Part shown: positions 1 through 64,000 of the stretch, piece by piece
Position numbering within the stretch: position 1 is the stretch's first letter
Layout: each line of letters begins with the position of its first letter
Origin: Prauserella marina
GTDB taxonomy: Bacteria > Actinomycetota > Actinomycetes > Mycobacteriales > Pseudonocardiaceae
Length of the DNA: 64,000 bases
Assembly: GCF_002240355.1 (NCBI RefSeq)
Contig: NZ_CP016353.1
Coordinates: 620,001 to 684,000, forward strand
Direction: 5' to 3'
Notes under the pieces: generated by a model
Told to the model about the DNA's origin: nothing
Seen by the model: only the letters and a program-made list of their open reading frames with translations
Database searches by the model: none
Made by a program: the position numbers and the translations under genes

Positions 1-902
1 TCCGGCAATCCAGCCTGCTCGGCGAGAAGTACGTCGAACTGCGAGCACCCGCCGAACACCCAGCCCAGGCCAAGCTCGCCGACGGCGACCACATCCCGCT
101 CGAACGAACCAACCGCAGCGTCGAGGTCGAGGAAGTCCTCGGCGCGCTGTCGATGCTCCTCAACGGAGGCGGCGTCGAACAGCTCAACACCATCACCAAG
201 GAACTCAACAACACCCTCGAAGGCAACGAACCCGACATCAAGGCACTACTGCGCAACGCCGACGACCTCGTCTCCACCCTCGACGCGCAATCCGGCGACA
301 TCACGAGAGCGCTCGACGGGCTCAACCGGCTTTCCTCGACGCTCAACGGCCAGCGCGATCAAATCGCGGGCGCCATCGACGACCTCGGCCCCGGTCTCGC
401 GGTGCTCGAACAGCAACGCGGCCAGCTCGTCACCATGCTCCAAGCGCTCAACGAACTCTCCGGCGTCGCCGTCGACACCGTCAACGCCAGCCAGGAAGAC
501 CTCGTCGCCAACCTCGAAGCACTGCTTCCGACGCTGCGCAAACTCGGCGAAGCCGGCTCCGACCTGCCGAAGGCGCTCGAACTGATGCTGACCTACCCGT
601 TCAGCGACGCCGCCGTCGAAGGCGCGAAGGGCGACTACTTCAACCTCTACGCCACGGTCGACCTCAACCTCGGCGAGGTCATGGCCAACCTCGGCCGCAG
701 CAGACAGAACCCGCTGCAAGACGTCCCCATCGTCGGAGACCTCACCGGCCCTGCGCAGGGTGGCTCCGGCCCCGCCCCGCCCCCGCTACCCCTGCCCGGT
801 TCGGAACCGCACAGCGGTGACCAGCAAGACCAGCAGGGACAGCCGTCTCAGCAGACTGGGGTCGCCGGCATCTTCGGTGTGCTGTCGGGAGGTGCCGGCT
901 GA
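1..902 (+). CDS. mceE: Mce family protein, MceE-like (5' end outside window)
   Basis: The reading frame is open from the first complete codon at base 3, so the N-terminal part lies upstream. The visible part begins in the tail of an MCE domain (LLGEKYVELRAP, then DGDHIPLERT). It continues as a long helical region typical of Mce subunits, and ends in a Pro/Gly/Gln-rich tail. Mce proteins form the periplasm-spanning tunnel of lipid or sterol importers driven by YrbE permeases and MceG. Assignment as MceE (the lipoprotein position, LprK-like) rests on its place directly before mceF; the lipobox is not in the window. Its TGA overlaps the mceF ATG by one base, so the two are coupled. MceD is the less likely alternative. 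Confidence 0.85.
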   Translation, partial: RQSSLLGEKYVELRAPAEHPAQAKLADGDHIPLERTNRSVEVEEVLGALSMLLNGGGVEQLNTITKELNNTLEGNEPDIKALLRNADDLVSTLDAQSGDITRALDGLNRLSSTLNGQRDQIAGAIDDLGPGLAVLEQQRGQLVTMLQALNELSGVAVDTVNASQEDLVANLEALLPTLRKLGEAGSDLPKALELMLTYPFSDAAVEGAKGDYFNLYATVDLNLGEVMANLGRSRQNPLQDVPIVGDLTGPAQGGSGPAPPPLPLPGSEPHSGDQQDQQGQPSQQTGVAGIFGVLSGGAG

Positions 903-2161
903 TGCTCCTGCGCAAAGCCAAGATCCAGCTGATCGCGTTCGCGATCATCTCCGTACTCGCCATCGCCTACGCGCTGGTGCGGTTCACCGACATCGAAAAG
1001 GTCTTCGGTACCGGCGGTTACACCGTCCAGCTCGAACTGAACGAGTCCGGCGGCATCTTCACCGGAGCCGAGGTCACCTACCGCGGCTACAACATCGGCA
1101 GGGTCGGCGAACTGAGCCTCACCGAGACCGGGCTGAAAGCCGAACTCGACATCGAACCGGAAGCCCCGAAGGTGCCCAGCGACCTACATGCCATGGTCGC
1201 CAACCGATCAGCGGTGGGGGAGCAGTTCGTCGATCTCAGGCCCGTCACCGACAACGGCCCCTACCTCGCCGACGGCTCCGTCATCCCGGCCGAAAGGGCA
1301 AGCACCCCGGTGCCAACGGAAAAGGTCATCGGCGACCTCGACAGCCTGGCGTCCTCGGTGCCCACCGACGCGTTGCGCACCGTCGTGGACGAGTCCTACG
1401 AGGCGTTCCGCGGCACCGGCGACGACCTCCAAGTGCTGATGGACACCACGAGAGACTTCACGAAGGTCGCCAAGCAGTACCTTCCGCAGACCGTCGAACT
1501 GCTCAACTCCGGCAACGTGGTACTCAACACCCAGAACGACCTCGCCACCTCCATGAAGGAGTTCAGCTCCGACCTCGCCTCGGTTTCCGAGACACTCAAG
1601 AACTCCGACGCGGACATCCGTGAGCTCATCGGCATCACCCCGCAGGCCGCCAACCAGGTCAGCGAACTGCTCGCCGAATCGGGACCAGGTCTCGGCTCCG
1701 TCGTCGCCAACCTGCTCACCACCTCCAACCTGCTCTTCACAAGGCAGGACGGGCTCGAACAGGCACTGGTCACCTACCCCGTGGTCGCCGGAGGCGCGTT
1801 CAGCGTCGCTCCCGACGACGGGACAGCGCACCTCGGGCTCGCGCTCAACCTGTTCAATCCGCCTTCCTGCACCAAGGGCTACCGCGCTCCCGAGGAGTAC
1901 CGCCCGGGCGACGACACCACGCCGCGCCCACCCGATTCGTCCGCCTACTGCGCTGAACCGCCCGGCAGCCCCATCAACGTCCGCGGTTCCCAGAACGCGC
2001 CGTACAACGGCGTCCCCGTTCAGCCGAGCGAGGAACAGGTCAGGGCCAACTCCACAAGGGACGAAGAGGAGCTGGCCTCGCTGCGAGGAGTCCCCGGGGT
2101 CGCCGGAAGTCCCGGCCTCAGCATCACGTCACTCGGCCAGCTCGTGGGGCTGACCGGCTAG
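902..2161 (+). CDS. mceF: Mce family protein, MceF-like
   Basis: 419 aa. An N-terminal hydrophobic anchor (about residues 8-27) is followed by the MCE domain (YTVQLELNESGGIFTGAEVTYRGYNIGRVG read in part, about 38-110). A long helical needle-forming segment follows to about residue 290, then a Cys-containing, Pro-rich C-terminal tail. It is the last of the six canonical Mce subunits of a lipid-import complex in the cell envelope. ATG overlaps the mceE stop by one base. The end of the six-gene mce series plus two following Mce-associated genes supports MceF. Substrate cannot be told from sequence. Confidence 0.9.
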   Translation: MLLRKAKIQLIAFAIISVLAIAYALVRFTDIEKVFGTGGYTVQLELNESGGIFTGAEVTYRGYNIGRVGELSLTETGLKAELDIEPEAPKVPSDLHAMVANRSAVGEQFVDLRPVTDNGPYLADGSVIPAERASTPVPTEKVIGDLDSLASSVPTDALRTVVDESYEAFRGTGDDLQVLMDTTRDFTKVAKQYLPQTVELLNSGNVVLNTQNDLATSMKEFSSDLASVSETLKNSDADIRELIGITPQAANQVSELLAESGPGLGSVVANLLTTSNLLFTRQDGLEQALVTYPVVAGGAFSVAPDDGTAHLGLALNLFNPPSCTKGYRAPEEYRPGDDTTPRPPDSSAYCAEPPGSPINVRGSQNAPYNGVPVQPSEEQVRANSTRDEEELASLRGVPGVAGSPGLSITSLGQLVGLTG

Positions 2162-2204
2162 CACCACACGCTCTGATCACCTGTCAGACCTACCCTGGAG
2201 CGCT

Positions 2205-2867
2205 ATGAGTTCGGACGAGCCGGCGGCGAAGGAGCCGCAGGAGTCCCCCGGAGAGCCGTCGGACAGCGGAGACGAGACCAGCACGGACGTCGCCGCCACC
2301 GAGGTCACCGAGGACGGCAGCACTGTTGCCGAGGAGACCACCAGTGGTGGCCCGCCGAAGTGGCTGACCTTCGGCAGCGCGGCGCTCGCGCTGGCCGCGC
2401 TGGTCACCGCGGTCTACTTCGGCATCTCGTGGTGGGTCACCTCCGGCAACGAGGCGAGCGGCGTCGCGGCCGAACGCGAGGACGTCGTGCGCTCGACGGG
2501 ATCGGCGGTGATCGCGCTCACCGAGCTGGACTACGAGGACCCCGACGCCTACTTCCAGCGGCAGCGCGACATCGCGACCGGCGACCTGCTGAATCAGATG
2601 AACGAGAACGCCGACCAGTACCGCAAGACCATCGCCGAGGCGAAAACCAAGGTCGTCTCGACGGTCCAGGACGTGGGCGTGCAGGAACTCGACGTCAGGG
2701 CCGGCAAGGCCAGCGTCCTCGCCACCGTTCGCACCGAGGTCGCCCAGGGGGATCAGAAAGGCACCAAGGTCTTGCGGCTCGAACTTGAGATGCTGCGCGT
2801 CGACGACAAGGGCACCTGGAAGCTGTCGAACATCGGCGAAGTGCCCATCGCCCAAGCGGGCCAGTAG
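2205..2867 (+). CDS. Mce-associated membrane protein (Mam)
   Basis: 220 aa. An acidic, disordered cytoplasmic N-terminus (1-50) is followed by one transmembrane segment (about 54-77) and an extracytoplasmic domain of about 140 aa with an NTF2/SnoaL-like layout (YFQRQRDIATGDLL, later LRLELEMLRVDDKGTWKLSNI). This is the architecture of the Mam proteins that follow mce genes and stabilise or help the importer (established for mycobacterial mce1/mce4). It lies 43 bp after mceF on the same strand, probably in the same operon. It is paralogous to the next gene. Confidence 0.8.
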   Translation: MSSDEPAAKEPQESPGEPSDSGDETSTDVAATEVTEDGSTVAEETTSGGPPKWLTFGSAALALAALVTAVYFGISWWVTSGNEASGVAAEREDVVRSTGSAVIALTELDYEDPDAYFQRQRDIATGDLLNQMNENADQYRKTIAEAKTKVVSTVQDVGVQELDVRAGKASVLATVRTEVAQGDQKGTKVLRLELEMLRVDDKGTWKLSNIGEVPIAQAGQ

Positions 2868-2888
2868 CCGGTCAGAACGGAGTCACCC

Positions 2889-3896
2889 GTGCCATCCTCC
2901 CCCCGTATGCCGCAGCCCCCGCGCCCCTCCGGCAGGCCCCGCGTCGCGGGACTGCGCAAGCCGGCGTCACCGAGTCCGGCTCCGCGCGAGCAGGACACCG
3001 ACCGGTTCGACGACGCGACCCAGGTCACCGATGTCGGTTCCGACCCGACGGCCGTGCCCGCTCCTGAGCCGACGGATCCTCCGCCTGTCGATCAGGAACC
3101 GCCGCCGGAACCGGAAGCCGAACTCGAAACCGAGGCCGAGGACGACGACGAACCCAAGGCCGCGAAGCCGAGGCCGGGGCCGCGCAGGAAGGTGCGCGAC
3201 ACCGGCACCCCCAAGCCCGCCAGCCAGGACGACGTGACCGCGACGGTGAGCGCCGTCGAGCCCTCCCGTGCTCGCCGCTTCCCCGTGCGCGGTGCTGGGG
3301 ACCGGAAGACCAAGGGGCACAAGGGAAACAGGGGATACGCACTCGTCGCCGTGCTCCTCGTGCTCGCGCTCGCCTTCGGAGGACTGGCTTTCTTCTTCAA
3401 CATGAGGCAGAGCGAGGCCGAAACCGCGGCAGGCAACGCCGCACTCGTCGACGTGCAGGGCACGACGCAGGTCAAGGAGGCGATGGGTACGGCGGCCGAA
3501 AGGTTGTTCTCCATCGACTACAACGACATCGGCAAGACGGAGCAGGCAGCGGACCAGCTCCTCGTCAACGACGAGGTCAAGAAGAAGTACCAAGCCTTGA
3601 TGGGCGAAGTGAAGCGGGTCGCGCCGGAGCAGAAGATCGTCGTCACCGTGAAGACGACGCGCAGCGCCGTGCTGATGCTGAACGACGACCGCGCCAAGGT
3701 CATGGTCTACATCGACCAGACGGCGACGCGGACCGAGGACAACCAGACCTCCGCCGGCAGTGCCGCACTGTGGTTCACCAGCGAAAAGCGCGATGGCGAG
3801 TGGAAGGTGACCGACATGGACACCTATGCCGCCGGGCAGCCTGCGCCCACCCCGGGACCAGCGGGTCAGGGGGGTCAACCCCCCGCAGGCAACTGA
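2889..3896 (+). CDS. Mce-associated membrane protein (Mam), long N-terminal tail
   Basis: 335 aa from a GTG 21 bp after the previous gene. Residues 1-145 are Pro/Glu/Arg-rich and probably disordered; a transmembrane segment follows at about 150-171. The C-terminal domain repeats the pattern of the upstream Mam protein (ERLFSIDYNDIGKTEQAADQLL, later SEKRDGEWKVTDMDTY) and ends in a Pro/Gly/Gln tail. It probably works with the Mce transporter in the envelope. The pairing of two unequal Mam proteins at the end of an mce operon is common in actinomycetes. Confidence 0.8.
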   Translation: MPSSPRMPQPPRPSGRPRVAGLRKPASPSPAPREQDTDRFDDATQVTDVGSDPTAVPAPEPTDPPPVDQEPPPEPEAELETEAEDDDEPKAAKPRPGPRRKVRDTGTPKPASQDDVTATVSAVEPSRARRFPVRGAGDRKTKGHKGNRGYALVAVLLVLALAFGGLAFFFNMRQSEAETAAGNAALVDVQGTTQVKEAMGTAAERLFSIDYNDIGKTEQAADQLLVNDEVKKKYQALMGEVKRVAPEQKIVVTVKTTRSAVLMLNDDRAKVMVYIDQTATRTEDNQTSAGSAALWFTSEKRDGEWKVTDMDTYAAGQPAPTPGPAGQGGQPPAGN

Positions 3897-4035
3897 CTGC
3901 GCCATGCGACTGCAAGAACGCGTGGGCGCTTGACTCAGCGTCCCCGGGGGTTCACGCTTACAGGCAACGGCGAGCCTTGCGGGAGGCGAGCCAGGAGACG
4001 ACACAGGAGGCTGGGCGCCCGTCGGGCAAGCCCCC

Positions 4036-4064
4036 TCGACAACCGGCGTCTTCAGGGCTAGACT
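4036..4064 (+). promoter_or_regulatory. Candidate rpoB promoter (distal)
   Basis: TCGACA (4036-4041), a 17-bp spacer, then TAGACT (4059-4064). This matches five of six -35 and four of six -10 bases of a vegetative actinobacterial promoter. It lies about 135 bp upstream of the rpoB start in a gap that contains no gene (3897-4199). Confidence 0.5.
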
Positions 4065-4133
4065 GCTTCTTTGCGCTGCCCACTTTCAGGCTGCCTTAAA
4101 CTGGGAGCTAGGATGGTCGGCAACACCGCACCC

Positions 4134-4163
4134 TTGACAGTTCGTGTTGCTAGTTGCTAACGC
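4134..4163 (+). promoter_or_regulatory. Candidate rpoB promoter (proximal)
   Basis: A perfect TTGACA at 4134-4139 is followed 18 bp later by a weak TAACGC at 4158-4163. A start point here would leave a leader of about 30 bases before the TTG start of rpoB. The -35 is strong and the -10 is poor, so this is tentative. Confidence 0.35.
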
Positions 4164-4199
4164 GGCTGCTCAACCGCTATGTCCCCGGAAGGACGCATC

Positions 4200-7100
4200 T
4201 TGGCAGTCTCTCCCGCGAACCAGGCCACTGCTGCGACCAACTCGGCTGAGAAGTCAACGGGAATCCCAGGAGCACCCAAGCGGGTATCTTTCGCGAAGAT
4301 CCGCGAACCGCTGAGCACTCCCAACCTGCTTGACGTGCAGATTCGGTCATTCGAATGGTTTACCGGCTCGGAGGCGTGGTTTGAACTCCGCGTCAACGAG
4401 GGCGACGAAAGCCCGGTCGGTGGTCTTGAAGAGGTCCTCAACGAGATCTCACCGATCGAGGACTTCTCCGGATCGATGTCCCTGTCTTTTTCCGATCCGC
4501 GCTTCGACGAGGTGAAAGCCTCAGTCGAGGAGTGCAAGGACAAGGACATGACCTACGCGGCGCCGTTGTTCGTCACCGCCGAGTTCGTCAACAACAACAC
4601 CGGCGAGATCAAGAGCCAGACGGTCTTCATGGGTGACTTCCCCGTGATGACCGACAAGGGCACTTTCATCATCAACGGCACCGAGCGCGTCGTCGTCTCG
4701 CAGCTCGTCCGTTCGCCGGGTGTGTACTACGACCAGGCCGTCGACAAGACGACCGACAAGGACGTCTTCAGCGTCAAGATCATCCCGAGCCGTGGTGCGT
4801 GGCTCGAATTCGATGTCGACAAGCGCGACACCGTCGGCGTGCGCATCGACCGCAAGCGGCGGCAGCCGGTCACGGTGCTGCTGAAGGCGCTTGGCTGGAC
4901 CACCGAGGCGATCAGGGAGCGCTTCTCGTTCTCCGAGACGCTGCTCGCCACGCTTGAGAAGGACCACACGGCGGGGACCGACGAGGCGCTGCTCGACATC
5001 TACCGCAAGCTGCGTCCCGGTGAGCCGCCGACGAAGGAGAGCGCACAGACGCTCCTGGAGAACCTGTTCTTCAAGGACAAGCGCTACGACCTCGCCAAGG
5101 TCGGTCGTTACAAGATCAACAAGAAGCTCGGTCTCGGCCTTCCCTACGACACCGGCACGCTGACCGAAGAGGACATCGTCACCACCATCGAATACCTCGT
5201 CCGCCTGCACGCGGGCGAGGAGACGATGAAGGCGCACGACGTAGAGGTGCCCGTCGAGACCGACGACATCGACCACTTCGGCAACCGTCGCCTGCGCACC
5301 GTCGGCGAGCTGATCCAGAACCAGATCCGGGTCGGCCTTTCCCGCATGGAGCGCGTCGTCCGCGAGCGGATGACCACCCAGGACGTCGAGGCGATCACGC
5401 CGCAGACCCTGATCAACATCCGTCCCGTCGTGGCCGCGATCAAGGAGTTCTTCGGAACCTCCCAGCTCTCGCAGTTCATGGACCAGAACAACCCGCTTTC
5501 GGGCCTGACTCACAAGCGCCGCCTCTCGGCGCTCGGCCCCGGCGGTCTCTCCCGTGAGCGCGCGGGCATGGACGTTCGCGACGTGCACCCCAGCCACTAC
5601 GGCCGGATGTGCCCGATCGAGACGCCGGAAGGCCCGAACATCGGTCTGATCGGCTCGCTGTGCTCCTACGCGAGGGTCAACCCGTTCGGTTTCATCGAAA
5701 CCCCCTACCGCAAGGTCGTCGAGGGCAGGGTCACCGACCAGGTCGACTACCTCACGGCCGACGAGGAAGACCGCTTCGTCAAGGCGCAGGCCAACGCGCC
5801 CATCGGCGACGACGGGCACTTCATTGAGGAGAGCGTCCTCGGTCGTCGCAAGGGCGGCGAGGTCGAGCTGATCGACCCGCTTGAGGTCGACTACATGGAC
5901 GTGTCGCCTCGGCAGATGGTCTCCGTCGCCACCGGCATGATCCCGTTCCTCGAACACGACGACGCCAACCGTGCCCTGATGGGCGCGAACATGCAGCGTC
6001 AGGCCGTTCCGCTGCTGCGGAACGAGTCGCCGCTCGTCGGTACCGGCGTGGAGCTCACGGCCGCCGTCGACGCGGGTGACGTACTCGTCGCCGAGCAGGC
6101 CGGTGTCGTCGAGGAACTCTCGGCCGACATGGTCACGATCATGCACGACGACGGCACGCGGAAGAGCTACGGACTGTACAAGTTCCGTCGCACCAACGCG
6201 GGCACCTGCTTCAACCACCGTCCCGTCGTCAGTGAGGGCGACAGGGTCGAGCAGGGCCAGGTCATCGCCGACGGTCCCTCGACCGACAAGGGCGAGATGG
6301 CGCTCGGCAAGAACCTGCTCGTCGCGGTCATGCCGTGGGAAGGCCACAACTACGAGGACGCCATCGTCATCTCGCAGCGGCTGGTCCAGGACGACGTGCT
6401 CACCTCGATCCACATCGAGGAGCACGAGATCGACGCCCGCGACACCAAGCTCGGTGCCGAGGAGATCACGAGGGACATCCCGAACGTCTCCGAGGACGTG
6501 CTCGCCGACCTCGACGAGCGCGGCATCATCCGCATCGGTGCCGAGGTTCGTGACGGCGACATCTTGGTCGGCAAGGTCACGCCGAAGGGCGAGACCGAGC
6601 TGACCCCCGAGGAGCGGCTGCTCCGCGCGATCTTCGGCGAGAAGGCGCGCGAGGTCCGTGACACCTCGCTCAAGGTGCCGCACGGCGAGACCGGCAAGGT
6701 CATCGGTATCAGGGTCTTCTCCCGCGAGGACGACGACGAGCTGCCCCCCGGCGTCAACGAGCTCGTCCGCGTCTACGTGGCGAAGAAGAGCAAGATCCAG
6801 GACGGCGACAAGCTCGCCGGACGACACGGCAACAAGGGCGTCATCGGCAAGATCCTGCCGGTCGAAGACATGCCGTTCATGGAGGACGGCACTCCGGTCG
6901 ACATCGTGCTGAACACCCACGGTGTGCCGCGAAGGATGAACATCGGCCAGATCCTCGAACTGCACCTCGGCTGGCTCGCCTCCCAGGGCTGGCAGGTCGA
7001 GGGTGCTCCGGACTGGGCGAAGAACCTCTCCGAGGATCTTCGGAACGTCGAGCCAGGCACGAACACCGCGACCCCGGTGTTCGACGGCGCCAAGGAAGAG

Positions 7101-7691
7101 GAGCTCATGGGGCTGCTCTCCTGCACGAAGCCGAACCGCGACGGCGACCGCATGGTCGGCCCCGAGGGCAAGGCAGTGCTGCTCGACGGACGTTCCGGCG
7201 AGCCGTTCCCGTACCCGGTGTCGGTCGGCTACATGTACATCCTGAAGCTGCACCACATGGTGGACGACAAGATCCACGCCAGGTCGACGGGTCCGTACTC
7301 GATGATCACCCAGCAGCCGCTTGGTGGTAAGGCACAGTTCGGTGGCCAGCGCTTCGGTGAGATGGAGTGCTGGGCGATGCAGGCCTACGGCGCGGCATAC
7401 ACGCTGCAAGAGCTGCTCACCATCAAGTCCGACGACGTGCTCGGCCGCGTGAAGGTCTACGAGGCGATCGTCAAGGGCGAGAACATGCCGTCGCCGGGTA
7501 TCCCGGAGTCGTTCAAGGTGTTGCTGAAGGAATTGCAGTCGCTGTGCCTCAACGTCGAGGTGCTCTCCAGCGACGGAGCCGCGATCGAGATGCGCGACTC
7601 CGACGACGAGGACCTCGAACGCGCCGCGGCGAACCTCGGCATCAACCTGTCTCGCAACGAGTCACCATCGGTTGATGACGTCGTCCAGTAA
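4200..7691 (+). CDS. rpoB: DNA-directed RNA polymerase subunit beta
   Basis: 1163 aa from TTG 4200, preceded at six bases by the ribosome site GGAAGGA. An in-frame ATG at 4179 has no such site, so I prefer TTG. The subunit forms the catalytic core of RNA polymerase with RpoC. The rifampicin region is intact and of the sensitive type: Asp428 (FMDQNN), His438 (THKRR) and Ser443 (RLSALGPGG) are the unmutated residues. Later landmarks are the [10 protein letters not shown] stretch and the C-terminal [11 protein letters not shown]-like clamp segment ([15 protein letters not shown]). Length and order fit actinobacterial RpoB. rpoC follows after 93 bp in the same transcription unit. Confidence 0.98.
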
Positions 7692-7725
7692 CCAGCCACC
7701 TCTTGTCGCAAGGCCAAAGGAAATC

Positions 7726-7784
7726 ATGAGTCGTAACCGTTCCCTCGGAACGCAACTACTTCAAAGTTTCGGAGAGGCGGACTA

Positions 7785-7785
<1 letters not shown>
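7726..7785 (+). CDS. Possible 19-codon leader ORF between rpoB and rpoC
   Basis: ATG at 7726, preceded by AAAGGA at about six bases, opens 19 codons ending in TAG at 7783-7785. The last base of the stop is the first base of the rpoC GTG (TAGTG), the arrangement used for translational coupling. The peptide starts MSRNRSLG. About half of its codons end in G or C, well below neighbouring genes, so it may be a translated leader rather than a conserved protein. The gap holds nothing else. Confidence 0.3.
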
Positions 7786-11696
<3,911 letters not shown>

Positions 11697-11712
11697 ACAC
11701 CGCAACACGAGC

Positions 11713-11750
11713 AACGGCCCCGAGGTGCCTCCCGCGCCTCGGGGCCGTTT
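11713..11750 (+). terminator. rpoBC terminator hairpin
   Basis: AACGGCCCCGAGG (11713-11725) pairs with CCTCGGGGCCGTT (11737-11749), a perfect 13-bp GC-rich stem with an 11-base loop, followed by T. It begins 17 bp after the rpoC stop and fits a factor-independent terminator with a short U run. Confidence 0.8.
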
Positions 11751-12053
11751 CGTGCGCGGAGTCGGTCCCCGACAACTCGGGGTCGGCCGAGCCGATCTGC
11801 CCCACCGGACGACCTGCCCGTCGCGATGTCGCGCCTGCCTCGCGGGTCCATCCGCGCGAGCCCGCCCTCGACGTCGTCGCGGCTGCTTGACGACTGCCAC
11901 GACCGCGGTGTCTGCACCGTGGTCGGTTTCTCGGCCGCACCCCCGCTCGTCTCGCCGTTTTCGACCACACGGTGTTCAAGCGCCGACCTGTCGGGTAGTT
12001 GCTGCCGTGATGTCCGAATGTGACGAGCGGCGGCAGGAGACCTGACACCTGTC
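11751..12053. other. Gap between rpoC terminator and two-component genes
   Basis: No convincing gene. Near the right end TGACA-CC-TGTCA (12043-12054) forms a short inverted repeat that runs into the ATG of the kinase gene. It could be an operator, or just part of the start region. AGGAGA at 12035-12040 is the only ribosome-site-like run. Confidence 0.4.
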
Positions 12054-13238
12054 ATGTGCTGTTACGTTCGGCTCGTGCCGCGCCCCGACCACGGTGAGCC
12101 AGCGCAGCTCGCCCCACTGCGGAGATACTGCCGCGACATCGCCCTCGGTTCGGTGGCCGTCGTCGGTGTCCTGCTCATCAGCACCATTCCCGGTGGGCTC
12201 GACAGTCCGGTCGGCACCGGCTTCGTCCTCCTGCTGGCCGCCGCGCTCACCCTGCATACCCGTCGCATTCTCAGCGCGCTCAGGGAACCAGCTCAGGCTC
12301 AGCCGCTCGGTGTTGCTGTCATACCCGCGCTGGTGGCGATCGCGGCCACCTGTGTCGCCGTGTACTTCGACGAAGGCAACGTGTTGTGGTCCCTGCTCGT
12401 CGGAGCCGTCACGACGCAGGTGCTCATCGGCAGGCCGGTCGTGGAAGGACGGAGGCTCGCTGTCGGCATCGGCATGATCACCGTGCTCGCCGTCGGTGGA
12501 ACCGCCCTGTTCGCCGCGCATCTTGAAGGCTGGGCGGTCGTGCGGCTCGCGCTCGGGGCTGGTGCGGTCGCGGTGGTGTTCGGCTACGCCGAGTCGAGCA
12601 ACATCCGGCAGTGGGCGTTGACCCTGGAACTGGAGAGAGCCCGCAAAGCCGCGGGCGAACTCGCGACGGCAAGGGAACGCCTCCGCCTCGCGGGCGACCT
12701 GCACGACATCCTCGGTCACGCTCTCGAAGTCGTCGCGCTGAAGAGTGAACTTGCTACCCGATTGAGCACCGCTGACCCACGTCGGTCAGCGGCGGAGATG
12801 GCCGAGGTGCACACGCTCGCGCGAACCGCACTGCGGGACGTCAGAGATCTCGTGCACGGTAGGCGCACGACGCATCTCGCCGCCGAACTGACCTCTGCGA
12901 AGACCCTGTTGTCGTCGGCGGGAATCGGATGCGCCTTTCCCGCTGAAACTCCGGAACTGGACGACAGGACGAGCGAACTGCTCGGAAGGGTGTTGCGGGA
13001 AGCGGTGACCAACCTGCTGCGGCATGCCTCGCCTTCGGCCTGCACTGTCTTGCTGAACTGCGACGTCGACGGCACCGCGTTGATGGTCACCAACGACGGT
13101 GCCGCACCGATGGCCCGCGCCGAGGGCACCGGTCTCGCGCGGCTGAGTCGCAGGCTCGAACACGCGGGCGGCAGACTTGAGACCGAAATGGACAGTGACG
13201 AGGGCGTTTTCGCCGTGCGGGCAAGGGTTCCACGATGA
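12054..13238 (+). CDS. Sensor histidine kinase, NarL/DesK type
   Basis: 394 aa. About five or six hydrophobic segments fill residues 25-180. A short coiled linker and the HisKA_3 dimerisation box follow, with phospho-acceptor His217 in DLHDILGHALE. The ATP-binding domain shows the N box (EAVTNLLRHA), VTNDG and GTGLARLSRRLEHAGG. It senses an unknown envelope or membrane signal and phosphorylates the response regulator, whose ATG overlaps its last codons by four bases. Start is uncertain: ATG 12054 has a distant AGGAGA, and an in-frame GTG at 12075 is also possible. DesK-like kinases often respond to membrane state, but the signal here is not visible. Confidence 0.88.
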   Translation: MCCYVRLVPRPDHGEPAQLAPLRRYCRDIALGSVAVVGVLLISTIPGGLDSPVGTGFVLLLAAALTLHTRRILSALREPAQAQPLGVAVIPALVAIAATCVAVYFDEGNVLWSLLVGAVTTQVLIGRPVVEGRRLAVGIGMITVLAVGGTALFAAHLEGWAVVRLALGAGAVAVVFGYAESSNIRQWALTLELERARKAAGELATARERLRLAGDLHDILGHALEVVALKSELATRLSTADPRRSAAEMAEVHTLARTALRDVRDLVHGRRTTHLAAELTSAKTLLSSAGIGCAFPAETPELDDRTSELLGRVLREAVTNLLRHASPSACTVLLNCDVDGTALMVTNDGAAPMARAEGTGLARLSRRLEHAGGRLETEMDSDEGVFAVRARVPR

Positions 13239-13840
13239 TCAAGGTGATTCTCGTCGATGACGAGCGCTTGACGCGAGAGGCCGTCGAGGCCCTGCTCAAC
13301 CTCGAACAGGGACTGCGCGTCGTCGCGGGCGCGGCCGACGGCGAAAGCGGTCTCGCGGCGGTGGCCGAGCACGAACCCGACGTACTCGTCGTCGACCTGG
13401 AAATGCCGGGCCTCGGCGGACTGGACGTGCTTGAGCGGATGGCCGAAGAGCATCCCTCGGTCCGGTGCGTGATGCTGACCAGGCACGCGCGGCCCGGGGT
13501 GCTGCGCCAGGCGCTGTCGCTCGGCGCAGGCGGGTTTCTCGCGAAGACGGCGCCGGCGACACTGCTCGCCGACGTGATCCGCAGGGTGCACGCCGGCCTG
13601 CGGTACGTGGATCCCGAATTCGCGGCCGAAGCACTCGCCGAACCCGCCTGCCCGTTGACCGAACGGGAACTGGCTGTCCTCCGGCTCGTCGACGACCATT
13701 CGACCACGTCCGACATCGCGCGCGAGCTGAACCTGTCGGCGGGGACGGTGCGCAACTACGTGTCCTCGACGATGGCCAAACTCGACGCCAGGAGCCGGTC
13801 CGAGGCGGCCCGCAAAGCCGCCGACCACGGCTGGCTCTAG
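13235..13840 (+). CDS. Response regulator, NarL/LuxR family
   Basis: 201 aa. The receiver domain (1-120) has acidic pocket D8-D9, phospho-acceptor Asp54 (VVDLEMPG), a Thr in MLTRHA and the conserved Lys in GFLAKTA. A LuxR-type helix-turn-helix lies at about 137-195 (LTERELAVLRL, then SDIARELNLSAGTVRNYVSS). The sequence is close to DesR-like regulators. It overlaps the kinase gene by four bases, so the pair is co-translated. Target genes are unknown; no matching operator repeat was found nearby. A palindromic repeat begins one base after its stop. Confidence 0.9.
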   Translation: MIKVILVDDERLTREAVEALLNLEQGLRVVAGAADGESGLAAVAEHEPDVLVVDLEMPGLGGLDVLERMAEEHPSVRCVMLTRHARPGVLRQALSLGAGGFLAKTAPATLLADVIRRVHAGLRYVDPEFAAEALAEPACPLTERELAVLRLVDDHSTTSDIARELNLSAGTVRNYVSSTMAKLDARSRSEAARKAADHGWL

Positions 13841-13841
13841 C

Positions 13842-13878
13842 CCCGAACCGCAGTTAGCGGGCTAAATGCTGTTCGGGG
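13842..13878. repeat. Palindromic repeat unit 1
   Basis: Full-length unit of the dispersed palindrome family: CCCGAACCGCAG, core TTAGC-GG-GCTAAA, then TGCTGTTCGGGGG. Outer arms CCCGAAC and GTTCGGG pair. It starts directly after the response-regulator stop codon and could also act as an RNA hairpin at the transcript end. Confidence 0.8.
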
Positions 13879-13975
13879 GTTCCCGGAACGGCGCGCGCGG
13901 ATCTTGCAGGGATGCTGAAACCAGCATCAGGAAACGTCGCTGGTCCTGGAGGGTCGCCGGGCACATGATGAGCCG

Positions 13976-14509
13976 GTGATTGTTCCTGACACCAAAGACT
14001 GGACCTGGGTTCTCCGCGCACCCTGCCCCGAATGCGGGTTCGACGCGGCCATCGTCGCTCCGGCCGAGGTTTCCGCGCTCCTGCGCGCCAGCGCCGACGC
14101 GTGGCGCGAGGTGCTGGCAGAGGAAGACGTGCGGGTCCGTCCTCGGCCCGACCGCTGGTCGCCACTCGAATACGCCTGCCACGTCCGCGACGTGTGCCAG
14201 CTCTACGACGAACGACTCGTGCTGATGCTGACCGAGGATGAGCCGGGCTACCCCAACTGGGATCAGGACGCGGCGGCGATCGAGGCGCGCTACGACCAGC
14301 AGAACCCTGCTGACGTCGCCGCCGGGTTGTCGGCAGCGGCCGACACGCTCGCCGCGCGGTTCGACGGTGTGTCGGGCGCGCGGTGGGATCGCGGAGGCTT
14401 CCGCTCTGACGGCGCGCACTTCACCGTGGCGACTTTCGCCCAGTACTTCATCCACGACCTCGTCCACCATCTCAACGACGTCACTGGCGCACCCGCCGAC
14501 CGCATTTAG
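13976..14509 (+). CDS. DinB-like protein
   Basis: 177 aa from GTG 13976. The fold is the four-helix DinB/YfiT type: RWSPLEYACHVRDV (about 60-75) carries one probable metal His, and YFIHDLVHHLNDV near the C-terminus carries the His pair. The N-terminus has a CPECGF motif that may bind metal. Members act as metal- or thiol-dependent transferases, or are of unknown activity; the exact reaction cannot be told. A single gene with no partner. Its last codons and TAG lie inside a copy of the palindromic repeat, so the C-terminus (ADRI) may have been reshaped by that insertion. Confidence 0.75.
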   Translation: MIVPDTKDWTWVLRAPCPECGFDAAIVAPAEVSALLRASADAWREVLAEEDVRVRPRPDRWSPLEYACHVRDVCQLYDERLVLMLTEDEPGYPNWDQDAAAIEARYDQQNPADVAAGLSAAADTLAARFDGVSGARWDRGGFRSDGAHFTVATFAQYFIHDLVHHLNDVTGAPADRI

Positions 14510-14523
14510 CAGGCAAACTGCTG
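14500..14523. repeat. Palindromic repeat unit 2, overlapping a stop codon
   Basis: CCGCATTTAGC-AG-GCAAACTGCTG. The core is imperfect. The TAG of the DinB-like gene is the TAG inside the TTTAGC core, so the element supplies that gene's stop codon. Confidence 0.7.
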
Positions 14524-14540
14524 TACTTGCACACGCTAAG

Positions 14541-14568
14541 CACCGCGTTTAGCGGGCTAAACGCGGTG
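14541..14568. repeat. Palindromic repeat unit 3
   Basis: CACCGCGTTTAGC-GG-GCTAAACGCGGTG, a perfect palindrome apart from the two central bases. It lies 30 bp after the DinB-like gene and before the str-operon control region. Confidence 0.8.
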
Positions 14569-15005
14569 TGGGCGAGGGCGGTGATCGGGTTCGATGTCCT
14601 GCCCGGGTGTCCGAGCCGGGGTCGAGCCCCGTACTCTTGATCTTCGAACCGACTGTGGGCAACACCCCGCGACGAGTTGCGTGAGCCCCCCTGACACGAC
14701 GGCGACTCGCGGCTATGGTTGCTGTCACAAACCGGCACGATGCGCCGTATGACGGGGCAACTGGCCTTTATGCAGGCCGCCGTCCAGTAGACTGGATGAT
14801 GCAAGTCGCCCGTCCAAGCCGTGCCGTGGGTCAAAAGCGACCCCCGATGTGGTCGTGTTCGGCACGGGCGGGTATCTTTGACGACCGTGCCCGGCAGGCT
14901 GTCGGGCTGCTCCGTGTGCCATTGGGTCACGGCTGAGTGCCTTCGGTGCTCAGCGCGCAGTAATGGCCAAGCGGAGCTCCACGGAAATCCCGACGGGACG
15001 TTAAC
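14569..15005 (+). promoter_or_regulatory. str operon upstream control region
   Basis: About 440 bp without a gene. TAGACT at 14789-14794 is a good actinobacterial -10 hexamer, but no matching -35 is seen at 17-18 bp. TTGACG at 14877 is an isolated -35-like hexamer. The transcript of rpsL-rpsG-fusA-tuf must start in this stretch; the exact point is not clear. Confidence 0.4.
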
Positions 15006-15060
15006 GGATCGGAAGATCCTGACGCGGGCCGACACGCCCGACCTCGGGGACCGGGGAGAC
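15006..15060 (+). promoter_or_regulatory. Structured leader motif upstream of rpsL
   Basis: Hairpin GGATC-GGAA-GATCC (15006-15019, GNRA-type loop) is followed by a GGGC/GCCC hairpin whose loop contains CGACAC (15026-15039). GACC and four variable bases come next, then GGACCGGGG and AGAC (to 15060). The same order of elements occurs before rpsJ at 19658-19720. It lies about 50 bp before the rpsL start and is probably part of its mRNA leader. Confidence 0.55.
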
Positions 15061-15110
15061 AAGCAAAGCCAGAGCTGTAGAGCTACAGGACGCGACAGAA
15101 AGCTGGTCCA

Positions 15111-15485
15111 TTGCCCACGATCCAGCAGCTGGTCCGCAAGGGCCGCCAGGACAAGGCTGCCAAGCAGAAGACCGCGGCGCTCAAGGGGAGCCCGCAGCGG
15201 CGTGGCGTGTGCACCCGCGTGTACACCACGACGCCCAAGAAGCCGAACTCGGCGCTGCGCAAGGTCGCGCGTGTAAAGCTGACCAGCGGCATCGAGGTCA
15301 CCGCCTACATTCCCGGTGAAGGCCACAACCTCCAGGAGCACTCGATGGTGCTCGTGCGTGGCGGCCGTGTTAAGGACCTGCCGGGTGTTCGCTACAAGAT
15401 CATCCGCGGTTCGCTCGACACACAGGGCGTGAAGAACCGCAAGCAGGCGCGCAGCCGGTACGGCGCGAAGAAGGAGAAGAGCTAA
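15111..15485 (+). CDS. rpsL: 30S ribosomal protein S12
   Basis: 124 aa from a TTG start ([11 protein letters not shown] follows), the family's normal N-terminus. S12 sits at the decoding centre. The streptomycin-determining region [11 protein letters not shown] is unmutated, with Lys43. First gene of the str operon. Its TAA overlaps the rpsG ATG by one base (TAATG). The ribosome site is weak, which may suit leader-based control. Confidence 0.97.
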
Positions 15486-15955
15486 TGCCCCGCAAGGGTC
15501 CGGCCCCGAAGCGGCCACTGATCGCTGACCCCGTCTACGCTTCGCCGCTTGTCACGCAGCTCGTCAACAAGGTGCTGACCGACGGCAAGCGCTCGCTGGC
15601 CGAGCGCATCGTGTACGGGGCGCTGGAAGGCGCTCGCGACAAGACCGGCACCGACCCGGTCGTCACGCTGAAGCGCGCACTCGACAACGTGCGGCCCACC
15701 CTTGAGGTGAAGAGCCGCCGGGTCGGTGGTGCTACTTACCAGGTGCCGATCGAGGTCAAGCCGGGCCGTTCGACGACCCTTGCTCTTCGTTGGATCGTCA
15801 CCTTCGCTCGCCAGCGTCGCGAGAAGACGATGGTCGAACGCCTGCAGAACGAGCTGCTCGACGCGAGCAACGGCCTCGGGGCCAGCGTGAAGCGCCGCGA
15901 GGACACCCACAAGATGGCCGAGTCCAACAAGGCTTTCGCTCACTACCGCTGGTGA
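15485..15955 (+). CDS. rpsG: 30S ribosomal protein S7
   Basis: 156 aa, full length. It starts [10 protein letters not shown] and contains the conserved [15 protein letters not shown] segment and the C-terminal AHYRW end. It nucleates assembly of the 30S head on 16S rRNA. In E. coli it is the translational repressor of the str operon; whether that holds here is unknown. Overlaps rpsL by one base. Confidence 0.98.
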
Positions 15956-16040
15956 GCGAGTAACAGCAGGTAAACGCTGCCGCCCGGCAGCCGACGTACA
16001 CCAATGCCGGGCCCCAAGCTTGAGACAGGGGAACACTGAA

Positions 16041-18140
16041 GTGGCACGTGACGTGCTGAGAGACCTCAACAAGGTCCGCAACATCGGCATCATGGCCCAC
16101 ATCGACGCCGGTAAGACCACCACCACCGAGCGGATCCTGTTCTACACCGGGATCAACTACAAGCTCGGCGAGGTGCACGACGGCGCCGCGACGATGGACT
16201 GGATGGAGGAGGAGCAGAAGCGGGGTATCACCATCACCTCGGCTGCCACCACCACCTTCTGGGGCGATTACCAGATCAACATCATCGACACGCCTGGTCA
16301 CGTCGACTTCACCGTCGAGGTGGAGCGCAACCTGCGCGTGCTCGACGGTGCTGTCGCCGTCTTCGACGGCAAGGAAGGCGTCGAGCCGCAGTCCGAACAG
16401 GTCTGGCGGCAGGCCGACAAGTACGAGGTCCCCCGGATCTGCTTCGTCAACAAGATGGACAAGCTGGGTGCCGACTTCTACTACACCCTGCGCACCATCG
16501 AGGAGCGCCTCGGTGTCAAGCCGCTGCCCATCCAGCTGCCGATCGGCGCCGAGAGCGAATTCGAAGGCGTCATCGACCTGGTCAGGATGAAGGCTCTGAC
16601 CTGGCGCGGCGATGTCAAGAAGGGCGAGGACTACTCGGTCGAGGACATCCCGGAGGCGCTTGCCGAGCAGGCGGCCGAGTACCGCGACAAGCTCGTCGAA
16701 GCCATCGCGGAAACCGATGACGCGCTGATGGAGAAGTACTTCGGTGGCGAGGAGCTGACGGAGGCCGAGATCAAGGCCGGTATCCGCAAGCTCACCATCG
16801 CCCGCGAGGCGTACCCGGTGCTGACCGGGTCGGCGTTCAAGAACAAGGGCGTGCAGCCCATGCTCGACGCCGTCGTCGACTACCTCCCTTCGCCGCTTGA
16901 CCAGCCGCCGGTCGAAGGCATTCTTGCCGATGGCGAGACGCCGATCAGCCGCAAGCCCTCGATCGACGAGCCGTTCGCGGCTCTGGCTTTCAAGATCGCG
17001 GCGCACCCGTTCTACGGCAAGCTGACCTACATCCGGGTCTACTCGGGCAAGGTCTCCGCCGGCACTCAGGTCGTCAACGCGACCAAGGAGCGCAAGGAGC
17101 GGATCGGCAAGATCTTCCAGATGCACTCCAACAAGGAGAACCCGGTCGACGAGGCCCAGGCCGGCCACATCTACGCGGTGATCGGTCTCAAGGACACCAC
17201 CACCGGTGACACCCTTGCCGACCCGCAGAACCCGGTTGTCCTCGAATCGATGACCTTCCCCGAGCCGGTCATCAAGGTCGCCATCGAGCCCAAGACGAAG
17301 GCCGACCAGGAGAAGCTGTCGACCGCGATCCAGAAGCTCGCCGAGGAGGACCCGACATTCCGGGTCAGCCAGGACGAGGAGACCGGTCAGACGATCATCG
17401 AGGGTATGGGCGAGCTGCACCTTGAGGTGCTCGTCAACCGGATGAAGTCCGACTACAAGGTCGAGGCGAACATCGGTAAGCCGCAGGTCGCTTACCGCGA
17501 GACCGTCCGCAACACGGTCGAGAAGCTCGATTACGTTCACAAGAAGCAGACCGGTGGTTCCGGTCAGTTCGCGAAGGTGATCGTCAAGCTCGAACCGTTG
17601 GAGAGCACGGACGGTGCGCTTTACGAGTTCGACAACAAGGTCACCGGTGGCCGCATTCCGAGGGAATACATCCCTTCGGTTGACGCGGGCGCACAGGACG
17701 CCATGCAGTACGGCGTGCTGGCCGGCTACCCGCTCGTCGGGTTGAAGTTCACCTTGTTGGATGGTGCGTACCACGAGGTCGACTCCTCGGAAATGGCCTT
17801 CAAGATCGCCGGTTCCATGGCGATGAAGGAAGCCGCGAGGAAGGCGGGCCCGGTACTGCTGGAGCCGGTGATGGCGGTCGAGGTGACCACACCCGAGGAC
17901 TACATGGGTGACGTCATCGGCGACCTGAACTCCCGCCGTGGTCAGATTCAGGCCATGGAGGAGCGGTCAGGTACGCGTGTCGTCAAGGCGCTCGTGCCGC
18001 TGTCGGAGATGTTCGGTTACGTCGGCGACCTGCGGTCTCGTACCCAGGGTCGTGCGAACTACTCCATGCAGTTCGACTCCTACGCCGAGGTTCCTGCGAA
18101 CGTCGCGAAGGAAATCATCGCGAAAGCGACGGGGGAGTAA
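16041..18140 (+). CDS. fusA: Elongation factor G
   Basis: 699 aa from GTG 16041 ([14 protein letters not shown]), preceded by AGGGGAA. An upstream in-frame TTG at 16020 lacks a site and extends beyond the family start. The P-loop is [12 protein letters not shown], then DTPGHVDF and NKMDKLGAD. GTPase-driven translocation factor with five domains; length and the C-terminal [12 protein letters not shown] and [11 protein letters not shown] motifs are standard. Third gene of the str operon. Confidence 0.98.
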
Positions 18141-18265
18141 CACTCCACCAGCACCCAACGCGGGCGCGAAAGGGGCCTCCCCTAAGGTCCGCACAACCGA
18201 CCAGATCAAGTCGCAGACCGGCTGCCACGCCGGACCGCGAGTAAGTAGTCCAGGAGGACATTCCA

Positions 18266-19459
18266 GTGGCGAAGGCGAAGTTCGAGCGGAGCAAGCCGCA
18301 CGTCAACATCGGGACCATTGGTCACGTCGACCACGGCAAGACGACCCTGACCGCGGCGATCACCAAGGTTCTCCACGACAGGTACCCGGAGCTGAACCAG
18401 TCGCGTGCGTTCGACCAGATCGACAACGCGCCTGAGGAGAAGCAGCGCGGTATCACGATCAACATCTCGCACGTCGAGTACCAGACCGAGAAGCGCCACT
18501 ACGCGCACGTCGACGCCCCCGGTCACGCCGACTACATCAAGAACATGATCACCGGTGCCGCCCAGATGGACGGCGCGATCCTGGTGGTCGCGGCGACTGA
18601 CGGCCCGATGCCGCAGACGCGTGAGCACGTGCTGCTCGCCCGTCAGGTGGGTGTGCCCTACATCGTCGTCGCGCTGAACAAGGCCGACATGGTCGACGAC
18701 GAGGAAATCCTCGAACTCGTCGAGATGGAGGTCCGTGAGCTGCTGTCCTCGCAGGAGTTCCCCGGTGACGACGCTCCGGTCGTCAAGGTCTCCGGCCTGA
18801 AGGCGCTTGAGGGCGACGAGAAGTGGGCCCAGAGCGTGCTTGAGCTCATGGACGCCGTCGACGACAGCGTTCCGGAGCCCGTCCGCGACACCGACAAGCC
18901 GTTCCTCATGCCCGTCGAGGACGTCTTCACGATCACCGGTCGCGGCACCGTCGTCACCGGTCGTATCGAGCGTGGCGAGATCAAGCTGAACGAAGAGGTC
19001 GAGATCGTCGGCATCCGCCCCGACTCCCGCAAGACCACCGTGACCAGCATCGAGATGTTCAACAAGATGCTGGACTCGGGCCAGGCCGGCGACAACGCCG
19101 CCCTGCTGCTGCGTGGTATCAAGCGCGAGGACGTCGAGCGCGGTCAGGTCATCGTGAAGCCCGGCACGACCACCCCGCACACCGACTTCGAGGCTTCGGT
19201 GTACATCCTTTCCAAGGACGAGGGTGGACGGCACACGCCGTTCTTCAACAACTACCGCCCGCAGTTCTACTTCCGCACCACCGACGTGACCGGTGTCGTG
19301 ACCCTTCCCGAGGGCACCGAAATGGTCATGCCGGGCGACAACACCCACATCTCGGTCAAGCTGATCCAGCCGATCGCGATGGACGAGGGTCTGCGGTTCG
19401 CCATCCGTGAGGGTGGCCGTACCGTTGGCGCTGGTCAGGTCACCAAGATCATCGCCTGA
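18266..19459 (+). CDS. tuf: Elongation factor Tu
   Basis: 397 aa from GTG 18266 with a strong AGGAGGA at 18252-18258. G1 is [11 protein letters not shown]3 [12 protein letters not shown] and G4 NKADM; the C-terminal beta-barrel domains end [10 protein letters not shown]. It delivers aminoacyl-tRNA to the ribosome. 125 bp separate it from fusA, enough for an internal promoter, but none is clear. A perfect 14-bp hairpin follows at 19522. Confidence 0.98.
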
Positions 19460-19521
19460 TAGCACCCCCGGGTGCGGGTGCCAAGTTTTGATATGGCATC
19501 CTATGAAGGTTGCTCGACGCG

Positions 19522-19565
19522 GGGCGGCCGATTCTTACCGGAATCATCAAGAGAATCGGCCGCCC
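19522..19565 (+). terminator. Hairpin closing the str operon
   Basis: GGGCGGCCGATTCT (19522-19535) pairs perfectly with AGAATCGGCCGCCC (19552-19565) around a 16-base loop. No U run follows, so termination may be Rho-dependent or imperfect. It separates tuf from the S10 operon leader. Confidence 0.65.
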
Positions 19566-19657
19566 TGTCGCGAGTGTCCTGGGCTTGCGGCTTCCGTGAG
19601 TCTGGAGTTGCCGACGTCGTCGGCGCTCCATGAGTAACAGACCAGCGGCACGACAAC

Positions 19658-19720
19658 GATCCTGCGGGATCAGTCTGCGTAATGGGCGCGACACGCCCGA
19701 CCGCGTGGACCGGGGAAGAC
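19658..19720 (+). promoter_or_regulatory. Structured leader motif upstream of rpsJ
   Basis: Hairpin GATCC-TGCG-GGATC (19658-19671) is followed by a GGGCG/CGCCC hairpin whose loop contains CGACA (19684-19698). GACC, four variable bases and GGACCGGGG with AAGAC come next (to 19720). A further hairpin CGGGG-AAGA-CCCCG overlaps the end. The order and bases match the rpsL leader at 15006-15060. Confidence 0.55.
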
Positions 19721-19795
19721 CCCGTTGACGTGCGAGAACCGACGCTCGTCGTTGGTTTGAGATAGCGGCACGAGACGAAGGAACGAGCTGCCACC

Positions 19796-20101
19796 ATGGC
19801 GGGACAGAAGATCCGCATCCGGCTCAAGGCCTACGACCACGAGGCGATCGACGCCAGCGCACGCAAGATCGTGGAAACGGTCACGCGCACCGGCGCCTCT
19901 GTGGTTGGGCCGGTGCCGCTGCCCACCGAGAAGAACGTTTACTGCGTCATCCGCTCGCCGCACAAGTACAAGGACTCGCGCGAGCACTTCGAGATGCGCA
20001 CCCACAAGCGGCTGATCGACATCCTCGACCCGACGCCGAAGACGGTCGACGCGCTCATGCGCATCGACCTTCCGGCGAGCGTCGACGTGAACATCCAGTA
20101 A
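19796..20101 (+). CDS. rpsJ: 30S ribosomal protein S10
   Basis: 101 aa, first gene of the S10 operon. It starts [15 protein letters not shown]; the conserved [19 protein letters not shown] loop is intact. S10 is part of the 30S head and in other bacteria is also the NusE antitermination partner. 31 bp precede rplC. The leader motif at 19658-19720 lies upstream. Confidence 0.98.
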
Positions 20102-20132
20102 GCGTTGGGCGAGCGGCGGAGATAAGAGACTC

Positions 20133-20789
20133 ATGTCTGACAGGCAAGTGAAGGGCATTCTGGGCACTAAGCTCGGCATGACGCAGGTATTCGACGAGAA
20201 CAACCGGATGGTTCCGGTGACCGTCGTGCAGGCCGGGCCGAACGTGGTTACCCAGGTGCGCAACAACGACAAGGACGGCTACTCGGCCGTGCAACTGGCC
20301 TTCGGTGCCGTCGACCCTCGCAGGGTCAACAGGCCGGAGACCGGGCACTTCGAGAAGGCCGGTGTGACCCCGCGGCGTTATGTCGCCGAGCTGCGCACCA
20401 ACGACGCCGAGGCGTACGAGGTGGGTCAGGAGATCACGGCCGATGTCTTCGAGACGGGCACCGTGGTCGACGTGACCGGAACCAGCAAGGGCAAGGGTTA
20501 CGCCGGTGTCATGAAGCGCCACGGTTTCAAGGGACAGGGCGCGAGCCACGGTAACCAGGCCAAGCACCGCGCTCCCGGTTCGATCGGCGGCTGCGCCACA
20601 CCGGGTCGCGTTTTCAAGGGTGTGCGCATGGCGGGCCGGATGGGCAACGCCAGGGTCACCACGCAGGGTCTGACGGTGCACTCGGTGCGCGCCGAGGACG
20701 GGCTGCTGTTGATCAAGGGCGCGGTCCCGGGCCCCAGGGGCGGTCTGATCTTCGTCCGTAGCGCAGCGAAGGGTGGTGTGACGGCATGA
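20133..20789 (+). CDS. rplC: 50S ribosomal protein L3
   Basis: 218 aa. It shows the N-terminal [13 protein letters not shown] and the central [17 protein letters not shown] loop that reaches the peptidyl transferase centre. The end TAMR-equivalent is shortened. TGA overlaps the rplD ATG by four bases, so the pair is coupled. Confidence 0.98.
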
Positions 20790-21478
20790 CGGCGACGGTC
20801 GAGCTCAAGACTCCCGCCGGCCAGGCCGACGGCACGGTGGAACTGCCCGCCGGCATCTTCGACGTGCAGGCGAACATTCCGCTGATGCACCAGGTGGTCG
20901 TGGCCCAGCTCGCCGCGGCGCGCCAGGGTACGCACGACACGAAGACCCGCGGCGAGACCCGCGGCGGTGGCCGTAAGCCTTACCGGCAGAAGGGCACCGG
21001 CCGTGCCCGTCAGGGTTCGGTCCGCGCGCCGCAGTTCACCGGTGGTGGCACGGTGCACGGCCCTACACCCAGGGACTACAGCCAGCGGACCCCGAAGAAG
21101 ATGAAGGTCGCCGCTCTGCGTGGCGCCCTCTCGGACAGGGCTCGTTCCGGTCAGCTTCACGTCGTCACCGAGCTGGTGACCGGCGAGAAGCCGTCCACAA
21201 AGGACGCCAAGAAGGTGCTGGGCTCGCTGACGCAGGCCAAGCGGGTTCTCGTCGTGCTCAGCCGCGACGAGGAACTGAGCTGGCTGTCGGTGCGGAACCT
21301 CACCAACGTCCACATCATCGCGCCTGACCAGCTCAACACGTATGACGTGCTGGTCAACGACGACGTGATCTTCACGAAGGCCGCGTTCGACTCGTTCGTC
21401 GCGGGCCCCGCGAAGGGCAAGGGCGTCAAGGCGACCGCGAGGTCCGGCGAGGTCTCGGAAGGGAGTGACGAGCAGTGA
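20786..21478 (+). CDS. rplD: 50S ribosomal protein L4
   Basis: 230 aa. [20 protein letters not shown] and [17 protein letters not shown] (both read in part) form the extended loop lining the exit tunnel. L4 is the autogenous regulator of the S10 operon in E. coli; no such site was recognised here. It has an actinobacterial acidic C-terminal end. Overlaps both neighbours by four bases. Confidence 0.98.
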
Positions 21479-21786
21479 GCTCCGTGGCGATCCCCGACCC
21501 GCGCGACATCCTGGTCGCGCCGGTGATCTCCGAGAAGTCCTACGGGCTGCTCGAAGACCACAAGTACACGTTCCTGGTTCGTCCCGACGCCAACAAGACC
21601 CAGATCAAGATCGCGGTCGAGAAGGTGTTCGGCGTGAAGGTCATCAGTGTGAACACGCTCAACCGGCCAGGAAAGCGCAAGCGCACCCGGTACGGCTATG
21701 GCAAGCGCAAGGACACCAAGCGCGCCATTGTGACCCTGTCGGCCGAGAGCAAGCCGATCGAGATCTTCGGCGGACCAGCCGCGTAA
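21475..21786 (+). CDS. rplW: 50S ribosomal protein L23
   Basis: 103 aa from GTG 21475 inside the rplD stop. [15 protein letters not shown] and the [19 protein letters not shown] loop (read in part) are typical. L23 sits at the tunnel exit and docks trigger factor and SRP. Normal length. Confidence 0.98.
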
Positions 21787-21800
21787 GGGACTGAGAAGAC

Positions 21801-22634
<834 letters not shown>

Positions 22635-22652
22635 GCAGGGAGGTAGAAGAAC

Positions 22653-22934
22653 ATGCCGCGCAGCCTGAAGAAGGGCCCGTTCGTGGACGACCACCTGCTC
22701 AAGAAGGTGGACGTGCTCAACGAGTCGGGCAAGAAGACCGTGATCAAGACCTGGTCCCGCAGGTCGACGATCATTCCGGACATGCTGGGACACACCATTG
22801 CGGTGCACGATGGCCGCAAGCACGTCCCGGTGTTCGTCACCGAGGCCATGGTGGGCCACAAACTTGGCGAGTTCGCACCCACGCGAACCTTCAAGGGCCA
22901 CATCAAGGACGACCGCAAGTCGCGTCGCCGCTGA
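22653..22934 (+). CDS. rpsS: 30S ribosomal protein S19
   Basis: 93 aa, full length. [15 protein letters not shown] start and the [16 protein letters not shown] signature are present. S19 binds the 30S head with S13. Ribosome site GGGAGG 12 bases upstream. Confidence 0.98.
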
Positions 22935-22961
22935 GCGCGCACCGAGAAGAGGAACTAGACG

Positions 22962-23375
22962 ATGAACGTGCGTGAGGAGGGTGCAGCCGTGGAAGAACTG
23001 CCGACGGCTTACGCCCGGGCTCGCTTCGTCCGGGACTCGCCGACCAAGGTGCGCCGGGTGATCGAGCTGATCAAGGGTCGCAATGCCAACGAGGCTCTTG
23101 CCGTGCTCCGGTTCGCGCCGCAGACGGCCAGCGACCCGGTGGCGAAGGTGCTCGCGAGCGCCATGGCCAACGCCGAGAACAACCTCGACCTCGATCCGGA
23201 CACGCTCTGGATCAAGAACGCTTATGCCGACGAGGGCCCGACCCTCAAGCGCATCCGGCCGCGTGCCCAGGGCCGCGCTTACCGGATTCGCAAGCGGACG
23301 AGCCACATCACGGTCGAGGTCGAGTCGCGGCCGGAAGCCAAGTCCAAGAGCAAGAAGAAGGCAGGTGGCCGGTAG
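22962..23375 (+). CDS. rplV: 50S ribosomal protein L22
   Basis: 137 aa, with an N-terminal extension of about 12 aa before [16 protein letters not shown] and a Lys-rich tail. [17 protein letters not shown] is the tunnel hairpin and end strand. The macrolide-related loop appears normal. A second in-frame start at GTG 22989 would remove the extension. Its TAG overlaps the rpsC GTG by one base. Confidence 0.97.
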
Positions 23376-24232
23376 TGGGCCAGAAAATCAACCCGCACGG
23401 CTTCCGGCTCGGGATCACCACGGACTGGAAGTCGCGCTGGTACGCCGACAAGCAGTACTCGGAGTACGTGGCCGAGGACGTGAAGATCCGCAAGCTGCTG
23501 TCCACGGGCATGGAGCGCGCGGGTATCTCCAAGGTCGAGATCGAGCGCACCCGTGACCGGGTCAGGGTCGACATCCACACCGCGAGGCCGGGCATCGTCA
23601 TCGGCCGCCGCGGTGCGGAGGCCGACCGGATTCGTGGTGCGCTGGAGAAGCTCACCGGCAAGCAGGTGCAGCTCAACATCCTTGAGGTGAAGAACCCCGA
23701 GGCCGACGCCCAGCTCGTTGCGCAGGGTGTCGCGGAGCAGCTCTCGAACCGCGTTGCCTTCCGTCGTGCGATGCGTAAGGCAATCCAGACGTCCATGCGG
23801 TCCCCGCAGGTCAAGGGCATTCGCGTGCAGTGCAGTGGTCGTCTCGGTGGCGCCGAGATGTCCAGGTCCGAGCACTACCGCGACGGCCGCGTCCCGCTGC
23901 ACACGCTGCGTGCCGACATCGACTACGGCTTCTTCGAGGCTCGTACGACGTTCGGTCGCATCGGCGTGAAGGTGTGGATCTACAAGGGCGACATCGTCGG
24001 TGGCCTGAAGGGTCGCGCCGAGCGCGATGCCGCTGCCGCCGCCGACAGGGCTCCGCGCCGTGAGCGTCCTTCGCGGCGTCGTTCTGGCTCCTCGGGCACC
24101 ACGCCCACGTCGACCGAGGCCGGCCGTGCCGCCGCGGCTTCGCAGGGTGGCGCCCAGAGCGACACCGAGGCCGCGACCACCCAGGCCCCGCAGGTGGCTT
24201 CTCCGGACGCCACAGAGAAAACGGAGGGCTGA
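23375..24232 (+). CDS. rpsC: 30S ribosomal protein S3
   Basis: 285 aa from GTG 23375. It starts [12 protein letters not shown]; a KH domain with VIGRRGAE is in the N-terminal half and [11 protein letters not shown] ends the conserved part. A low-complexity Ala/Arg/Thr tail of about 65 aa follows, as in other actinomycetes. S3 lines the mRNA entry channel. Confidence 0.98.
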
Positions 24233-24235
24233 GGC

Positions 24236-24655
24236 GTGCTCATCCCACGCAAGGTCAAGCACCGTAAGCAGCACTCGCCCAAGCGGGCCGGTGCCGCCAA
24301 GGGCGGCACCAAGGTGACCTTTGGTGAGTTCGGCATTCAGGCGCTTGAGCACAGCTACGTGACCAACCGGCAGATCGAGTCCGCGCGTATTGCCATGACA
24401 AGGCACATCAAGCGTGGCGGGAAGATCTGGATCAACATTTTCCCCGACCGGCCGCTCACCAAGAAGCCCGCGGAAACCCGCATGGGTTCCGGTAAGGGCT
24501 CGCCGGAGTGGTGGGTTGCCAACGTGAAGCCGGGTCGAGTGATGTTCGAGATGAGCTTCCCGAACGAGACAGTGGCCCGCGAGGCATTGCGCCGCGCGAT
24601 CCACAAACTCCCGATGAAGTGCCGGATCGTGACGCGCGAAGGTGGTGAGTTCTGA
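24236..24655 (+). CDS. rplP: 50S ribosomal protein L16
   Basis: 139 aa from GTG 24236. [12 protein letters not shown] start; [14 protein letters not shown] and the following Arg-rich region contact the A-site side of the 50S. Three bases after rpsC and one-base overlap with rpmC (TGATG). Confidence 0.98.
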
Positions 24656-24903
24656 TGGCGGCCGCAGGCGTCGTGACGTCAGAGCTTCGTGAGCTCACTG
24701 CGGAGGAGCTCGTGCTCCGTCTGAAGGAAGCCAAGGAGGAGCTGTTCAACCTCCGGTTCCAGATGGCGACCGGTCAGCTCGACAACAACCGCAGGCTGCG
24801 CACGGTTCGTGCGGACATCGCCCGCATCTACACCGTGATGCGTGAGCGCGAACTCGGGCTGTCGATCGCGCCCGAGGAGAACGAGAGTGAAGGTGCGGCA
24901 TGA
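24655..24903 (+). CDS. rpmC: 50S ribosomal protein L29
   Basis: 82 aa. Two-helix protein with [19 protein letters not shown] and [17 protein letters not shown]; it sits near the tunnel exit. The N-terminal extension ([13 protein letters not shown]) and acidic tail are usual for the phylum. Overlaps rplP by one base and rpsQ by four. Confidence 0.98.
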
Positions 24904-25181
24904 CCGAGCCGGTGCAGAAGAAGGATTCCGGTCGTAACTACCGGAAGGTCCGTGAGGGCCTCGTGGTGTCCGACAAGATGGACAAGACGATCGTCGTCGA
25001 GCTCGAGGACCGCAAGAAGCACCCGCGCTACAGCAAGGTTCTGCGCTCCACCAAGAAGGTGAAGGCTCACGACGAGCAGAACACCGCTGGTGTGGGTGAC
25101 CGGGTACTGCTGATGGAGACCCGGCCGACGTCCGCCACCAAGCGTTGGCGGCTGGTCGAGATCCGCGAGAAGGCCAAGTAA
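24900..25181 (+). CDS. rpsQ: 30S ribosomal protein S17
   Basis: 93 aa. [19 protein letters not shown] and [22 protein letters not shown] (read in part) are the OB-fold signatures. Early-binding protein of the 30S body. Last gene of the S10-type block before a 74-bp gap to rplN. Confidence 0.98.
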
Positions 25182-25255
25182 GCAGGGGCTCAACCGCCCC
25201 GTTCGTTCCGCAAGGCTCGGGCGACCGAGAACCAGCGCGACATACAGGAGTTGAC

Positions 25256-25624
25256 GTGATCCAGCAGGAGTCGCGACTACGAGTCGCCGACAACACGGGT
25301 GCCAAGGAGATCCTGACCATCCGCGTGCTCGGTGGCTCGGGGCGGCGCTACGCGGGCATCGGCGACATCATCGTCGCTACCGTCAAGGACGCCATCCCGG
25401 GCGCCAACGTGAAGCGTGGTGACGTGGTCAAGGCCGTCATCGTCCGCACAGCGAAGGAGAAGCGTCGCCCCGACGGTTCCTACATTCGCTTCGACGAGAA
25501 CGCCGCGGTGCTCATCAAGACCGACAACGAGCCGCGAGGCACCCGTATCTTCGGACCGGTCGGCCGCGAACTCCGCGACCGCAAGTTCATGAAGATCATC
25601 TCGCTTGCGCCGGAGGTGCTCTAA
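25256..25624 (+). CDS. rplN: 50S ribosomal protein L14
   Basis: 122 aa from GTG 25256 ([16 protein letters not shown] follows), preceded by CAGGAG. The frame is open further upstream, but only this start gives the family N-terminus. [15 protein letters not shown] is conserved. First gene of the spc block; its TAA is followed directly by the rplX ATG. Confidence 0.97.
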
Positions 25625-25939
25625 ATGAAGGTGAAGAAGGGCGACACCGTCCTCGTCATCGCCGGTAAGGACAAGGGCGCGAAGGGCAAGGTCATTCAGT
25701 CCTACCCCGAGCGTCAGCGGGTCCTCGTCGAGGGTGTCAACCGGATCAAGAAGCACACGCGCATCACACAGACGCAGCGGGGTGCCCAGTCCGGCGGCAT
25801 CATCACCCAGGAGGCGCCCATCCACGTTTCGAACGTGATGGTCGTGGACTCCGACGGCAAGCCGACGCGCGTTGGCTACCGCATTGGCGAGGACGGCAAG
25901 AAGGTTCGTATCTCGCGTAGGACGGGCAAGGACATCTGA
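25625..25939 (+). CDS. rplX: 50S ribosomal protein L24
   Basis: 104 aa. [20 protein letters not shown] is the KOW motif; the rest matches the assembly-initiator protein of the 50S. Zero spacing from rplN and one-base overlap with rplE (TGATG). Confidence 0.98.
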
Positions 25940-26508
25940 TGACGACCGCAGAGAAAACGTATCCAACGCCGCGGTTGAAGACCCGATACCGCGAAGAGAT
26001 CGCAGGGCAGCTCCGCGAGGAGTTCGCCTTCGCCAACCCCCACCAGATTCCCGGTGTGGTCAAGGTTGTTGTCAACATGGGCGTCGGCGACGCCGCCAAG
26101 GACAGCAAGCTGATCGAGGGCGCCGTCCGCGACCTCGCCACCATCACAGGGCAGAAGCCCGAGGTGCGCAAGGCACGCAAGTCCATCGCGCAGTTCAAGC
26201 TGCGCGAGGGCCAGCCCATCGGCGCTCGCGTGACGCTGCGTGGCGACCGCATGTGGGAATTCCTCGACCGGTTGCTGACCATCGCGCTGCCCCGTATCCG
26301 CGACTTCCGCGGGCTCTCGGACCGGCAGTTCGACGGCAAGGGCAACTACACGTTCGGCCTGACCGAGCAGTCGATGTTCCACGAGATCAACCCTGACGCC
26401 ATCGACCGCCCCCGCGGAATGGATGTCACGGTCGTCACGACCGCCACCACCGACGACGAGGGCCGCGCGCTGCTTCGCAAGCTCGGCTTCCCGTTCAAGG
26501 AGAACTGA
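25939..26508 (+). CDS. rplE: 50S ribosomal protein L5
   Basis: 189 aa. [11 protein letters not shown] and [18 protein letters not shown] are conserved 5S-rRNA-binding segments. Normal length. Four bases before rpsN. Confidence 0.98.
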
Positions 26509-26512
26509 GCAG

Positions 26513-26698
26513 ATGGCCAAGAAAGCTCTGATCGCCAAGGCGGCCCGCAAGCCGAAGTTCAAGGTGCGCGCCTACACCCGCTGCCAGCGCTGCGGCCGGC
26601 CCCACTCGGTCTACCGCAAGTTCGGCCTCTGCCGAATCTGCCTGCGGGAGATGGCGCACGCGGGCCAGCTTCCCGGCGTCAGCAAATCCAGCTGGTGA
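26513..26698 (+). CDS. rpsN: 30S ribosomal protein S14, zinc-binding (type Z)
   Basis: 61 aa. Two CxxC pairs (RCQRCGR and LCRICLR) form the zinc ribbon of the short C+ form. The long zinc-free paralogue used under zinc starvation is not in this window. Ends SKSSW as usual. Confidence 0.97.
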
Positions 26699-26774
26699 AG
26701 GCTTTTTCCGTCCCATCCACTTCGCCACAGGCCCCGTGACGGGGAACCAGGGCGAGAAAGGTTGACAGGTCACC

Positions 26775-27173
26775 ATGACGATGACCGACCCGATCGCAGA
26801 CTTCTTGACTCGTCTGCGTAACGCGAACTCGGCGTACCACGACGAGGTCGTGCTTCCTCACTCGAAGATCAAGGCGAACATCGCCGACATCCTCAAGCGC
26901 GAGGGCTACATCTCGGACTTCCGCTCCGAGCCCGGCGAGAAGCACAAGAACCTGATCGTCGAGCTCAAGTACGGCCCGAACCGTGAGCGCAGCCTCGCGG
27001 GCTTGCGCCGTATCTCCAAGCCCGGCCTTCGGGTGTACGCGAAATCGACCACTCTGCCCAGCGTCCTCGGTGGCCTTGGCGTCGCGATCATCTCGACGTC
27101 CTCCGGCCTCCAGACCGACCGGCAGTGCAAGCGCAACGGCGTGGGCGGCGAAGTCCTCGCCTACGTTTGGTGA
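26775..27173 (+). CDS. rpsH: 30S ribosomal protein S8
   Basis: 132 aa. [18 protein letters not shown] start and the STSSGL segment near the C-terminus are typical. In E. coli S8 represses the spc operon. A 76-bp gap upstream holds no gene. Confidence 0.98.
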
Positions 27174-27188
27174 GGAAGGGGGACTGGC

Positions 27189-27728
27189 ATGTCACGCATC
27201 GGAAAGTTGCCGATCACCGTCCCCTCCGGGGTCGAGGTGACCATCGAAGGGCAACACGTCACAGTCAAGGGGCCCAAGGGCACCCTTGAGCACACGGTCC
27301 CGGAGCCGATCGCGCTTGAGCGCGACGAAGACGGCGTTCTGACGGTCAAGCGGCCGGACGACGAGCGGGAGAGCCGCGCGCTGCACGGCCTGACCCGCAC
27401 ACTGGTGAACAACCTCGTCGTCGGTGTCACCGATGGCTACGAGAAGAAGATGGAAATCCACGGGGTCGGTTACCGCGTGCAGGCCAAGGGCTCGGACCTT
27501 GAGTTCGCCCTCGGCTACAGCCACCCGGTAATGATCAAGGCTCCGGAGGGCATCACCTTCAAGGTGGAGACCCCGACCAGGTTCTCGGTGTCCGGCATCG
27601 ACAAGCAGAAGGTCGGCCAGATCGCGGCGGTCATCCGCAAGTTGCGGCGCCCTGACCCCTACAAGGGCAAGGGCCTTCGCTACGAGGGCGAGCGCATCCG
27701 TCGCAAGGTCGGAAAGACGGGTAAGTGA
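27189..27728 (+). CDS. rplF: 50S ribosomal protein L6
   Basis: 179 aa. [16 protein letters not shown] start and the C-terminal [14 protein letters not shown] motif. Two-domain protein at the base of the L7/L12 stalk. Full length. Confidence 0.98.
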
Positions 27729-27730
27729 TC

Positions 27731-28129
27731 ATGAGCGAAACGGTTACTAAGCGCAAGCCGGTCGGCAAGGACATCTCGACCCGTCGCCGTGCAGGCAAGG
27801 TTCGTCGGCACGCCCGGCTGCGCAAGAAGATCAGCGGCACCCCGGAACGCCCCAGGATGTCGGTGAAGCGTTCGTCGCGGCACATCGTCGTTCAGTTGAT
27901 CGACGATCTCACCGGGCACACCCTTGCTTCCGCGTCCAGCCTTGAGGCGGACGTGCAGGCCGTCGAGGGTGACAAGAAGGCCAAGGCCGCCAAGGTTGGC
28001 GAACTGGTCGCGGCTCGCGCCAAGAACGCGGGCATCTCCAAAGCGGTGTTCGACCGGGGTGGCAACGCCTACCACGGCCGGATCGCCGCGCTGGCCGACG
28101 CCGCCCGCGAGGCGGGGTTGGAGTTCTAG
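27731..28129 (+). CDS. rplR: 50S ribosomal protein L18
   Basis: 132 aa from ATG 27731; an in-frame GTG at 27725 overlaps the rplF stop and would add two residues. Arg/Lys-rich N-terminus, then [18 protein letters not shown] and [12 protein letters not shown]. Binds 5S rRNA with L5. Confidence 0.96.
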
Positions 28130-28165
28130 GACAGTGAACATTCTCGAGAACGGAAGGAACGCCTG

Positions 28166-28801
28166 ATGCCGGGACGTACGCGGCAATCCGGCGGCCAGGG
28201 CGGACCCGGAGGCGACCGCGAACGCGGTGGCGGCCGGGACCGCAGGGACCGTCGTGACGGTGGCCGTGGCGGGGCGGCCCAGGACAAGACCCCGCACCTC
28301 GAGCGCGTCGTAGCGATCAACCGCGTGGCCAAGGTCGTCAAGGGTGGTCGTCGCTTCAGCTTCACCGCGCTGGTCGTCGTCGGTGACGGCGACGGGCAGG
28401 TCGGTGTCGGTTACGGCAAGGCCAAGGAAGTGCCGGCCGCCATCGCCAAGGGCGTCGAGGAGGCGAAGAAGAACTTCTTCCGCGTTCCTCGTATCGCAGG
28501 CACCATCCCGCACCCGGTACAGGGTGAGGAGGCCGCTGGTGTGGTGCTGCTGCGCCCCGCCAGTGCCGGTACCGGTGTCATCGCCGGTGGCCCTGTCCGT
28601 GCGGTGCTTGAGTGCGCTGGTGTGCACGACGTGTTGTCGAAGTCGCTCGGCAGCGACAACGCGATCAACATCGTGCACGCGACGGTGCGGGCGCTGAAGG
28701 ACCTGCAACGTCCGGAGGAGGTCGCGGCTCGCCGTGGCTTGCCGCTTGAGGATGTCGCGCCGGCCAGGATGCTGCGTCAGCGCGCGGGCCAGGGGGTCTG
28801 A
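28166..28801 (+). CDS. rpsE: 30S ribosomal protein S5
   Basis: 211 aa. A Gly/Arg/Asp-rich N-terminal extension of about 40 aa precedes [19 protein letters not shown] and [18 protein letters not shown]5 shapes the mRNA entry and decoding fidelity. The extension is common in actinobacteria. Ends one base before rpmD. Confidence 0.98.
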
Positions 28802-28802
28802 C

Positions 28803-28985
28803 ATGACGCAGCTTAAGGTCACTCAGATCAAGAGCGCGATCGGCACGAAGCAGAACCACCGTGCCTCTCTGCGTACCCTCGGGCTGCGCAAGATTCGGCA
28901 GTCCGTGGTTCGGGATGACACGCCTCAGGTGCGCGGGCTCATCCACACCGTTAGGCACCTGGTTGTAGTGGAGGAGGTCAAGTAA
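28803..28985 (+). CDS. rpmD: 50S ribosomal protein L30
   Basis: 60 aa from ATG 28803. [19 protein letters not shown] and [10 protein letters not shown] are the family signature. Its TAA overlaps the rplO ATG by one base. Confidence 0.97.
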
Positions 28986-29428
28986 TGGCCATCAAGATCC
29001 ACCACTTGCGACCTGCACCCGGCGCCAAGCGGGACAAGATCCGCGTCGGCCGTGGTGAGGGCTCCAAGGGTAAGACCGCCGGTAGGGGTACGAAGGGCAC
29101 GAAGGCCCGGAAGAACGTTCCCGCCGGCTTCGAGGGTGGGCAGATGCCCATCCACATGCGGCTGCCGAAGCTGCGTGGTTTCAAGAACCGGTTCCGTACC
29201 GAGTACCAGCCGGTCAACGTCGGTGACATCGCCAGGGTGTTCGCCGATGGCGGCAAGGTCAGCAAGGAAGACCTCGCGGCGAATGGCCTTGTTCGCAAGG
29301 GCAAGCTCGTGAAGGTCCTCGGCAACGGCGAGGTGGAGGGCGTCAAGCTCGACATCACCGCCGACGCTTTCTCGGCAAGCGCCAAGGAGAAGCTCGAAGC
29401 CGCTGGTGGCTCCATCACCAAGCTCTGA
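28985..29428 (+). CDS. rplO: 50S ribosomal protein L15
   Basis: 147 aa. [21 protein letters not shown] start, Gly/Lys-rich loop and the [15 protein letters not shown] segment (read in part). Last gene before a strong terminator, so secY is transcribed separately here. Confidence 0.98.
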
Positions 29429-29458
29429 GCATTCCCAAGCGGCGTTATGCCGTTCAGC

Positions 29459-29495
29459 AAAACGGCCCACCGGCCACAACCCGGTGGGCCGTTTT
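29459..29495 (+). terminator. Terminator of the S10-spc cluster
   Basis: AAAACGGCCCACCGG (29459-29473) pairs perfectly with CCGGTGGGCCGTTTT (29481-29495) around a 7-base loop and ends in four T. Symmetry of the A and T runs means it could work in both directions. Confidence 0.9.
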
Positions 29496-29540
29496 CGTGC
29501 GTCCCCGACATTTCATCCCACCTCGCCTCCCGTTGTCCCC

Positions 29541-29569
29541 AACCGCGTTTAGCCCGCGAACTGCGGTCC
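29541..29569. repeat. Palindromic repeat unit 4
   Basis: AACCGCGTTTAGC-CC-GCGAACTGCGGTCC. First of two units 12 bp apart behind the rplO terminator. Confidence 0.75.
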
Positions 29570-29580
29570 GGCGTGGCCCA

Positions 29581-29616
29581 CCCGACCGCGTTTAGCCCGC
29601 GAACTGCGGGTCGGGC
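29581..29616. repeat. Palindromic repeat unit 5
   Basis: CCCGACCGCGTTTAGC-CC-GCGAACTGCGGGTCGGG. Same orientation as unit 4 and nearly the same sequence, so the pair is a direct tandem. Confidence 0.75.
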
Positions 29617-29913
29617 CTGGATGCCTTGCGGTGCCCTCATGTCAGGATGAGATGAGGAAAACGGCCTCTGGAGTACGTGGACCAGGCGGTCGACGAAGGG
29701 GTAACGGGCACCCCGATGCCGCCGCGCTGAGGCAAAAGCCGCACTATGTGAGTTGGCTTGCGGCGGGGCTGTTAGAGTCGACCACACGCTTTGGGACTGG
29801 TATGCCCCGAAGTTCCCCTGGCTTGCCCGCCAGCAACAGTGTGTCCTGCCGACCCCAGTGTCGGCCAAGCCGTTCGTCGGTTGATCACCGACGACGCCGA
29901 GGAGGTCCCCCGC
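29617..29913 (+). promoter_or_regulatory. secY upstream region
   Basis: About 300 bp without a gene. TAGAGT at 29773-29778 is a plausible -10 hexamer, about 140 bp from the start codon. No good -35 is present at the right distance (TTGGCT is 14 bp away). A promoter is expected because a terminator closes the upstream cluster. Confidence 0.35.
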
Positions 29914-31221
29914 GTGCTCAGCGCTTTCCGCTCGGCTCTCGCGACGCCGGACCTGCGCAAGAAGATCCTGTTCACGCTGATGATCGTGGTGGTCTACCGG
30001 ATCGGCACGGTCATTCCAGCGCCCGGGGTTTCCTACCCGAACGTTCAGGCATGTCAGGCGCAGAGCCAAGACCAGAACATTTTCTCCCTGCTGAATCTCT
30101 TCAGCGGCGGGGCGCTCCTACAGTTGTCGATCTTCGCGACCGGCATCATGCCGTACATCACGGCGAGCATCATCGTTCAGCTCCTCACCGTGGTCATTCC
30201 GCGCTTCGAGGAACTGAAGAAGGAAGGGCAGGCAGGGCAGAGCAAGCTCACGCAGTACACGCGCTACCTGACGATCGCGCTCGCGGTGCTACAGGCCACC
30301 GGCGTCATCGCACTCGCGGACCGCGGTGCCCTGTTCGGTGATTGCGACCAGCCGGTCATCCCTGACAACAGCGTCTACACACTGGCGCTCACGGTTCTCA
30401 CCATGACAGCGGGTACCGCGGTCATGATGTGGCTGGGTGAGTTGATCACCGAGCGGGGTGTCGGCAACGGCATGTCGTTGCTGATCTTCCTGAACATCGC
30501 GGCGCAGATCCCGGCAGAAGGTGCCAACATCCTGAACAACCAGGGTGGCCTCATCTTCTTCTTCGTCTGCCTGCTGGCACTGGCGATCATCGCGAGCGTC
30601 ATCTTCGTCGAGCAGGGGCAACGTCGTATCCCGGTCCAGTACGCGAAGCGTATGGTCGGGCGCCGGATGTACGGCGGTACGTCGACCTACCTGCCGATCA
30701 AGGTCAACCAGGCCGGTGTCATCCCGGTCATCTTCGCTTCGTCGTTGCTGTACCTGCCGGATCTCATCGGCAGGCTCATCGGAGACCCGAACCAAGCATC
30801 TGGCTGGCAGCGTTTCCTGCAGACATACTTGGTGGATCAGTCGAGCTGGGTGCACATCCTGGCGTACTTCGCGCTGATCATGTTCTTCACGTACTTCTAC
30901 ATCACCATCACGTTCAACGTGGATGAGCGTGCGGAGGAGATGAAGAAGTTCGGCGGGTTCATTCCAGGTATCCGTCCAGGCAGGCCCACGGCCGAGTACC
31001 TGGGCTTCGTGCTCAGCCGGATCACTCTTCCGGGTTCGATTTACCTCGGCCTCGTGGCGATTCTGCCCAACTTCTTCTTGTCCATCACCGGCCAGGGGCA
31101 GAACCAGAACTTCCCCTTCGGCGGCACGGCTGTGCTGATCATGGTCGGTGTCGGTCTTGACACCGTGAAGCAGATCGAAAGCCAGCTCATGCAGCGCAAC
31201 TATGAAGGGTTCCTCCGATGA
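29914..31221 (+). CDS. secY: Protein translocase subunit SecY
   Basis: 435 aa from GTG 29914, with GGAGG at 29901-29905. The frame is open upstream to 29791, but that part has no ribosome site and no family resemblance. Ten transmembrane helices are visible; landmarks are [29 protein letters not shown] (plug and lateral gate) and [16 protein letters not shown] (cytoplasmic loop C5). It forms the Sec channel. Its TGA overlaps the adk ATG by four bases. Confidence 0.98.
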
Positions 31222-31772
31222 CGCGTGTGGTTTTGGTCGGTCCACCAGGTGCGGGTAAAGGCACGCAGGCGGCGGCGCTGTCCGAGCGCCTCGGCGTTCC
31301 CCATATCTCCACCGGTGAGCTGTTCAGGGCACACGTCGGTGAGCAGACTCCGCTGGGACAGGAAGCCAAGCGTTACCTCGATTCCGGTGACCTCGTTCCC
31401 GACTCGGTGACCAACGAAATGGTGCGAGAGCGGCTGGCGGAGCCGGACGCGAAGCGGGGTTTCCTGCTCGACGGCTTCCCCCGCAACACCAAGCAGGCCG
31501 AGGTGCTCGGCGAGATGCTGTCGGACGCCGACATGTCACTGGATGCGGCGATCGAATTGCAGGTGGCCGAGGATGTGCTGGTCGAGCGGCTTCTTTCGCG
31601 GGGGCGCTCGGACGACACGGAGGAGGTCATCCGCCGTCGGCAGCAGGTGTACCGCTCAGAGACGGCCCCGTTGCTGGAGTACTACGCGGACATCCTGGTG
31701 ACCGTTGACGGCGTCGGCGATGTCGACGAGGTGTCGACGAGGGTGCTGGACGCACTCAACAAGCCCTCGTGA
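31218..31772 (+). CDS. adk: Adenylate kinase
   Basis: 184 aa. P-loop [10 protein letters not shown] at about 7-16, AMP site with HISTGELFR, and [11 protein letters not shown]. It is the short form with a minimal lid ([10 protein letters not shown]) and no zinc fingers, as in mycobacteria. Converts AMP and ATP to two ADP. Overlaps secY and map by four bases each. Confidence 0.98.
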
Positions 31773-32593
31773 ATCTTCGCGCTCTGCCTGTGCTGCGGTG
31801 GCTTCGCCGTGGCGGGTCCATCGAGGTCAAGACACGTGGTGAATTGGAAGCCATGCGTGAGGCGGGCCTTGTCGTCGCCCACACGTTGGCCGAGGTCACG
31901 AAGGCTGCTCAGCAGGGTGTGACCACTGCGGAACTGGACGAGCTGGCCGAGCAGTGCATTCACGATGCGGGCGCGGTGCCGTCGTTCAAGGGCTATCACG
32001 GTTTCCCCGCGTCCATCTGCGCGTCGGTGAACGAGCAGATCGTCCACGGTATTCCGTCGAGTAAGCAGGTGTTGGCGGACGGTGATCTGCTGTCCGTCGA
32101 CTGCGGAGCCATCTTGACGGGCTGGCATGGAGACGCGGCGGTCACCATCGAGGTAGGCAGCGTTTCGCCCGCGGACTGTGCTTTGTCCGCCGCGACCAAA
32201 TCCGCCATGTGGGCTGGTATAGAAGCAGCCCGGCCCGGTATTCGACTGACGGACATATCGCACGCGATCGAGCAGGCGGCGGAGCGCGCCGGCGCCACCG
32301 ACGGCGTCGAGTACGGAATGATCGCTGAATATGGTGGCCACGGTATCGGCCGCGAGATGCACATGGATCCGTTCTTGCCCAACCTCGGAAAACCGGGGAA
32401 AGGGCCGCGTATCAACTCGGGGGCGGTCCTCGCCATCGAGCCCATGTTGACAGGCGGCGGCAGCGAAACCCTCGAACTCGACGATGGCTGGACCGTCGTC
32501 ACCGCTGATCACTCTCGCGCATCACATTGGGAACACACCGTGGCCATCACTGACGACGGTCCGTGGGTGCTCACCGCTCCTGAGGGCAAGTAG
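31769..32593 (+). CDS. map: Methionine aminopeptidase, type I
   Basis: 274 aa from GTG 31769. The metal ligands are seen in SVDCGA (Asp), WHGDAA (Asp), [10 protein letters not shown] (His), AIEPML (Glu) and HWEHTVAI (Glu). Removes initiator Met from new proteins. The first 15 residues are Arg/Leu-rich and variable. Last gene of the secY-adk-map unit. Confidence 0.97.
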
Positions 32594-32615
32594 CCTCGCC
32601 GTCCCCTGTCTGACA

Positions 32616-32640
32616 TCGCATTTAGCCCGCTAAAGGCGGT
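32616..32640. repeat. Palindromic repeat unit 6
   Basis: TCGCATTTAGC-CC-GCTAAAGGCGGT, 23 bp after the map stop. Outer arms are imperfect. Confidence 0.7.
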
Positions 32641-32653
32641 GGTGACCACGGTC

Positions 32654-32683
32654 CGGACCGCGTTTAGCCCGCTAAATGCAGCG
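32654..32683. repeat. Palindromic repeat unit 7
   Basis: CGGACCGCGTTTAGC-CC-GCTAAATGCAGCG, same orientation as unit 6 and 13 bp from it. Confidence 0.7.
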
Positions 32684-32782
32684 TGTCGGGTACGACCGTG
32701 GTTCTGTAACGGTGTTACGTGCAGGTGGTCGACCACGGTGTGTCGCAGGCCGCCTAACATGGGCGGCCCCGAATTAGGGTCC

Positions 32783-32810
32783 TTGACACGAGGTGCGTAC
32801 ACTGTTTAGT
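32783..32810 (+). promoter_or_regulatory. Candidate infA promoter
   Basis: Perfect TTGACA (32783-32788), 16-bp spacer, TTTAGT (32805-32810). It lies about 120 bp upstream of infA, beyond two palindromic repeats and downstream of map. It would start the infA-rpmJ-alpha operon transcript. Confidence 0.55.
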
Positions 32811-32931
32811 CGGCGTGCTCTTCACGTCGATTCCATGGCGCTATGAATTCCTAGGGCATTGGAGTCGAGGTGACGCGCGTGCCACTGACAAGTAGCACTC
32901 ACCGCTCAACCAATCACGAAACGCGGAGGAC

Positions 32932-33153
32932 ATGGCGAAGAAAGACGGGGCCATTGAAGTCGAAGGCCGCGTAATCGAGCCGCTTCCCAACGCGATGTTT
33001 CGCGTCGAGTTGGAGAACGGCCACAAGGTCCTTGCACACATCAGTGGCAAGATGCGGCAGCACTACATCCGCATTCTGCCGGAGGACAGGGTTGTCGTAG
33101 AGCTGTCACCCTACGACTTGTCCCGTGGTCGCATCGTCTACCGCTACAAGTGA
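32932..33153 (+). CDS. infA: Translation initiation factor IF-1
   Basis: 73 aa S1-fold protein. [26 protein letters not shown] start (read in part) and [15 protein letters not shown] end match the family exactly. Ribosome site GGAGGA just upstream. Occupies the A site during initiation. Confidence 0.98.
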
Positions 33154-33226
33154 TCACGGTGAGCGTGGTGACGGGCAACCGTCACCGGGGGGCGCGCAAC
33201 TCAGCACGAGCAGGAAAGCAGGAGAC

Positions 33227-33340
33227 GTGAAGGTCAAACCTAGCGTCAAGAAGATCTGCGACAAGTGCCAGATCGTCCGTCGGCACGGGCGGATCATGGT
33301 GATCTGCGACAACCTCCGGCACAAGCAGCGGCAGGGCTGA
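33227..33340 (+). CDS. rpmJ: 50S ribosomal protein L36 (zinc form)
   Basis: 37 aa from GTG 33227 with GGAGA upstream. [13 protein letters not shown] start; three Cys and a His (CDKC, ICDNLRH) form the zinc site. 73 bp after infA, as in other actinomycetes. Confidence 0.96.
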
Positions 33341-33546
33341 TCGCCAGCACTCGTTACAGAGTGGCTTGACATCTCAATACCTCCCCGCACCTGCCGGGCC
33401 GCACCTCAGCGGCGGCCAGGTTCACCCCCGGACTCCAGGCCGGGGCCGGGACACCATCCGCGAGAGCGGGTGGGCGACAGCGAGTCGTCCCGGGATGGAC
33501 GGGGAGCAGACCTGGAGAGACGACTAACGAAGGAGCATCAGCGCCA
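33341..33546 (+). other. Gap between rpmJ and rpsM
   Basis: About 206 bp without a gene. TTGACA at 33366-33371 has no -10 at 16-18 bp. GC-rich inverted segments suggest a folded leader before rpsM, but I could not define one structure. GGAGCA at 33535 serves rpsM. Confidence 0.4.
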
Positions 33547-33927
33547 ATGGCACGACTCGCTGGCGTCGACCTCCCCCGCGAAAAGCGGTTGGAGATCGCG
33601 CTTACCTACATCTACGGCGTCGGCCGTACCCGCTCCAAGGAACTCATCACCGCCACCGGCCTCAACGCGGACAGCCGCGTGCGGGACCTCAGCGATGACG
33701 ACGTTGTGAAGCTGCGGGATTACATCGAAGAGAACTTCAAGGTCGAGGGTGACCTTCGCCGCGAGGTGAACGCCGACATCCGTCGCAAGATCGAGATCGG
33801 GTGCTACGAGGGTCTGCGCTGGCGTCGTGGCCTGCCCGTCCGTGGGCAGCGCACCAAGACGAACGCCCGCACCCGCAAGGGCCCGAAGAAGACGGTTGCC
33901 GGCAAGAAGAAGGCGGGCAAGAAGTGA
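33547..33927 (+). CDS. rpsM: 30S ribosomal protein S13
   Basis: 126 aa. [19 protein letters not shown] start, [12 protein letters not shown] and the [19 protein letters not shown] segment are conserved. Lys-rich tail contacts the P-site tRNA. Its TGA overlaps a GTG that opens the small ORF at 33924. Confidence 0.98.
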
Positions 33928-34115
33928 GTGTCCGAGGCAAGAAGGTTGTGCAGCTCGGCGGCGCCTCGCAGCGTCGTGGCACGGCCTCGTGTGTGTCTCC
34001 GAAGGCGCTCTATGCCCGCCCGATGGCGCTGCGCCAGCTCTACACCGATGCCGGAACTGTGATCCGGCGCGGGCAGCGCGAAGCAGCAGCAGCCCACCAA
34101 GAGAACTCGCGTTAA
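33924..34115 (+). CDS. Uncharacterised 63-aa protein coupled to rpsM
   Basis: GTG 33924 overlaps the rpsM stop as GTGA, and TAA at 34113-34115 lies 19 bases before the rpsK ATG. The frame fills the rpsM-rpsK gap. About 46 of 63 sense codons end in G or C, close to a coding pattern for this genome. The product is basic: it starts [19 protein letters not shown], has a central [20 protein letters not shown] and ends [11 protein letters not shown] recognise no family. No signal peptide or membrane helix. The canonical alpha operon has no gene here, so it is a candidate new small ribosome-associated or regulatory protein; a chance open frame in GC-rich DNA is the alternative. Confidence 0.5.
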
Positions 34116-34134
34116 CGAGGAGAATCACCCAGAC

Positions 34135-34539
34135 ATGCCACCGAAGGCTCGTACTTCCGGCGCCAAGAAGGTAAGGCGCAAGGAAAAGAAAAACGTCGCT
34201 CATGGCCATGCGCACATCAAGAGCACGTTCAACAACACCATCATCTCCATCACCGACCCCAACGGCGCCGTGATCTCGTGGGCCTCTTCCGGCCACGTCG
34301 GCTTCAAGGGCTCCCGTAAGTCCACGCCGTTTGCCGCGCAGATGGCCGCTGAGAACGCCGCGCGCAAGGCCGCCGAACACGGCATGAAGAAGGTCGACGT
34401 GTTCGTGAAGGGCCCGGGCTCCGGCAGGGAGACCGCGATCCGGTCGTTGCAGGCGGCCGGCCTTGAGGTCGGCACCATCCAGGACGTGACCCCGCAGCCT
34501 CACAACGGCTGCCGCCCGCCCAAGCGGCGCCGGGTCTGA
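34135..34539 (+). CDS. rpsK: 30S ribosomal protein S11
   Basis: 134 aa. [19 protein letters not shown] and [13 protein letters not shown] end are family signatures. Platform protein near the E site. Ribosome site GAGGAG at 34117-34122. Confidence 0.98.
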
Positions 34540-34562
34540 GGAACGGGGAGGAGTAAGAACAC

Positions 34563-35168
34563 ATGGCTCGCTACACCGGCCCCGCGACTCGTGTCTCGCG
34601 GCGTCTCAAAGTTGACCTCATCGGCGGCGACCAGGCTTTCGAGCGTCGCCCTTACCCGCCCGGCCAGCACGGCCGCGGCAGGGTCAAGGAGAGCGAATAC
34701 CTGCTGCAGCTTCAGGAGAAGCAGAAGGCCCGGCACACGTACGGCATCCTTGAGCGCCAGTTCAAGCGCTACTACGAGGAAGCCGCCCGCCGTGCGGGCA
34801 AGACGGGTGAGAACCTGCTGCAGATCCTTGAGTCGAGGTTGGACAACGTCGTTTACCGTGCGGGTCTCGCTCGCACCCGGCGCCAGGCTCGTCAGCTCGT
34901 CAGCCACGGCCACTTCGTCGTGAATGGCCAGAAGGTCAACATCCCCAGCTTCCGGGTTTCCAAGTTCGACATCATCGATGTGCGTCCCAAGTCGATGCAG
35001 ATGTTGCCGTTCGTTGCAGCGAAGGAAGCGATGGGCGAGCGGCCCATCCCGGCATGGCTGCAGGTTGTTTCCTCGACCCTCCGCATCCTCGTGCACCAGT
35101 TGCCCGAGCGCGCGCAGATCGAGGTTCCCGTGCAGGAACAGTTGATCGTCGAGTTCTACTCGAAGTGA
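34563..35168 (+). CDS. rpsD: 30S ribosomal protein S4
   Basis: 201 aa. [15 protein letters not shown] start, S4 RNA-binding domain with [21 protein letters not shown] (read in part). No N-terminal zinc Cys set, so it is the zinc-free form. In E. coli S4 represses the alpha operon. Confidence 0.98.
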
Positions 35169-35256
35169 TCTGGTGGCGGCGCCCCGAGTGCGCCGCTGCT
35201 ACGCCACACCTTTCGGCGTCATATGGCGGGCGTCGGCAGGAAAGGAAGTAAAGAAA

Positions 35257-36315
35257 GTGCTGATTTCCCAGCGACCGACTCTCGGCGAAGAGACGGTCAA
35301 CGAGACCCGCTCCCGGTTCACCATCGAGCCGCTGGAGCCCGGCTTCGGCTACACGCTAGGCAACTCGCTGCGGCGTACGCTGCTGTCGTCCATTCCGGGC
35401 GCGGCGGTCACCAGCATCCGCATCGACGGTGTCCTGCACGAGTTCACCACCGTTCCCGGGGTGAAGGAGGATGTCACCGAGATCATCCTCAACCTCAAGG
35501 AACTCGTCGTCTCCTCCGAAGAGGACGAGCCGGTCACCATGTACCTGCGCAAGCAGGGCCCTGGTGAGGTCACCGCGGCTGACATCGTGCCGCCGGCCGG
35601 TGTGACCGTGCACAACCCGGATCTTCACATTGCTTCGCTGAACGGCAAAGGCAAGCTGGAGATCGAGCTCGTCGTCGAGCGAGGCCGTGGTTACGTTCCC
35701 GCCCTGCAGAACAAGCAGGCGGGAGCCGAAATCGGTCGCATCCCGGTCGACTCGATCTACTCGCCGGTCCTCAAGGTGACCTACAAGGTCGAGGCGACTC
35801 GTGTCGAGCAGCGGACCGACTTCGACAAGCTCATCCTCGACGTGGAGACCAAGCCGTCGATCACGCCGCGGGATGCTGTCGCGTCTGCCGGCAAGACGCT
35901 GGTTGAGCTGTTCGGCCTTGCCAGGGAGCTCAACGTCGACGCGGAGGGCATCGAGATCGGCCCGTCGCCGCAGGAGGCGGACACCATCGCCGCCTACGCG
36001 ATGCCGATCGAGGACCTCGACCTCACGGTCCGGTCGTACAACTGCCTCAAGCGCGAGGGAATCCACACCGTCGGCGAATTGGTCTCGCGCAGCGAGGCCG
36101 ACCTGCTCGACATTCGCAACTTCGGCGCCAAGTCGATCGACGAGGTCAAGATGAAGCTCGTCGGCCTCGGCCTCACGCTCAAGGACAGCCCGCCCGGGTT
36201 CGACCCGACCGCGGCAGCCTCCAGCTACGAGGGCGAGGGTTGGGGAAGCGCCGACAGCCTTTCCGACACCGGCCACGACGATGGCCAGGATTACGCAGAG
36301 ACGGAGCAGTTGTAG
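35257..36315 (+). CDS. rpoA: DNA-directed RNA polymerase subunit alpha
   Basis: 352 aa from GTG 35257 ([18 protein letters not shown] follows), with AGGAAGTAAAGAAA upstream. The frame is open to 35173, but only this start gives the family N-terminus. The N-terminal domain holds [17 protein letters not shown] for dimerisation; the C-terminal domain ([27 protein letters not shown]) contacts DNA and activators. The end DYAETEQL is the actinobacterial tail. Confidence 0.98.
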
Positions 36316-36324
36316 GACCGGGAT

Positions 36325-36360
36325 AGGCGGTCCTCAGTGGTTATCCATTGTGGACCGCCT
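36325..36360 (+). other. Hairpin between rpoA and rplQ
   Basis: AGGCGGTCC (36325-36333) pairs perfectly with GGACCGCCT (36352-36360) around an 18-base loop. No U run follows and rplQ begins 35 bp later, so it may limit rather than end transcription, or protect the upstream mRNA end. Confidence 0.4.
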
Positions 36361-36395
36361 GGTCTGACGACTGAGAAGTTGAACGAGGAGAACCG

Positions 36396-36947
36396 ATGCC
36401 CACCCCCACCAAGGGAGCCCGTCTCGGTGGATCGCCGTCGCACGAGCGGCTGATGCTGGCGAACCTGGCCACGTCGCTGTTCGAACACGGCAAGATCACC
36501 ACCACCGAGGCCAAGGCCAAGCGCGTGCGGCCACTGGCCGAGAAGATCATCACCAAGGCCAAGCGCGGTGACCTGCACAACCGGCGTCAGATCATGCGGG
36601 TCATCCGCGACAAGGACGTCGTGCACAAGCTGATGGCCGAGATCGGTCCGTTCTTCGAGGACCGCAACGGTGGTTACGTTCGTATCACCAGGACTCTGCC
36701 GCGCAAGGGCGACAACGCGCCCATGGCGGTCATCGAACTGGTGTCCGAGAAGACCGTGACCTCCGAGGCCGAGGCGGCGCGGAAGACGAAGTTCGCCAAG
36801 GACAAGGCCGAGGCGGCGCCTGCCGTCGAGGAGACCAAGTCCGACGAGGCGGCTGACAGCGCGGATGCGTCGGCTGACTCCTCCGCAGAGGAGAAGCCGG
36901 AAACCGATTCGGCTGAGGAATCCGCTGACAAGAAGGACGAGTCCTGA
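36396..36947 (+). CDS. rplQ: 50S ribosomal protein L17
   Basis: 183 aa. The L17 domain ([19 protein letters not shown] to about residue 118) is followed by an acidic Ala/Glu/Asp/Ser tail of about 65 aa, as in mycobacteria. It sits at the tunnel exit. Last gene before a long hairpin. Confidence 0.98.
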
Positions 36948-36968
36948 CGTCGGCTGAACACGCCAGGA

Positions 36969-37005
36969 ACGAGCCCGCCACTCCCGTTGGGGAGGGCGGG
37001 CTCGT
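36969..37005 (+). terminator. Hairpin after rplQ
   Basis: ACGAGCCCGCC (36969-36979) pairs with GGCGGGCTCGT (36995-37005), and inside it CTCCC pairs with GGGAG around GTT. It starts 22 bp after the rplQ stop and ends 16 bp before the chosen truA start. Either it terminates the alpha operon partly, or the truA frame runs through it. Confidence 0.6.
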
Positions 37006-37021
37006 TCGTCTGCGCCTTGAC

Positions 37022-37861
37022 GTGAGTTACGACGGGACTGATTTTTCCGGCTGGGCGCGACAACCAGGGCGCCGCACGGTTCAAGGCGTGCTGGAGGACG
37101 CGCTCGCCAAGCAGCCCCCAGGGGCCGCCGTTGCCCGCTCGGTCGTCGTTGCCGGGCGAACCGATGCCGGTGTACACGCGGCCCGTCAAGTGGTCCACGT
37201 CGACGTGACGCCTTTAGCGGGCGAAACGCGGTCCGGCAGAGTGCCGGTGGACGAGAATGGCATCGTCGACCTGCAACGAATGCAGCACCGCTGGAACCGC
37301 ATTCTGCCCGCAGATGTCCGTGTGGTCGCCGCTGCGGTCGCACCCACTGGCTTCGACGCACGGTTCTCGGCCATCCGAAGGCACTACCGGTATCAGGTTG
37401 CCGATGCGCCATGGGGAGTCGATCCGCTGTTGCGCCGGGACACCCTCGCGTGGGGTCGTCCCCTCTCTGTCGACGCTATGAACGAGGCCGGCGCTGCCTT
37501 GATCGGCTTACACGATTTCGCGGCTTACTGTAAGCAGCGCGAAGGTGCCACGACGGTGAGAGAGCTGCAGATCTTGGTGTGCGACCGAGTAGCCGAACAC
37601 CAAGTACACGTAAATGTGTCGGCAGATGCCTTTTGTCATTCGATGGTGCGAAGTTTGGTGGGTGCGCTCCTTCTGGTTGGCGATGGCCGTCGAAACGACA
37701 GTTGGCCCGCTAAAGTCCTCGAAAGCCGGGTCCGGGAGAGTGCTGTCGCACCGGCGCATGGACTTACGCTCGTCGCTGTTGACTACCCGCCGGACGCTGA
37801 TCTCGCCGCACGCGCCCGACAGACGCGAAACGTGCGAATCGCTGAATCGGAGCCAGACTGA
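37022..37861 (+). CDS. truA: tRNA pseudouridine synthase A
   Basis: 279 aa from GTG 37022; the frame continues upstream without stop through LRLDV to 36944, and family N-termini suggest a start a few codons earlier, but only CTG is available there. [23 protein letters not shown] is the N-terminal signature (read in part); catalytic Asp is in GRTDAGVHA. It makes pseudouridine at positions 38-40 of tRNA. Two copies of the palindromic repeat lie inside the frame (37209-37236 and 37699-37715), both in variable loops. The last 98 bp overlap the convergent gene. Confidence 0.93.
37209..37236. repeat. Palindromic repeat unit 8, inside truA
   Basis: ACGCCTTTAGC-GG-GCGAAACGCGGTCCGGC, in frame in truA, encoding about [10 protein letters not shown] between the HVDV strand and the variable loop. 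No frameshift results. Confidence 0.65.
37699..37715. repeat. Partial palindromic repeat inside truA
   Basis: CAGTTGGC-CC-GCTAAAG, one mismatch from the core half of the family (CAGTTAGC-CC-GCTAAA). It encodes SWPAK in a variable surface segment of TruA. May be a decayed unit or chance. Confidence 0.4.
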
Positions 37862-38756
37862 CCCTTTGCTGCGCTGCGCGAACCTCATCGATGATCTTGG
37901 TATAGTCACCGGCGAGCTGCTCGGCCGTGACCACGACGCAGCGCCAACCATCTCTGACAAGTCTTCGCCGTCTCGCCTTGTCGTGACGAATGTGCTTGCG
38001 TTTGCGGTGCCATCGGCCGTCGTACTCCACTGCGACCTTGTCCTCCGCGAGCGCAAGATCGAGTCGGGCCACTTCCCGCCCTCGCTTGATGATGCGGTAC
38101 TGGGGTGTCGGAGCGAACCCTTCAGCTTGCAGCACAACTCGTAACTCCGACTCGGGCAGTGACTCCGCGCGAACATCGGACAGCAAGAAGGCTTGTCGAG
38201 CGAGACGAATTCCTCGGTTCCTGCGACGGAAGAGTGCGTGCTCCAAAGCTCGGGCGGAGACCAATTTGGACCGCAGGAACGCATCAAGGTCGGGGACGGC
38301 GATACGTAGCTGGCGAACCCAACCGTGAGTCCGTGGCGAGAGCCGGAGCAGGAGGTCAAGCGCGATGCGGGCTGGTCGCGCAATGCGTACCTGTCGCCAT
38401 GGCCGAGATTCCTTTCGCTTGAGATCGGTTCTTCGTACGTGAATTCCTTTGATGGGCCCAAAACGCGCCTTCTCGGGCACCACGAACTCCACCGGATCGT
38501 GTGGTCTTGCCAAAGTGACACCCATGACAGTCGCCGCTGACCGTCCAGTCAGTACGGCATCTGACGGCACGATGAGCGCGGCTCCCCGGCAACGGAGTTC
38601 GTGAGTTACCGGTAGCTGTGCTGGTGCGTAGACGTCTTGAAACAGTCTGCGGAACCGTGGGCCACGCAGTTGAGCAGCGGTGACTAGTCCTTCGGCACGT
38701 GCCAGTGAACCACGGAAGACGTCGGTGAGCTCTTCGGATCTCGTTGTCTTGGTCAT
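37764..38756 (-). CDS. DUF559/Vsr-like endonuclease-domain protein with AbiEi-like N-terminus
   Basis: 330 aa. The N-terminal 170 aa resemble the winged-helix AbiEi-type antitoxin/regulator proteins ([20 protein letters not shown], then [13 protein letters not shown]). The C-terminal part (about 200-290) is a Vsr/DUF559 nuclease fold with [20 protein letters not shown] (read in part) carrying the acidic metal residues, then VVTAEQL. It is a common orphan gene in Actinobacteria, of unknown role; DNA cleavage or repair is inferred from fold only. Convergent with truA, overlapping its 3' end by 98 bp. Confidence 0.7.
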
Positions 38757-38880
38757 GCTCGTAGGTTGGTACGCGACACCGACAATAGTTTTGTACGAGC
38801 CCGAAAATCGGTCGCCTTGTCCACAGGAGACGAGTTATCCACAGGATCAAGAGCAGCACTGCGAAGCCTCGGTCATCCAA

Positions 38881-38902
38881 ACAGCATTTAGCCCGCTAAC
38901 TG
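38881..38902. repeat. Palindromic repeat unit 9 (left arm of an inverted pair)
   Basis: ACAGCATTTAGC-CC-GCTAACTG. It pairs perfectly, base for base, with unit 10 across a 9-base spacer. Confidence 0.8.
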
Positions 38903-38911
38903 TGGTGGGTG

Positions 38912-38933
38912 CAGTTAGCGGGCTAAATGCTGT
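38912..38933. repeat. Palindromic repeat unit 10 (right arm of an inverted pair)
   Basis: CAGTTAGC-GG-GCTAAATGCTGT, the exact reverse complement of unit 9, followed by TCGGGG. Together they give a perfect 22-bp stem with a 9-base loop just behind the 3' end of the gene at 38940. Confidence 0.8.
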
Positions 38934-38939
38934 TCGGGG

Positions 38940-39662
38940 TCAGTCGCCTCGGCGGATTGGGCCGAGGATCTGCTGTTCTTTTCCTGTTGTCACAAGGCGA
39001 AGCGTGCGCCACAGGTTTCGGCCCAAAGCAACGATCTGGTCGTCCTTCAACGTCATCAGTTGCCGCATCATCTGCGGCGGAAGCCGCCAGATCCTCGCCG
39101 CCAGTTCAGCCTGCCCCGCAGGCAAACGTTGCATCAGCACCAGATCCGCAGCGTTCGCGATCGCATCAGCCTGCGGATGCAGATACGGCAACACGTACAG
39201 CGTCGTCTGCCACGGTGATCTCGGAGGAAACAGATCCTGCGGCGTTGGTCCGCCATCATGCACCACAAGCAGAGGCGCATCCTCCGTTGCCCTGGGCAGT
39301 TCGACCGGAGACAACCGACGGATCTGCACCAAAGGGGACGGCCTTCCGACCGGTTGCCCGCTTGCCGCCCTCGACAAGACATGCCACGCCGTCGGCCGCC
39401 CCGTGGCCACGACCATCCATGCCCCCACGGCCATCGCCCGCATGGCGACCTGCCGCGCGAGGTACAACCCTCCGAGCACGACGATGCGGGTGGGCGTCGA
39501 CCGCAACACCGAAATGGTCAACGGCTCACCCTGCAAACCCGACCCCAACACGACCCCGCCGCGGTCACCCGATGGGCTGATCGCGTCCAACAGAGCCGGA
39601 TCAACCGTGAACTCTGGGGCGACCCCGGACGTTGTGTGCGTGCCGTGCACCCGTGAGGTCAC
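38940..39662 (-). CDS. P-loop-less FtsK/EccC-like protein of the ESX-4 locus
   Basis: 240 aa from GTG, overlapping the end of eccE by four bases, so translated with it. No signal peptide or membrane helix. The layout recalls an FtsK/EccC ATPase domain: GSGLQGEPLTISV corresponds to the strand before the P-loop, but at the Walker A place stands VVLGGLYLARQVAM, with no GxxxxGKS/T. APLLVVHDGG corresponds to a weak Walker B, and ADLVLMQRLPAGQAE to a C-terminal strand-helix unit. I infer a non-catalytic ATPase-like partner of the secretion channel. Function is unproven; an unrelated Rossmann-like protein is possible. Confidence 0.55.
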   Translation of the reverse strand: MTSRVHGTHTTSGVAPEFTVDPALLDAISPSGDRGGVVLGSGLQGEPLTISVLRSTPTRIVVLGGLYLARQVAMRAMAVGAWMVVATGRPTAWHVLSRAASGQPVGRPSPLVQIRRLSPVELPRATEDAPLLVVHDGGPTPQDLFPPRSPWQTTLYVLPYLHPQADAIANAADLVLMQRLPAGQAELAARIWRLPPQMMRQLMTLKDDQIVALGRNLWRTLRLVTTGKEQQILGPIRRGD

Positions 39663-41080
39663 GCCGAACCTCCCAACGGCAATGTCGCGGCGAACCCCGC
39701 CGCCTGCATGCCTTGTAGCGGCGTCAGCGCGACGCCCAAACGGTCGGATATGGCGGTCAAGCGACGGTCCGCGATGTCGAGTTCATGTGGAGTGCGTGCG
39801 CTGAGCCTGACAACTCCGCGCAACCCAATTCGTTGATCTTCCTCAGAAGGGGAGATCGACATCGCCACCGTTGCCGAAAGCGCCCTGACACTCGTCAACA
39901 CGTTCAGGCTGCTGGCGATCTCGCCTTTCGGCCATTCGGTGATTGCATAGCTGGCGTGACCGATTCCAGCCGCCGTGACGCCTGTCCACCGTTCCCGCAG
40001 GCCCACTCGGGAGGGCGAACCGGCGACCCGCGTCAGTTCGGCCGCAGAAGTACCGGCACGCAGCAGTTCGTCCGGTCCGAGCGGACGTGTCGCTACTCCA
40101 CGGGATTCGAGGGCATTGCGTACTCGCGACATGGCTCCCAGCAGAGCACGGTGCGCACCGACCACGCCGCCACCACGCTCGCGGACCGCCGCCGCGCAGC
40201 GGCGTGGATCAAGCTTGATGGTCACCCACGTGGTTCGACGGGCCGCCGCCGGAAGAGGCCCAAGCACCTCCAGGTAGGAACTGAGCGCGGGCGAGTCGGT
40301 CGGTAGTGCCGCACTTCCCGGGTAGCAGTGCCAGATCATTTGAATGGAATCCAGTACCACGCCGCGATCCTCAAGACATGGCGCCAAGGCCGAGAGTGGC
40401 AGACTCGGTGCTCCGCCTGCTTGGGTAACCAGCGCTGGCATCGGTTCGACCAGCAACACCGCCGTCCACGTTCCATCGTGCCAGGACAGACCTACCGTCT
40501 GGTGCTCGTGATCGATTCCCTGTGCCACCACGAGGTCCGGGACGACAAGCCGCAGCAGCCTGACCCGCGCGTCGTCAGGGCCGATGACGTCGTTGTCGCG
40601 GTCCTCCGACGCGAGCGTTTCCAGCTTTGCCGGCGCAGGTGGAGTAGCGACCCGCTGGTGAGGCCGGAACGTGTACCGCGCCGTCAGGCCGGCCCACTGC
40701 GTGAACCACTGCCCGCCCCAGCGGAGAAAGGCAAGGACCACCGCGGCGGCGGCAATACCGATCGACACATACAGCAGCGAGTTGTTGATCGAGAGGAGAA
40801 GGAGACCAATCGCGAGACCGACCTCCAGCACGACGACATTCGCCACGGGCAACGGCCCGAGTTGCGTCCCGGGCAACCGTCGCCGAGCCGGTGGCGCGAT
40901 CCGCGACGAGCCTCCGGACGGTGACCCACCGCCGGGGCGGAGTGGTCGGCTACCGGGTGGGCCGCCCGGACCTCTCGGGCTGTTCGGCCCGCCTCCGCGC
41001 GGCCCCTGAGGGTGTCGTGGCGGCACTGGAGGACGTCCGGGTGGAGGGCCCGTCGGACATGGAGGAGTGGTGACCGACAT
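39659..41080 (-). CDS. eccE: Type VII secretion protein EccE
   Basis: 473 aa from ATG 41080, with GGGGAAGAG upstream; the frame continues 61 codons further without a usable site. A Pro/Gly-rich cytoplasmic N-terminus (1-65) precedes two transmembrane helices (about 79-97 and 101-119). The cytoplasmic-side EccE domain (TVGLSWHDGTWTAVL, then LSARTPHELD and the closing GMQAAGFAATLPLGG) follows. EccE is a peripheral subunit of the ESX membrane complex. M. tuberculosis ESX-4 lacks it, but several other actinobacteria have it. Divergent from eccB. Confidence 0.85.
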   Translation of the reverse strand: MSVTTPPCPTGPPPGRPPVPPRHPQGPRGGGPNSPRGPGGPPGSRPLRPGGGSPSGGSSRIAPPARRRLPGTQLGPLPVANVVVLEVGLAIGLLLLSINNSLLYVSIGIAAAAVVLAFLRWGGQWFTQWAGLTARYTFRPHQRVATPPAPAKLETLASEDRDNDVIGPDDARVRLLRLVVPDLVVAQGIDHEHQTVGLSWHDGTWTAVLLVEPMPALVTQAGGAPSLPLSALAPCLEDRGVVLDSIQMIWHCYPGSAALPTDSPALSSYLEVLGPLPAAARRTTWVTIKLDPRRCAAAVRERGGGVVGAHRALLGAMSRVRNALESRGVATRPLGPDELLRAGTSAAELTRVAGSPSRVGLRERWTGVTAAGIGHASYAITEWPKGEIASSLNVLTSVRALSATVAMSISPSEEDQRIGLRGVVRLSARTPHELDIADRRLTAISDRLGVALTPLQGMQAAGFAATLPLGGSA

Positions 41081-41235
41081 TCGCTCGTTCTCTTCCCCTT
41101 GATTTGCAAACGACGCTGAAATCCGGTCCTGAGAGCTGATCATTGATCGGAGTTGCCGGAAACCCAACACCGGACCGGTTCCCGCGCGGTTATCCTGCGA
41201 AACCGTACCGCGACGGAGAGAGCTGTAGGTCGAGA

Positions 41236-42840
41236 ATGCCTTCAACACCGACAACGAAGTCACAAGTCCAGGCGTACCGGTTCGTATTGCGGCGCATGCA
41301 GTCCGCGCTTGTTCGCAAGGACGCGGTGATGTTGCACGACCCTATGCGAACGCATTCGAGGGCAACGATTGTCGGAGCTGTGCTGAGTGCACTGACCATG
41401 CTCGGTTTCGTCGTATTCGGTTTGTTCAAGCCCGCGCCAAAAGCACCCGATTCGGGGATTGTCATCGGCGAAGAGTCAGGGGCTATCTACGTTGTGTCGG
41501 GAAATCCCAAAAAGCTGGTCCCGACGTTCAACCTCGCTTCCGCCCGGCTGATGCTGATGGCGCAACAGCAGGCGGCCGGAGCCGGGGGGAACGTCGTCGA
41601 ACCGATCATCGTACCCGATGAACAGCTCAAGGACATTCCTCGCGGCCGCTTGCAGGGCATCCCGAATGGTCCGGAGTTGCTGCCGACGGAGGGTCAGCTC
41701 GCCTCTTCGCACTGGGCACTGTGTGATGAGACCAAGCTCGACATGTCGCTGCCTTCTGACGTCAGAAGCGAACAGGCGGAGACGGAGAGCACGGTCTTCG
41801 CGGGTCTCGGCAATCTCGGCCAGGAGATGTCACCGAGTGAGGCCCTGCTTGTCGCAGGTGACAACGGGAAAACCTTCTTGATCTATCGTCAGGGAACCGA
41901 TACCGGCGACGGCTACACGAACGCCGTAAGGGCCGAGGTCGACATCGCCGATAGTGCTGTGCGTAACGCGCTGAACCTCGATCTTCGTCAGACGCGGGAG
42001 ATCTCGCGGGGTCTGCTCAACGCTATTCCTGCTGTTGGCGAGGTGAAAGCACCGATTATTCAGGGTGCTGACCTTCCACCACAGGGATTCAATGTCGATG
42101 GGCTGACTGTGGGATCGGTATTCTCGACTCAGCGAACCGACAGTGTCGACTACTTCGTTGTGACCCGGTCCGGAGTTCAACTCGTTCCGCAAGCTGTCGC
42201 GGAACTGATCAGATACAAGAACACGACAACCGAAGGTGGCCAGACGCCGAGCGTGTCACCCGACACGCTGCAGAATGTGCCAGCAGTCGATCGCAATAGC
42301 GAAGACTTTCTTGACGTTGACCATTACCCCGGGGTTGTCCCGAGGGTTTTGCAGGCGGAGCAGCGGCCCAGTGCGTGCGTTGGCTGGAGTGTGGAGAGCG
42401 AGGGCGCCGATCGTGACGCGCGAACGTCGGTGTACGTCTTGGAGGAAAACCCGGGCCCCAAGAATGACCAGGGTGAACCTCAGGTGGTGAAGATCGGTTC
42501 GCCGAGCCCGGACGGGTGGAAGGTCGACAACTTCTACATGCGGCCCGGGTATGCGGCCGCGGTGAGGGCCGCCACGACCAAGGAAACGTTCGACCGGGGC
42601 AGCATCCAGCTCATATCCGATCGTGGTTTGCGATACGGAATACCTGATGCCGTTACCGCCGAGGGGCTCGGGCTTGGCGTGAAACTGCTGAAGCCCGCGC
42701 CGGAGTCGATCATCAAGCTGCTGCCGGTGGGGTCTTCGCTGAACACTCAGGATGTGCAGCGAACTTTCGATGCGGTGCCGGTGGATCCTTCCACTGGGTC
42801 GCTCGTCGCCGACGAGCAGGCATCGGCTGAGGGAAACTGA
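41236..42840 (+). CDS. eccB: Type VII secretion protein EccB
   Basis: 534 aa from ATG 41236 (PSTPTTKSQVQAYRFVLRR follows). A cytoplasmic N-terminal helix with MQSALVRKD precedes one transmembrane helix (about 43-64). The large periplasmic domain of repeats R1-R4 carries the conserved Cys pair (WALCDET and SACVGWS). EccB forms the periplasmic part of the ESX channel. TATCCT at 41191-41196 is a possible -10 in the divergent gap with eccE. Followed by a 400-bp convergent gap with three palindromic repeats. Confidence 0.92.
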   Translation: MPSTPTTKSQVQAYRFVLRRMQSALVRKDAVMLHDPMRTHSRATIVGAVLSALTMLGFVVFGLFKPAPKAPDSGIVIGEESGAIYVVSGNPKKLVPTFNLASARLMLMAQQQAAGAGGNVVEPIIVPDEQLKDIPRGRLQGIPNGPELLPTEGQLASSHWALCDETKLDMSLPSDVRSEQAETESTVFAGLGNLGQEMSPSEALLVAGDNGKTFLIYRQGTDTGDGYTNAVRAEVDIADSAVRNALNLDLRQTREISRGLLNAIPAVGEVKAPIIQGADLPPQGFNVDGLTVGSVFSTQRTDSVDYFVVTRSGVQLVPQAVAELIRYKNTTTEGGQTPSVSPDTLQNVPAVDRNSEDFLDVDHYPGVVPRVLQAEQRPSACVGWSVESEGADRDARTSVYVLEENPGPKNDQGEPQVVKIGSPSPDGWKVDNFYMRPGYAAAVRAATTKETFDRGSIQLISDRGLRYGIPDAVTAEGLGLGVKLLKPAPESIIKLLPVGSSLNTQDVQRTFDAVPVDPSTGSLVADEQASAEGN

Positions 42841-42925
42841 CCCGGCGGGGCCCTCTGGTTGACGCGAGCGCGTTGAGCGGAACCAAGAGAACCCGGGTGT
42901 GTTCACGCCTTGTTCCAGGGAGCCA

Positions 42926-42959
42926 CCGGGGCGCGTTTAGCGGGCTAAACGCGCCCCGG
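42926..42959. repeat. Palindromic repeat unit 11 (most perfect copy)
   Basis: CCGGGGCGCGTTTAGC (42926-42941), two central G, then GCTAAACGCGCCCCGG (42944-42959). Both arms match perfectly over 16 bp. Confidence 0.85.
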
Positions 42960-43086
42960 CATGGTGCGCGCGGCAGTGCTGGACCTTGGGGGCCGTGAGA
43001 CGGGAACGGCGGAGTTCTCGTCGAGGACAGGTCGCCGCCGGGGTAGCCACCCGGGTGTCCGGCTCACGTGGGCTTGCTAGGGGGCA

Positions 43087-43118
43087 ACCGCCTTTAGCGG
43101 GCGAACTGCGGTCTGGGG
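43087..43118. repeat. Palindromic repeat unit 12
   Basis: ACCGCCTTTAGC-GG-GCGAACTGCGGTCTGGGG. Imperfect arms, same orientation as units 11 and 13. Confidence 0.7.
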
Positions 43119-43200
43119 AAGGGTGAAAGGGGAGCCGACGGGGATAGGCAAGACTGGTGCCTAGAAGCGCGGGCCGCCGGTACAGGCGGGCGCTCTCTTG

Positions 43201-43233
43201 AACCGCGTTTAGCGGGCAAAACGCGGTTCGGGG
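43201..43233. repeat. Palindromic repeat unit 13
   Basis: AACCGCGTTTAGC-GG-GCAAAACGCGGTTCGGGG. It lies eight bases past the mycP stop on the other strand. Confidence 0.75.
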
Positions 43234-43241
43234 CGGCGGGC

Positions 43242-44792
43242 TCACTTGCTACGCGACAGAGGGTTTTGGGGGAGTTCGGTGCGGTTGCGGCGAATGGTGT
43301 GGGTGACGAACAAGGCAACCAACAGAGCCGCCAGCGCGCCACCGGAACCGGTCAACGCCACGATCATCGGCATGGAACCCCCGACGTTGCCCGGCGGCAT
43401 GTCCGAAGGCAACGCAACGGTCGAAGCGTCGGCGACCCCTTCCTCCTCCGGAACCATCGCGGTCAACGCGGCCATCGGATCGATCACGCCGTACCCCACG
43501 AAGTTGTCCCTACCGCCAGGGGCGGCGGGGTGTTGCGCGGTACTGGTAATCCGGTTCATCACCTCGCGAGCCGAAAGATCCGGGTACTTCGCGCGCACGA
43601 GCACGGCAAGTCCCGTGACGTACGGAGCGGCGAAACTCGTCCCCTGAATCGGTTTCGTCTCGCCGCCCTCCACAGTCATGTTCGCCAGCCCCGTCGATCC
43701 CTCGGCTGGATCCACCGAAATGATCGCCGTGCCGGGAGCCGCGACACTGATCCAGGGCCCACGCATGCTGAAGTCCGCGACTCCGCCACTCTCGTCGATC
43801 GCCGCGACGGACAATACGTCGTCGGCGAACCACGGCGGCGTCACGACTGATCGTGGCACGAACGCGTCCGATTGGTCGTTCTGCTGACAGTCCTCTCCGA
43901 TGTTGCCCGCCGCTGTCACCACCACGACGTCCTGATCGACCGCGTTCTTGACAGCGGCCTGCAATGCCTGCTCGTCGGGCGTGATTCCGCCGTTGCCGGG
44001 GCGGCAGTTATTGATCGAGATGTTCATGACGTCAACGCCCATCCGGGTGGCCTGCACGACAGCCTGCGCCAGCGTGTCGAGAGTCCCGGCCGAACCTTCC
44101 TTACCCTGGGTGCGGCCACCGTCCATTTGGGAAGTACCGGTCGGCTCGCCCGCACCATCCTGCCCCGGCTCGCCATCGCCCTGAGGCTTTTCCCGAGGTG
44201 GCTCGCCTTGAGATGATCGTTGTGTCGTACCGGAATCGTCTGGCTCGTAGTTTTGACTCGATTGTCGAATGGAGATGATCTCGGCGTCTGGCGCGACCCC
44301 CCTGAAGCCGATGTCGTGCGGTGTACTGGCCGCGATGATTCCCGCGACCTCGGTGCCGTGCCCGTCGCAGTCCTCAAGCCCGGCGCCGCCCTGCCCTTCG
44401 GCGACGTAGTCCGCGCCTGGCTTCACTCGCCCACCGAAGTAGGGGTGTCCCGCAGCGATCCCGGTGTCGATCACGGCCACCCTGAGGGGGTTTCCCTCGC
44501 CGTCCTTGCCCGCTGAGCCGACAGTGCCTTCCATGAGCTGGTGCACGTCGTCCAGCCGCAAGTACCGCTGACCCCACGGGGTATTGGGCAGATCGACATT
44601 CCGGTCGAGATCCCGCTTCACACATTCCACACTCTGCCGGTAATGCTGGTCCGGCCGCCCCGACGGTTCCGGCAGCATGCCGGGCACCACCGGTGGCGGT
44701 TCCGCATCATGGGCGAGTGCTGGAACGTGCGTGGTGCCAATCGTCAAAACACCGACCACCACGGTCAGCGCCAAGGCCGAAGCCCGTTTCAC
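43242..44792 (-). CDS. mycP: Type VII secretion mycosin (membrane-anchored subtilase)
   Basis: 516 aa. Signal peptide (about 1-27), subtilase domain with catalytic Asp109 (VIDTGIA), His145 (DGHGTEVAG) and Ser386 (GTSFAAP), and oxyanion Asn in TAAGN. A C-terminal transmembrane helix lies at about 470-495. A low-complexity insert (about 180-235, rich in Gly, Pro, Gln and Glu) corresponds to the variable loop of mycosins and is long here. The protease caps the ESX channel. Same strand as eccD, 37 bp behind it. Confidence 0.93.
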   Translation of the reverse strand: MKRASALALTVVVGVLTIGTTHVPALAHDAEPPPVVPGMLPEPSGRPDQHYRQSVECVKRDLDRNVDLPNTPWGQRYLRLDDVHQLMEGTVGSAGKDGEGNPLRVAVIDTGIAAGHPYFGGRVKPGADYVAEGQGGAGLEDCDGHGTEVAGIIAASTPHDIGFRGVAPDAEIISIRQSSQNYEPDDSGTTQRSSQGEPPREKPQGDGEPGQDGAGEPTGTSQMDGGRTQGKEGSAGTLDTLAQAVVQATRMGVDVMNISINNCRPGNGGITPDEQALQAAVKNAVDQDVVVVTAAGNIGEDCQQNDQSDAFVPRSVVTPPWFADDVLSVAAIDESGGVADFSMRGPWISVAAPGTAIISVDPAEGSTGLANMTVEGGETKPIQGTSFAAPYVTGLAVLVRAKYPDLSAREVMNRITSTAQHPAAPGGRDNFVGYGVIDPMAALTAMVPEEEGVADASTVALPSDMPPGNVGGSMPMIVALTGSGGALAALLVALFVTHTIRRNRTELPQNPLSRSK

Positions 44793-44829
44793 CTGCCTGC
44801 CCCCCTTGATCGCATGGCGAGGTCGCCGA

Positions 44830-46224
44830 TCAGCCGATGTCGAGATGACGCAGTGTCGAGTAGAGGCCCATGACAGCGAGAGCCAGCGGGAGCACCGCAG
44901 CGATGCAGATTGCCTCGATGATGTCGACCGTGCGTCGCATGGGTGGCGAGAATCGCTGGCCCGGGAACACCACGCCGAGCACCAGAGCGCCGGCTGCCAG
45001 CAGGATGAGTGTGCCGAACACCCAGATCACCCGGCCCTGCGTGTCCTCGATCCACATCCAGCTCGCCAGAATGCCTGCGGCTGAAACAATTCCGGTGGTC
45101 AGTAGCGCGACCGCCTGGCTGCCATTGGCGTAGGTGCGGGCACGGAACAGTAATACCAGCGTCGCGACAACCCCGGTGATGATCCCGTAGACCTCGGGCG
45201 AGGACGACGTGACGATCGCCGAAATCGCCGTGACGAAACCACAGCCGATGAGCAGACCTGTCATGTAGTTGTGCGCGACACCGGTCTTGCGTTCGATGAC
45301 GGAATAGTCCGGGTATCCATCGTCTTCCTTGAGTTCGGCGGCGGTGCCCGGAACGCGTGGCAGCGGCAACTTCGCCAGCCAGATCGCCGCCCTCGGCAGT
45401 ATCGAGATCCCAGCGAGCGCCACAGCGGCCGTTCCCGCGGCGATGCCGGGCGCGGGGTGTGCGATCAGTGTGCCGACGAGAAACGCCAGTAATCCGAAGA
45501 CACCGGCTGTCGCGGCCGCGATGAAAATCGTGATCCCGGTACCCATCACGACGATGCACACAGTGGCGACAACGACGACAAGCGTGCTCGCCAGCAGCAG
45601 ATTCGCCCGCAGCGATACACCCGGCACGATGTGGAACCCACTGACGAAGGTCAGTGGAAGTCCTCCCGTCGCGGCGATCAGGACACCTGTCTGCTCGGCT
45701 CCATACCCTTTGGCGATGGTCGCCCCGACGGCGATGCACGCGATCGCCGCCACACCGGCGGCAATCGCAGATGGGACTGCGTTGCCGCCGAACAGCGGGC
45801 CGCCGAAGAACAATGCGAGTGCGGAAGCAAACAATGCAAGCCCGCCCGCGATGTTCCCTATCCGTTGAGCCGTTTCTTTCGTCCAGGGACGAAAGCTGTC
45901 TGACTCGGCCTCGGCGATCGCGTCGACGACGTCATCGAACAGCGGTGGCGGCGGATTTTCGTTGCGTTTGCGAAGCTGGAGCAATTCACCGTCGACAATG
46001 CCCAGTGATGCGAGTGTCCTGCTCGGATCGAGCGGTGAATCACCGAGTTTGGCGAGCGCCCAGCCGCCGTGCCGGGCTCCGCCATCAGCCGTGACCTCTT
46101 TGGCCATTTCCAGCAGCATGGGCAGAAGGTCGGCCACGGCAACTTCAGCGGGAAGCGCGACGTCGATCCGGGTTCTTGGCGCGACTACCGTGACCCTGCT
46201 GAAAACCGTCGTGCCCGTTGCCAC
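44830..46224 (-). CDS. eccD: Type VII secretion protein EccD
   Basis: 464 aa from GTG 46224. N-terminal ubiquitin-like domain (about 1-90, FSRVTVVAPRTRIDVALPAE to LLQLRKR), then about eleven transmembrane helices with few charges. EccD dimers form the main membrane vestibule of the ESX complex. Co-oriented with mycP, divergent from eccC, the same pattern as mycobacterial eccD4-mycP4. Confidence 0.92.
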   Translation of the reverse strand: MATGTTVFSRVTVVAPRTRIDVALPAEVAVADLLPMLLEMAKEVTADGGARHGGWALAKLGDSPLDPSRTLASLGIVDGELLQLRKRNENPPPPLFDDVVDAIAEAESDSFRPWTKETAQRIGNIAGGLALFASALALFFGGPLFGGNAVPSAIAAGVAAIACIAVGATIAKGYGAEQTGVLIAATGGLPLTFVSGFHIVPGVSLRANLLLASTLVVVVATVCIVVMGTGITIFIAAATAGVFGLLAFLVGTLIAHPAPGIAAGTAAVALAGISILPRAAIWLAKLPLPRVPGTAAELKEDDGYPDYSVIERKTGVAHNYMTGLLIGCGFVTAISAIVTSSSPEVYGIITGVVATLVLLFRARTYANGSQAVALLTTGIVSAAGILASWMWIEDTQGRVIWVFGTLILLAAGALVLGVVFPGQRFSPPMRRTVDIIEAICIAAVLPLALAVMGLYSTLRHLDIG

Positions 46225-46574
46225 TGTTGCCCCCTGCGCGGTGAGACTGTTGCCGGCTACTTATACCGAACCGGCTTCCCGTGAAAAAGCTCGCCCCAGG
46301 GCGAGTGACTTCCGTTCGACGACCCCTACGGTATTGGTCTTGGCCGACCATCGATGTGCCACTATGCCGGATTTCGTGAACAACTTTATTCGTTGGCGCG
46401 AAAGGTCCACTCGCTGCTGTCAGATAGCGCCGTTCGAGTGGTAAGTGTCGGCCACTAGAGCGAGTTCGTGTTGCTGGTTCGAGAATTCTGGGGACTCGCG
46501 CCGCGTGAACCGATACGGTTTCGAGCGACAGTGGCGCTCCGCTTTGGGGGTCCAGGTAACTAGAGGGGATTTCC
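46225..46574. promoter_or_regulatory. Divergent control region between eccD and eccC
   Basis: 350 bp without a gene, less GC-rich than the genes around it. Both secretion transcripts must start here. No clear -35/-10 pair or operator repeat could be singled out. GAGGGGA just before 46575 is the eccC ribosome site. Confidence 0.4.
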
Positions 46575-49500
46575 GTGAGCACGTTGCAGTTCAAACGCTC
46601 GCCACGGCTAGCGGCTCCCCGGCCACCAGGAGGCGAGGTTCACCTCGAACCTCCGCCGGAAGTGCCACGGACGATTCCCGGAAACGTCATCATGAAGCTG
46701 ATGCCGGTCGTGATGGTCGTCGCGATGCTCGGCATGATCACGTTCATGTTCACCTCGGGCGGTGCGATGGCACGCAGCCCGTTCTTCTTGATGATGCCGC
46801 TCATGATGATGATGTCCATGGTCGGCATGTTCGCCGGCGGCGGACGTGGTGGTCAGCAGAAGAAGGCGGAGATGAACGAGGATCGCAAGGACTACCTGCG
46901 GTATCTCGGGCAGATGCGCGACAGGGCAAGAGAAGCGATGATCGACCAGCGAGCGGCGCTGGAATGGGTGCATCCCGATCCGCAGAGTTTGTGGTCGCTC
47001 GCCACGAGCAGGCGCATGTGGGAACGGCGACAGGCCGACCAGGATTTTCTGCACCTCAGGGTGGGCCGCAGCTCGCACCGGCTGGCGACAAGGCTCGTTC
47101 CGCCGCAGACCGGGCCCGTTGACGAACTGGAGCCGATCGCCACTCTCGCGCTGCGCAGGTTCGTCCGCGCGCATTCGATCGTTCCCGATCTCCCCACGCA
47201 GATCGCCCTCCGCGGGTTCGCCGCGGTCGAGATGCAGGGCGACAAGGACCTGACGCGTGGGCTTACCAGGGCGCTGATTTCGCAGCTTGTCACCTTCCAC
47301 AGTCCGGACGACGTCATTATCGGGATCGCCACGGCGGGCAGGGCGAAAACGGAGTGGGAGTGGGCCAAATGGTTGCCACACGTGCAACATCCGGCACTGG
47401 CGGACGGCATCGGACAGTTGCGCATGATGACGGGCTCGCTAGCCCAGCTTGAACAGTGGCTTGACGACGACTTGCGCGACCGCCAGCGGTTCTCGCGCAA
47501 CGCGACACCTCCGCCGGATCAGCCCCACGTCGTGATCATCATCGACGACGCCGAAGTCACGGGCGAAGAGCAGATCCTTCTTGAGGAAGGATTGGTCGGC
47601 GTTACCCTCATCGATCTCTCCGATTCCATCGGAAATCTCGCGACGCGACGTGGGCTCCGGCTGGTCGTGGAGGAGCAGCGGCTCGGGGCCCGTAGCGCCA
47701 GCGGAATCGAATGGTTCGGCCGCCCCGATTCACTCAGCCTCGCCGAGACAGAAGCACTGGCACGCAAGGTTTCCCCATACCGGATGGGTTCCGCCGAGGC
47801 GGACGAGGGCGAGGAACAGCCCTTGCTGACGAATCCTTCGCTGATGGAACTGCTCGGAATTCCCGGTGACCCCATGACTTTCGACGTACAGGAAGCATGG
47901 CGGCCGCGACCGGTAAGGGACCGGTACCGCGTCCCGTTCGGCGTGGGCGAGCACGGTCAGCCGGTCGAGCTCGACATCAAGGAAGCCGCGATGGAGGGCA
48001 TGGGGCCGCATGGTTTGTGCATCGGTGCCACGGGCTCAGGTAAATCCGAGTTTCTGCGCACTCTCGTGCTCGGGATGCTCGCCACGCACTCGTCCACGAC
48101 GTTGAACTTCGTGCTCGTCGACTTCAAGGGCGGCGCGACTTTCATGGGACTGGACACCGCGCCACACGTATCCGCGGTCATCACCAACCTCGCCCACGAG
48201 GTCACGCTGGTCGACCGGATGAAGGACGCGCTGGCCGGTGAGATGAACCGGCGGCAGGAGGCCCTCAAAAACGGCGGCAACTTCAAGAACGTGTGGGAGT
48301 ACGAGAAGGCGCGGGAGAATGGGGCGGACCTCGACCCACTGCCCGCATTGTTCATCGTCGTGGACGAGTTCTCCGAGCTGTTGTCGGCGAAGCCGGACTT
48401 CATCGATCTGTTCGTCGCCATCGGCAGGCTGGGCAGGTCGCTGCAGATGCACATGCTGCTGGCCTCGCAGCGCCTTGAAGAAGGCAAGCTACGTGGTCTT
48501 GATTCGCATCTTTCCTATCGCATCGGCCTCAAGACCTTCTCCGCAGCGGAGTCGAGGGCCGCCATCGGTGTTCCCGACGCGTTCGAGCTTCCTTCCGTGC
48601 CTGGAGGGGGATACCTCAAGTACGACACATCCACGCTGGTCAGGTTCAAGGCGTCATATGTATCCGGCCCCTACCGGCCGGCCGGGATCAAGGCCGCGGC
48701 ACCGGGCGCGAAGGTGGTTCGCGCGGACAAGCGTCCCCAACTGTTCGTTCCCGATGTCGTCGAGCCGCCGAGGGAACGCGAACCGGTGGCCGAAATCGTC
48801 GAGCAGCCCAAGCAAGAATTCGAGGAGGCCGTCGAACCCAGTGAACTGGATGTCCTGGTCTCCCGGCTGATGGGCCAGGGCCCTCCCGCGCACGAGGTGT
48901 GGCTGGCTCCACTGAACGCACCGAACTCCCTCGATACGTTACTGCCGAATCTCAATCCCACCGTAGACCGGGGTCTTTCGCCAATCGGATTCTTCGGCAA
49001 CGGCCGCCTTCAGGTCCCGCTCGGCATCGTCGACCGGCCTTACGAGCAGCGACGCGACCCACTGTGGGCCGATTTCTCCGGTGGTGCCGGACACGGTGTG
49101 ATCGTCGGCGGGCCGCAGTCGGGCAAGTCGACGTTGCTGCGCACACTGATCATGTCGACGGCACTCACTCACACGCCGGAGGAAGCGCAGTTCTACTGCA
49201 TAGACCTCGGTGGTGGCACACTCGCGGCGCTCGACGAGTTGCCGCATGTAGGCGGGGTTGCCGTCGCGCGAAGAGAACCGGACAAGGCTCGCCGGATCGT
49301 CGCCGAACTGACGACGCTGGTCAATGAGCGGGAAGCCAGGTTCGGTGCGATGCGGGTCGACTCGATGAACGACTTCCGCAATCGCAAACACCGAGGTGAC
49401 ATCACTGCCGAGCACGATCCTTTCGGCGACGCGTTCCTGATCGTCGACGGCTGGAGGGCACTGCGAGACGACTTCGACGAGCTGGAACCGCAGATCACCA

Positions 49501-50585
49501 AGCTGGCGGTCCAGGGATTGACCTATGGCGTGCACGTGGTCATCTCGTCCAACCGCTGGGCGGATCTTCGCCCCGCCATCAGGGACATGATCGGAACCCG
49601 GTTCGAACTGCGACTCGGCGACCCCAGCGCATCCGACATCGACCGCAGGGTCGCCGTCAACGTTCCAGCCGGCCGCCCCGGGCGTGGGTTGACCAGGGAC
49701 AAGCTGCACTTCCTCGGCGGTCTTCCACGCATCGATGGTTCCAGTGACCATCAGGACTTGGGCGGCGGTGTCGCCGATGCCGTCGTCAAGATCAAGTCGG
49801 CATGGCAGGGACGGCCCGCACCCCAGGTTCGGCTACTGCCCGAGCTGATCGTCTACGACGAACTACTCGCGCAAGACCCGAAACGCGACACCAGAATGGT
49901 GCCGATCGGGGTCAACGAAGACGAACTCGCTCCCCTCTACCTCGACTTCGACGCCGACCCGCACTTCCTTGCCTACGCCGACGGCGAATCGGGCAAAACC
50001 AACCTGCTGCGGCAGATCGTGCGCGGTATCACGGCTCGCTACACGAAGAAGGAAGCCGTCATCATCCTCGTCGATTACCGGCGGACGATGCTCGGCTTCA
50101 TCGAGGGTGACCAGTTGCTCGGCTACGCGGTGTCGGCGAATCAGCTCGACGGCATGGTGAAGGACGTCGCCGGATCCATGGCCAAACGCTTGCCCGGCCC
50201 CGATGTCACGCCGCAACAGCTCAAGGACCGTTCGTGGTGGAACGGGCCAGAGCTCTTCTTCGTGGTCGACGACTACGACCTCGTCGCGAGCTCGTCCAAC
50301 AACCCACTGCGTCCGCTGTCGGAATACCTGGCTCAGGCAAAGGATGTCGGCCTGCACCTGGTTGTGGCTCGGCGGACCGGCGGTGCGGCCAGGAGCGGCA
50401 TGGATCCGATCATCGGGAAGCTCAAGGAACTCGCGATGCCGGGGTTGATCATGAACGGCTCAAAAGACGAGGGAAACCTGCTCGGTAACGTGAAAGCCAG
50501 TCCGATGCCACCCGGACGGGGCACGCTTGTCAGCCGGAAGGCTGGTAAGCAGCTGATACAGGTCTCGTGGATCCAGCCGGAGTAG
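46575..50585 (+). CDS. eccC: Type VII secretion FtsK/SpoIIIE motor EccC (fused CaCb)
   Basis: 1336 aa. Two transmembrane helices (about 37-60 and 68-88, Met-rich) precede three FtsK-type ATPase domains. Walker A1 GATGSGKSE is near 484 with Walker B VVDEFSEL near 594. A2 GGPQSGKST is near 844 with a changed B site (IVDGWRA). A3 ADGESGKTN is near 1134 with VVDDYDL. Only domain 1 keeps the full catalytic set, the pattern established for EccC, where domains 2 and 3 regulate and bind the substrate signal. It powers export of Esx pairs. It is one chain here, not split as in ESX-1. Confidence 0.95.
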   Translation: MSTLQFKRSPRLAAPRPPGGEVHLEPPPEVPRTIPGNVIMKLMPVVMVVAMLGMITFMFTSGGAMARSPFFLMMPLMMMMSMVGMFAGGGRGGQQKKAEMNEDRKDYLRYLGQMRDRAREAMIDQRAALEWVHPDPQSLWSLATSRRMWERRQADQDFLHLRVGRSSHRLATRLVPPQTGPVDELEPIATLALRRFVRAHSIVPDLPTQIALRGFAAVEMQGDKDLTRGLTRALISQLVTFHSPDDVIIGIATAGRAKTEWEWAKWLPHVQHPALADGIGQLRMMTGSLAQLEQWLDDDLRDRQRFSRNATPPPDQPHVVIIIDDAEVTGEEQILLEEGLVGVTLIDLSDSIGNLATRRGLRLVVEEQRLGARSASGIEWFGRPDSLSLAETEALARKVSPYRMGSAEADEGEEQPLLTNPSLMELLGIPGDPMTFDVQEAWRPRPVRDRYRVPFGVGEHGQPVELDIKEAAMEGMGPHGLCIGATGSGKSEFLRTLVLGMLATHSSTTLNFVLVDFKGGATFMGLDTAPHVSAVITNLAHEVTLVDRMKDALAGEMNRRQEALKNGGNFKNVWEYEKARENGADLDPLPALFIVVDEFSELLSAKPDFIDLFVAIGRLGRSLQMHMLLASQRLEEGKLRGLDSHLSYRIGLKTFSAAESRAAIGVPDAFELPSVPGGGYLKYDTSTLVRFKASYVSGPYRPAGIKAAAPGAKVVRADKRPQLFVPDVVEPPREREPVAEIVEQPKQEFEEAVEPSELDVLVSRLMGQGPPAHEVWLAPLNAPNSLDTLLPNLNPTVDRGLSPIGFFGNGRLQVPLGIVDRPYEQRRDPLWADFSGGAGHGVIVGGPQSGKSTLLRTLIMSTALTHTPEEAQFYCIDLGGGTLAALDELPHVGGVAVARREPDKARRIVAELTTLVNEREARFGAMRVDSMNDFRNRKHRGDITAEHDPFGDAFLIVDGWRALRDDFDELEPQITKLAVQGLTYGVHVVISSNRWADLRPAIRDMIGTRFELRLGDPSASDIDRRVAVNVPAGRPGRGLTRDKLHFLGGLPRIDGSSDHQDLGGGVADAVVKIKSAWQGRPAPQVRLLPELIVYDELLAQDPKRDTRMVPIGVNEDELAPLYLDFDADPHFLAYADGESGKTNLLRQIVRGITARYTKKEAVIILVDYRRTMLGFIEGDQLLGYAVSANQLDGMVKDVAGSMAKRLPGPDVTPQQLKDRSWWNGPELFFVVDDYDLVASSSNNPLRPLSEYLAQAKDVGLHLVVARRTGGAARSGMDPIIGKLKELAMPGLIMNGSKDEGNLLGNVKASPMPPGRGTLVSRKAGKQLIQVSWIQPE

Positions 50586-50670
50586 GCATTGGAGCGAGGC
50601 ACGTCGGAGGTCCGCGTAAGGGATCTGCAAGAGTGACCCCCGACGGATTTTCGATGGGTGGGAGCTGCTG

Positions 50671-52632
50671 GTGACCTTGCGGGTGGCGGTGGACTTCGGG
50701 ACATCGAGCACCTGTGTCGTTGCTTCGATGAACGGGCGCGAGCCGCAGGTCGTGGTGATCGATGGCCAGCCGCTGATGTCGTCTGCCGTGTACGCCGCGC
50801 CAGATGGGACATTGTTCGTCGGGCAGGAGGCGGAGCGGCAGGCTGCCGTGGATCCTTCTCGCTACGAACCCAATCCGAAGCGGCGCATCGACGAGGGTGA
50901 GCTGCTGCTCGGTGACACGGTGTTGCGGGTCATCGACGTTATGCATGCGGTGCTGGAGCGTGCGGTCACCGAGGCGCGCAGGCTCGCGGCGGGCGCGGAG
51001 GTGCGCCTGCTCGTGCTGACCCATCCCGCGGACTGGGGCGCTGTCCGCACCAGGCTCCTCAGGCAGGCGGCAGGCCAGCTTGCCTACGAGGTGGCGCTGG
51101 TTCCGGAACCGGTCGCCGCCGCCGTGTTCCATGCCGCGACCTTCGCACCCGCTGAAGTGAACCAGGAGCGGACCGTCGAGTTCAGCGGGCGGCCGGGCGA
51201 TACCCTCGCCGTGCTCGACCTCGGCGGGGGGACCATCGACGTGAGCGTCGTACGACGTTCCGCGGGCGAAATGCGCACCGGGTTCGAGGTGCTTGCCACC
51301 AGAGGAGACCCGAGTTTCGGCGGGGCCGATATCGATCAGGCACTCCTGGAACACGTGGGTTCCCTGGTGTCGGACGCCGATACCACGGCGTGGGAGCAGC
51401 TCGTCCAAGGCAGGGAACTCGCCGACCGGCGACGCAGGCGGGTGCTGCGCCAGGACATCCGCGGGGCGAAGGAGACTCTGTCGAGACACGTCTACACCGA
51501 CGTGCCCATGCCGCCGCCATTCGCCGACGCCCACTTGACGAGGGAAGACCTTGAACGCCTCGTCGCGATCCCGCTCGGGCGAGCCGTTCAACTGGCGAGC
51601 GCCACGATCGACTCGGCGGGGCTACGGCCGCAACAGCTCACCGCGATCTTCCTCGTCGGAGGGTCGAGCCGGATCCCGATGGTTTCGAGATTGGTCCACG
51701 AGCGAGTCGGCGTCGTCCCGACCACCCTTGACCAGCCGGAAACCGTGGTCGCGCGAGGCGCCTTGCGGGCAGTGCAGGTCATTCCCGACCGCACGGGCGC
51801 GCTGCCCGGCGCGACGCCGAGAGTGACGGGCCTACAGGGAGACCAGCGCACGAAGGTCGTGACCAGACCGGCGGCAACACCTCCGCTACCCAGGCAACCG
51901 GTGTCCGGGGGTTCACCACCCAGGCCGGCGACGAGGCCCGGTGCGCTCCCCGCGCGCCCTGTTCAGCAAGGACAAAGTCAGCAGGGGCAACAGGTCCGGC
52001 AGGGGCAGCCTTCTCCGCCGCGGGGCCAGCGTGCGCCGGGGCCGCCGGGCGCTCCCGGCGGTGCGACGCCCACATCGCGGGGATGGTCGCGGCAACACAA
52101 GCTCATCGCCCTGGTCGTTCTTGGCGTGGTTCTGCTGGCCGCGATCGTGACTACGCTGCTGCTCGTACTTCAGGACGACGAACCCGCACCGCCCGCGGGG
52201 AGAACATTCGCGCAGTACTCCTACAAGTTCGTCGCACCTCCCGGCTGGGCGCAGACCGGCGACAACGTCGCCGACCGGCAGGTGGTCGTCAAGCCTGACG
52301 ACGCGCAGTCTCCGGCTGACGACGACCTCGTCGTCGTACAGGAATTCGTGCTGGCCTACGACGCGGGGGTCGATCGTGAGCGATTGGTCGATGCGTTGCG
52401 GGACGAGGTCGCCAAGACCCCTGAGCGGTTCAGTGGCTTCGAGGACCAGTACGCGTACGCGGGCAAGCAAACGATTCACTACGTGGAAGCCAAACCCGCG
52501 GCGAACGTCGACTGGTACGTGTTCGCGGAGGGGACCGCTCAGGTGAGTATCGGTTGTCAGGAAGCGTCGAAACCGGAGCGGGTACAAGCCGCATGCAACC
52601 AGATTGTCGGAACGCTGGAGTTCACGAATTGA
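50671..52632 (+). CDS. Hsp70/actin-like ATPase fused to type VII secretion-associated domain (Rv3446c-like)
   Basis: 653 aa from GTG 50671. Residues 1-360 are an ASKHA-fold nucleotide-binding domain: phosphate-1 VAVDFGTSSTCV, phosphate-2 AVLDLGGGTIDVSVV and adenosine FLVGGSSRIPMV. There is no Hsp70 peptide-binding domain; a Pro/Gln linker (about 385-470) leads to a transmembrane helix (about 477-500) and an extracytoplasmic domain of about 145 aa (YSYKFVAPPGWAQTG to CNQIVGTLEFTN) of the Rv3446c C-terminal family. Position between eccC and the esx pair matches ESX-4. It may couple cytoplasmic nucleotide state to the channel; unproven. Confidence 0.85.
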   Translation: MTLRVAVDFGTSSTCVVASMNGREPQVVVIDGQPLMSSAVYAAPDGTLFVGQEAERQAAVDPSRYEPNPKRRIDEGELLLGDTVLRVIDVMHAVLERAVTEARRLAAGAEVRLLVLTHPADWGAVRTRLLRQAAGQLAYEVALVPEPVAAAVFHAATFAPAEVNQERTVEFSGRPGDTLAVLDLGGGTIDVSVVRRSAGEMRTGFEVLATRGDPSFGGADIDQALLEHVGSLVSDADTTAWEQLVQGRELADRRRRRVLRQDIRGAKETLSRHVYTDVPMPPPFADAHLTREDLERLVAIPLGRAVQLASATIDSAGLRPQQLTAIFLVGGSSRIPMVSRLVHERVGVVPTTLDQPETVVARGALRAVQVIPDRTGALPGATPRVTGLQGDQRTKVVTRPAATPPLPRQPVSGGSPPRPATRPGALPARPVQQGQSQQGQQVRQGQPSPPRGQRAPGPPGAPGGATPTSRGWSRQHKLIALVVLGVVLLAAIVTTLLLVLQDDEPAPPAGRTFAQYSYKFVAPPGWAQTGDNVADRQVVVKPDDAQSPADDDLVVVQEFVLAYDAGVDRERLVDALRDEVAKTPERFSGFEDQYAYAGKQTIHYVEAKPAANVDWYVFAEGTAQVSIGCQEASKPERVQAACNQIVGTLEFTN

Positions 52633-53007
52633 ATCGAGGACTCGCGTATCGCCCGATCGAGTAGTCTTTGGCTTGTTTGCGATTTCTTTCGCACATGCCG
52701 ATGCTCTTTCGCCGAGCAAGCATCCCGTTTGTCAGTGCACCCAAGCGCACCCGTACGCCCCTGCCCGCCGTGGCCCCGACAGCAGTTAGCCCGCTAAACG
52801 CGGTTTGGGGTGGGGGCCCGGCTCGGGGTGGGCGGGAATGAGAGGGTGGGTGTTGGCGGGTGGCGGGGCTTTTGGAAATATTCACGGTCGCAACGAATTC
52901 CCCCTTTGTCGCGACACCGGGAACCGTGCGTGGCAATGTTCCCGTCGTACAGCCGTCGCGAACAACCCGCACCGATCGCGAACCAGAACAGAAGGGGGTA
53001 GCTGCCG
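52633..53007 (+). other. Gap upstream of the esx pair
   Basis: 375 bp without a gene. It holds one palindromic repeat (52776-52810). No convincing promoter was found. AAGGGGGTAGC before 53008 contains the ribosome site. Confidence 0.4.
52776..52810. repeat. Palindromic repeat unit 14
   Basis: CCCCGACAGCAGTTAGC-CC-GCTAAACGCGGTTTGGGG. Full-length unit with both outer arms. Confidence 0.8.
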
Positions 53008-53325
53008 ATGGCAGGCGGTTTTACCGGGACACCGGAACAGTTTCAGCAGGCATACCTGGATGTCGACGAAATCAAAGGGCTCATGGTGTCGAACATGAGT
53101 ACTCTCCGCGATCGCATCGAGGCCACACAGGCGGGCTGGCAGGGCGATGCCGCGAAGGCATTCAAGAATGTCATGGATTCGTTCGACGAGCGGAACCAGA
53201 AACTGAACGACACTCTGGGGAACATCGCTGAACTGCTCCAGCAATCCGGTGTTGCCTACGCGCAGGCGGAACACGAGCAGAACGCCGCGGTCAGCAACAT
53301 CAGCAGCACTCTCGAAGGCCTGTGA
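53008..53325 (+). CDS. WXG100 protein (EsxU/EsxT-like, first of pair)
   Basis: 105 aa helical hairpin. Turn motif AGWQGDAA (about 48-55). C-terminal YAQAE fits the YxxxD/E export signal. No signal peptide. Probable ESX-4 substrate that dimerises with the next gene product. N-terminus starts MAGGFTGTPEQF. It lies after the Rv3446c-like gene, as esxU does in mycobacteria. Confidence 0.9.
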   Translation: MAGGFTGTPEQFQQAYLDVDEIKGLMVSNMSTLRDRIEATQAGWQGDAAKAFKNVMDSFDERNQKLNDTLGNIAELLQQSGVAYAQAEHEQNAAVSNISSTLEGL

Positions 53326-53380
53326 GTTCCGCGTCTTCCCATGGCAGAAGCCGCCAAGATTCTTGATCCGAGGAGGGACC

Positions 53381-53668
53381 GTGCCTGACGGCATCGTCGT
53401 TGATTACCAGACCATCCACACCGCCGCCGATGACTGCAAGGTGACGGGCGGCGAGCTCAGAGGGCTGTTCGAAGACCTCAAAGGACGCCTCGCCCCGCTC
53501 GTCGACAGCTGGCAGGGTGAGGCACAAGGAGCTTGGCAGGCCGTGCAGGCCGAGTGGGACACCAATCTGGAAGATCTCGAAGCGGTGCTCGCCAAGATCG
53601 CGACCGCGCTGCCTCAGATCGCGGACGGCTACCAGTCCACGGACAAGGCCGTGCAGGGGTTCTTCTGA
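53381..53668 (+). CDS. WXG100 protein (EsxU/EsxT-like, second of pair)
   Basis: 95 aa from GTG 53381 with AGGAGG at 53371-53376. The frame runs upstream, but this start has the ribosome site. WQGEAQGAW is the turn; C-terminal YQSTD also fits YxxxD/E. Partner of the preceding gene, 55 bp away. Followed by a strong terminator. Confidence 0.9.
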   Translation: MPDGIVVDYQTIHTAADDCKVTGGELRGLFEDLKGRLAPLVDSWQGEAQGAWQAVQAEWDTNLEDLEAVLAKIATALPQIADGYQSTDKAVQGFF

Positions 53669-53684
53669 TCCATTCCGCACAACG

Positions 53685-53714
53685 ATGAGGGCCCGGTTCG
53701 CGCCGGGCCCTCAT
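53685..53714. terminator. Terminator between esx pair and reverse-strand genes
   Basis: ATGAGGGCCCGG (53685-53696) pairs perfectly with CCGGGCCCTCAT (53703-53714) around a six-base loop. Convergent genes flank it, so it probably ends both transcripts. Confidence 0.8.
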
Positions 53715-53727
53715 AATGCTGTCGACG

Positions 53728-54372
53728 TCAGTTCGGCGCGCCGACCTCATACTCGGGTTTGTCGTTGAGCACCCGGATCGACACGGACTTCGTCTGGCCA
53801 CCGATCTCCACCGTGCACGTGAATTCGTTGCCGGTGTTGATCGCCTGTCGGCCCGGACATTCGACATTGGACACATCGTGCTCGCCGTAGCTGTCGCGAA
53901 GCACCGAGGCGACGTTGGTTTGCAGCGAATCCTGGTCGAGGACGTCGCCACCGAACAGTCCGAGTTGCCACGTCAGGATTCCCGCGCCGACGACGAGAAC
54001 ACCGGCGGCCGAACCTGCGATCCACCAAGTCTTGCGTCGCTTGGGCTTGCGTTCCGGTTTGCGCTCGAAAGCACCGAGACCGCCGTACTGCGACTGAAAA
54101 CTACCGCCGAACGCCGGCTGCGGTCCCGTCTGCGGCTGAGGGGCGTGACCGCCCTGAGTCCCGTAATGGCCATGTCCCTGCGGTGGCGCTTGGTGTTGCG
54201 GGCCCTGCTGTCCGGGATGCCCTGGTTGCCCCTGCTGTCCGCCGTATTGCTGTCCCTGGGGAGCGCCCTGCTGTGGATGTTGTGAATGCTGTGGTGGTCC
54301 CTGTTGCGGGTACCCCTGTGCGGGGCTCGGCGGCTGCCACCATCCTTGTGGCTGGTTCGGTGGCTGTGTCAT
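53728..54372 (-). CDS. DUF4333 membrane protein with Pro/Gln/Gly-rich N-terminus
   Basis: 214 aa. Residues 1-100 are repetitive Gln/Pro/Gly (QQG and QPG runs). A basic patch (KPERKPKRRK) and a transmembrane helix follow (about 115-137). The outside domain (about 143-214) has the DUF4333 pattern with two Cys (VECPG and FTCTVE), probably a disulphide. Role unknown; envelope location is likely. Same strand as, and behind, the lipoprotein gene. Confidence 0.75.
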   Translation of the reverse strand: MTQPPNQPQGWWQPPSPAQGYPQQGPPQHSQHPQQGAPQGQQYGGQQGQPGHPGQQGPQHQAPPQGHGHYGTQGGHAPQPQTGPQPAFGGSFQSQYGGLGAFERKPERKPKRRKTWWIAGSAAGVLVVGAGILTWQLGLFGGDVLDQDSLQTNVASVLRDSYGEHDVSNVECPGRQAINTGNEFTCTVEIGGQTKSVSIRVLNDKPEYEVGAPN

Positions 54373-54415
54373 CAGGCTTCCCCTTGTGGTCGTGATCGTC
54401 GGCTTCGGTGGGCCA

Positions 54416-55351
54416 CTACCCGCCGCTGCTCGTGATCTCGCCCATGCGGTTGTAGTAGTCGTCGATCTCCGCGTCCGTGGTGAGTGCCGTCACCTGATCC
54501 TTCGGCGGGACCTTCGGCAGGTCCTCTTCGGTGGGTGGATCCAGCACTTGGTAGTGCTCCTTGACCTCGAACTCGTGGCCATCCGCCTCGATGAGGCCGT
54601 TCATGCGGATCTCTTTGAGCTTGCCCTCCGGATCGAGTCTGACCTTGGTTTCGATGATGCCGTTCTGCATCTCCTCGGTGATCTGCGCGAGGATCCAGTC
54701 CGGCAGGATGACGACCCGCTGCTTGAGGAACTCCCGGAGCGTGACCTCGGCCGTCAGTTCGATGCTGCCGTCCTGGAAGCTTTTCGCCTGTTTCGCGGCA
54801 TGTCCGTTCTTCAGCGAGCTGGAGATGGTGTCCAGCATGCGGCAGACCATCGTGTAGCCGCCCCAGAAGCAGATGTCGTACCCGCCGGACGTGTACGGCT
54901 GGGACACCCAAGGCGTCGGGGCGAGGGTTTTGTAGACCGGACCGAGATAGGTGTATTCGACGTCACTGCCCGCAGGGTGGAAGTAGTCGCGGTAGTCGGA
55001 GGAGTCCCGGTTGGAGTGGTTCTTGTAAAGCCGCGACGGAGGGCTTCCGACCTGAATGGCGGTGATCGTGCTGTCCGCCTTCTTCTCGTCGATGCGGGTG
55101 AAGGAGCGGTGGGTGCTGCGTCTCGGTTCGGTCTCGCCGAGGTCGTCCGACAGCCGTTCGAGGGTCGCCTTGAACTTGTCACTCACGTAGGCCGCCGCCG
55201 CGTCGCCGTCGGGTATGGCGGTGCCGGAGCGACCCGGTGCGCACGCGGTGACCAGGATGAGTAGCGCTCCGAGCACAGCCAGTGATCGGCGGCCAGCAGG
55301 CCGCCGTCGGGTTGTCGCCCTACTGGCCGCACCGGCCAGCCGCTGAGTCAT
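54416..55351 (-). CDS. Predicted lipoprotein
   Basis: 311 aa. Arg-rich N-terminus, hydrophobic segment, and lipobox LVTAC with Cys37 as lipidation site. The rest is hydrophilic, with paired Cys (YDICFWGGYTMVCRML). I do not recognise the family. Position next to the ESX-4 locus and before rplM, with the DUF4333 gene 43 bp downstream, suggests an envelope role. Confidence 0.7.
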   Translation of the reverse strand: MTQRLAGAASRATTRRRPAGRRSLAVLGALLILVTACAPGRSGTAIPDGDAAAAYVSDKFKATLERLSDDLGETEPRRSTHRSFTRIDEKKADSTITAIQVGSPPSRLYKNHSNRDSSDYRDYFHPAGSDVEYTYLGPVYKTLAPTPWVSQPYTSGGYDICFWGGYTMVCRMLDTISSSLKNGHAAKQAKSFQDGSIELTAEVTLREFLKQRVVILPDWILAQITEEMQNGIIETKVRLDPEGKLKEIRMNGLIEADGHEFEVKEHYQVLDPPTEEDLPKVPPKDQVTALTTDAEIDDYYNRMGEITSSGG

Positions 55352-55537
55352 TTCTTCCGCCCCCCGGAGAGTACGATCGCGGCACGCTGCCGGAGACCCT
55401 AGTATGCGAGAGCGGTGCGGACCCCGCCTTCACCCTTCCCAAAGTGACCGGGTATCTTCGTAAGTTGTTGTGCGCTGCGGCGCGTATGCGCTAGGCCCGC
55501 ACGGACCCCACAAGCACGTTGACGACGAGGTAGACCC

Positions 55538-55986
55538 TTGCCCACGTACAGCCCCAAGCCCGGCGATATCACCCGTGCATGGCACGTGATCGATGCCGAG
55601 GATGTCGTGCTCGGCCGGCTCGCGACCGAGGTCGCTACGCTGCTGCGCGGCAAGCACAAGCCCACCTACGCCCCCCACGTGGACACCGGTGACTTCGTCA
55701 TCATCGTCAACGCCGAGAAGGTGGCGCTCACCGGTAACAAGCGCGAGCAGAAGTTCGCGTACCGGCACAGCGGTTACCCGGGTGGCCTGCGTAAGCGCTC
55801 CTTTGGCGAACTGCTCGACACCAGGCCTGAGCGCCTGGTCGAGAAGGTCGTCAAGGGCATGCTTCCCAAGAACAAGCTCGGCCGCGCCCAGGCGAAGAAG
55901 CTCAAGGTCTACGCCGGCCCCGAGCACCCGCACGCCGCGCAGAAGCCACAGCAGCGCGAGATCACCAAGATCGCTCAGGTGACCCA

Positions 55987-55990
<4 letters not shown>
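55538..55990 (+). CDS. rplM: 50S ribosomal protein L13
   Basis: 150 aa from TTG 55538, with GACGAGG upstream. [19 protein letters not shown] start (read in part), and [17 protein letters not shown]. An early assembly protein of the 50S. TAGTAT at 55400-55405 is a possible -10 without a clear -35. Overlaps rpsI by four bases. Confidence 0.97.
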
Positions 55991-56475
<485 letters not shown>

Positions 56476-56491
56476 CGCGCAGCTCGCAACG

Positions 56492-56533
56492 CACAGAAGC
56501 GCCCTTCCGATATTACGGATGGGCGCTTCTGTG
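56492..56533 (+). terminator. Terminator after rpsI
   Basis: CACAGAAGCGCCC (56492-56504) pairs perfectly with GGGCGCTTCTGTG (56521-56533); inside, TCCG and CGGA extend the stem around ATATTA. It starts 16 bp after the rpsI stop. No U run. Confidence 0.75.
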
Positions 56534-56550
56534 CTCTCCGGCCCCGGAAC

Positions 56551-56583
56551 CCCCGAACCGCGTTTAGCCGGCTAAACGCGCCG
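56551..56583. repeat. Palindromic repeat unit 15
   Basis: CCCCGAACCGCGTTTAGC-CG-GCTAAACGCGCCG. It directly follows the rpsI terminator and precedes glmM. Confidence 0.75.
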
Positions 56584-56710
56584 CGTGCGTACCGGGCTGG
56601 GGCGTCATCGTCGTGGCCGCTAGGTTGTTCGGGTCGCTCACGCACAAGCAGCGGTGGGACGTACACGGTGCCGCACCGGTCCAACCCACCCGAACACGGA
56701 GGTCGAGGAT

Positions 56711-58045
56711 ATGGCCCGCCTTTTCGGCACCGATGGAGTGCGCGGCCTCGCCAACGCCGAACTCACCCCGGAGTTGGCGATGTCCGTGGCGGCCAGTGCC
56801 GCCAGAGTGCTCGCGGCACACGACCGCTCGCACCGGCCGGTGGCCATCGTCGGCCGCGACCCGAGGGCCAGCGGCGAGATGCTCGAAGCCGCCGTTGTCG
56901 CCGGACTCGCCTCCGCAGGTGCTGATGTGCTGCGAGTGGGTGTGTTGCCGACACCGGGCGTCGCTCACCTCGTCGGTGACCTTTCGGCCGATCTCGGCGT
57001 CATGATCTCCGCCTCACACAACCCCATGCCGGACAACGGGATCAAATTGTTCGGAGAGGGTGGTCACAAACTGCCCGACGGGATCGAGGACGAGATCGAG
57101 GCCGGTCTCGGTTCCGAGGCGCTCAGGCCGACGGGCGCGCAGATCGGCCGCGTATCCGACGTCGACGACGCGCTCGACCGCTACATCGCGCACCTCATGA
57201 CCGCGACGCCGCACCCACTCGCGGGGCTCAGGGTCGTCGTCGACTGCGCGAACGGTGCCGCTTCCGTCGCCGCGCCCGAGGCATATCGCAAGGCGGGTGC
57301 CGACGTGATCGCCCTGCACGCGGAACCGGACGGCGTGAACATCAATGACGGCTGTGGCTCGACGCACCCCGAGCTGCTGAGTGCCGCCGTGGTCGAGCAC
57401 GGTGCCGACCTCGGCATCGCGCACGACGGCGACGCCGACCGGTGTCTCGCCATTGACTCGTCGGGGAACCTCGTCGACGGTGACCAGATCATGGCCGTGC
57501 TGGCGGTCGCCATGGCCGACACCGGTGAACTCGTGGAGCGCACCCTCGTCGCGACCGTGATGAGCAACCTCGGCCTGCACCTCGCCATCAAGGAACACGG
57601 CATGACGTTGCGGACCACCGCCGTTGGTGACCGCTACGTGCTTGAGGAATTGCGCTCCGGTGGTTTCTCGCTCGGCGGCGAACAGTCGGGACACGTCGTT
57701 TTTCCCGCGCACGCCACCACCGGCGACGGACTGCTCACCGCGCTGCGATTGATGAGCAGGGTCGCCGAGACCGGACGGTCACTGGCCGAACTCGCGGGTG
57801 TCATGCGCAGGCTGCCCCAGGTGCTCATCAACGTGCGGGTCGCCGACAAGAACGCGGTCGCGGCCTCGCCAGCGGTGAAGGAGGCCGTCGACGCGGTGAC
57901 TGCCGAACTGGGCGCCGAAGGGCGTGTCCTGTTGCGGCCGTCGGGAACAGAGCAACTGGTGCGCGTCATGGTCGAGGCGACGGCTGAGGACATCGCCCAG
58001 GCCGCGGCGGACCGGCTCGCCGGCGTGGTCGCCACTGTCTCCTGA
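56711..58045 (+). CDS. glmM: Phosphoglucosamine mutase
   Basis: 444 aa from ATG 56711 ([11 protein letters not shown] follows), with GGAGG upstream. The frame is open to 56654, but only this start fits the family. Phosphoserine Ser102 is in [12 protein letters not shown] and the metal loop is DGDADR. Converts glucosamine-6-phosphate to glucosamine-1-phosphate for cell wall and mycothiol precursors. glmS, the preceding step, lies 5 kb downstream. Confidence 0.97.
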
Positions 58046-58203
58046 CCGCCGGAATCCCTTGCGCTGTTTGGAAACGCAAATCCTTCATCTCGGTGCGTGC
58101 TGACCTGCGCGTCGGTACATTTTGTGCGTTGGCGACGGCACCGGGTCGTTTCTCCGCGCGTCGTAACGGCGTTCGCACACGAAGAGCTTGAGGGGGAGCT
58201 GGA

Positions 58204-58572
58204 GTGACCACGGTACCCAGGGGCAACGGCGACGATTCGTCCAGTTCGGGTGTCAGCGCGCCGGACGGCTACACGGCCGACACCGGAAGCATGGTGAGCC
58301 AGGCGCAAGCCATCAGCGACGCGGTGGAAGAGGCGCAGCCGGAGGCCGAGAACCTTGGAGCGACCGAGGTCGCCGGGGCGGACTTCGGAATCGCCCACGC
58401 CGAGCGGGCCGCCGGCTACACGGCCGCGGTGCGGACTCTCGGCGAAGGCGCGATGGCCATGTGCGGCTCGTTGCTGGCTCTCGCGGGCTCGATCGGCGGC
58501 GCCGGTGAGCAGTACGCGTCCGCCGAAGCCGAACAGCAGTCCTCGGTGAACCAGTCGGGGAGCGGGCTGTGA
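58204..58572 (+). CDS. EspC-like small type VII substrate candidate
   Basis: 122 aa from GTG 58204 with GGGGGAG upstream. No signal peptide. Gly/Ser-rich start, helical middle (HAERAAGYTAAVRTLGEGAM) and C-terminal YASAE, a YxxxE export-type motif, followed by a Gln/Ser tail. It resembles the EspC/DUF2580-type partners of ESX systems. It overlaps the next gene by four bases. In M. tuberculosis two uncharacterised genes (Rv3440c, Rv3439c) follow glmM in a like small-large order; orthology is my inference. Confidence 0.65.
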   Translation: MTTVPRGNGDDSSSSGVSAPDGYTADTGSMVSQAQAISDAVEEAQPEAENLGATEVAGADFGIAHAERAAGYTAAVRTLGEGAMAMCGSLLALAGSIGGAGEQYASAEAEQQSSVNQSGSGL

Positions 58573-60809
58573 GCAAGACCTGGGAAGAGACACAGGCGCT
58601 GCTGGACGACCCCTACGTTTCCGCGCAGACGAAAGAAGCATTGCTCGTCGCGTACCTGCGTGCTGGCGGTTTCAACCCCGCGGCCACGGCGTACGTCGAC
58701 CAGTACAACCTCGATGGGAACTACTACGGCTACGGGCTCGCCGACGTCGATACGGTCTACGAACAGGCCGAGAGCGAGTCGGAGACGGAGGGCTACCGGG
58801 ACCGGCAGGTCACGGGGCGCATCAGTGACAACCAGTCGGAACTCGACAACGCCGTGGCCCCAGGTTCCGGCAGCGGCGCCATTACGACGTCGGACGAATT
58901 GTTCGACCTCGCCGAACCGGCGCTCGAAGTGTTCGAGACCTTCATTCCCATCGACGACGAGGCACCCAGCGAGTCCAGGCACATCGACAGTCCGCTGACC
59001 TACGACGCCATCAAGAGGGCGTTCGACGAGCAGCGAGGTATCGACTTCCGGAAGTTCCTGGACGAGGCACAGCGGCTCAGGGACACGCACGACACGCTCA
59101 AGGATCTGCACAACATCACCGAATCGAACCTCAACACCCTGTACCAGGACTGGACCGGGGACGGGGCGAACGCCTCCTATCAGAAGTACAGCGAGGACAT
59201 CGCTCCCAACATCGGCGATCTGCTCGAAGCACTGGAGGGTTCGGCCGACGTTATCGAGGCCGCGGTCCAAGCGGTGTACGAAGCCTGTAAGGCCAAGGCC
59301 GGCGAGGTCATCGCCATGTATCAGTCCACTGTGGGCGCCGCGATTCCGGGAACCGCGAGCAAGGTGATGACGTTGGCGCGAGGGGATTTCGACTCTCAGG
59401 ACGCGGTTCTCGAAGTGGCCGCGTGGGTCGACGCGGAGACCGGCAGCAATCTCGAATCGACGCTGAGAGCCGATGACTTTGCCCTCAACGATGAGAACAA
59501 AGCGCTGGCCATCACCCAATGCAAGACCTGGATCCAGAATTCGTGGAACCCGGACCTGTACGACAACCTCTACGAGCGGTTCACCGGCGTCTGTAAGGAC
59601 ACGAAGGAAGCCGTCGATCGGGCGTGGGGTGACCTCAACGAATTCCTCAAGGATTACGAGAACAAATTCCCTGAGGACAGCGGTGATTACCCGCTACCGC
59701 CGCCGGAAACGCCGCAACCCGAGGACGGCGGGACCGGGCCGAGCGGTGACGCAAATGGTATCAACGGGGGCAGCCCAGGTGGTGGATCCTCACCACCCGC
59801 TGCTGAGCCAGGGGAAGGGGCGGCAGAACCGGGTTCGAATCCGGTGACCGGTGACGATCTCGACATCGATCCCGAGGCGGGCAAGCCCTGCCCGATCGAC
59901 GAGGCCATCAAGGACTCCGGGCACGACCGGGGCACGTTGACCGTCGAGAAGGATGACAACACCTTCGAAATGACCGAGCCCGACGAAGACGGCAAGATGG
60001 AGGTCTTCATCGACGACGGGACGGGCGAACCGAAGGTGTACCAACTCGATTTCGGTGCCGGCGAAGACAGCGCGAGTGATCAGTTCGGGCCGGAAGGCTC
60101 CGGTGAGGAAGGCGAAGAACAGGTGTACCGCCCTGGCCCCGACCGCAAGATCCACATCGAGGACGGTGATCTCACGATCGCCGCGGAGCAGCCGGATGGA
60201 CCGGAGGGGCCGACAAGGGTCACCTTCGATGACGGCACGCCGTCGCCGACGACGTACACGCTCGGAGAGAACAGGAACGAGTCAGGGCAAACGCAGGACC
60301 CCATCGCTCCGCGGGAATCCATCCGCACGATGCCGGGAGCTCCGGTTTCCGTTGCGGTGCAAGGAGAAAACGGCGACGGCGAGCCCGTCACCCCTTCGGT
60401 GGTGGACGGTGGTGGGTTCCCCGGCGCGAACGTTGGCGGTGGGCACCACGGAGCCCTTGCCGACATGAGTGAGCAGGGCGATGTGGACACCGGTGGCGAC
60501 ATTGTCGACGAGGGCGAGGTGCGGGATCCAGCGCAGGCGACGACGCTCTCTGCGGGGTCCGCGCAGGCGGGTATCGCCACCGCACCGGGTGGCATGGGTG
60601 ATGCGCCTCCCGCGGCCCAAGGCGGTACCGGCGGCGGGGCCGGTGGCATGGGCATGATGGGTGGTTACGGCAACCAATCGGGAGACCAGGACCGCACCAC
60701 CAACCCGTATCGCATCGACGGTGGCATCTTCGGCAATACGGTTGGCGGCAACCGCATCAGCGGATCGTTGCACGACGAGGACGAACGCTCGATCTGGTAT
60801 GACCGGTGA
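58569..60809 (+). CDS. Large WXG-type helical protein, candidate type VII effector
   Basis: 746 aa, acidic. The N-terminal 60 aa are Tyr-rich. Residues about 145-260 form a WXG100-like helical pair with LYQDWTGDGANASYQ (Trp195-Thr-Gly197). A second helical part to about 375 follows, then a Pro/Gly/Glu linker. Two related beta segments lie at about 456-500 and 525-565 (FIDDGTGEPKVYQLDFG and VTFDDGTPSPTTYTLG). The end is Gly-rich and closes DERSIWYDR. No catalytic motif found. Its ATG overlaps the EspC-like gene. It may be a secreted structural or effector protein; no toxin domain is visible. Confidence 0.6.
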   Translation: MSKTWEETQALLDDPYVSAQTKEALLVAYLRAGGFNPAATAYVDQYNLDGNYYGYGLADVDTVYEQAESESETEGYRDRQVTGRISDNQSELDNAVAPGSGSGAITTSDELFDLAEPALEVFETFIPIDDEAPSESRHIDSPLTYDAIKRAFDEQRGIDFRKFLDEAQRLRDTHDTLKDLHNITESNLNTLYQDWTGDGANASYQKYSEDIAPNIGDLLEALEGSADVIEAAVQAVYEACKAKAGEVIAMYQSTVGAAIPGTASKVMTLARGDFDSQDAVLEVAAWVDAETGSNLESTLRADDFALNDENKALAITQCKTWIQNSWNPDLYDNLYERFTGVCKDTKEAVDRAWGDLNEFLKDYENKFPEDSGDYPLPPPETPQPEDGGTGPSGDANGINGGSPGGGSSPPAAEPGEGAAEPGSNPVTGDDLDIDPEAGKPCPIDEAIKDSGHDRGTLTVEKDDNTFEMTEPDEDGKMEVFIDDGTGEPKVYQLDFGAGEDSASDQFGPEGSGEEGEEQVYRPGPDRKIHIEDGDLTIAAEQPDGPEGPTRVTFDDGTPSPTTYTLGENRNESGQTQDPIAPRESIRTMPGAPVSVAVQGENGDGEPVTPSVVDGGGFPGANVGGGHHGALADMSEQGDVDTGGDIVDEGEVRDPAQATTLSAGSAQAGIATAPGGMGDAPPAAQGGTGGGAGGMGMMGGYGNQSGDQDRTTNPYRIDGGIFGNTVGGNRISGSLHDEDERSIWYDR

Positions 60810-60831
60810 CCGCACGAGGACAGGAGAGCTG

Positions 60832-61275
60832 ATGGCGCGGGGAAAAGCCGAGGCGGCCGTCTCCCGGATCAAGGCCATCGGCAGGGAGATGGCCGAACGC
60901 AGGGCGTTGAGAGAACGCAACGCGGCGAGCGTGAGGAAACGGTCCAGGGAAAGCCTTCTGGCACAGGGGAAGGTCGCCGCGAAGGCGGCCGAACACCTCG
61001 GGGAACTCGGGCGCAGGCGGAAGCAAGCAGGCGGCTGGAACACCGAGAAGTCCTTGTCGGGCAAGATCGACGTCATGGGATTCGGCGCTGAGGACGAACA
61101 ACGCGAAGCCACCTTTTCCCACTATGGAACGGGAAGCGCCAGCCCGCCTCCGGCGCCGTCGCTCGAATTGCCCGAGGCGCGGCGGGAACCGCCTCAGCCG
61201 AGAAGGGCGCGACACGCCCGTCAGGAGGATCAGTTCGACGATGACGATTTCTCCAACAGCTCCTGGCTGAAATAA
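60832..61275 (+). CDS. Basic hypothetical protein, third gene of the glmM-glmS insert
   Basis: 147 aa from ATG 60832 with AGGAGAG upstream; an in-frame ATG at 60799 inside the previous gene is an alternative. The N-terminal 70 aa are an Arg/Lys/Ala helix (GKAEAAVSRIKAIGREMAERR). The C-terminal part is Pro/Arg-rich and ends in an acidic run (EDQFDDDDFSNSSWLK). No membrane helix. Unknown family. Position suggests a chaperone or partner for the large WXG-type protein. Confidence 0.5.
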   Translation: MARGKAEAAVSRIKAIGREMAERRALRERNAASVRKRSRESLLAQGKVAAKAAEHLGELGRRRKQAGGWNTEKSLSGKIDVMGFGAEDEQREATFSHYGTGSASPPPAPSLELPEARREPPQPRRARHARQEDQFDDDDFSNSSWLK

Positions 61276-61319
61276 ACGCCGTCGTCATGTAGCGGGCCGA
61301 CGAGATCAAACGGCTCGTG

Positions 61320-61433
61320 TGCAGGGTGCTTGAGGTCGACCGGCGGTCGAGGCCGAGCTGCGGATGGGTGCGGAGCAACGCGCTCGCCTTCGGTGGCAAC
61401 AACGCGGTCGTCTTGCTGCGCAAGCGGCCGTGA
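61320..61433 (+). pseudogene. Remnant of a beta-ketoacyl synthase C-terminus
   Basis: The frame ending TGA 61431-61433 reads NALAFGGNNAVVLLRKRP at its end, the closing strand of a condensing enzyme. Only this fragment is left; upstream codons are not ketosynthase-like. It overlaps the GTG of the next remnant by four bases, as adjacent ketosynthase genes often do. Confidence 0.6.
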
Positions 61434-61975
61434 CCACGGCGGGGAAGCCGGTGATCACGGCCTGGTCGGCGATTTCCGTCCTCGGTATCGGGAAGACGCC
61501 CTTTGCCGGTCGCGGGCGGGCGGATGTCCGGGATCGGGGTGTTGCCTGCGCCGCGCGGCTGCTGGCCTCGGGGAGGGCGAGTGGCGTCGTGTGCGGGTCG
61601 GTCGAGGAATACAGCGCCTAACCTGCCTGGCTCGAATGGCATCGGGCGCGCACGAGGGTTGCCGTCGACGGTGGTCTTGCTTCGGCGCTCGAAATCTGCC
61701 TGCGGCAGTTGTTCATCCAGACCGGCGTCGCGGTGGGCGAGCCGGCCACCGCGGAACAGTTAGCGGGCGGAATGCTGTTTGGGGGACGCTGCCGCAGGTG
61801 GTGCTGAACCCTGCCGACGTGGTCGGTGATGTGGGTGCCGCGACAGGCCCGTTCCAGGTCGCGGCCCTGCTGGGGCGCCAGGGATCGGCCGCTGACAAGC
61901 GTGGAGAACGACGGCTCGGTGGGCTGTGCGCTGCTGGGGGTGTTCAGCGAGCCGCTGGCTCCCGGTCGAGCGTGA
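61430..61975 (+). pseudogene. Decayed beta-ketoacyl synthase (chain-length-factor-like)
   Basis: Starts VITAWSAISVLGIGKTPFAG (N-terminus), jumps to ARLLASGRASGVVCGSVEEYSA and hits TAA at 61619-61621. It continues in frame as PAWLEWHRAR and ALEICLRQLFIQTGVAVGE, breaks at the palindromic repeat (61755-61785), then resumes in another frame as DVVGDVGAATGPFQVAALL and in the first as SVENDGSVGCALLGVF. Thus internal deletions, one stop and two frame changes. With the previous fragment it marks a lost type II polyketide or aryl-polyene-like gene pair. It overlaps the end of the hydrolase gene. Confidence 0.65.
61755..61785. repeat. Palindromic repeat unit 16, inside a pseudogene
   Basis: AACAGTTAGC-GG-GCGGAATGCTGTTTGGGGG. 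It lies exactly where the ketosynthase remnant loses frame and a block of conserved sequence. Confidence 0.7.
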
Positions 61976-62759
61976 GATGCGCCGCTTTGAGGTCGGCTTC
62001 GAGCAGGGGCCGGTATCGGTCCGTGCCGGTCAGCTCGGTGAGGAAGAAGGCGGTGAGCAGTGCGCGGACGGTGCGCTGAGTCGGCCTGTGGGGCTTGCCG
62101 TGCAGCAGTGGCTGGCTCCAGTGCATCCCTTCGGTGACCGCGAGATGAGACGACTTCGGCAGGGTCCGCAGCCGGACCGGACCGGCCCAGGCGTCGGCGA
62201 TGGCGGCGGCATTGCCCTCGGCCGGCGCGACCATGTCCTCGTCGGCGACCAGGTGAAGGCCGGGTGCGGTGACGGTCTGTGCCGCGATGGTGGCCGGTGG
62301 CATCGTCTGGGCGGCGGTTATGGTCGCGACGGCCCTGATGGTGTGGGTGGGTTCACTCGCGGCGGCGAGAACGGCGGACCCCCCGCCGATGGAGTGCCCA
62401 GCCAGTCCCACCTTCGCCGGATCGACACTGATGCCGTCCGGGCCGAGGCGAACGCCGGTGACCAGGTCGAGCGCCGAGCGAAGATCCGCGGCGAAAGCGC
62501 GGTGTGACGGCAGCGGACCACGCTGAGTGGCAGGAGCCGCCGCCACGATGCCCCAGCTCGCGAGGTGGCGAAGCAGTTCGCGGTACCGACCGGGGGGCTG
62601 GAGCCAGCCGTGGCCGAAGGCGATCGCAGGCAGGTTGAGCCCCCGCGCCGGTGTGTAGACGACACCGGGGAGGCCGACGAGCGCGAGGTCGCCACGCAGC
62701 ACGTCGTGCGGACCGGGGTGGGTCAGGTCCTCAAGTAACTGCTTCGGCTTGCTGGCCAT
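61944..62759 (-). CDS. Alpha/beta hydrolase, dienelactone-hydrolase/chlorophyllase-like
   Basis: 271 aa from ATG 62759 (ASKPKQLLEDLTHPGPHDVLRG follows); the frame extends 28 codons further without support. The nucleophile elbow is GHSIGGGSA. The oxyanion strand is AFGHGW, the acid is in LVADEDMVAP and the His in KSSHLAV. No signal peptide, so probably cytoplasmic. Substrate unknown; cutinase/PETase-type relatives exist but are secreted. Its 3' end overlaps the ketosynthase remnant. Confidence 0.8.
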   Translation of the reverse strand: MASKPKQLLEDLTHPGPHDVLRGDLALVGLPGVVYTPARGLNLPAIAFGHGWLQPPGRYRELLRHLASWGIVAAAPATQRGPLPSHRAFAADLRSALDLVTGVRLGPDGISVDPAKVGLAGHSIGGGSAVLAAASEPTHTIRAVATITAAQTMPPATIAAQTVTAPGLHLVADEDMVAPAEGNAAAIADAWAGPVRLRTLPKSSHLAVTEGMHWSQPLLHGKPHRPTQRTVRALLTAFFLTELTGTDRYRPLLEADLKAAHLTLDREPAAR

Positions 62760-62837
62760 GGCTGGGAGGGTATCCGAATGACCAGGCCGAGGCTGGCATA
62801 CCCGGTCACCGTGCGTTGAGTGGTTCCGCGGCGCGAG

Positions 62838-62874
62838 CCCCAACCGCGTTTAGCCCGCGAACTGCGGTCGGGGA
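62838..62874. repeat. Palindromic repeat unit 17
   Basis: CCCCAACCGCGTTTAGC-CC-GCGAACTGCGGTCGGGG. In the divergent gap between the hydrolase gene and glmS. Confidence 0.75.
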
Positions 62875-62883
62875 GGGGCGCCC

Positions 62884-62911
62884 CACCGCGTTTCGCCGGC
62901 AAAACGCGGTC
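62884..62911. repeat. Palindromic repeat unit 18
   Basis: CACCGCGTTTCGC-CG-GCAAAACGCGGTCC. Core changed at one base in each arm (TTTCGC, GCAAAA). Ten bases after unit 17, same orientation. Confidence 0.65.
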
Positions 62912-62960
62912 CTGCCGTGCCGGGCGATGATGGTGACACTGTGTCGTTACCCTGGGGGAC

Positions 62961-64000
62961 GTGTGTGGAATCGTGGGATATGTCGGGCATCGGCAGGCGC
63001 TTGACGTGGTACTTGGCGGCCTCCGCCGAATGGAGTACCGAGGGTACGACTCGGCTGGCGTGGCCGTGCTCGACGGCGCCGGCGCGCTGACCGTCGAACG
63101 CAAAGCGGGGCGCCTGGCCAACCTGGAGGCCGCACTCGACACCGCAGGCCGCGATGCCTTCGCGGGTACCGCCGGCATGGGCCACACCCGGTGGGCCACC
63201 CACGGCGCACCCGTCGACCGCAACTCCCACCCCCACCGCGACGGCAGCGAACGGGTCGCCGTCGTCCACAACGGCATCATCGAGAACTTCGCCGCGCTGC
63301 GTGCCGAACTCGAAGCCGACGGTATCGAGCTCAACAGCGACACCGACACCGAGACCACCGCACACCTGATCGCCCGCGCCTACGCCGACGGCTCCACCGC
63401 GGGGGACCTCGCCGCGAGCGTGCGCACCGTGTGTCGCAGGCTGGAAGGCGCCTTCACACTCGTCGTCACCCATGCCGACCAGCCCGACGTCATCATCGCG
63501 GCGCGCCGATCTTCCCCGCTCGTCGTCGGGGTGGGCGACGGCGAGACCTTCGTCGCCTCCGACGTCGCCGCCTTCATCGAGCACACGAGGGAGGCCATCG
63601 AACTCGGCCAGGATCAGCTCGTCGTGATCACAAGGGAAGGCTGCGAGGTCACCGACTTCTCCGGCGAGCCCGCGCAGGGCAAACCGTTCACGGTCGACTG
63701 GGACCTCTCCGCCGCCGAGAAGGGCGGCCACGAATACTTCATGCTCAAGGAGATCGAAGAGCAGCCCGACGCGCTGGCCAACACGCTTCGCGGGCACTTC
63801 GAGGCTGGCAAGATCGTGCTCGACGAGCAGCGCATCTCCGAGCAGGATCTTCGCGACGTCGACAAGGTGTTCGTCGTCGCCTGCGGCTCGGCCTACCACT
63901 CCGGGCTCGTCGCCAAGTATGCGATCGAGCACTGGTGCCGCCTCCCCGTCGAGGTCGAGCTGGCGAGCGAGTTCCGCTATCGCGACCCCGTTCTCGATCG
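62961..64000 (+). CDS. glmS: Glutamine-fructose-6-phosphate aminotransferase (3' end outside window)
   Basis: 346 codons visible from GTG 62961, which gives the N-terminal nucleophile Cys (CGIVGYVGHRQ) after removal of the first residue. Glutaminase motifs: RRMEYRGYDSAG, HTRWATHG, VHNGIIEN. The first sugar-isomerase domain begins with VVACGSAYHSG. Makes glucosamine-6-phosphate, the substrate of GlmM. TACCCT at 62948-62953 lies seven bases before the start and no ribosome site is present, so a leaderless transcript is possible. Confidence 0.95.
   Translation, partial: MCGIVGYVGHRQALDVVLGGLRRMEYRGYDSAGVAVLDGAGALTVERKAGRLANLEAALDTAGRDAFAGTAGMGHTRWATHGAPVDRNSHPHRDGSERVAVVHNGIIENFAALRAELEADGIELNSDTDTETTAHLIARAYADGSTAGDLAASVRTVCRRLEGAFTLVVTHADQPDVIIAARRSSPLVVGVGDGETFVASDVAAFIEHTREAIELGQDQLVVITREGCEVTDFSGEPAQGKPFTVDWDLSAAEKGGHEYFMLKEIEEQPDALANTLRGHFEAGKIVLDEQRISEQDLRDVDKVFVVACGSAYHSGLVAKYAIEHWCRLPVEVELASEFRYRDPVLD

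Follow-up and report, generated by a model that had tools for sequence, protein, structure and literature searches.

A membrane-anchored protein with an Hsp70-type nucleotide-binding domain and an Rv3446c-type C-terminal domain in the ESX-4-type locus of Prauserella marina

Introduction

A gene of Prauserella marina that lies directly behind eccC in an ESX-4-type secretion locus encodes a protein of 653 residues, in which an Hsp70-type nucleotide-binding domain (NBD) is joined through a predicted membrane helix to a domain of the Rv3446c family. What could an Hsp70-type ATP site be doing in a subunit of a type VII secretion system (T7SS), and does the subunit need it? The window analysed here is a stretch of 64,000 nucleotides (contig NZ_CP016353.1, positions 620,001 to 684,000, forward strand), and all coordinates without another source refer to it.

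PMC11217815 calls ESX-4 the most ancestral of the ESX systems. The gene rv3446c is counted among the genes of the ancestral ESX-4 and listed as an ESX-4 component (PMC4791881), while PMC11791044 draws MAB_3755c of M. abscessus with "unknown function". The subunit is therefore known but unexplained as far as these sources go. In the open-access literature searched, no ESX component is named as having an Hsp70 domain, and no biochemical or genetic evidence on the subunit was found.

The ESX-4-type locus

The genes around the 653-residue protein were assigned by profile matches as follows.

39659..41263, minus strand: EccE (173.9 bits, cut-off 108)
41143..42840, plus strand: EccB (329.6 bits)
43242..44792, minus strand: mycosin MycP (329.4 bits)
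44830..46224, minus strand: EccD (305.7 bits)
46575..50585, plus strand: EccC, the membrane ATPase, directly upstream of the 653-residue gene (1040.1 bits for EccCa, 855.7 bits for EccCb)
50671..52632, plus strand: membrane-anchored Hsp70-NBD and Rv3446c-type ESX-4 protein, 653 residues (open reading frame, profile and PDB matches)
53008..53325, plus strand: WXG100 protein (53.2 bits, cut-off 44.85)
53381..53668, plus strand: second WXG100 protein, start codon inferred (70.8 bits)
55538..58045, plus strand: rplM, rpsI and glmM, markers of the chromosomal site (profile matches)

An ESX-4-type locus is recognized by eccB, eccC, eccD, mycP and a WXG100 pair beside rplM-rpsI-glmM, and all of these are found here together with eccE, so that the membership proposed by an earlier sequence-only reading of this DNA was borne out by the profile matches. 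The ESX-4 locus of M. tuberculosis (Rv3441c-Rv3450c) presumably has the same gene order. In M. abscessus, esxU-esxT sit between MAB_3755c and the L13 gene (PMC9401124). The frame of 653 codons starts with GTG, has GGGAG just 5' of this codon and begins 85 bases after the eccC stop. Its C-terminal domain scores above the curated cut-off of TIGR03931 (T7SS_Rv3446c) with 73.1 bits against 47.6 over residues 504-651, and the gene occupies the slot between eccC and the esx pair, the two features that define the Rv3446c family. Orthology to the Rv3446c gene rests on this domain, the neighbours and the chromosomal site.

Two further observations concern secretion in this genome. At least four EccC matches occur, on contig C1 at 233496, 666644, 4469945 and 4909821, which points to several ESX systems. 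A protein of 746 residues encoded 3' of glmM (58569-60809, plus strand) contains an internal WXG100-like stretch (Pfam, 27.6 bits, residues 159-236) and is possibly a large T7SS substrate.

Domain architecture of the protein

The protein is divided into four parts.

50671..51786, plus strand: Hsp70-type NBD, residues about 1-372, motifs intact (Pfam, PDB, alignment)
51787..52080, plus strand: Pro/Gln/Gly-rich linker, residues 373-470, mean pairwise identity 0.279 (composition, alignment)
52111..52167, plus strand: predicted transmembrane helix, residues 481-499 (hydropathy; a full-length structure model puts the helix at 475-500)
52186..52629, plus strand: TIGR03931 domain, residues 506-653, presumably extracytoplasmic, with a predicted PsbP/Mog1/LpqN-like fold

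The HSP70 family PF00012 matches with 105.1 bits (E 3.9e-30, best stretch 108-365), and the top PDB match is the DnaK NBD in 1dkg_D, which we take to be from E. coli (E 8e-26, residues 5-365). The phosphate-1, phosphate-2 and adenosine motifs together with a Lys/Glu pair characterize the NBD of the Hsp70 superfamily, and all are present, the motifs as DFGTSST (8-14), DLGGGTID (183-190) and LVGGSSRIP (328-336) and the pair as K70 and E146. In an alignment with the DnaK of the same genome they fall on its Lys and Glu, which we take to be K70 and E171 in E. coli numbering. The sequence-only reading had claimed intact ATP-site motifs and had asked for comparison with DnaK; the claim is supported. 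Judged by these residues, the NBD very probably binds ATP.

The domain belongs to the Hsp70 superfamily and not to DnaK itself, because the NCBIfam DnaK model scores 103.3 bits against a cut-off of 822.55 and HscA likewise stays far below its cut-off. No substrate-binding domain was matched in Pfam or NCBIfam; the HSP70 match stops at residue 365, and linker and transmembrane helix follow. With these scores and no substrate-binding domain match, the protein was ruled out as a DnaK or HscA chaperone. Its NBD shares the motifs of these chaperones and is 30% identical to that of the DnaK encoded in this genome, but the protein is membrane-anchored. The DnaK stretch RIVNEP, in which NEP takes part in contact with J-proteins, reads ALVPEP in the window protein, with PEP in place of NEP.

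The linker consists of 21% Pro and 13% Gln, and the segment 481-499 (Kyte-Doolittle mean 3.06) is the sole hydrophobic one at the threshold used. Profile matches and hydropathy thus confirm the earlier statement that the peptide-binding domain is replaced by a Pro/Gln linker, a membrane helix and an Rv3446c-type domain. Basic residues before the helix and acidic residues after it suggest that the N-terminus would lie inside and the C-terminus outside the cell. Such a topology makes cytoplasm-to-outside signalling, as proposed from the sequence, a fair but hypothetical reading, and its direction is likewise hypothetical.

The C-terminal domain

A full-length structure model, built with nine close relatives, reached a mean pLDDT of 43.2 and was poor in the NBD; only the model of the C-terminal domain was therefore used. 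Modelled alone from nine sequences, this domain has a mean pLDDT of 85.7. The best structural match is BT_1490 (3hlz, Z 13.7), followed by PsbP (Z about 10-11), LpqN (Z 10.5 over 135 residues, rmsd 3.5), MTC28 (10.1), Apa (8.8) and Mog1 (8.3), whereas the PknH ectodomain (7.5) lies in a range that the tool calls common. The Foldseek TM-scores are mostly 0.5-0.6. A PsbP/Mog1/LpqN-like fold is predicted from this model: at Z 8-11, some 127-139 of its residues align with LpqN, PsbP and Mog1, but the sequence identity to them is 6-16%. A PDB sequence search with the domain gave nothing related; both of its hits (E 1.3 and 1.5) were weak and fell on an unrelated protein. The type VI immunity protein Tsi3 (Z 10.4) and the Eag-type chaperones EagT6 (8.9) and SciW (8.8) score in the same range as LpqN, so the fold by itself tells no function.

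Distribution of the gene

Eight relatives, from three Prauserella, two Saccharomonospora and two Amycolatopsis genomes and one metagenome-assembled genome (MAG), are 65-75% identical over the best segment. In the family of the window, Pseudonocardiaceae (f1), TIGR03931 was matched in 75 of 80 sampled genomes (74 above the cut-off) and EccC in all 80. Above the cut-off were 15 of 396 genomes in a sample of the phylum, all from the order of the window, and 56 of 200 in a sample of the order, all from f1 and a related family, f2. As the model that bears the name of Rv3446c gives its highest scores in f2, this family is taken to be Mycobacteriaceae as GTDB defines it, and Rv3446c itself is presumably one of its members.

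The NBD match and the C-terminal domain share one open reading frame in 69 of the 72 Pseudonocardiaceae loci fetched, so their fusion is not a chance event. Two of the other three (L172 and L177) lack an NBD match. The third (L114) is split over two overlapping plus-strand frames, the NBD at 1681-3690 and the helix with the C-terminal domain at 3039-3641, through a frameshift or a sequencing error.

The gene neighbourhood is also kept. Among 110 loci with a C-terminal-domain frame, a count that includes three duplicates and one locus (L188) that is probably no orthologue, the 3' end of EccC lies on the same strand within the fetched stretch in 98, counted with no limit on distance (about 1.45 kb in the odd cases L119 and L120), and a WXG100 match follows downstream in 100. 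The EccC end is absent from the fetched stretch in 10 of 76 Pseudonocardiaceae loci; one of these stretches of sequence, L132, runs into a contig end, and in the genome G407 EccC was located about 6.2 kb away. L188 was doubted as an orthologue, having 27.4 bits, no NBD and no EccC. Six other candidates (L053, L054 and L184-L187) were rejected, with TIGR03931 below the cut-off and no C-terminal-domain frame above 25 bits.

The family genomes without a TIGR03931 match are G456, G466, G443, G397 and G432, the first four of which were inspected. In G456 a contig end cuts the locus where the gene begins, and in G397 EccC is in two frames. G466 (L201) keeps an ESX-4-like EccC with a WXG100 gene directly after it, and the subunit gene was not found; G443 (L200) also keeps such an EccC, with no TIGR03931 match within 2.3 kb after it. 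Whole-gene absence beside a retained EccC occurs, and since both genomes keep EccC without the gene, the subunit is dispensable there.

Conservation of the ATP site

Frames with an NBD match above 150 bits were aligned from the window, the family loci and L031-L038 (seven named Pseudonocardiaceae and one MAG), so that the NBDs are nearly all from this family. The 79 frames became 76 after removal of three duplicates; L075 and G406, both cut by contig ends, were left out of the counts. In 74 of the 76 NBDs none of the six key ATP-site positions is lost, the split L114 being counted among the intact ones. D8, G10, R71, P119, E146, D183, G185, G330, G331 and R334 are identical throughout, and T11, K70, T188, D190 and K267 are kept in 74. 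Two positions are less fixed: G186 of phosphate-2 is replaced by Ala in 7 of 76 NBDs, and S332 by Thr in 4 and by Leu in 2. L157 and L163, the two sequences outside the 74, come from one genus and have lost T11, K70, T188 and D190.

Over the 65 sequences that carry both domains in one frame, the mean pairwise identity is 0.726 for the NBD, 0.408 for the C-terminal domain, 0.297 for the transmembrane segment and 0.279 for the linker. Where the NBD persists, no other part of the protein is under as much constraint. A hydrophobic segment lies 125-330 residues from the C-terminal end in 111 of 111 C-terminal-domain frames (permissive threshold 1.3).

Decay of the NBD in related lineages

At an E value of 1 or below, none of the 29 C-terminal-domain frames of f2 matches the NBD, and the same holds for L172 and L177, which belong to another genus than L157 and L163. 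The NBD is decayed or undetectable in 29 of 29 f2 orthologues and in these four Pseudonocardiaceae loci, while the transmembrane helix and the outer domain stay. The sequence-only reading would have fallen had ATP-site residues been missing in most orthologues: its claim stands for the aligned NBDs and fails for f2 and this branch of the window's family. ATP use can therefore not be universal for the subunit, and given the absence of any match in f2, ATP is not needed there.

For 20 of the 29 f2 loci, the N-terminal part was compared with the NBD profile by profile-profile alignment, with groups and cuts set by eye. The probability was 86.1% for two Nocardia-like sequences, 92.9% for six others and 49.5% for twelve mycobacteria-like ones, the last match being weak (E 1.7e-4 over 66 columns). 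A region THPADWG appears in both the 86.1% and the 49.5% alignment, and the 92.9% group overlaps the same columns. L172 and L177 reached 41.7% over a later stretch, and reversed-sequence controls gave 0.1-0.2%. These N-terminal parts are read as decay of an ancestral NBD, the mycobacteria-like remnant being the least certain. It is quite improbable that they are unrelated sequence and that the NBD was gained in Pseudonocardiaceae. A gain would fit the weak mycobacteria-like match and the lack of any direct NBD match in f2 frames, but the two other f2 groups match well above their reversed controls and L157 and L163 are visible intermediates inside Pseudonocardiaceae.

A tree built from 94 EccC C-terminal parts puts the intact loci into one group, the four decayed loci of Pseudonocardiaceae into a second and f2 into a third. 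The tree was made by a quick method with a midpoint root, L172 and L177 are on long branches, and all four decayed loci have an unusual composition. If the families are true sisters, two separate losses of the NBD are needed, and the EccC tree alone does not force this. The motif GK[ST] in the third ATPase domain of EccC is kept in the four decayed loci and, by eye, also in 28 f2 rows. A correlated loss of NBD and EccC motif was accordingly rejected, and because the motif stays where the NBD decayed, contact between NBD and EccC finds no support in co-loss. The EccC C-terminal part has 415-432 aligned residues in L157, L163, L172 and L177 against 447-450 in 12 intact rows and 398 to 458 in f2; a subtler co-change may exist.

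Other membrane-anchored Hsp70-type proteins

Besides the window gene, the genome has four Hsp70-type matches. One (L101) is DnaK, and in another (L105) the motifs are degraded. The third (L103; G000:C1:5212855-5213652, frame 628-3381, minus strand) has an NBD, a Pro/Gln linker and a single hydrophobic segment, followed by an outer domain of another type, and its NBD is 50% identical to that of the window protein, closer than DnaK. The fourth (L102; G000:C1:4436754-4437575, frame 1261-3114, plus strand) combines an NBD and a hydrophobic segment with a domain of the galactose-binding-like family PF18559, which gives it the look of a receptor for carbohydrates. Both lie about 32 kb or more from the four EccC matches of the genome. 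As the same genome encodes these two further proteins, the layout of NBD, membrane helix and outer domain is wider than ESX.

A similar protein, WP_229568810.1 ("Hsp70 family protein"), is encoded at 7986-9764 of the record L198 from plasmid pRDE02 of Rhodococcus sp. RDE2, which is typed as conjugative; no ESX gene is annotated near it on this plasmid. The window protein matched 174 plasmid records, 38 of them Rhodococcus, in none of which did a single place cover 80% or more of the protein. The three proteins share with the window protein the Hsp70 NBD, the linker, the one hydrophobic segment and a further C-terminal domain, but their outer domains differ from that of ESX-4, and L103 and L102 do not stand beside EccC matches. 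A limited search of open-access texts found no description of such a group. Anchoring an Hsp70 NBD in the membrane and exchanging the outer domain appears to be a design that recurs in actinobacteria, and the ESX-4 protein is one instance of it.

Comparison with known secretion components

With the Rv3446c family, including MAB_3755c, the window protein shares the slot between eccC and the esx genes, the transmembrane segment and a C-terminal domain above the curated cut-off. In contrast to the 29 f2 orthologues, which have at most a remnant, it has a whole Hsp70 NBD. EssB/YukC of T7SSb consists of a cytoplasmic pseudokinase, one transmembrane helix and an outer domain, and serves as an interaction hub without ATP binding (PMC9600267). 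Compared by layout, both proteins have a cytoplasmic nucleotide-fold domain, a single transmembrane helix and an outer domain, but the fold is a dead kinase in EssB/YukC and an Hsp70 fold with intact motifs in the window protein, for which Hsp70 was matched and no protein kinase family was listed. TscD of T7SSc is, according to PMC11217815, a membrane protein whose N-terminal cytoplasmic enzyme domain has a conserved Ser/Thr kinase active site. It resembles the window protein in being a membrane component with a conserved N-terminal active site on the cytoplasmic side, and differs in its kinase fold and in belonging to Bacillota.

Proposed role and alternatives

The window protein is read here, with a probability of about one half, as an accessory ESX-4 membrane subunit with an ATP-switched NBD and an envelope-facing domain, the ATP step being dispensable in some lineages. 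In the Pseudonocardiaceae form of this Rv3446c-type subunit, the cytoplasmic NBD would bind ATP, and its opening and closing with ATP and ADP would make a switched contact with EccC or the WXG100 pair. The switch may change the position of linker, transmembrane helix and outer domain, and the last could meet envelope material or the outward face of the EccB/EccE/MycP assembly. In layout the subunit corresponds to EssB/YukC. With the NBD decayed in f2 and one Pseudonocardiaceae branch, ATP regulation would be an extra or ancestral layer, and this decay suggests that helix and outer domain have anchoring or scaffolding as their enduring task. A more specific version is put forward tentatively, at somewhat worse than even odds: the ESX-4 of Pseudonocardiaceae would have a second, Hsp70-type ATP switch that couples ATP state to the envelope domain, is a pseudo-ATPase in relatives and corresponds to EssB/YukC.

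The cytoplasmic domain of GspL in type II secretion is an actin-fold scaffold, and on this model the NBD could bind nucleotide for stability only and sit on EccC as a static adaptor with no driving ATP cycle. The persistence of helix and C-terminal domain in f2, L157, L163, L172 and L177, where the NBD is decayed or undetectable, agrees with such a role, as does EssB/YukC, a dead kinase that needs no ATP for its role (PMC9600267). However, T11, K70, T188 and D190 in 74 of 76 NBDs, in the most conserved domain of the protein, fit ATP turnover better than mere folding, and we consider a static adaptor unlikely, though less so than the readings that follow. PknH relays outer sensing inward through a kinase. 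A receptor of the same kind, with an outer domain that senses lipid, sugar or peptide and an NBD that relays the signal inward, might share the operon and have ESX-4 as one target. Its outer fold is near that of LpqN and, more weakly, of the PknH ectodomain, and the two other proteins of this layout in the genome lie away from EccC. Against this, the slot between eccC and the esx genes is kept across two families, and the genome has one TIGR03931 match despite at least four EccC matches, which makes a receptor of this sort rather improbable. The Hsp70 homology and the frequent WXG100 gene downstream could also suggest that the protein acts through NBD and linker as a lidless Hsp70 on WXG100 pairs awaiting export; but with no substrate-binding domain a peptide-holding role is unlikely, the linker is poorly conserved and variable in length, and this idea is given very little weight.

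Significance

Rv3446c-type proteins are a retained part of ESX-4, and the window protein, read as an ATP-switched accessory subunit, offers a first handle on their function. If the ancestor of the family was indeed a membrane-anchored Hsp70-type ATPase, this would supply a testable hypothesis in terms of ATP binding, contact with EccC or WXG100 proteins and a conformational switch, and relatives with a kept or a decayed ATP site would constitute a natural experiment. It would also mean that one kind of membrane subunit has been fitted with different nucleotide folds, a kinase or an Hsp70, in different T7SS lineages.
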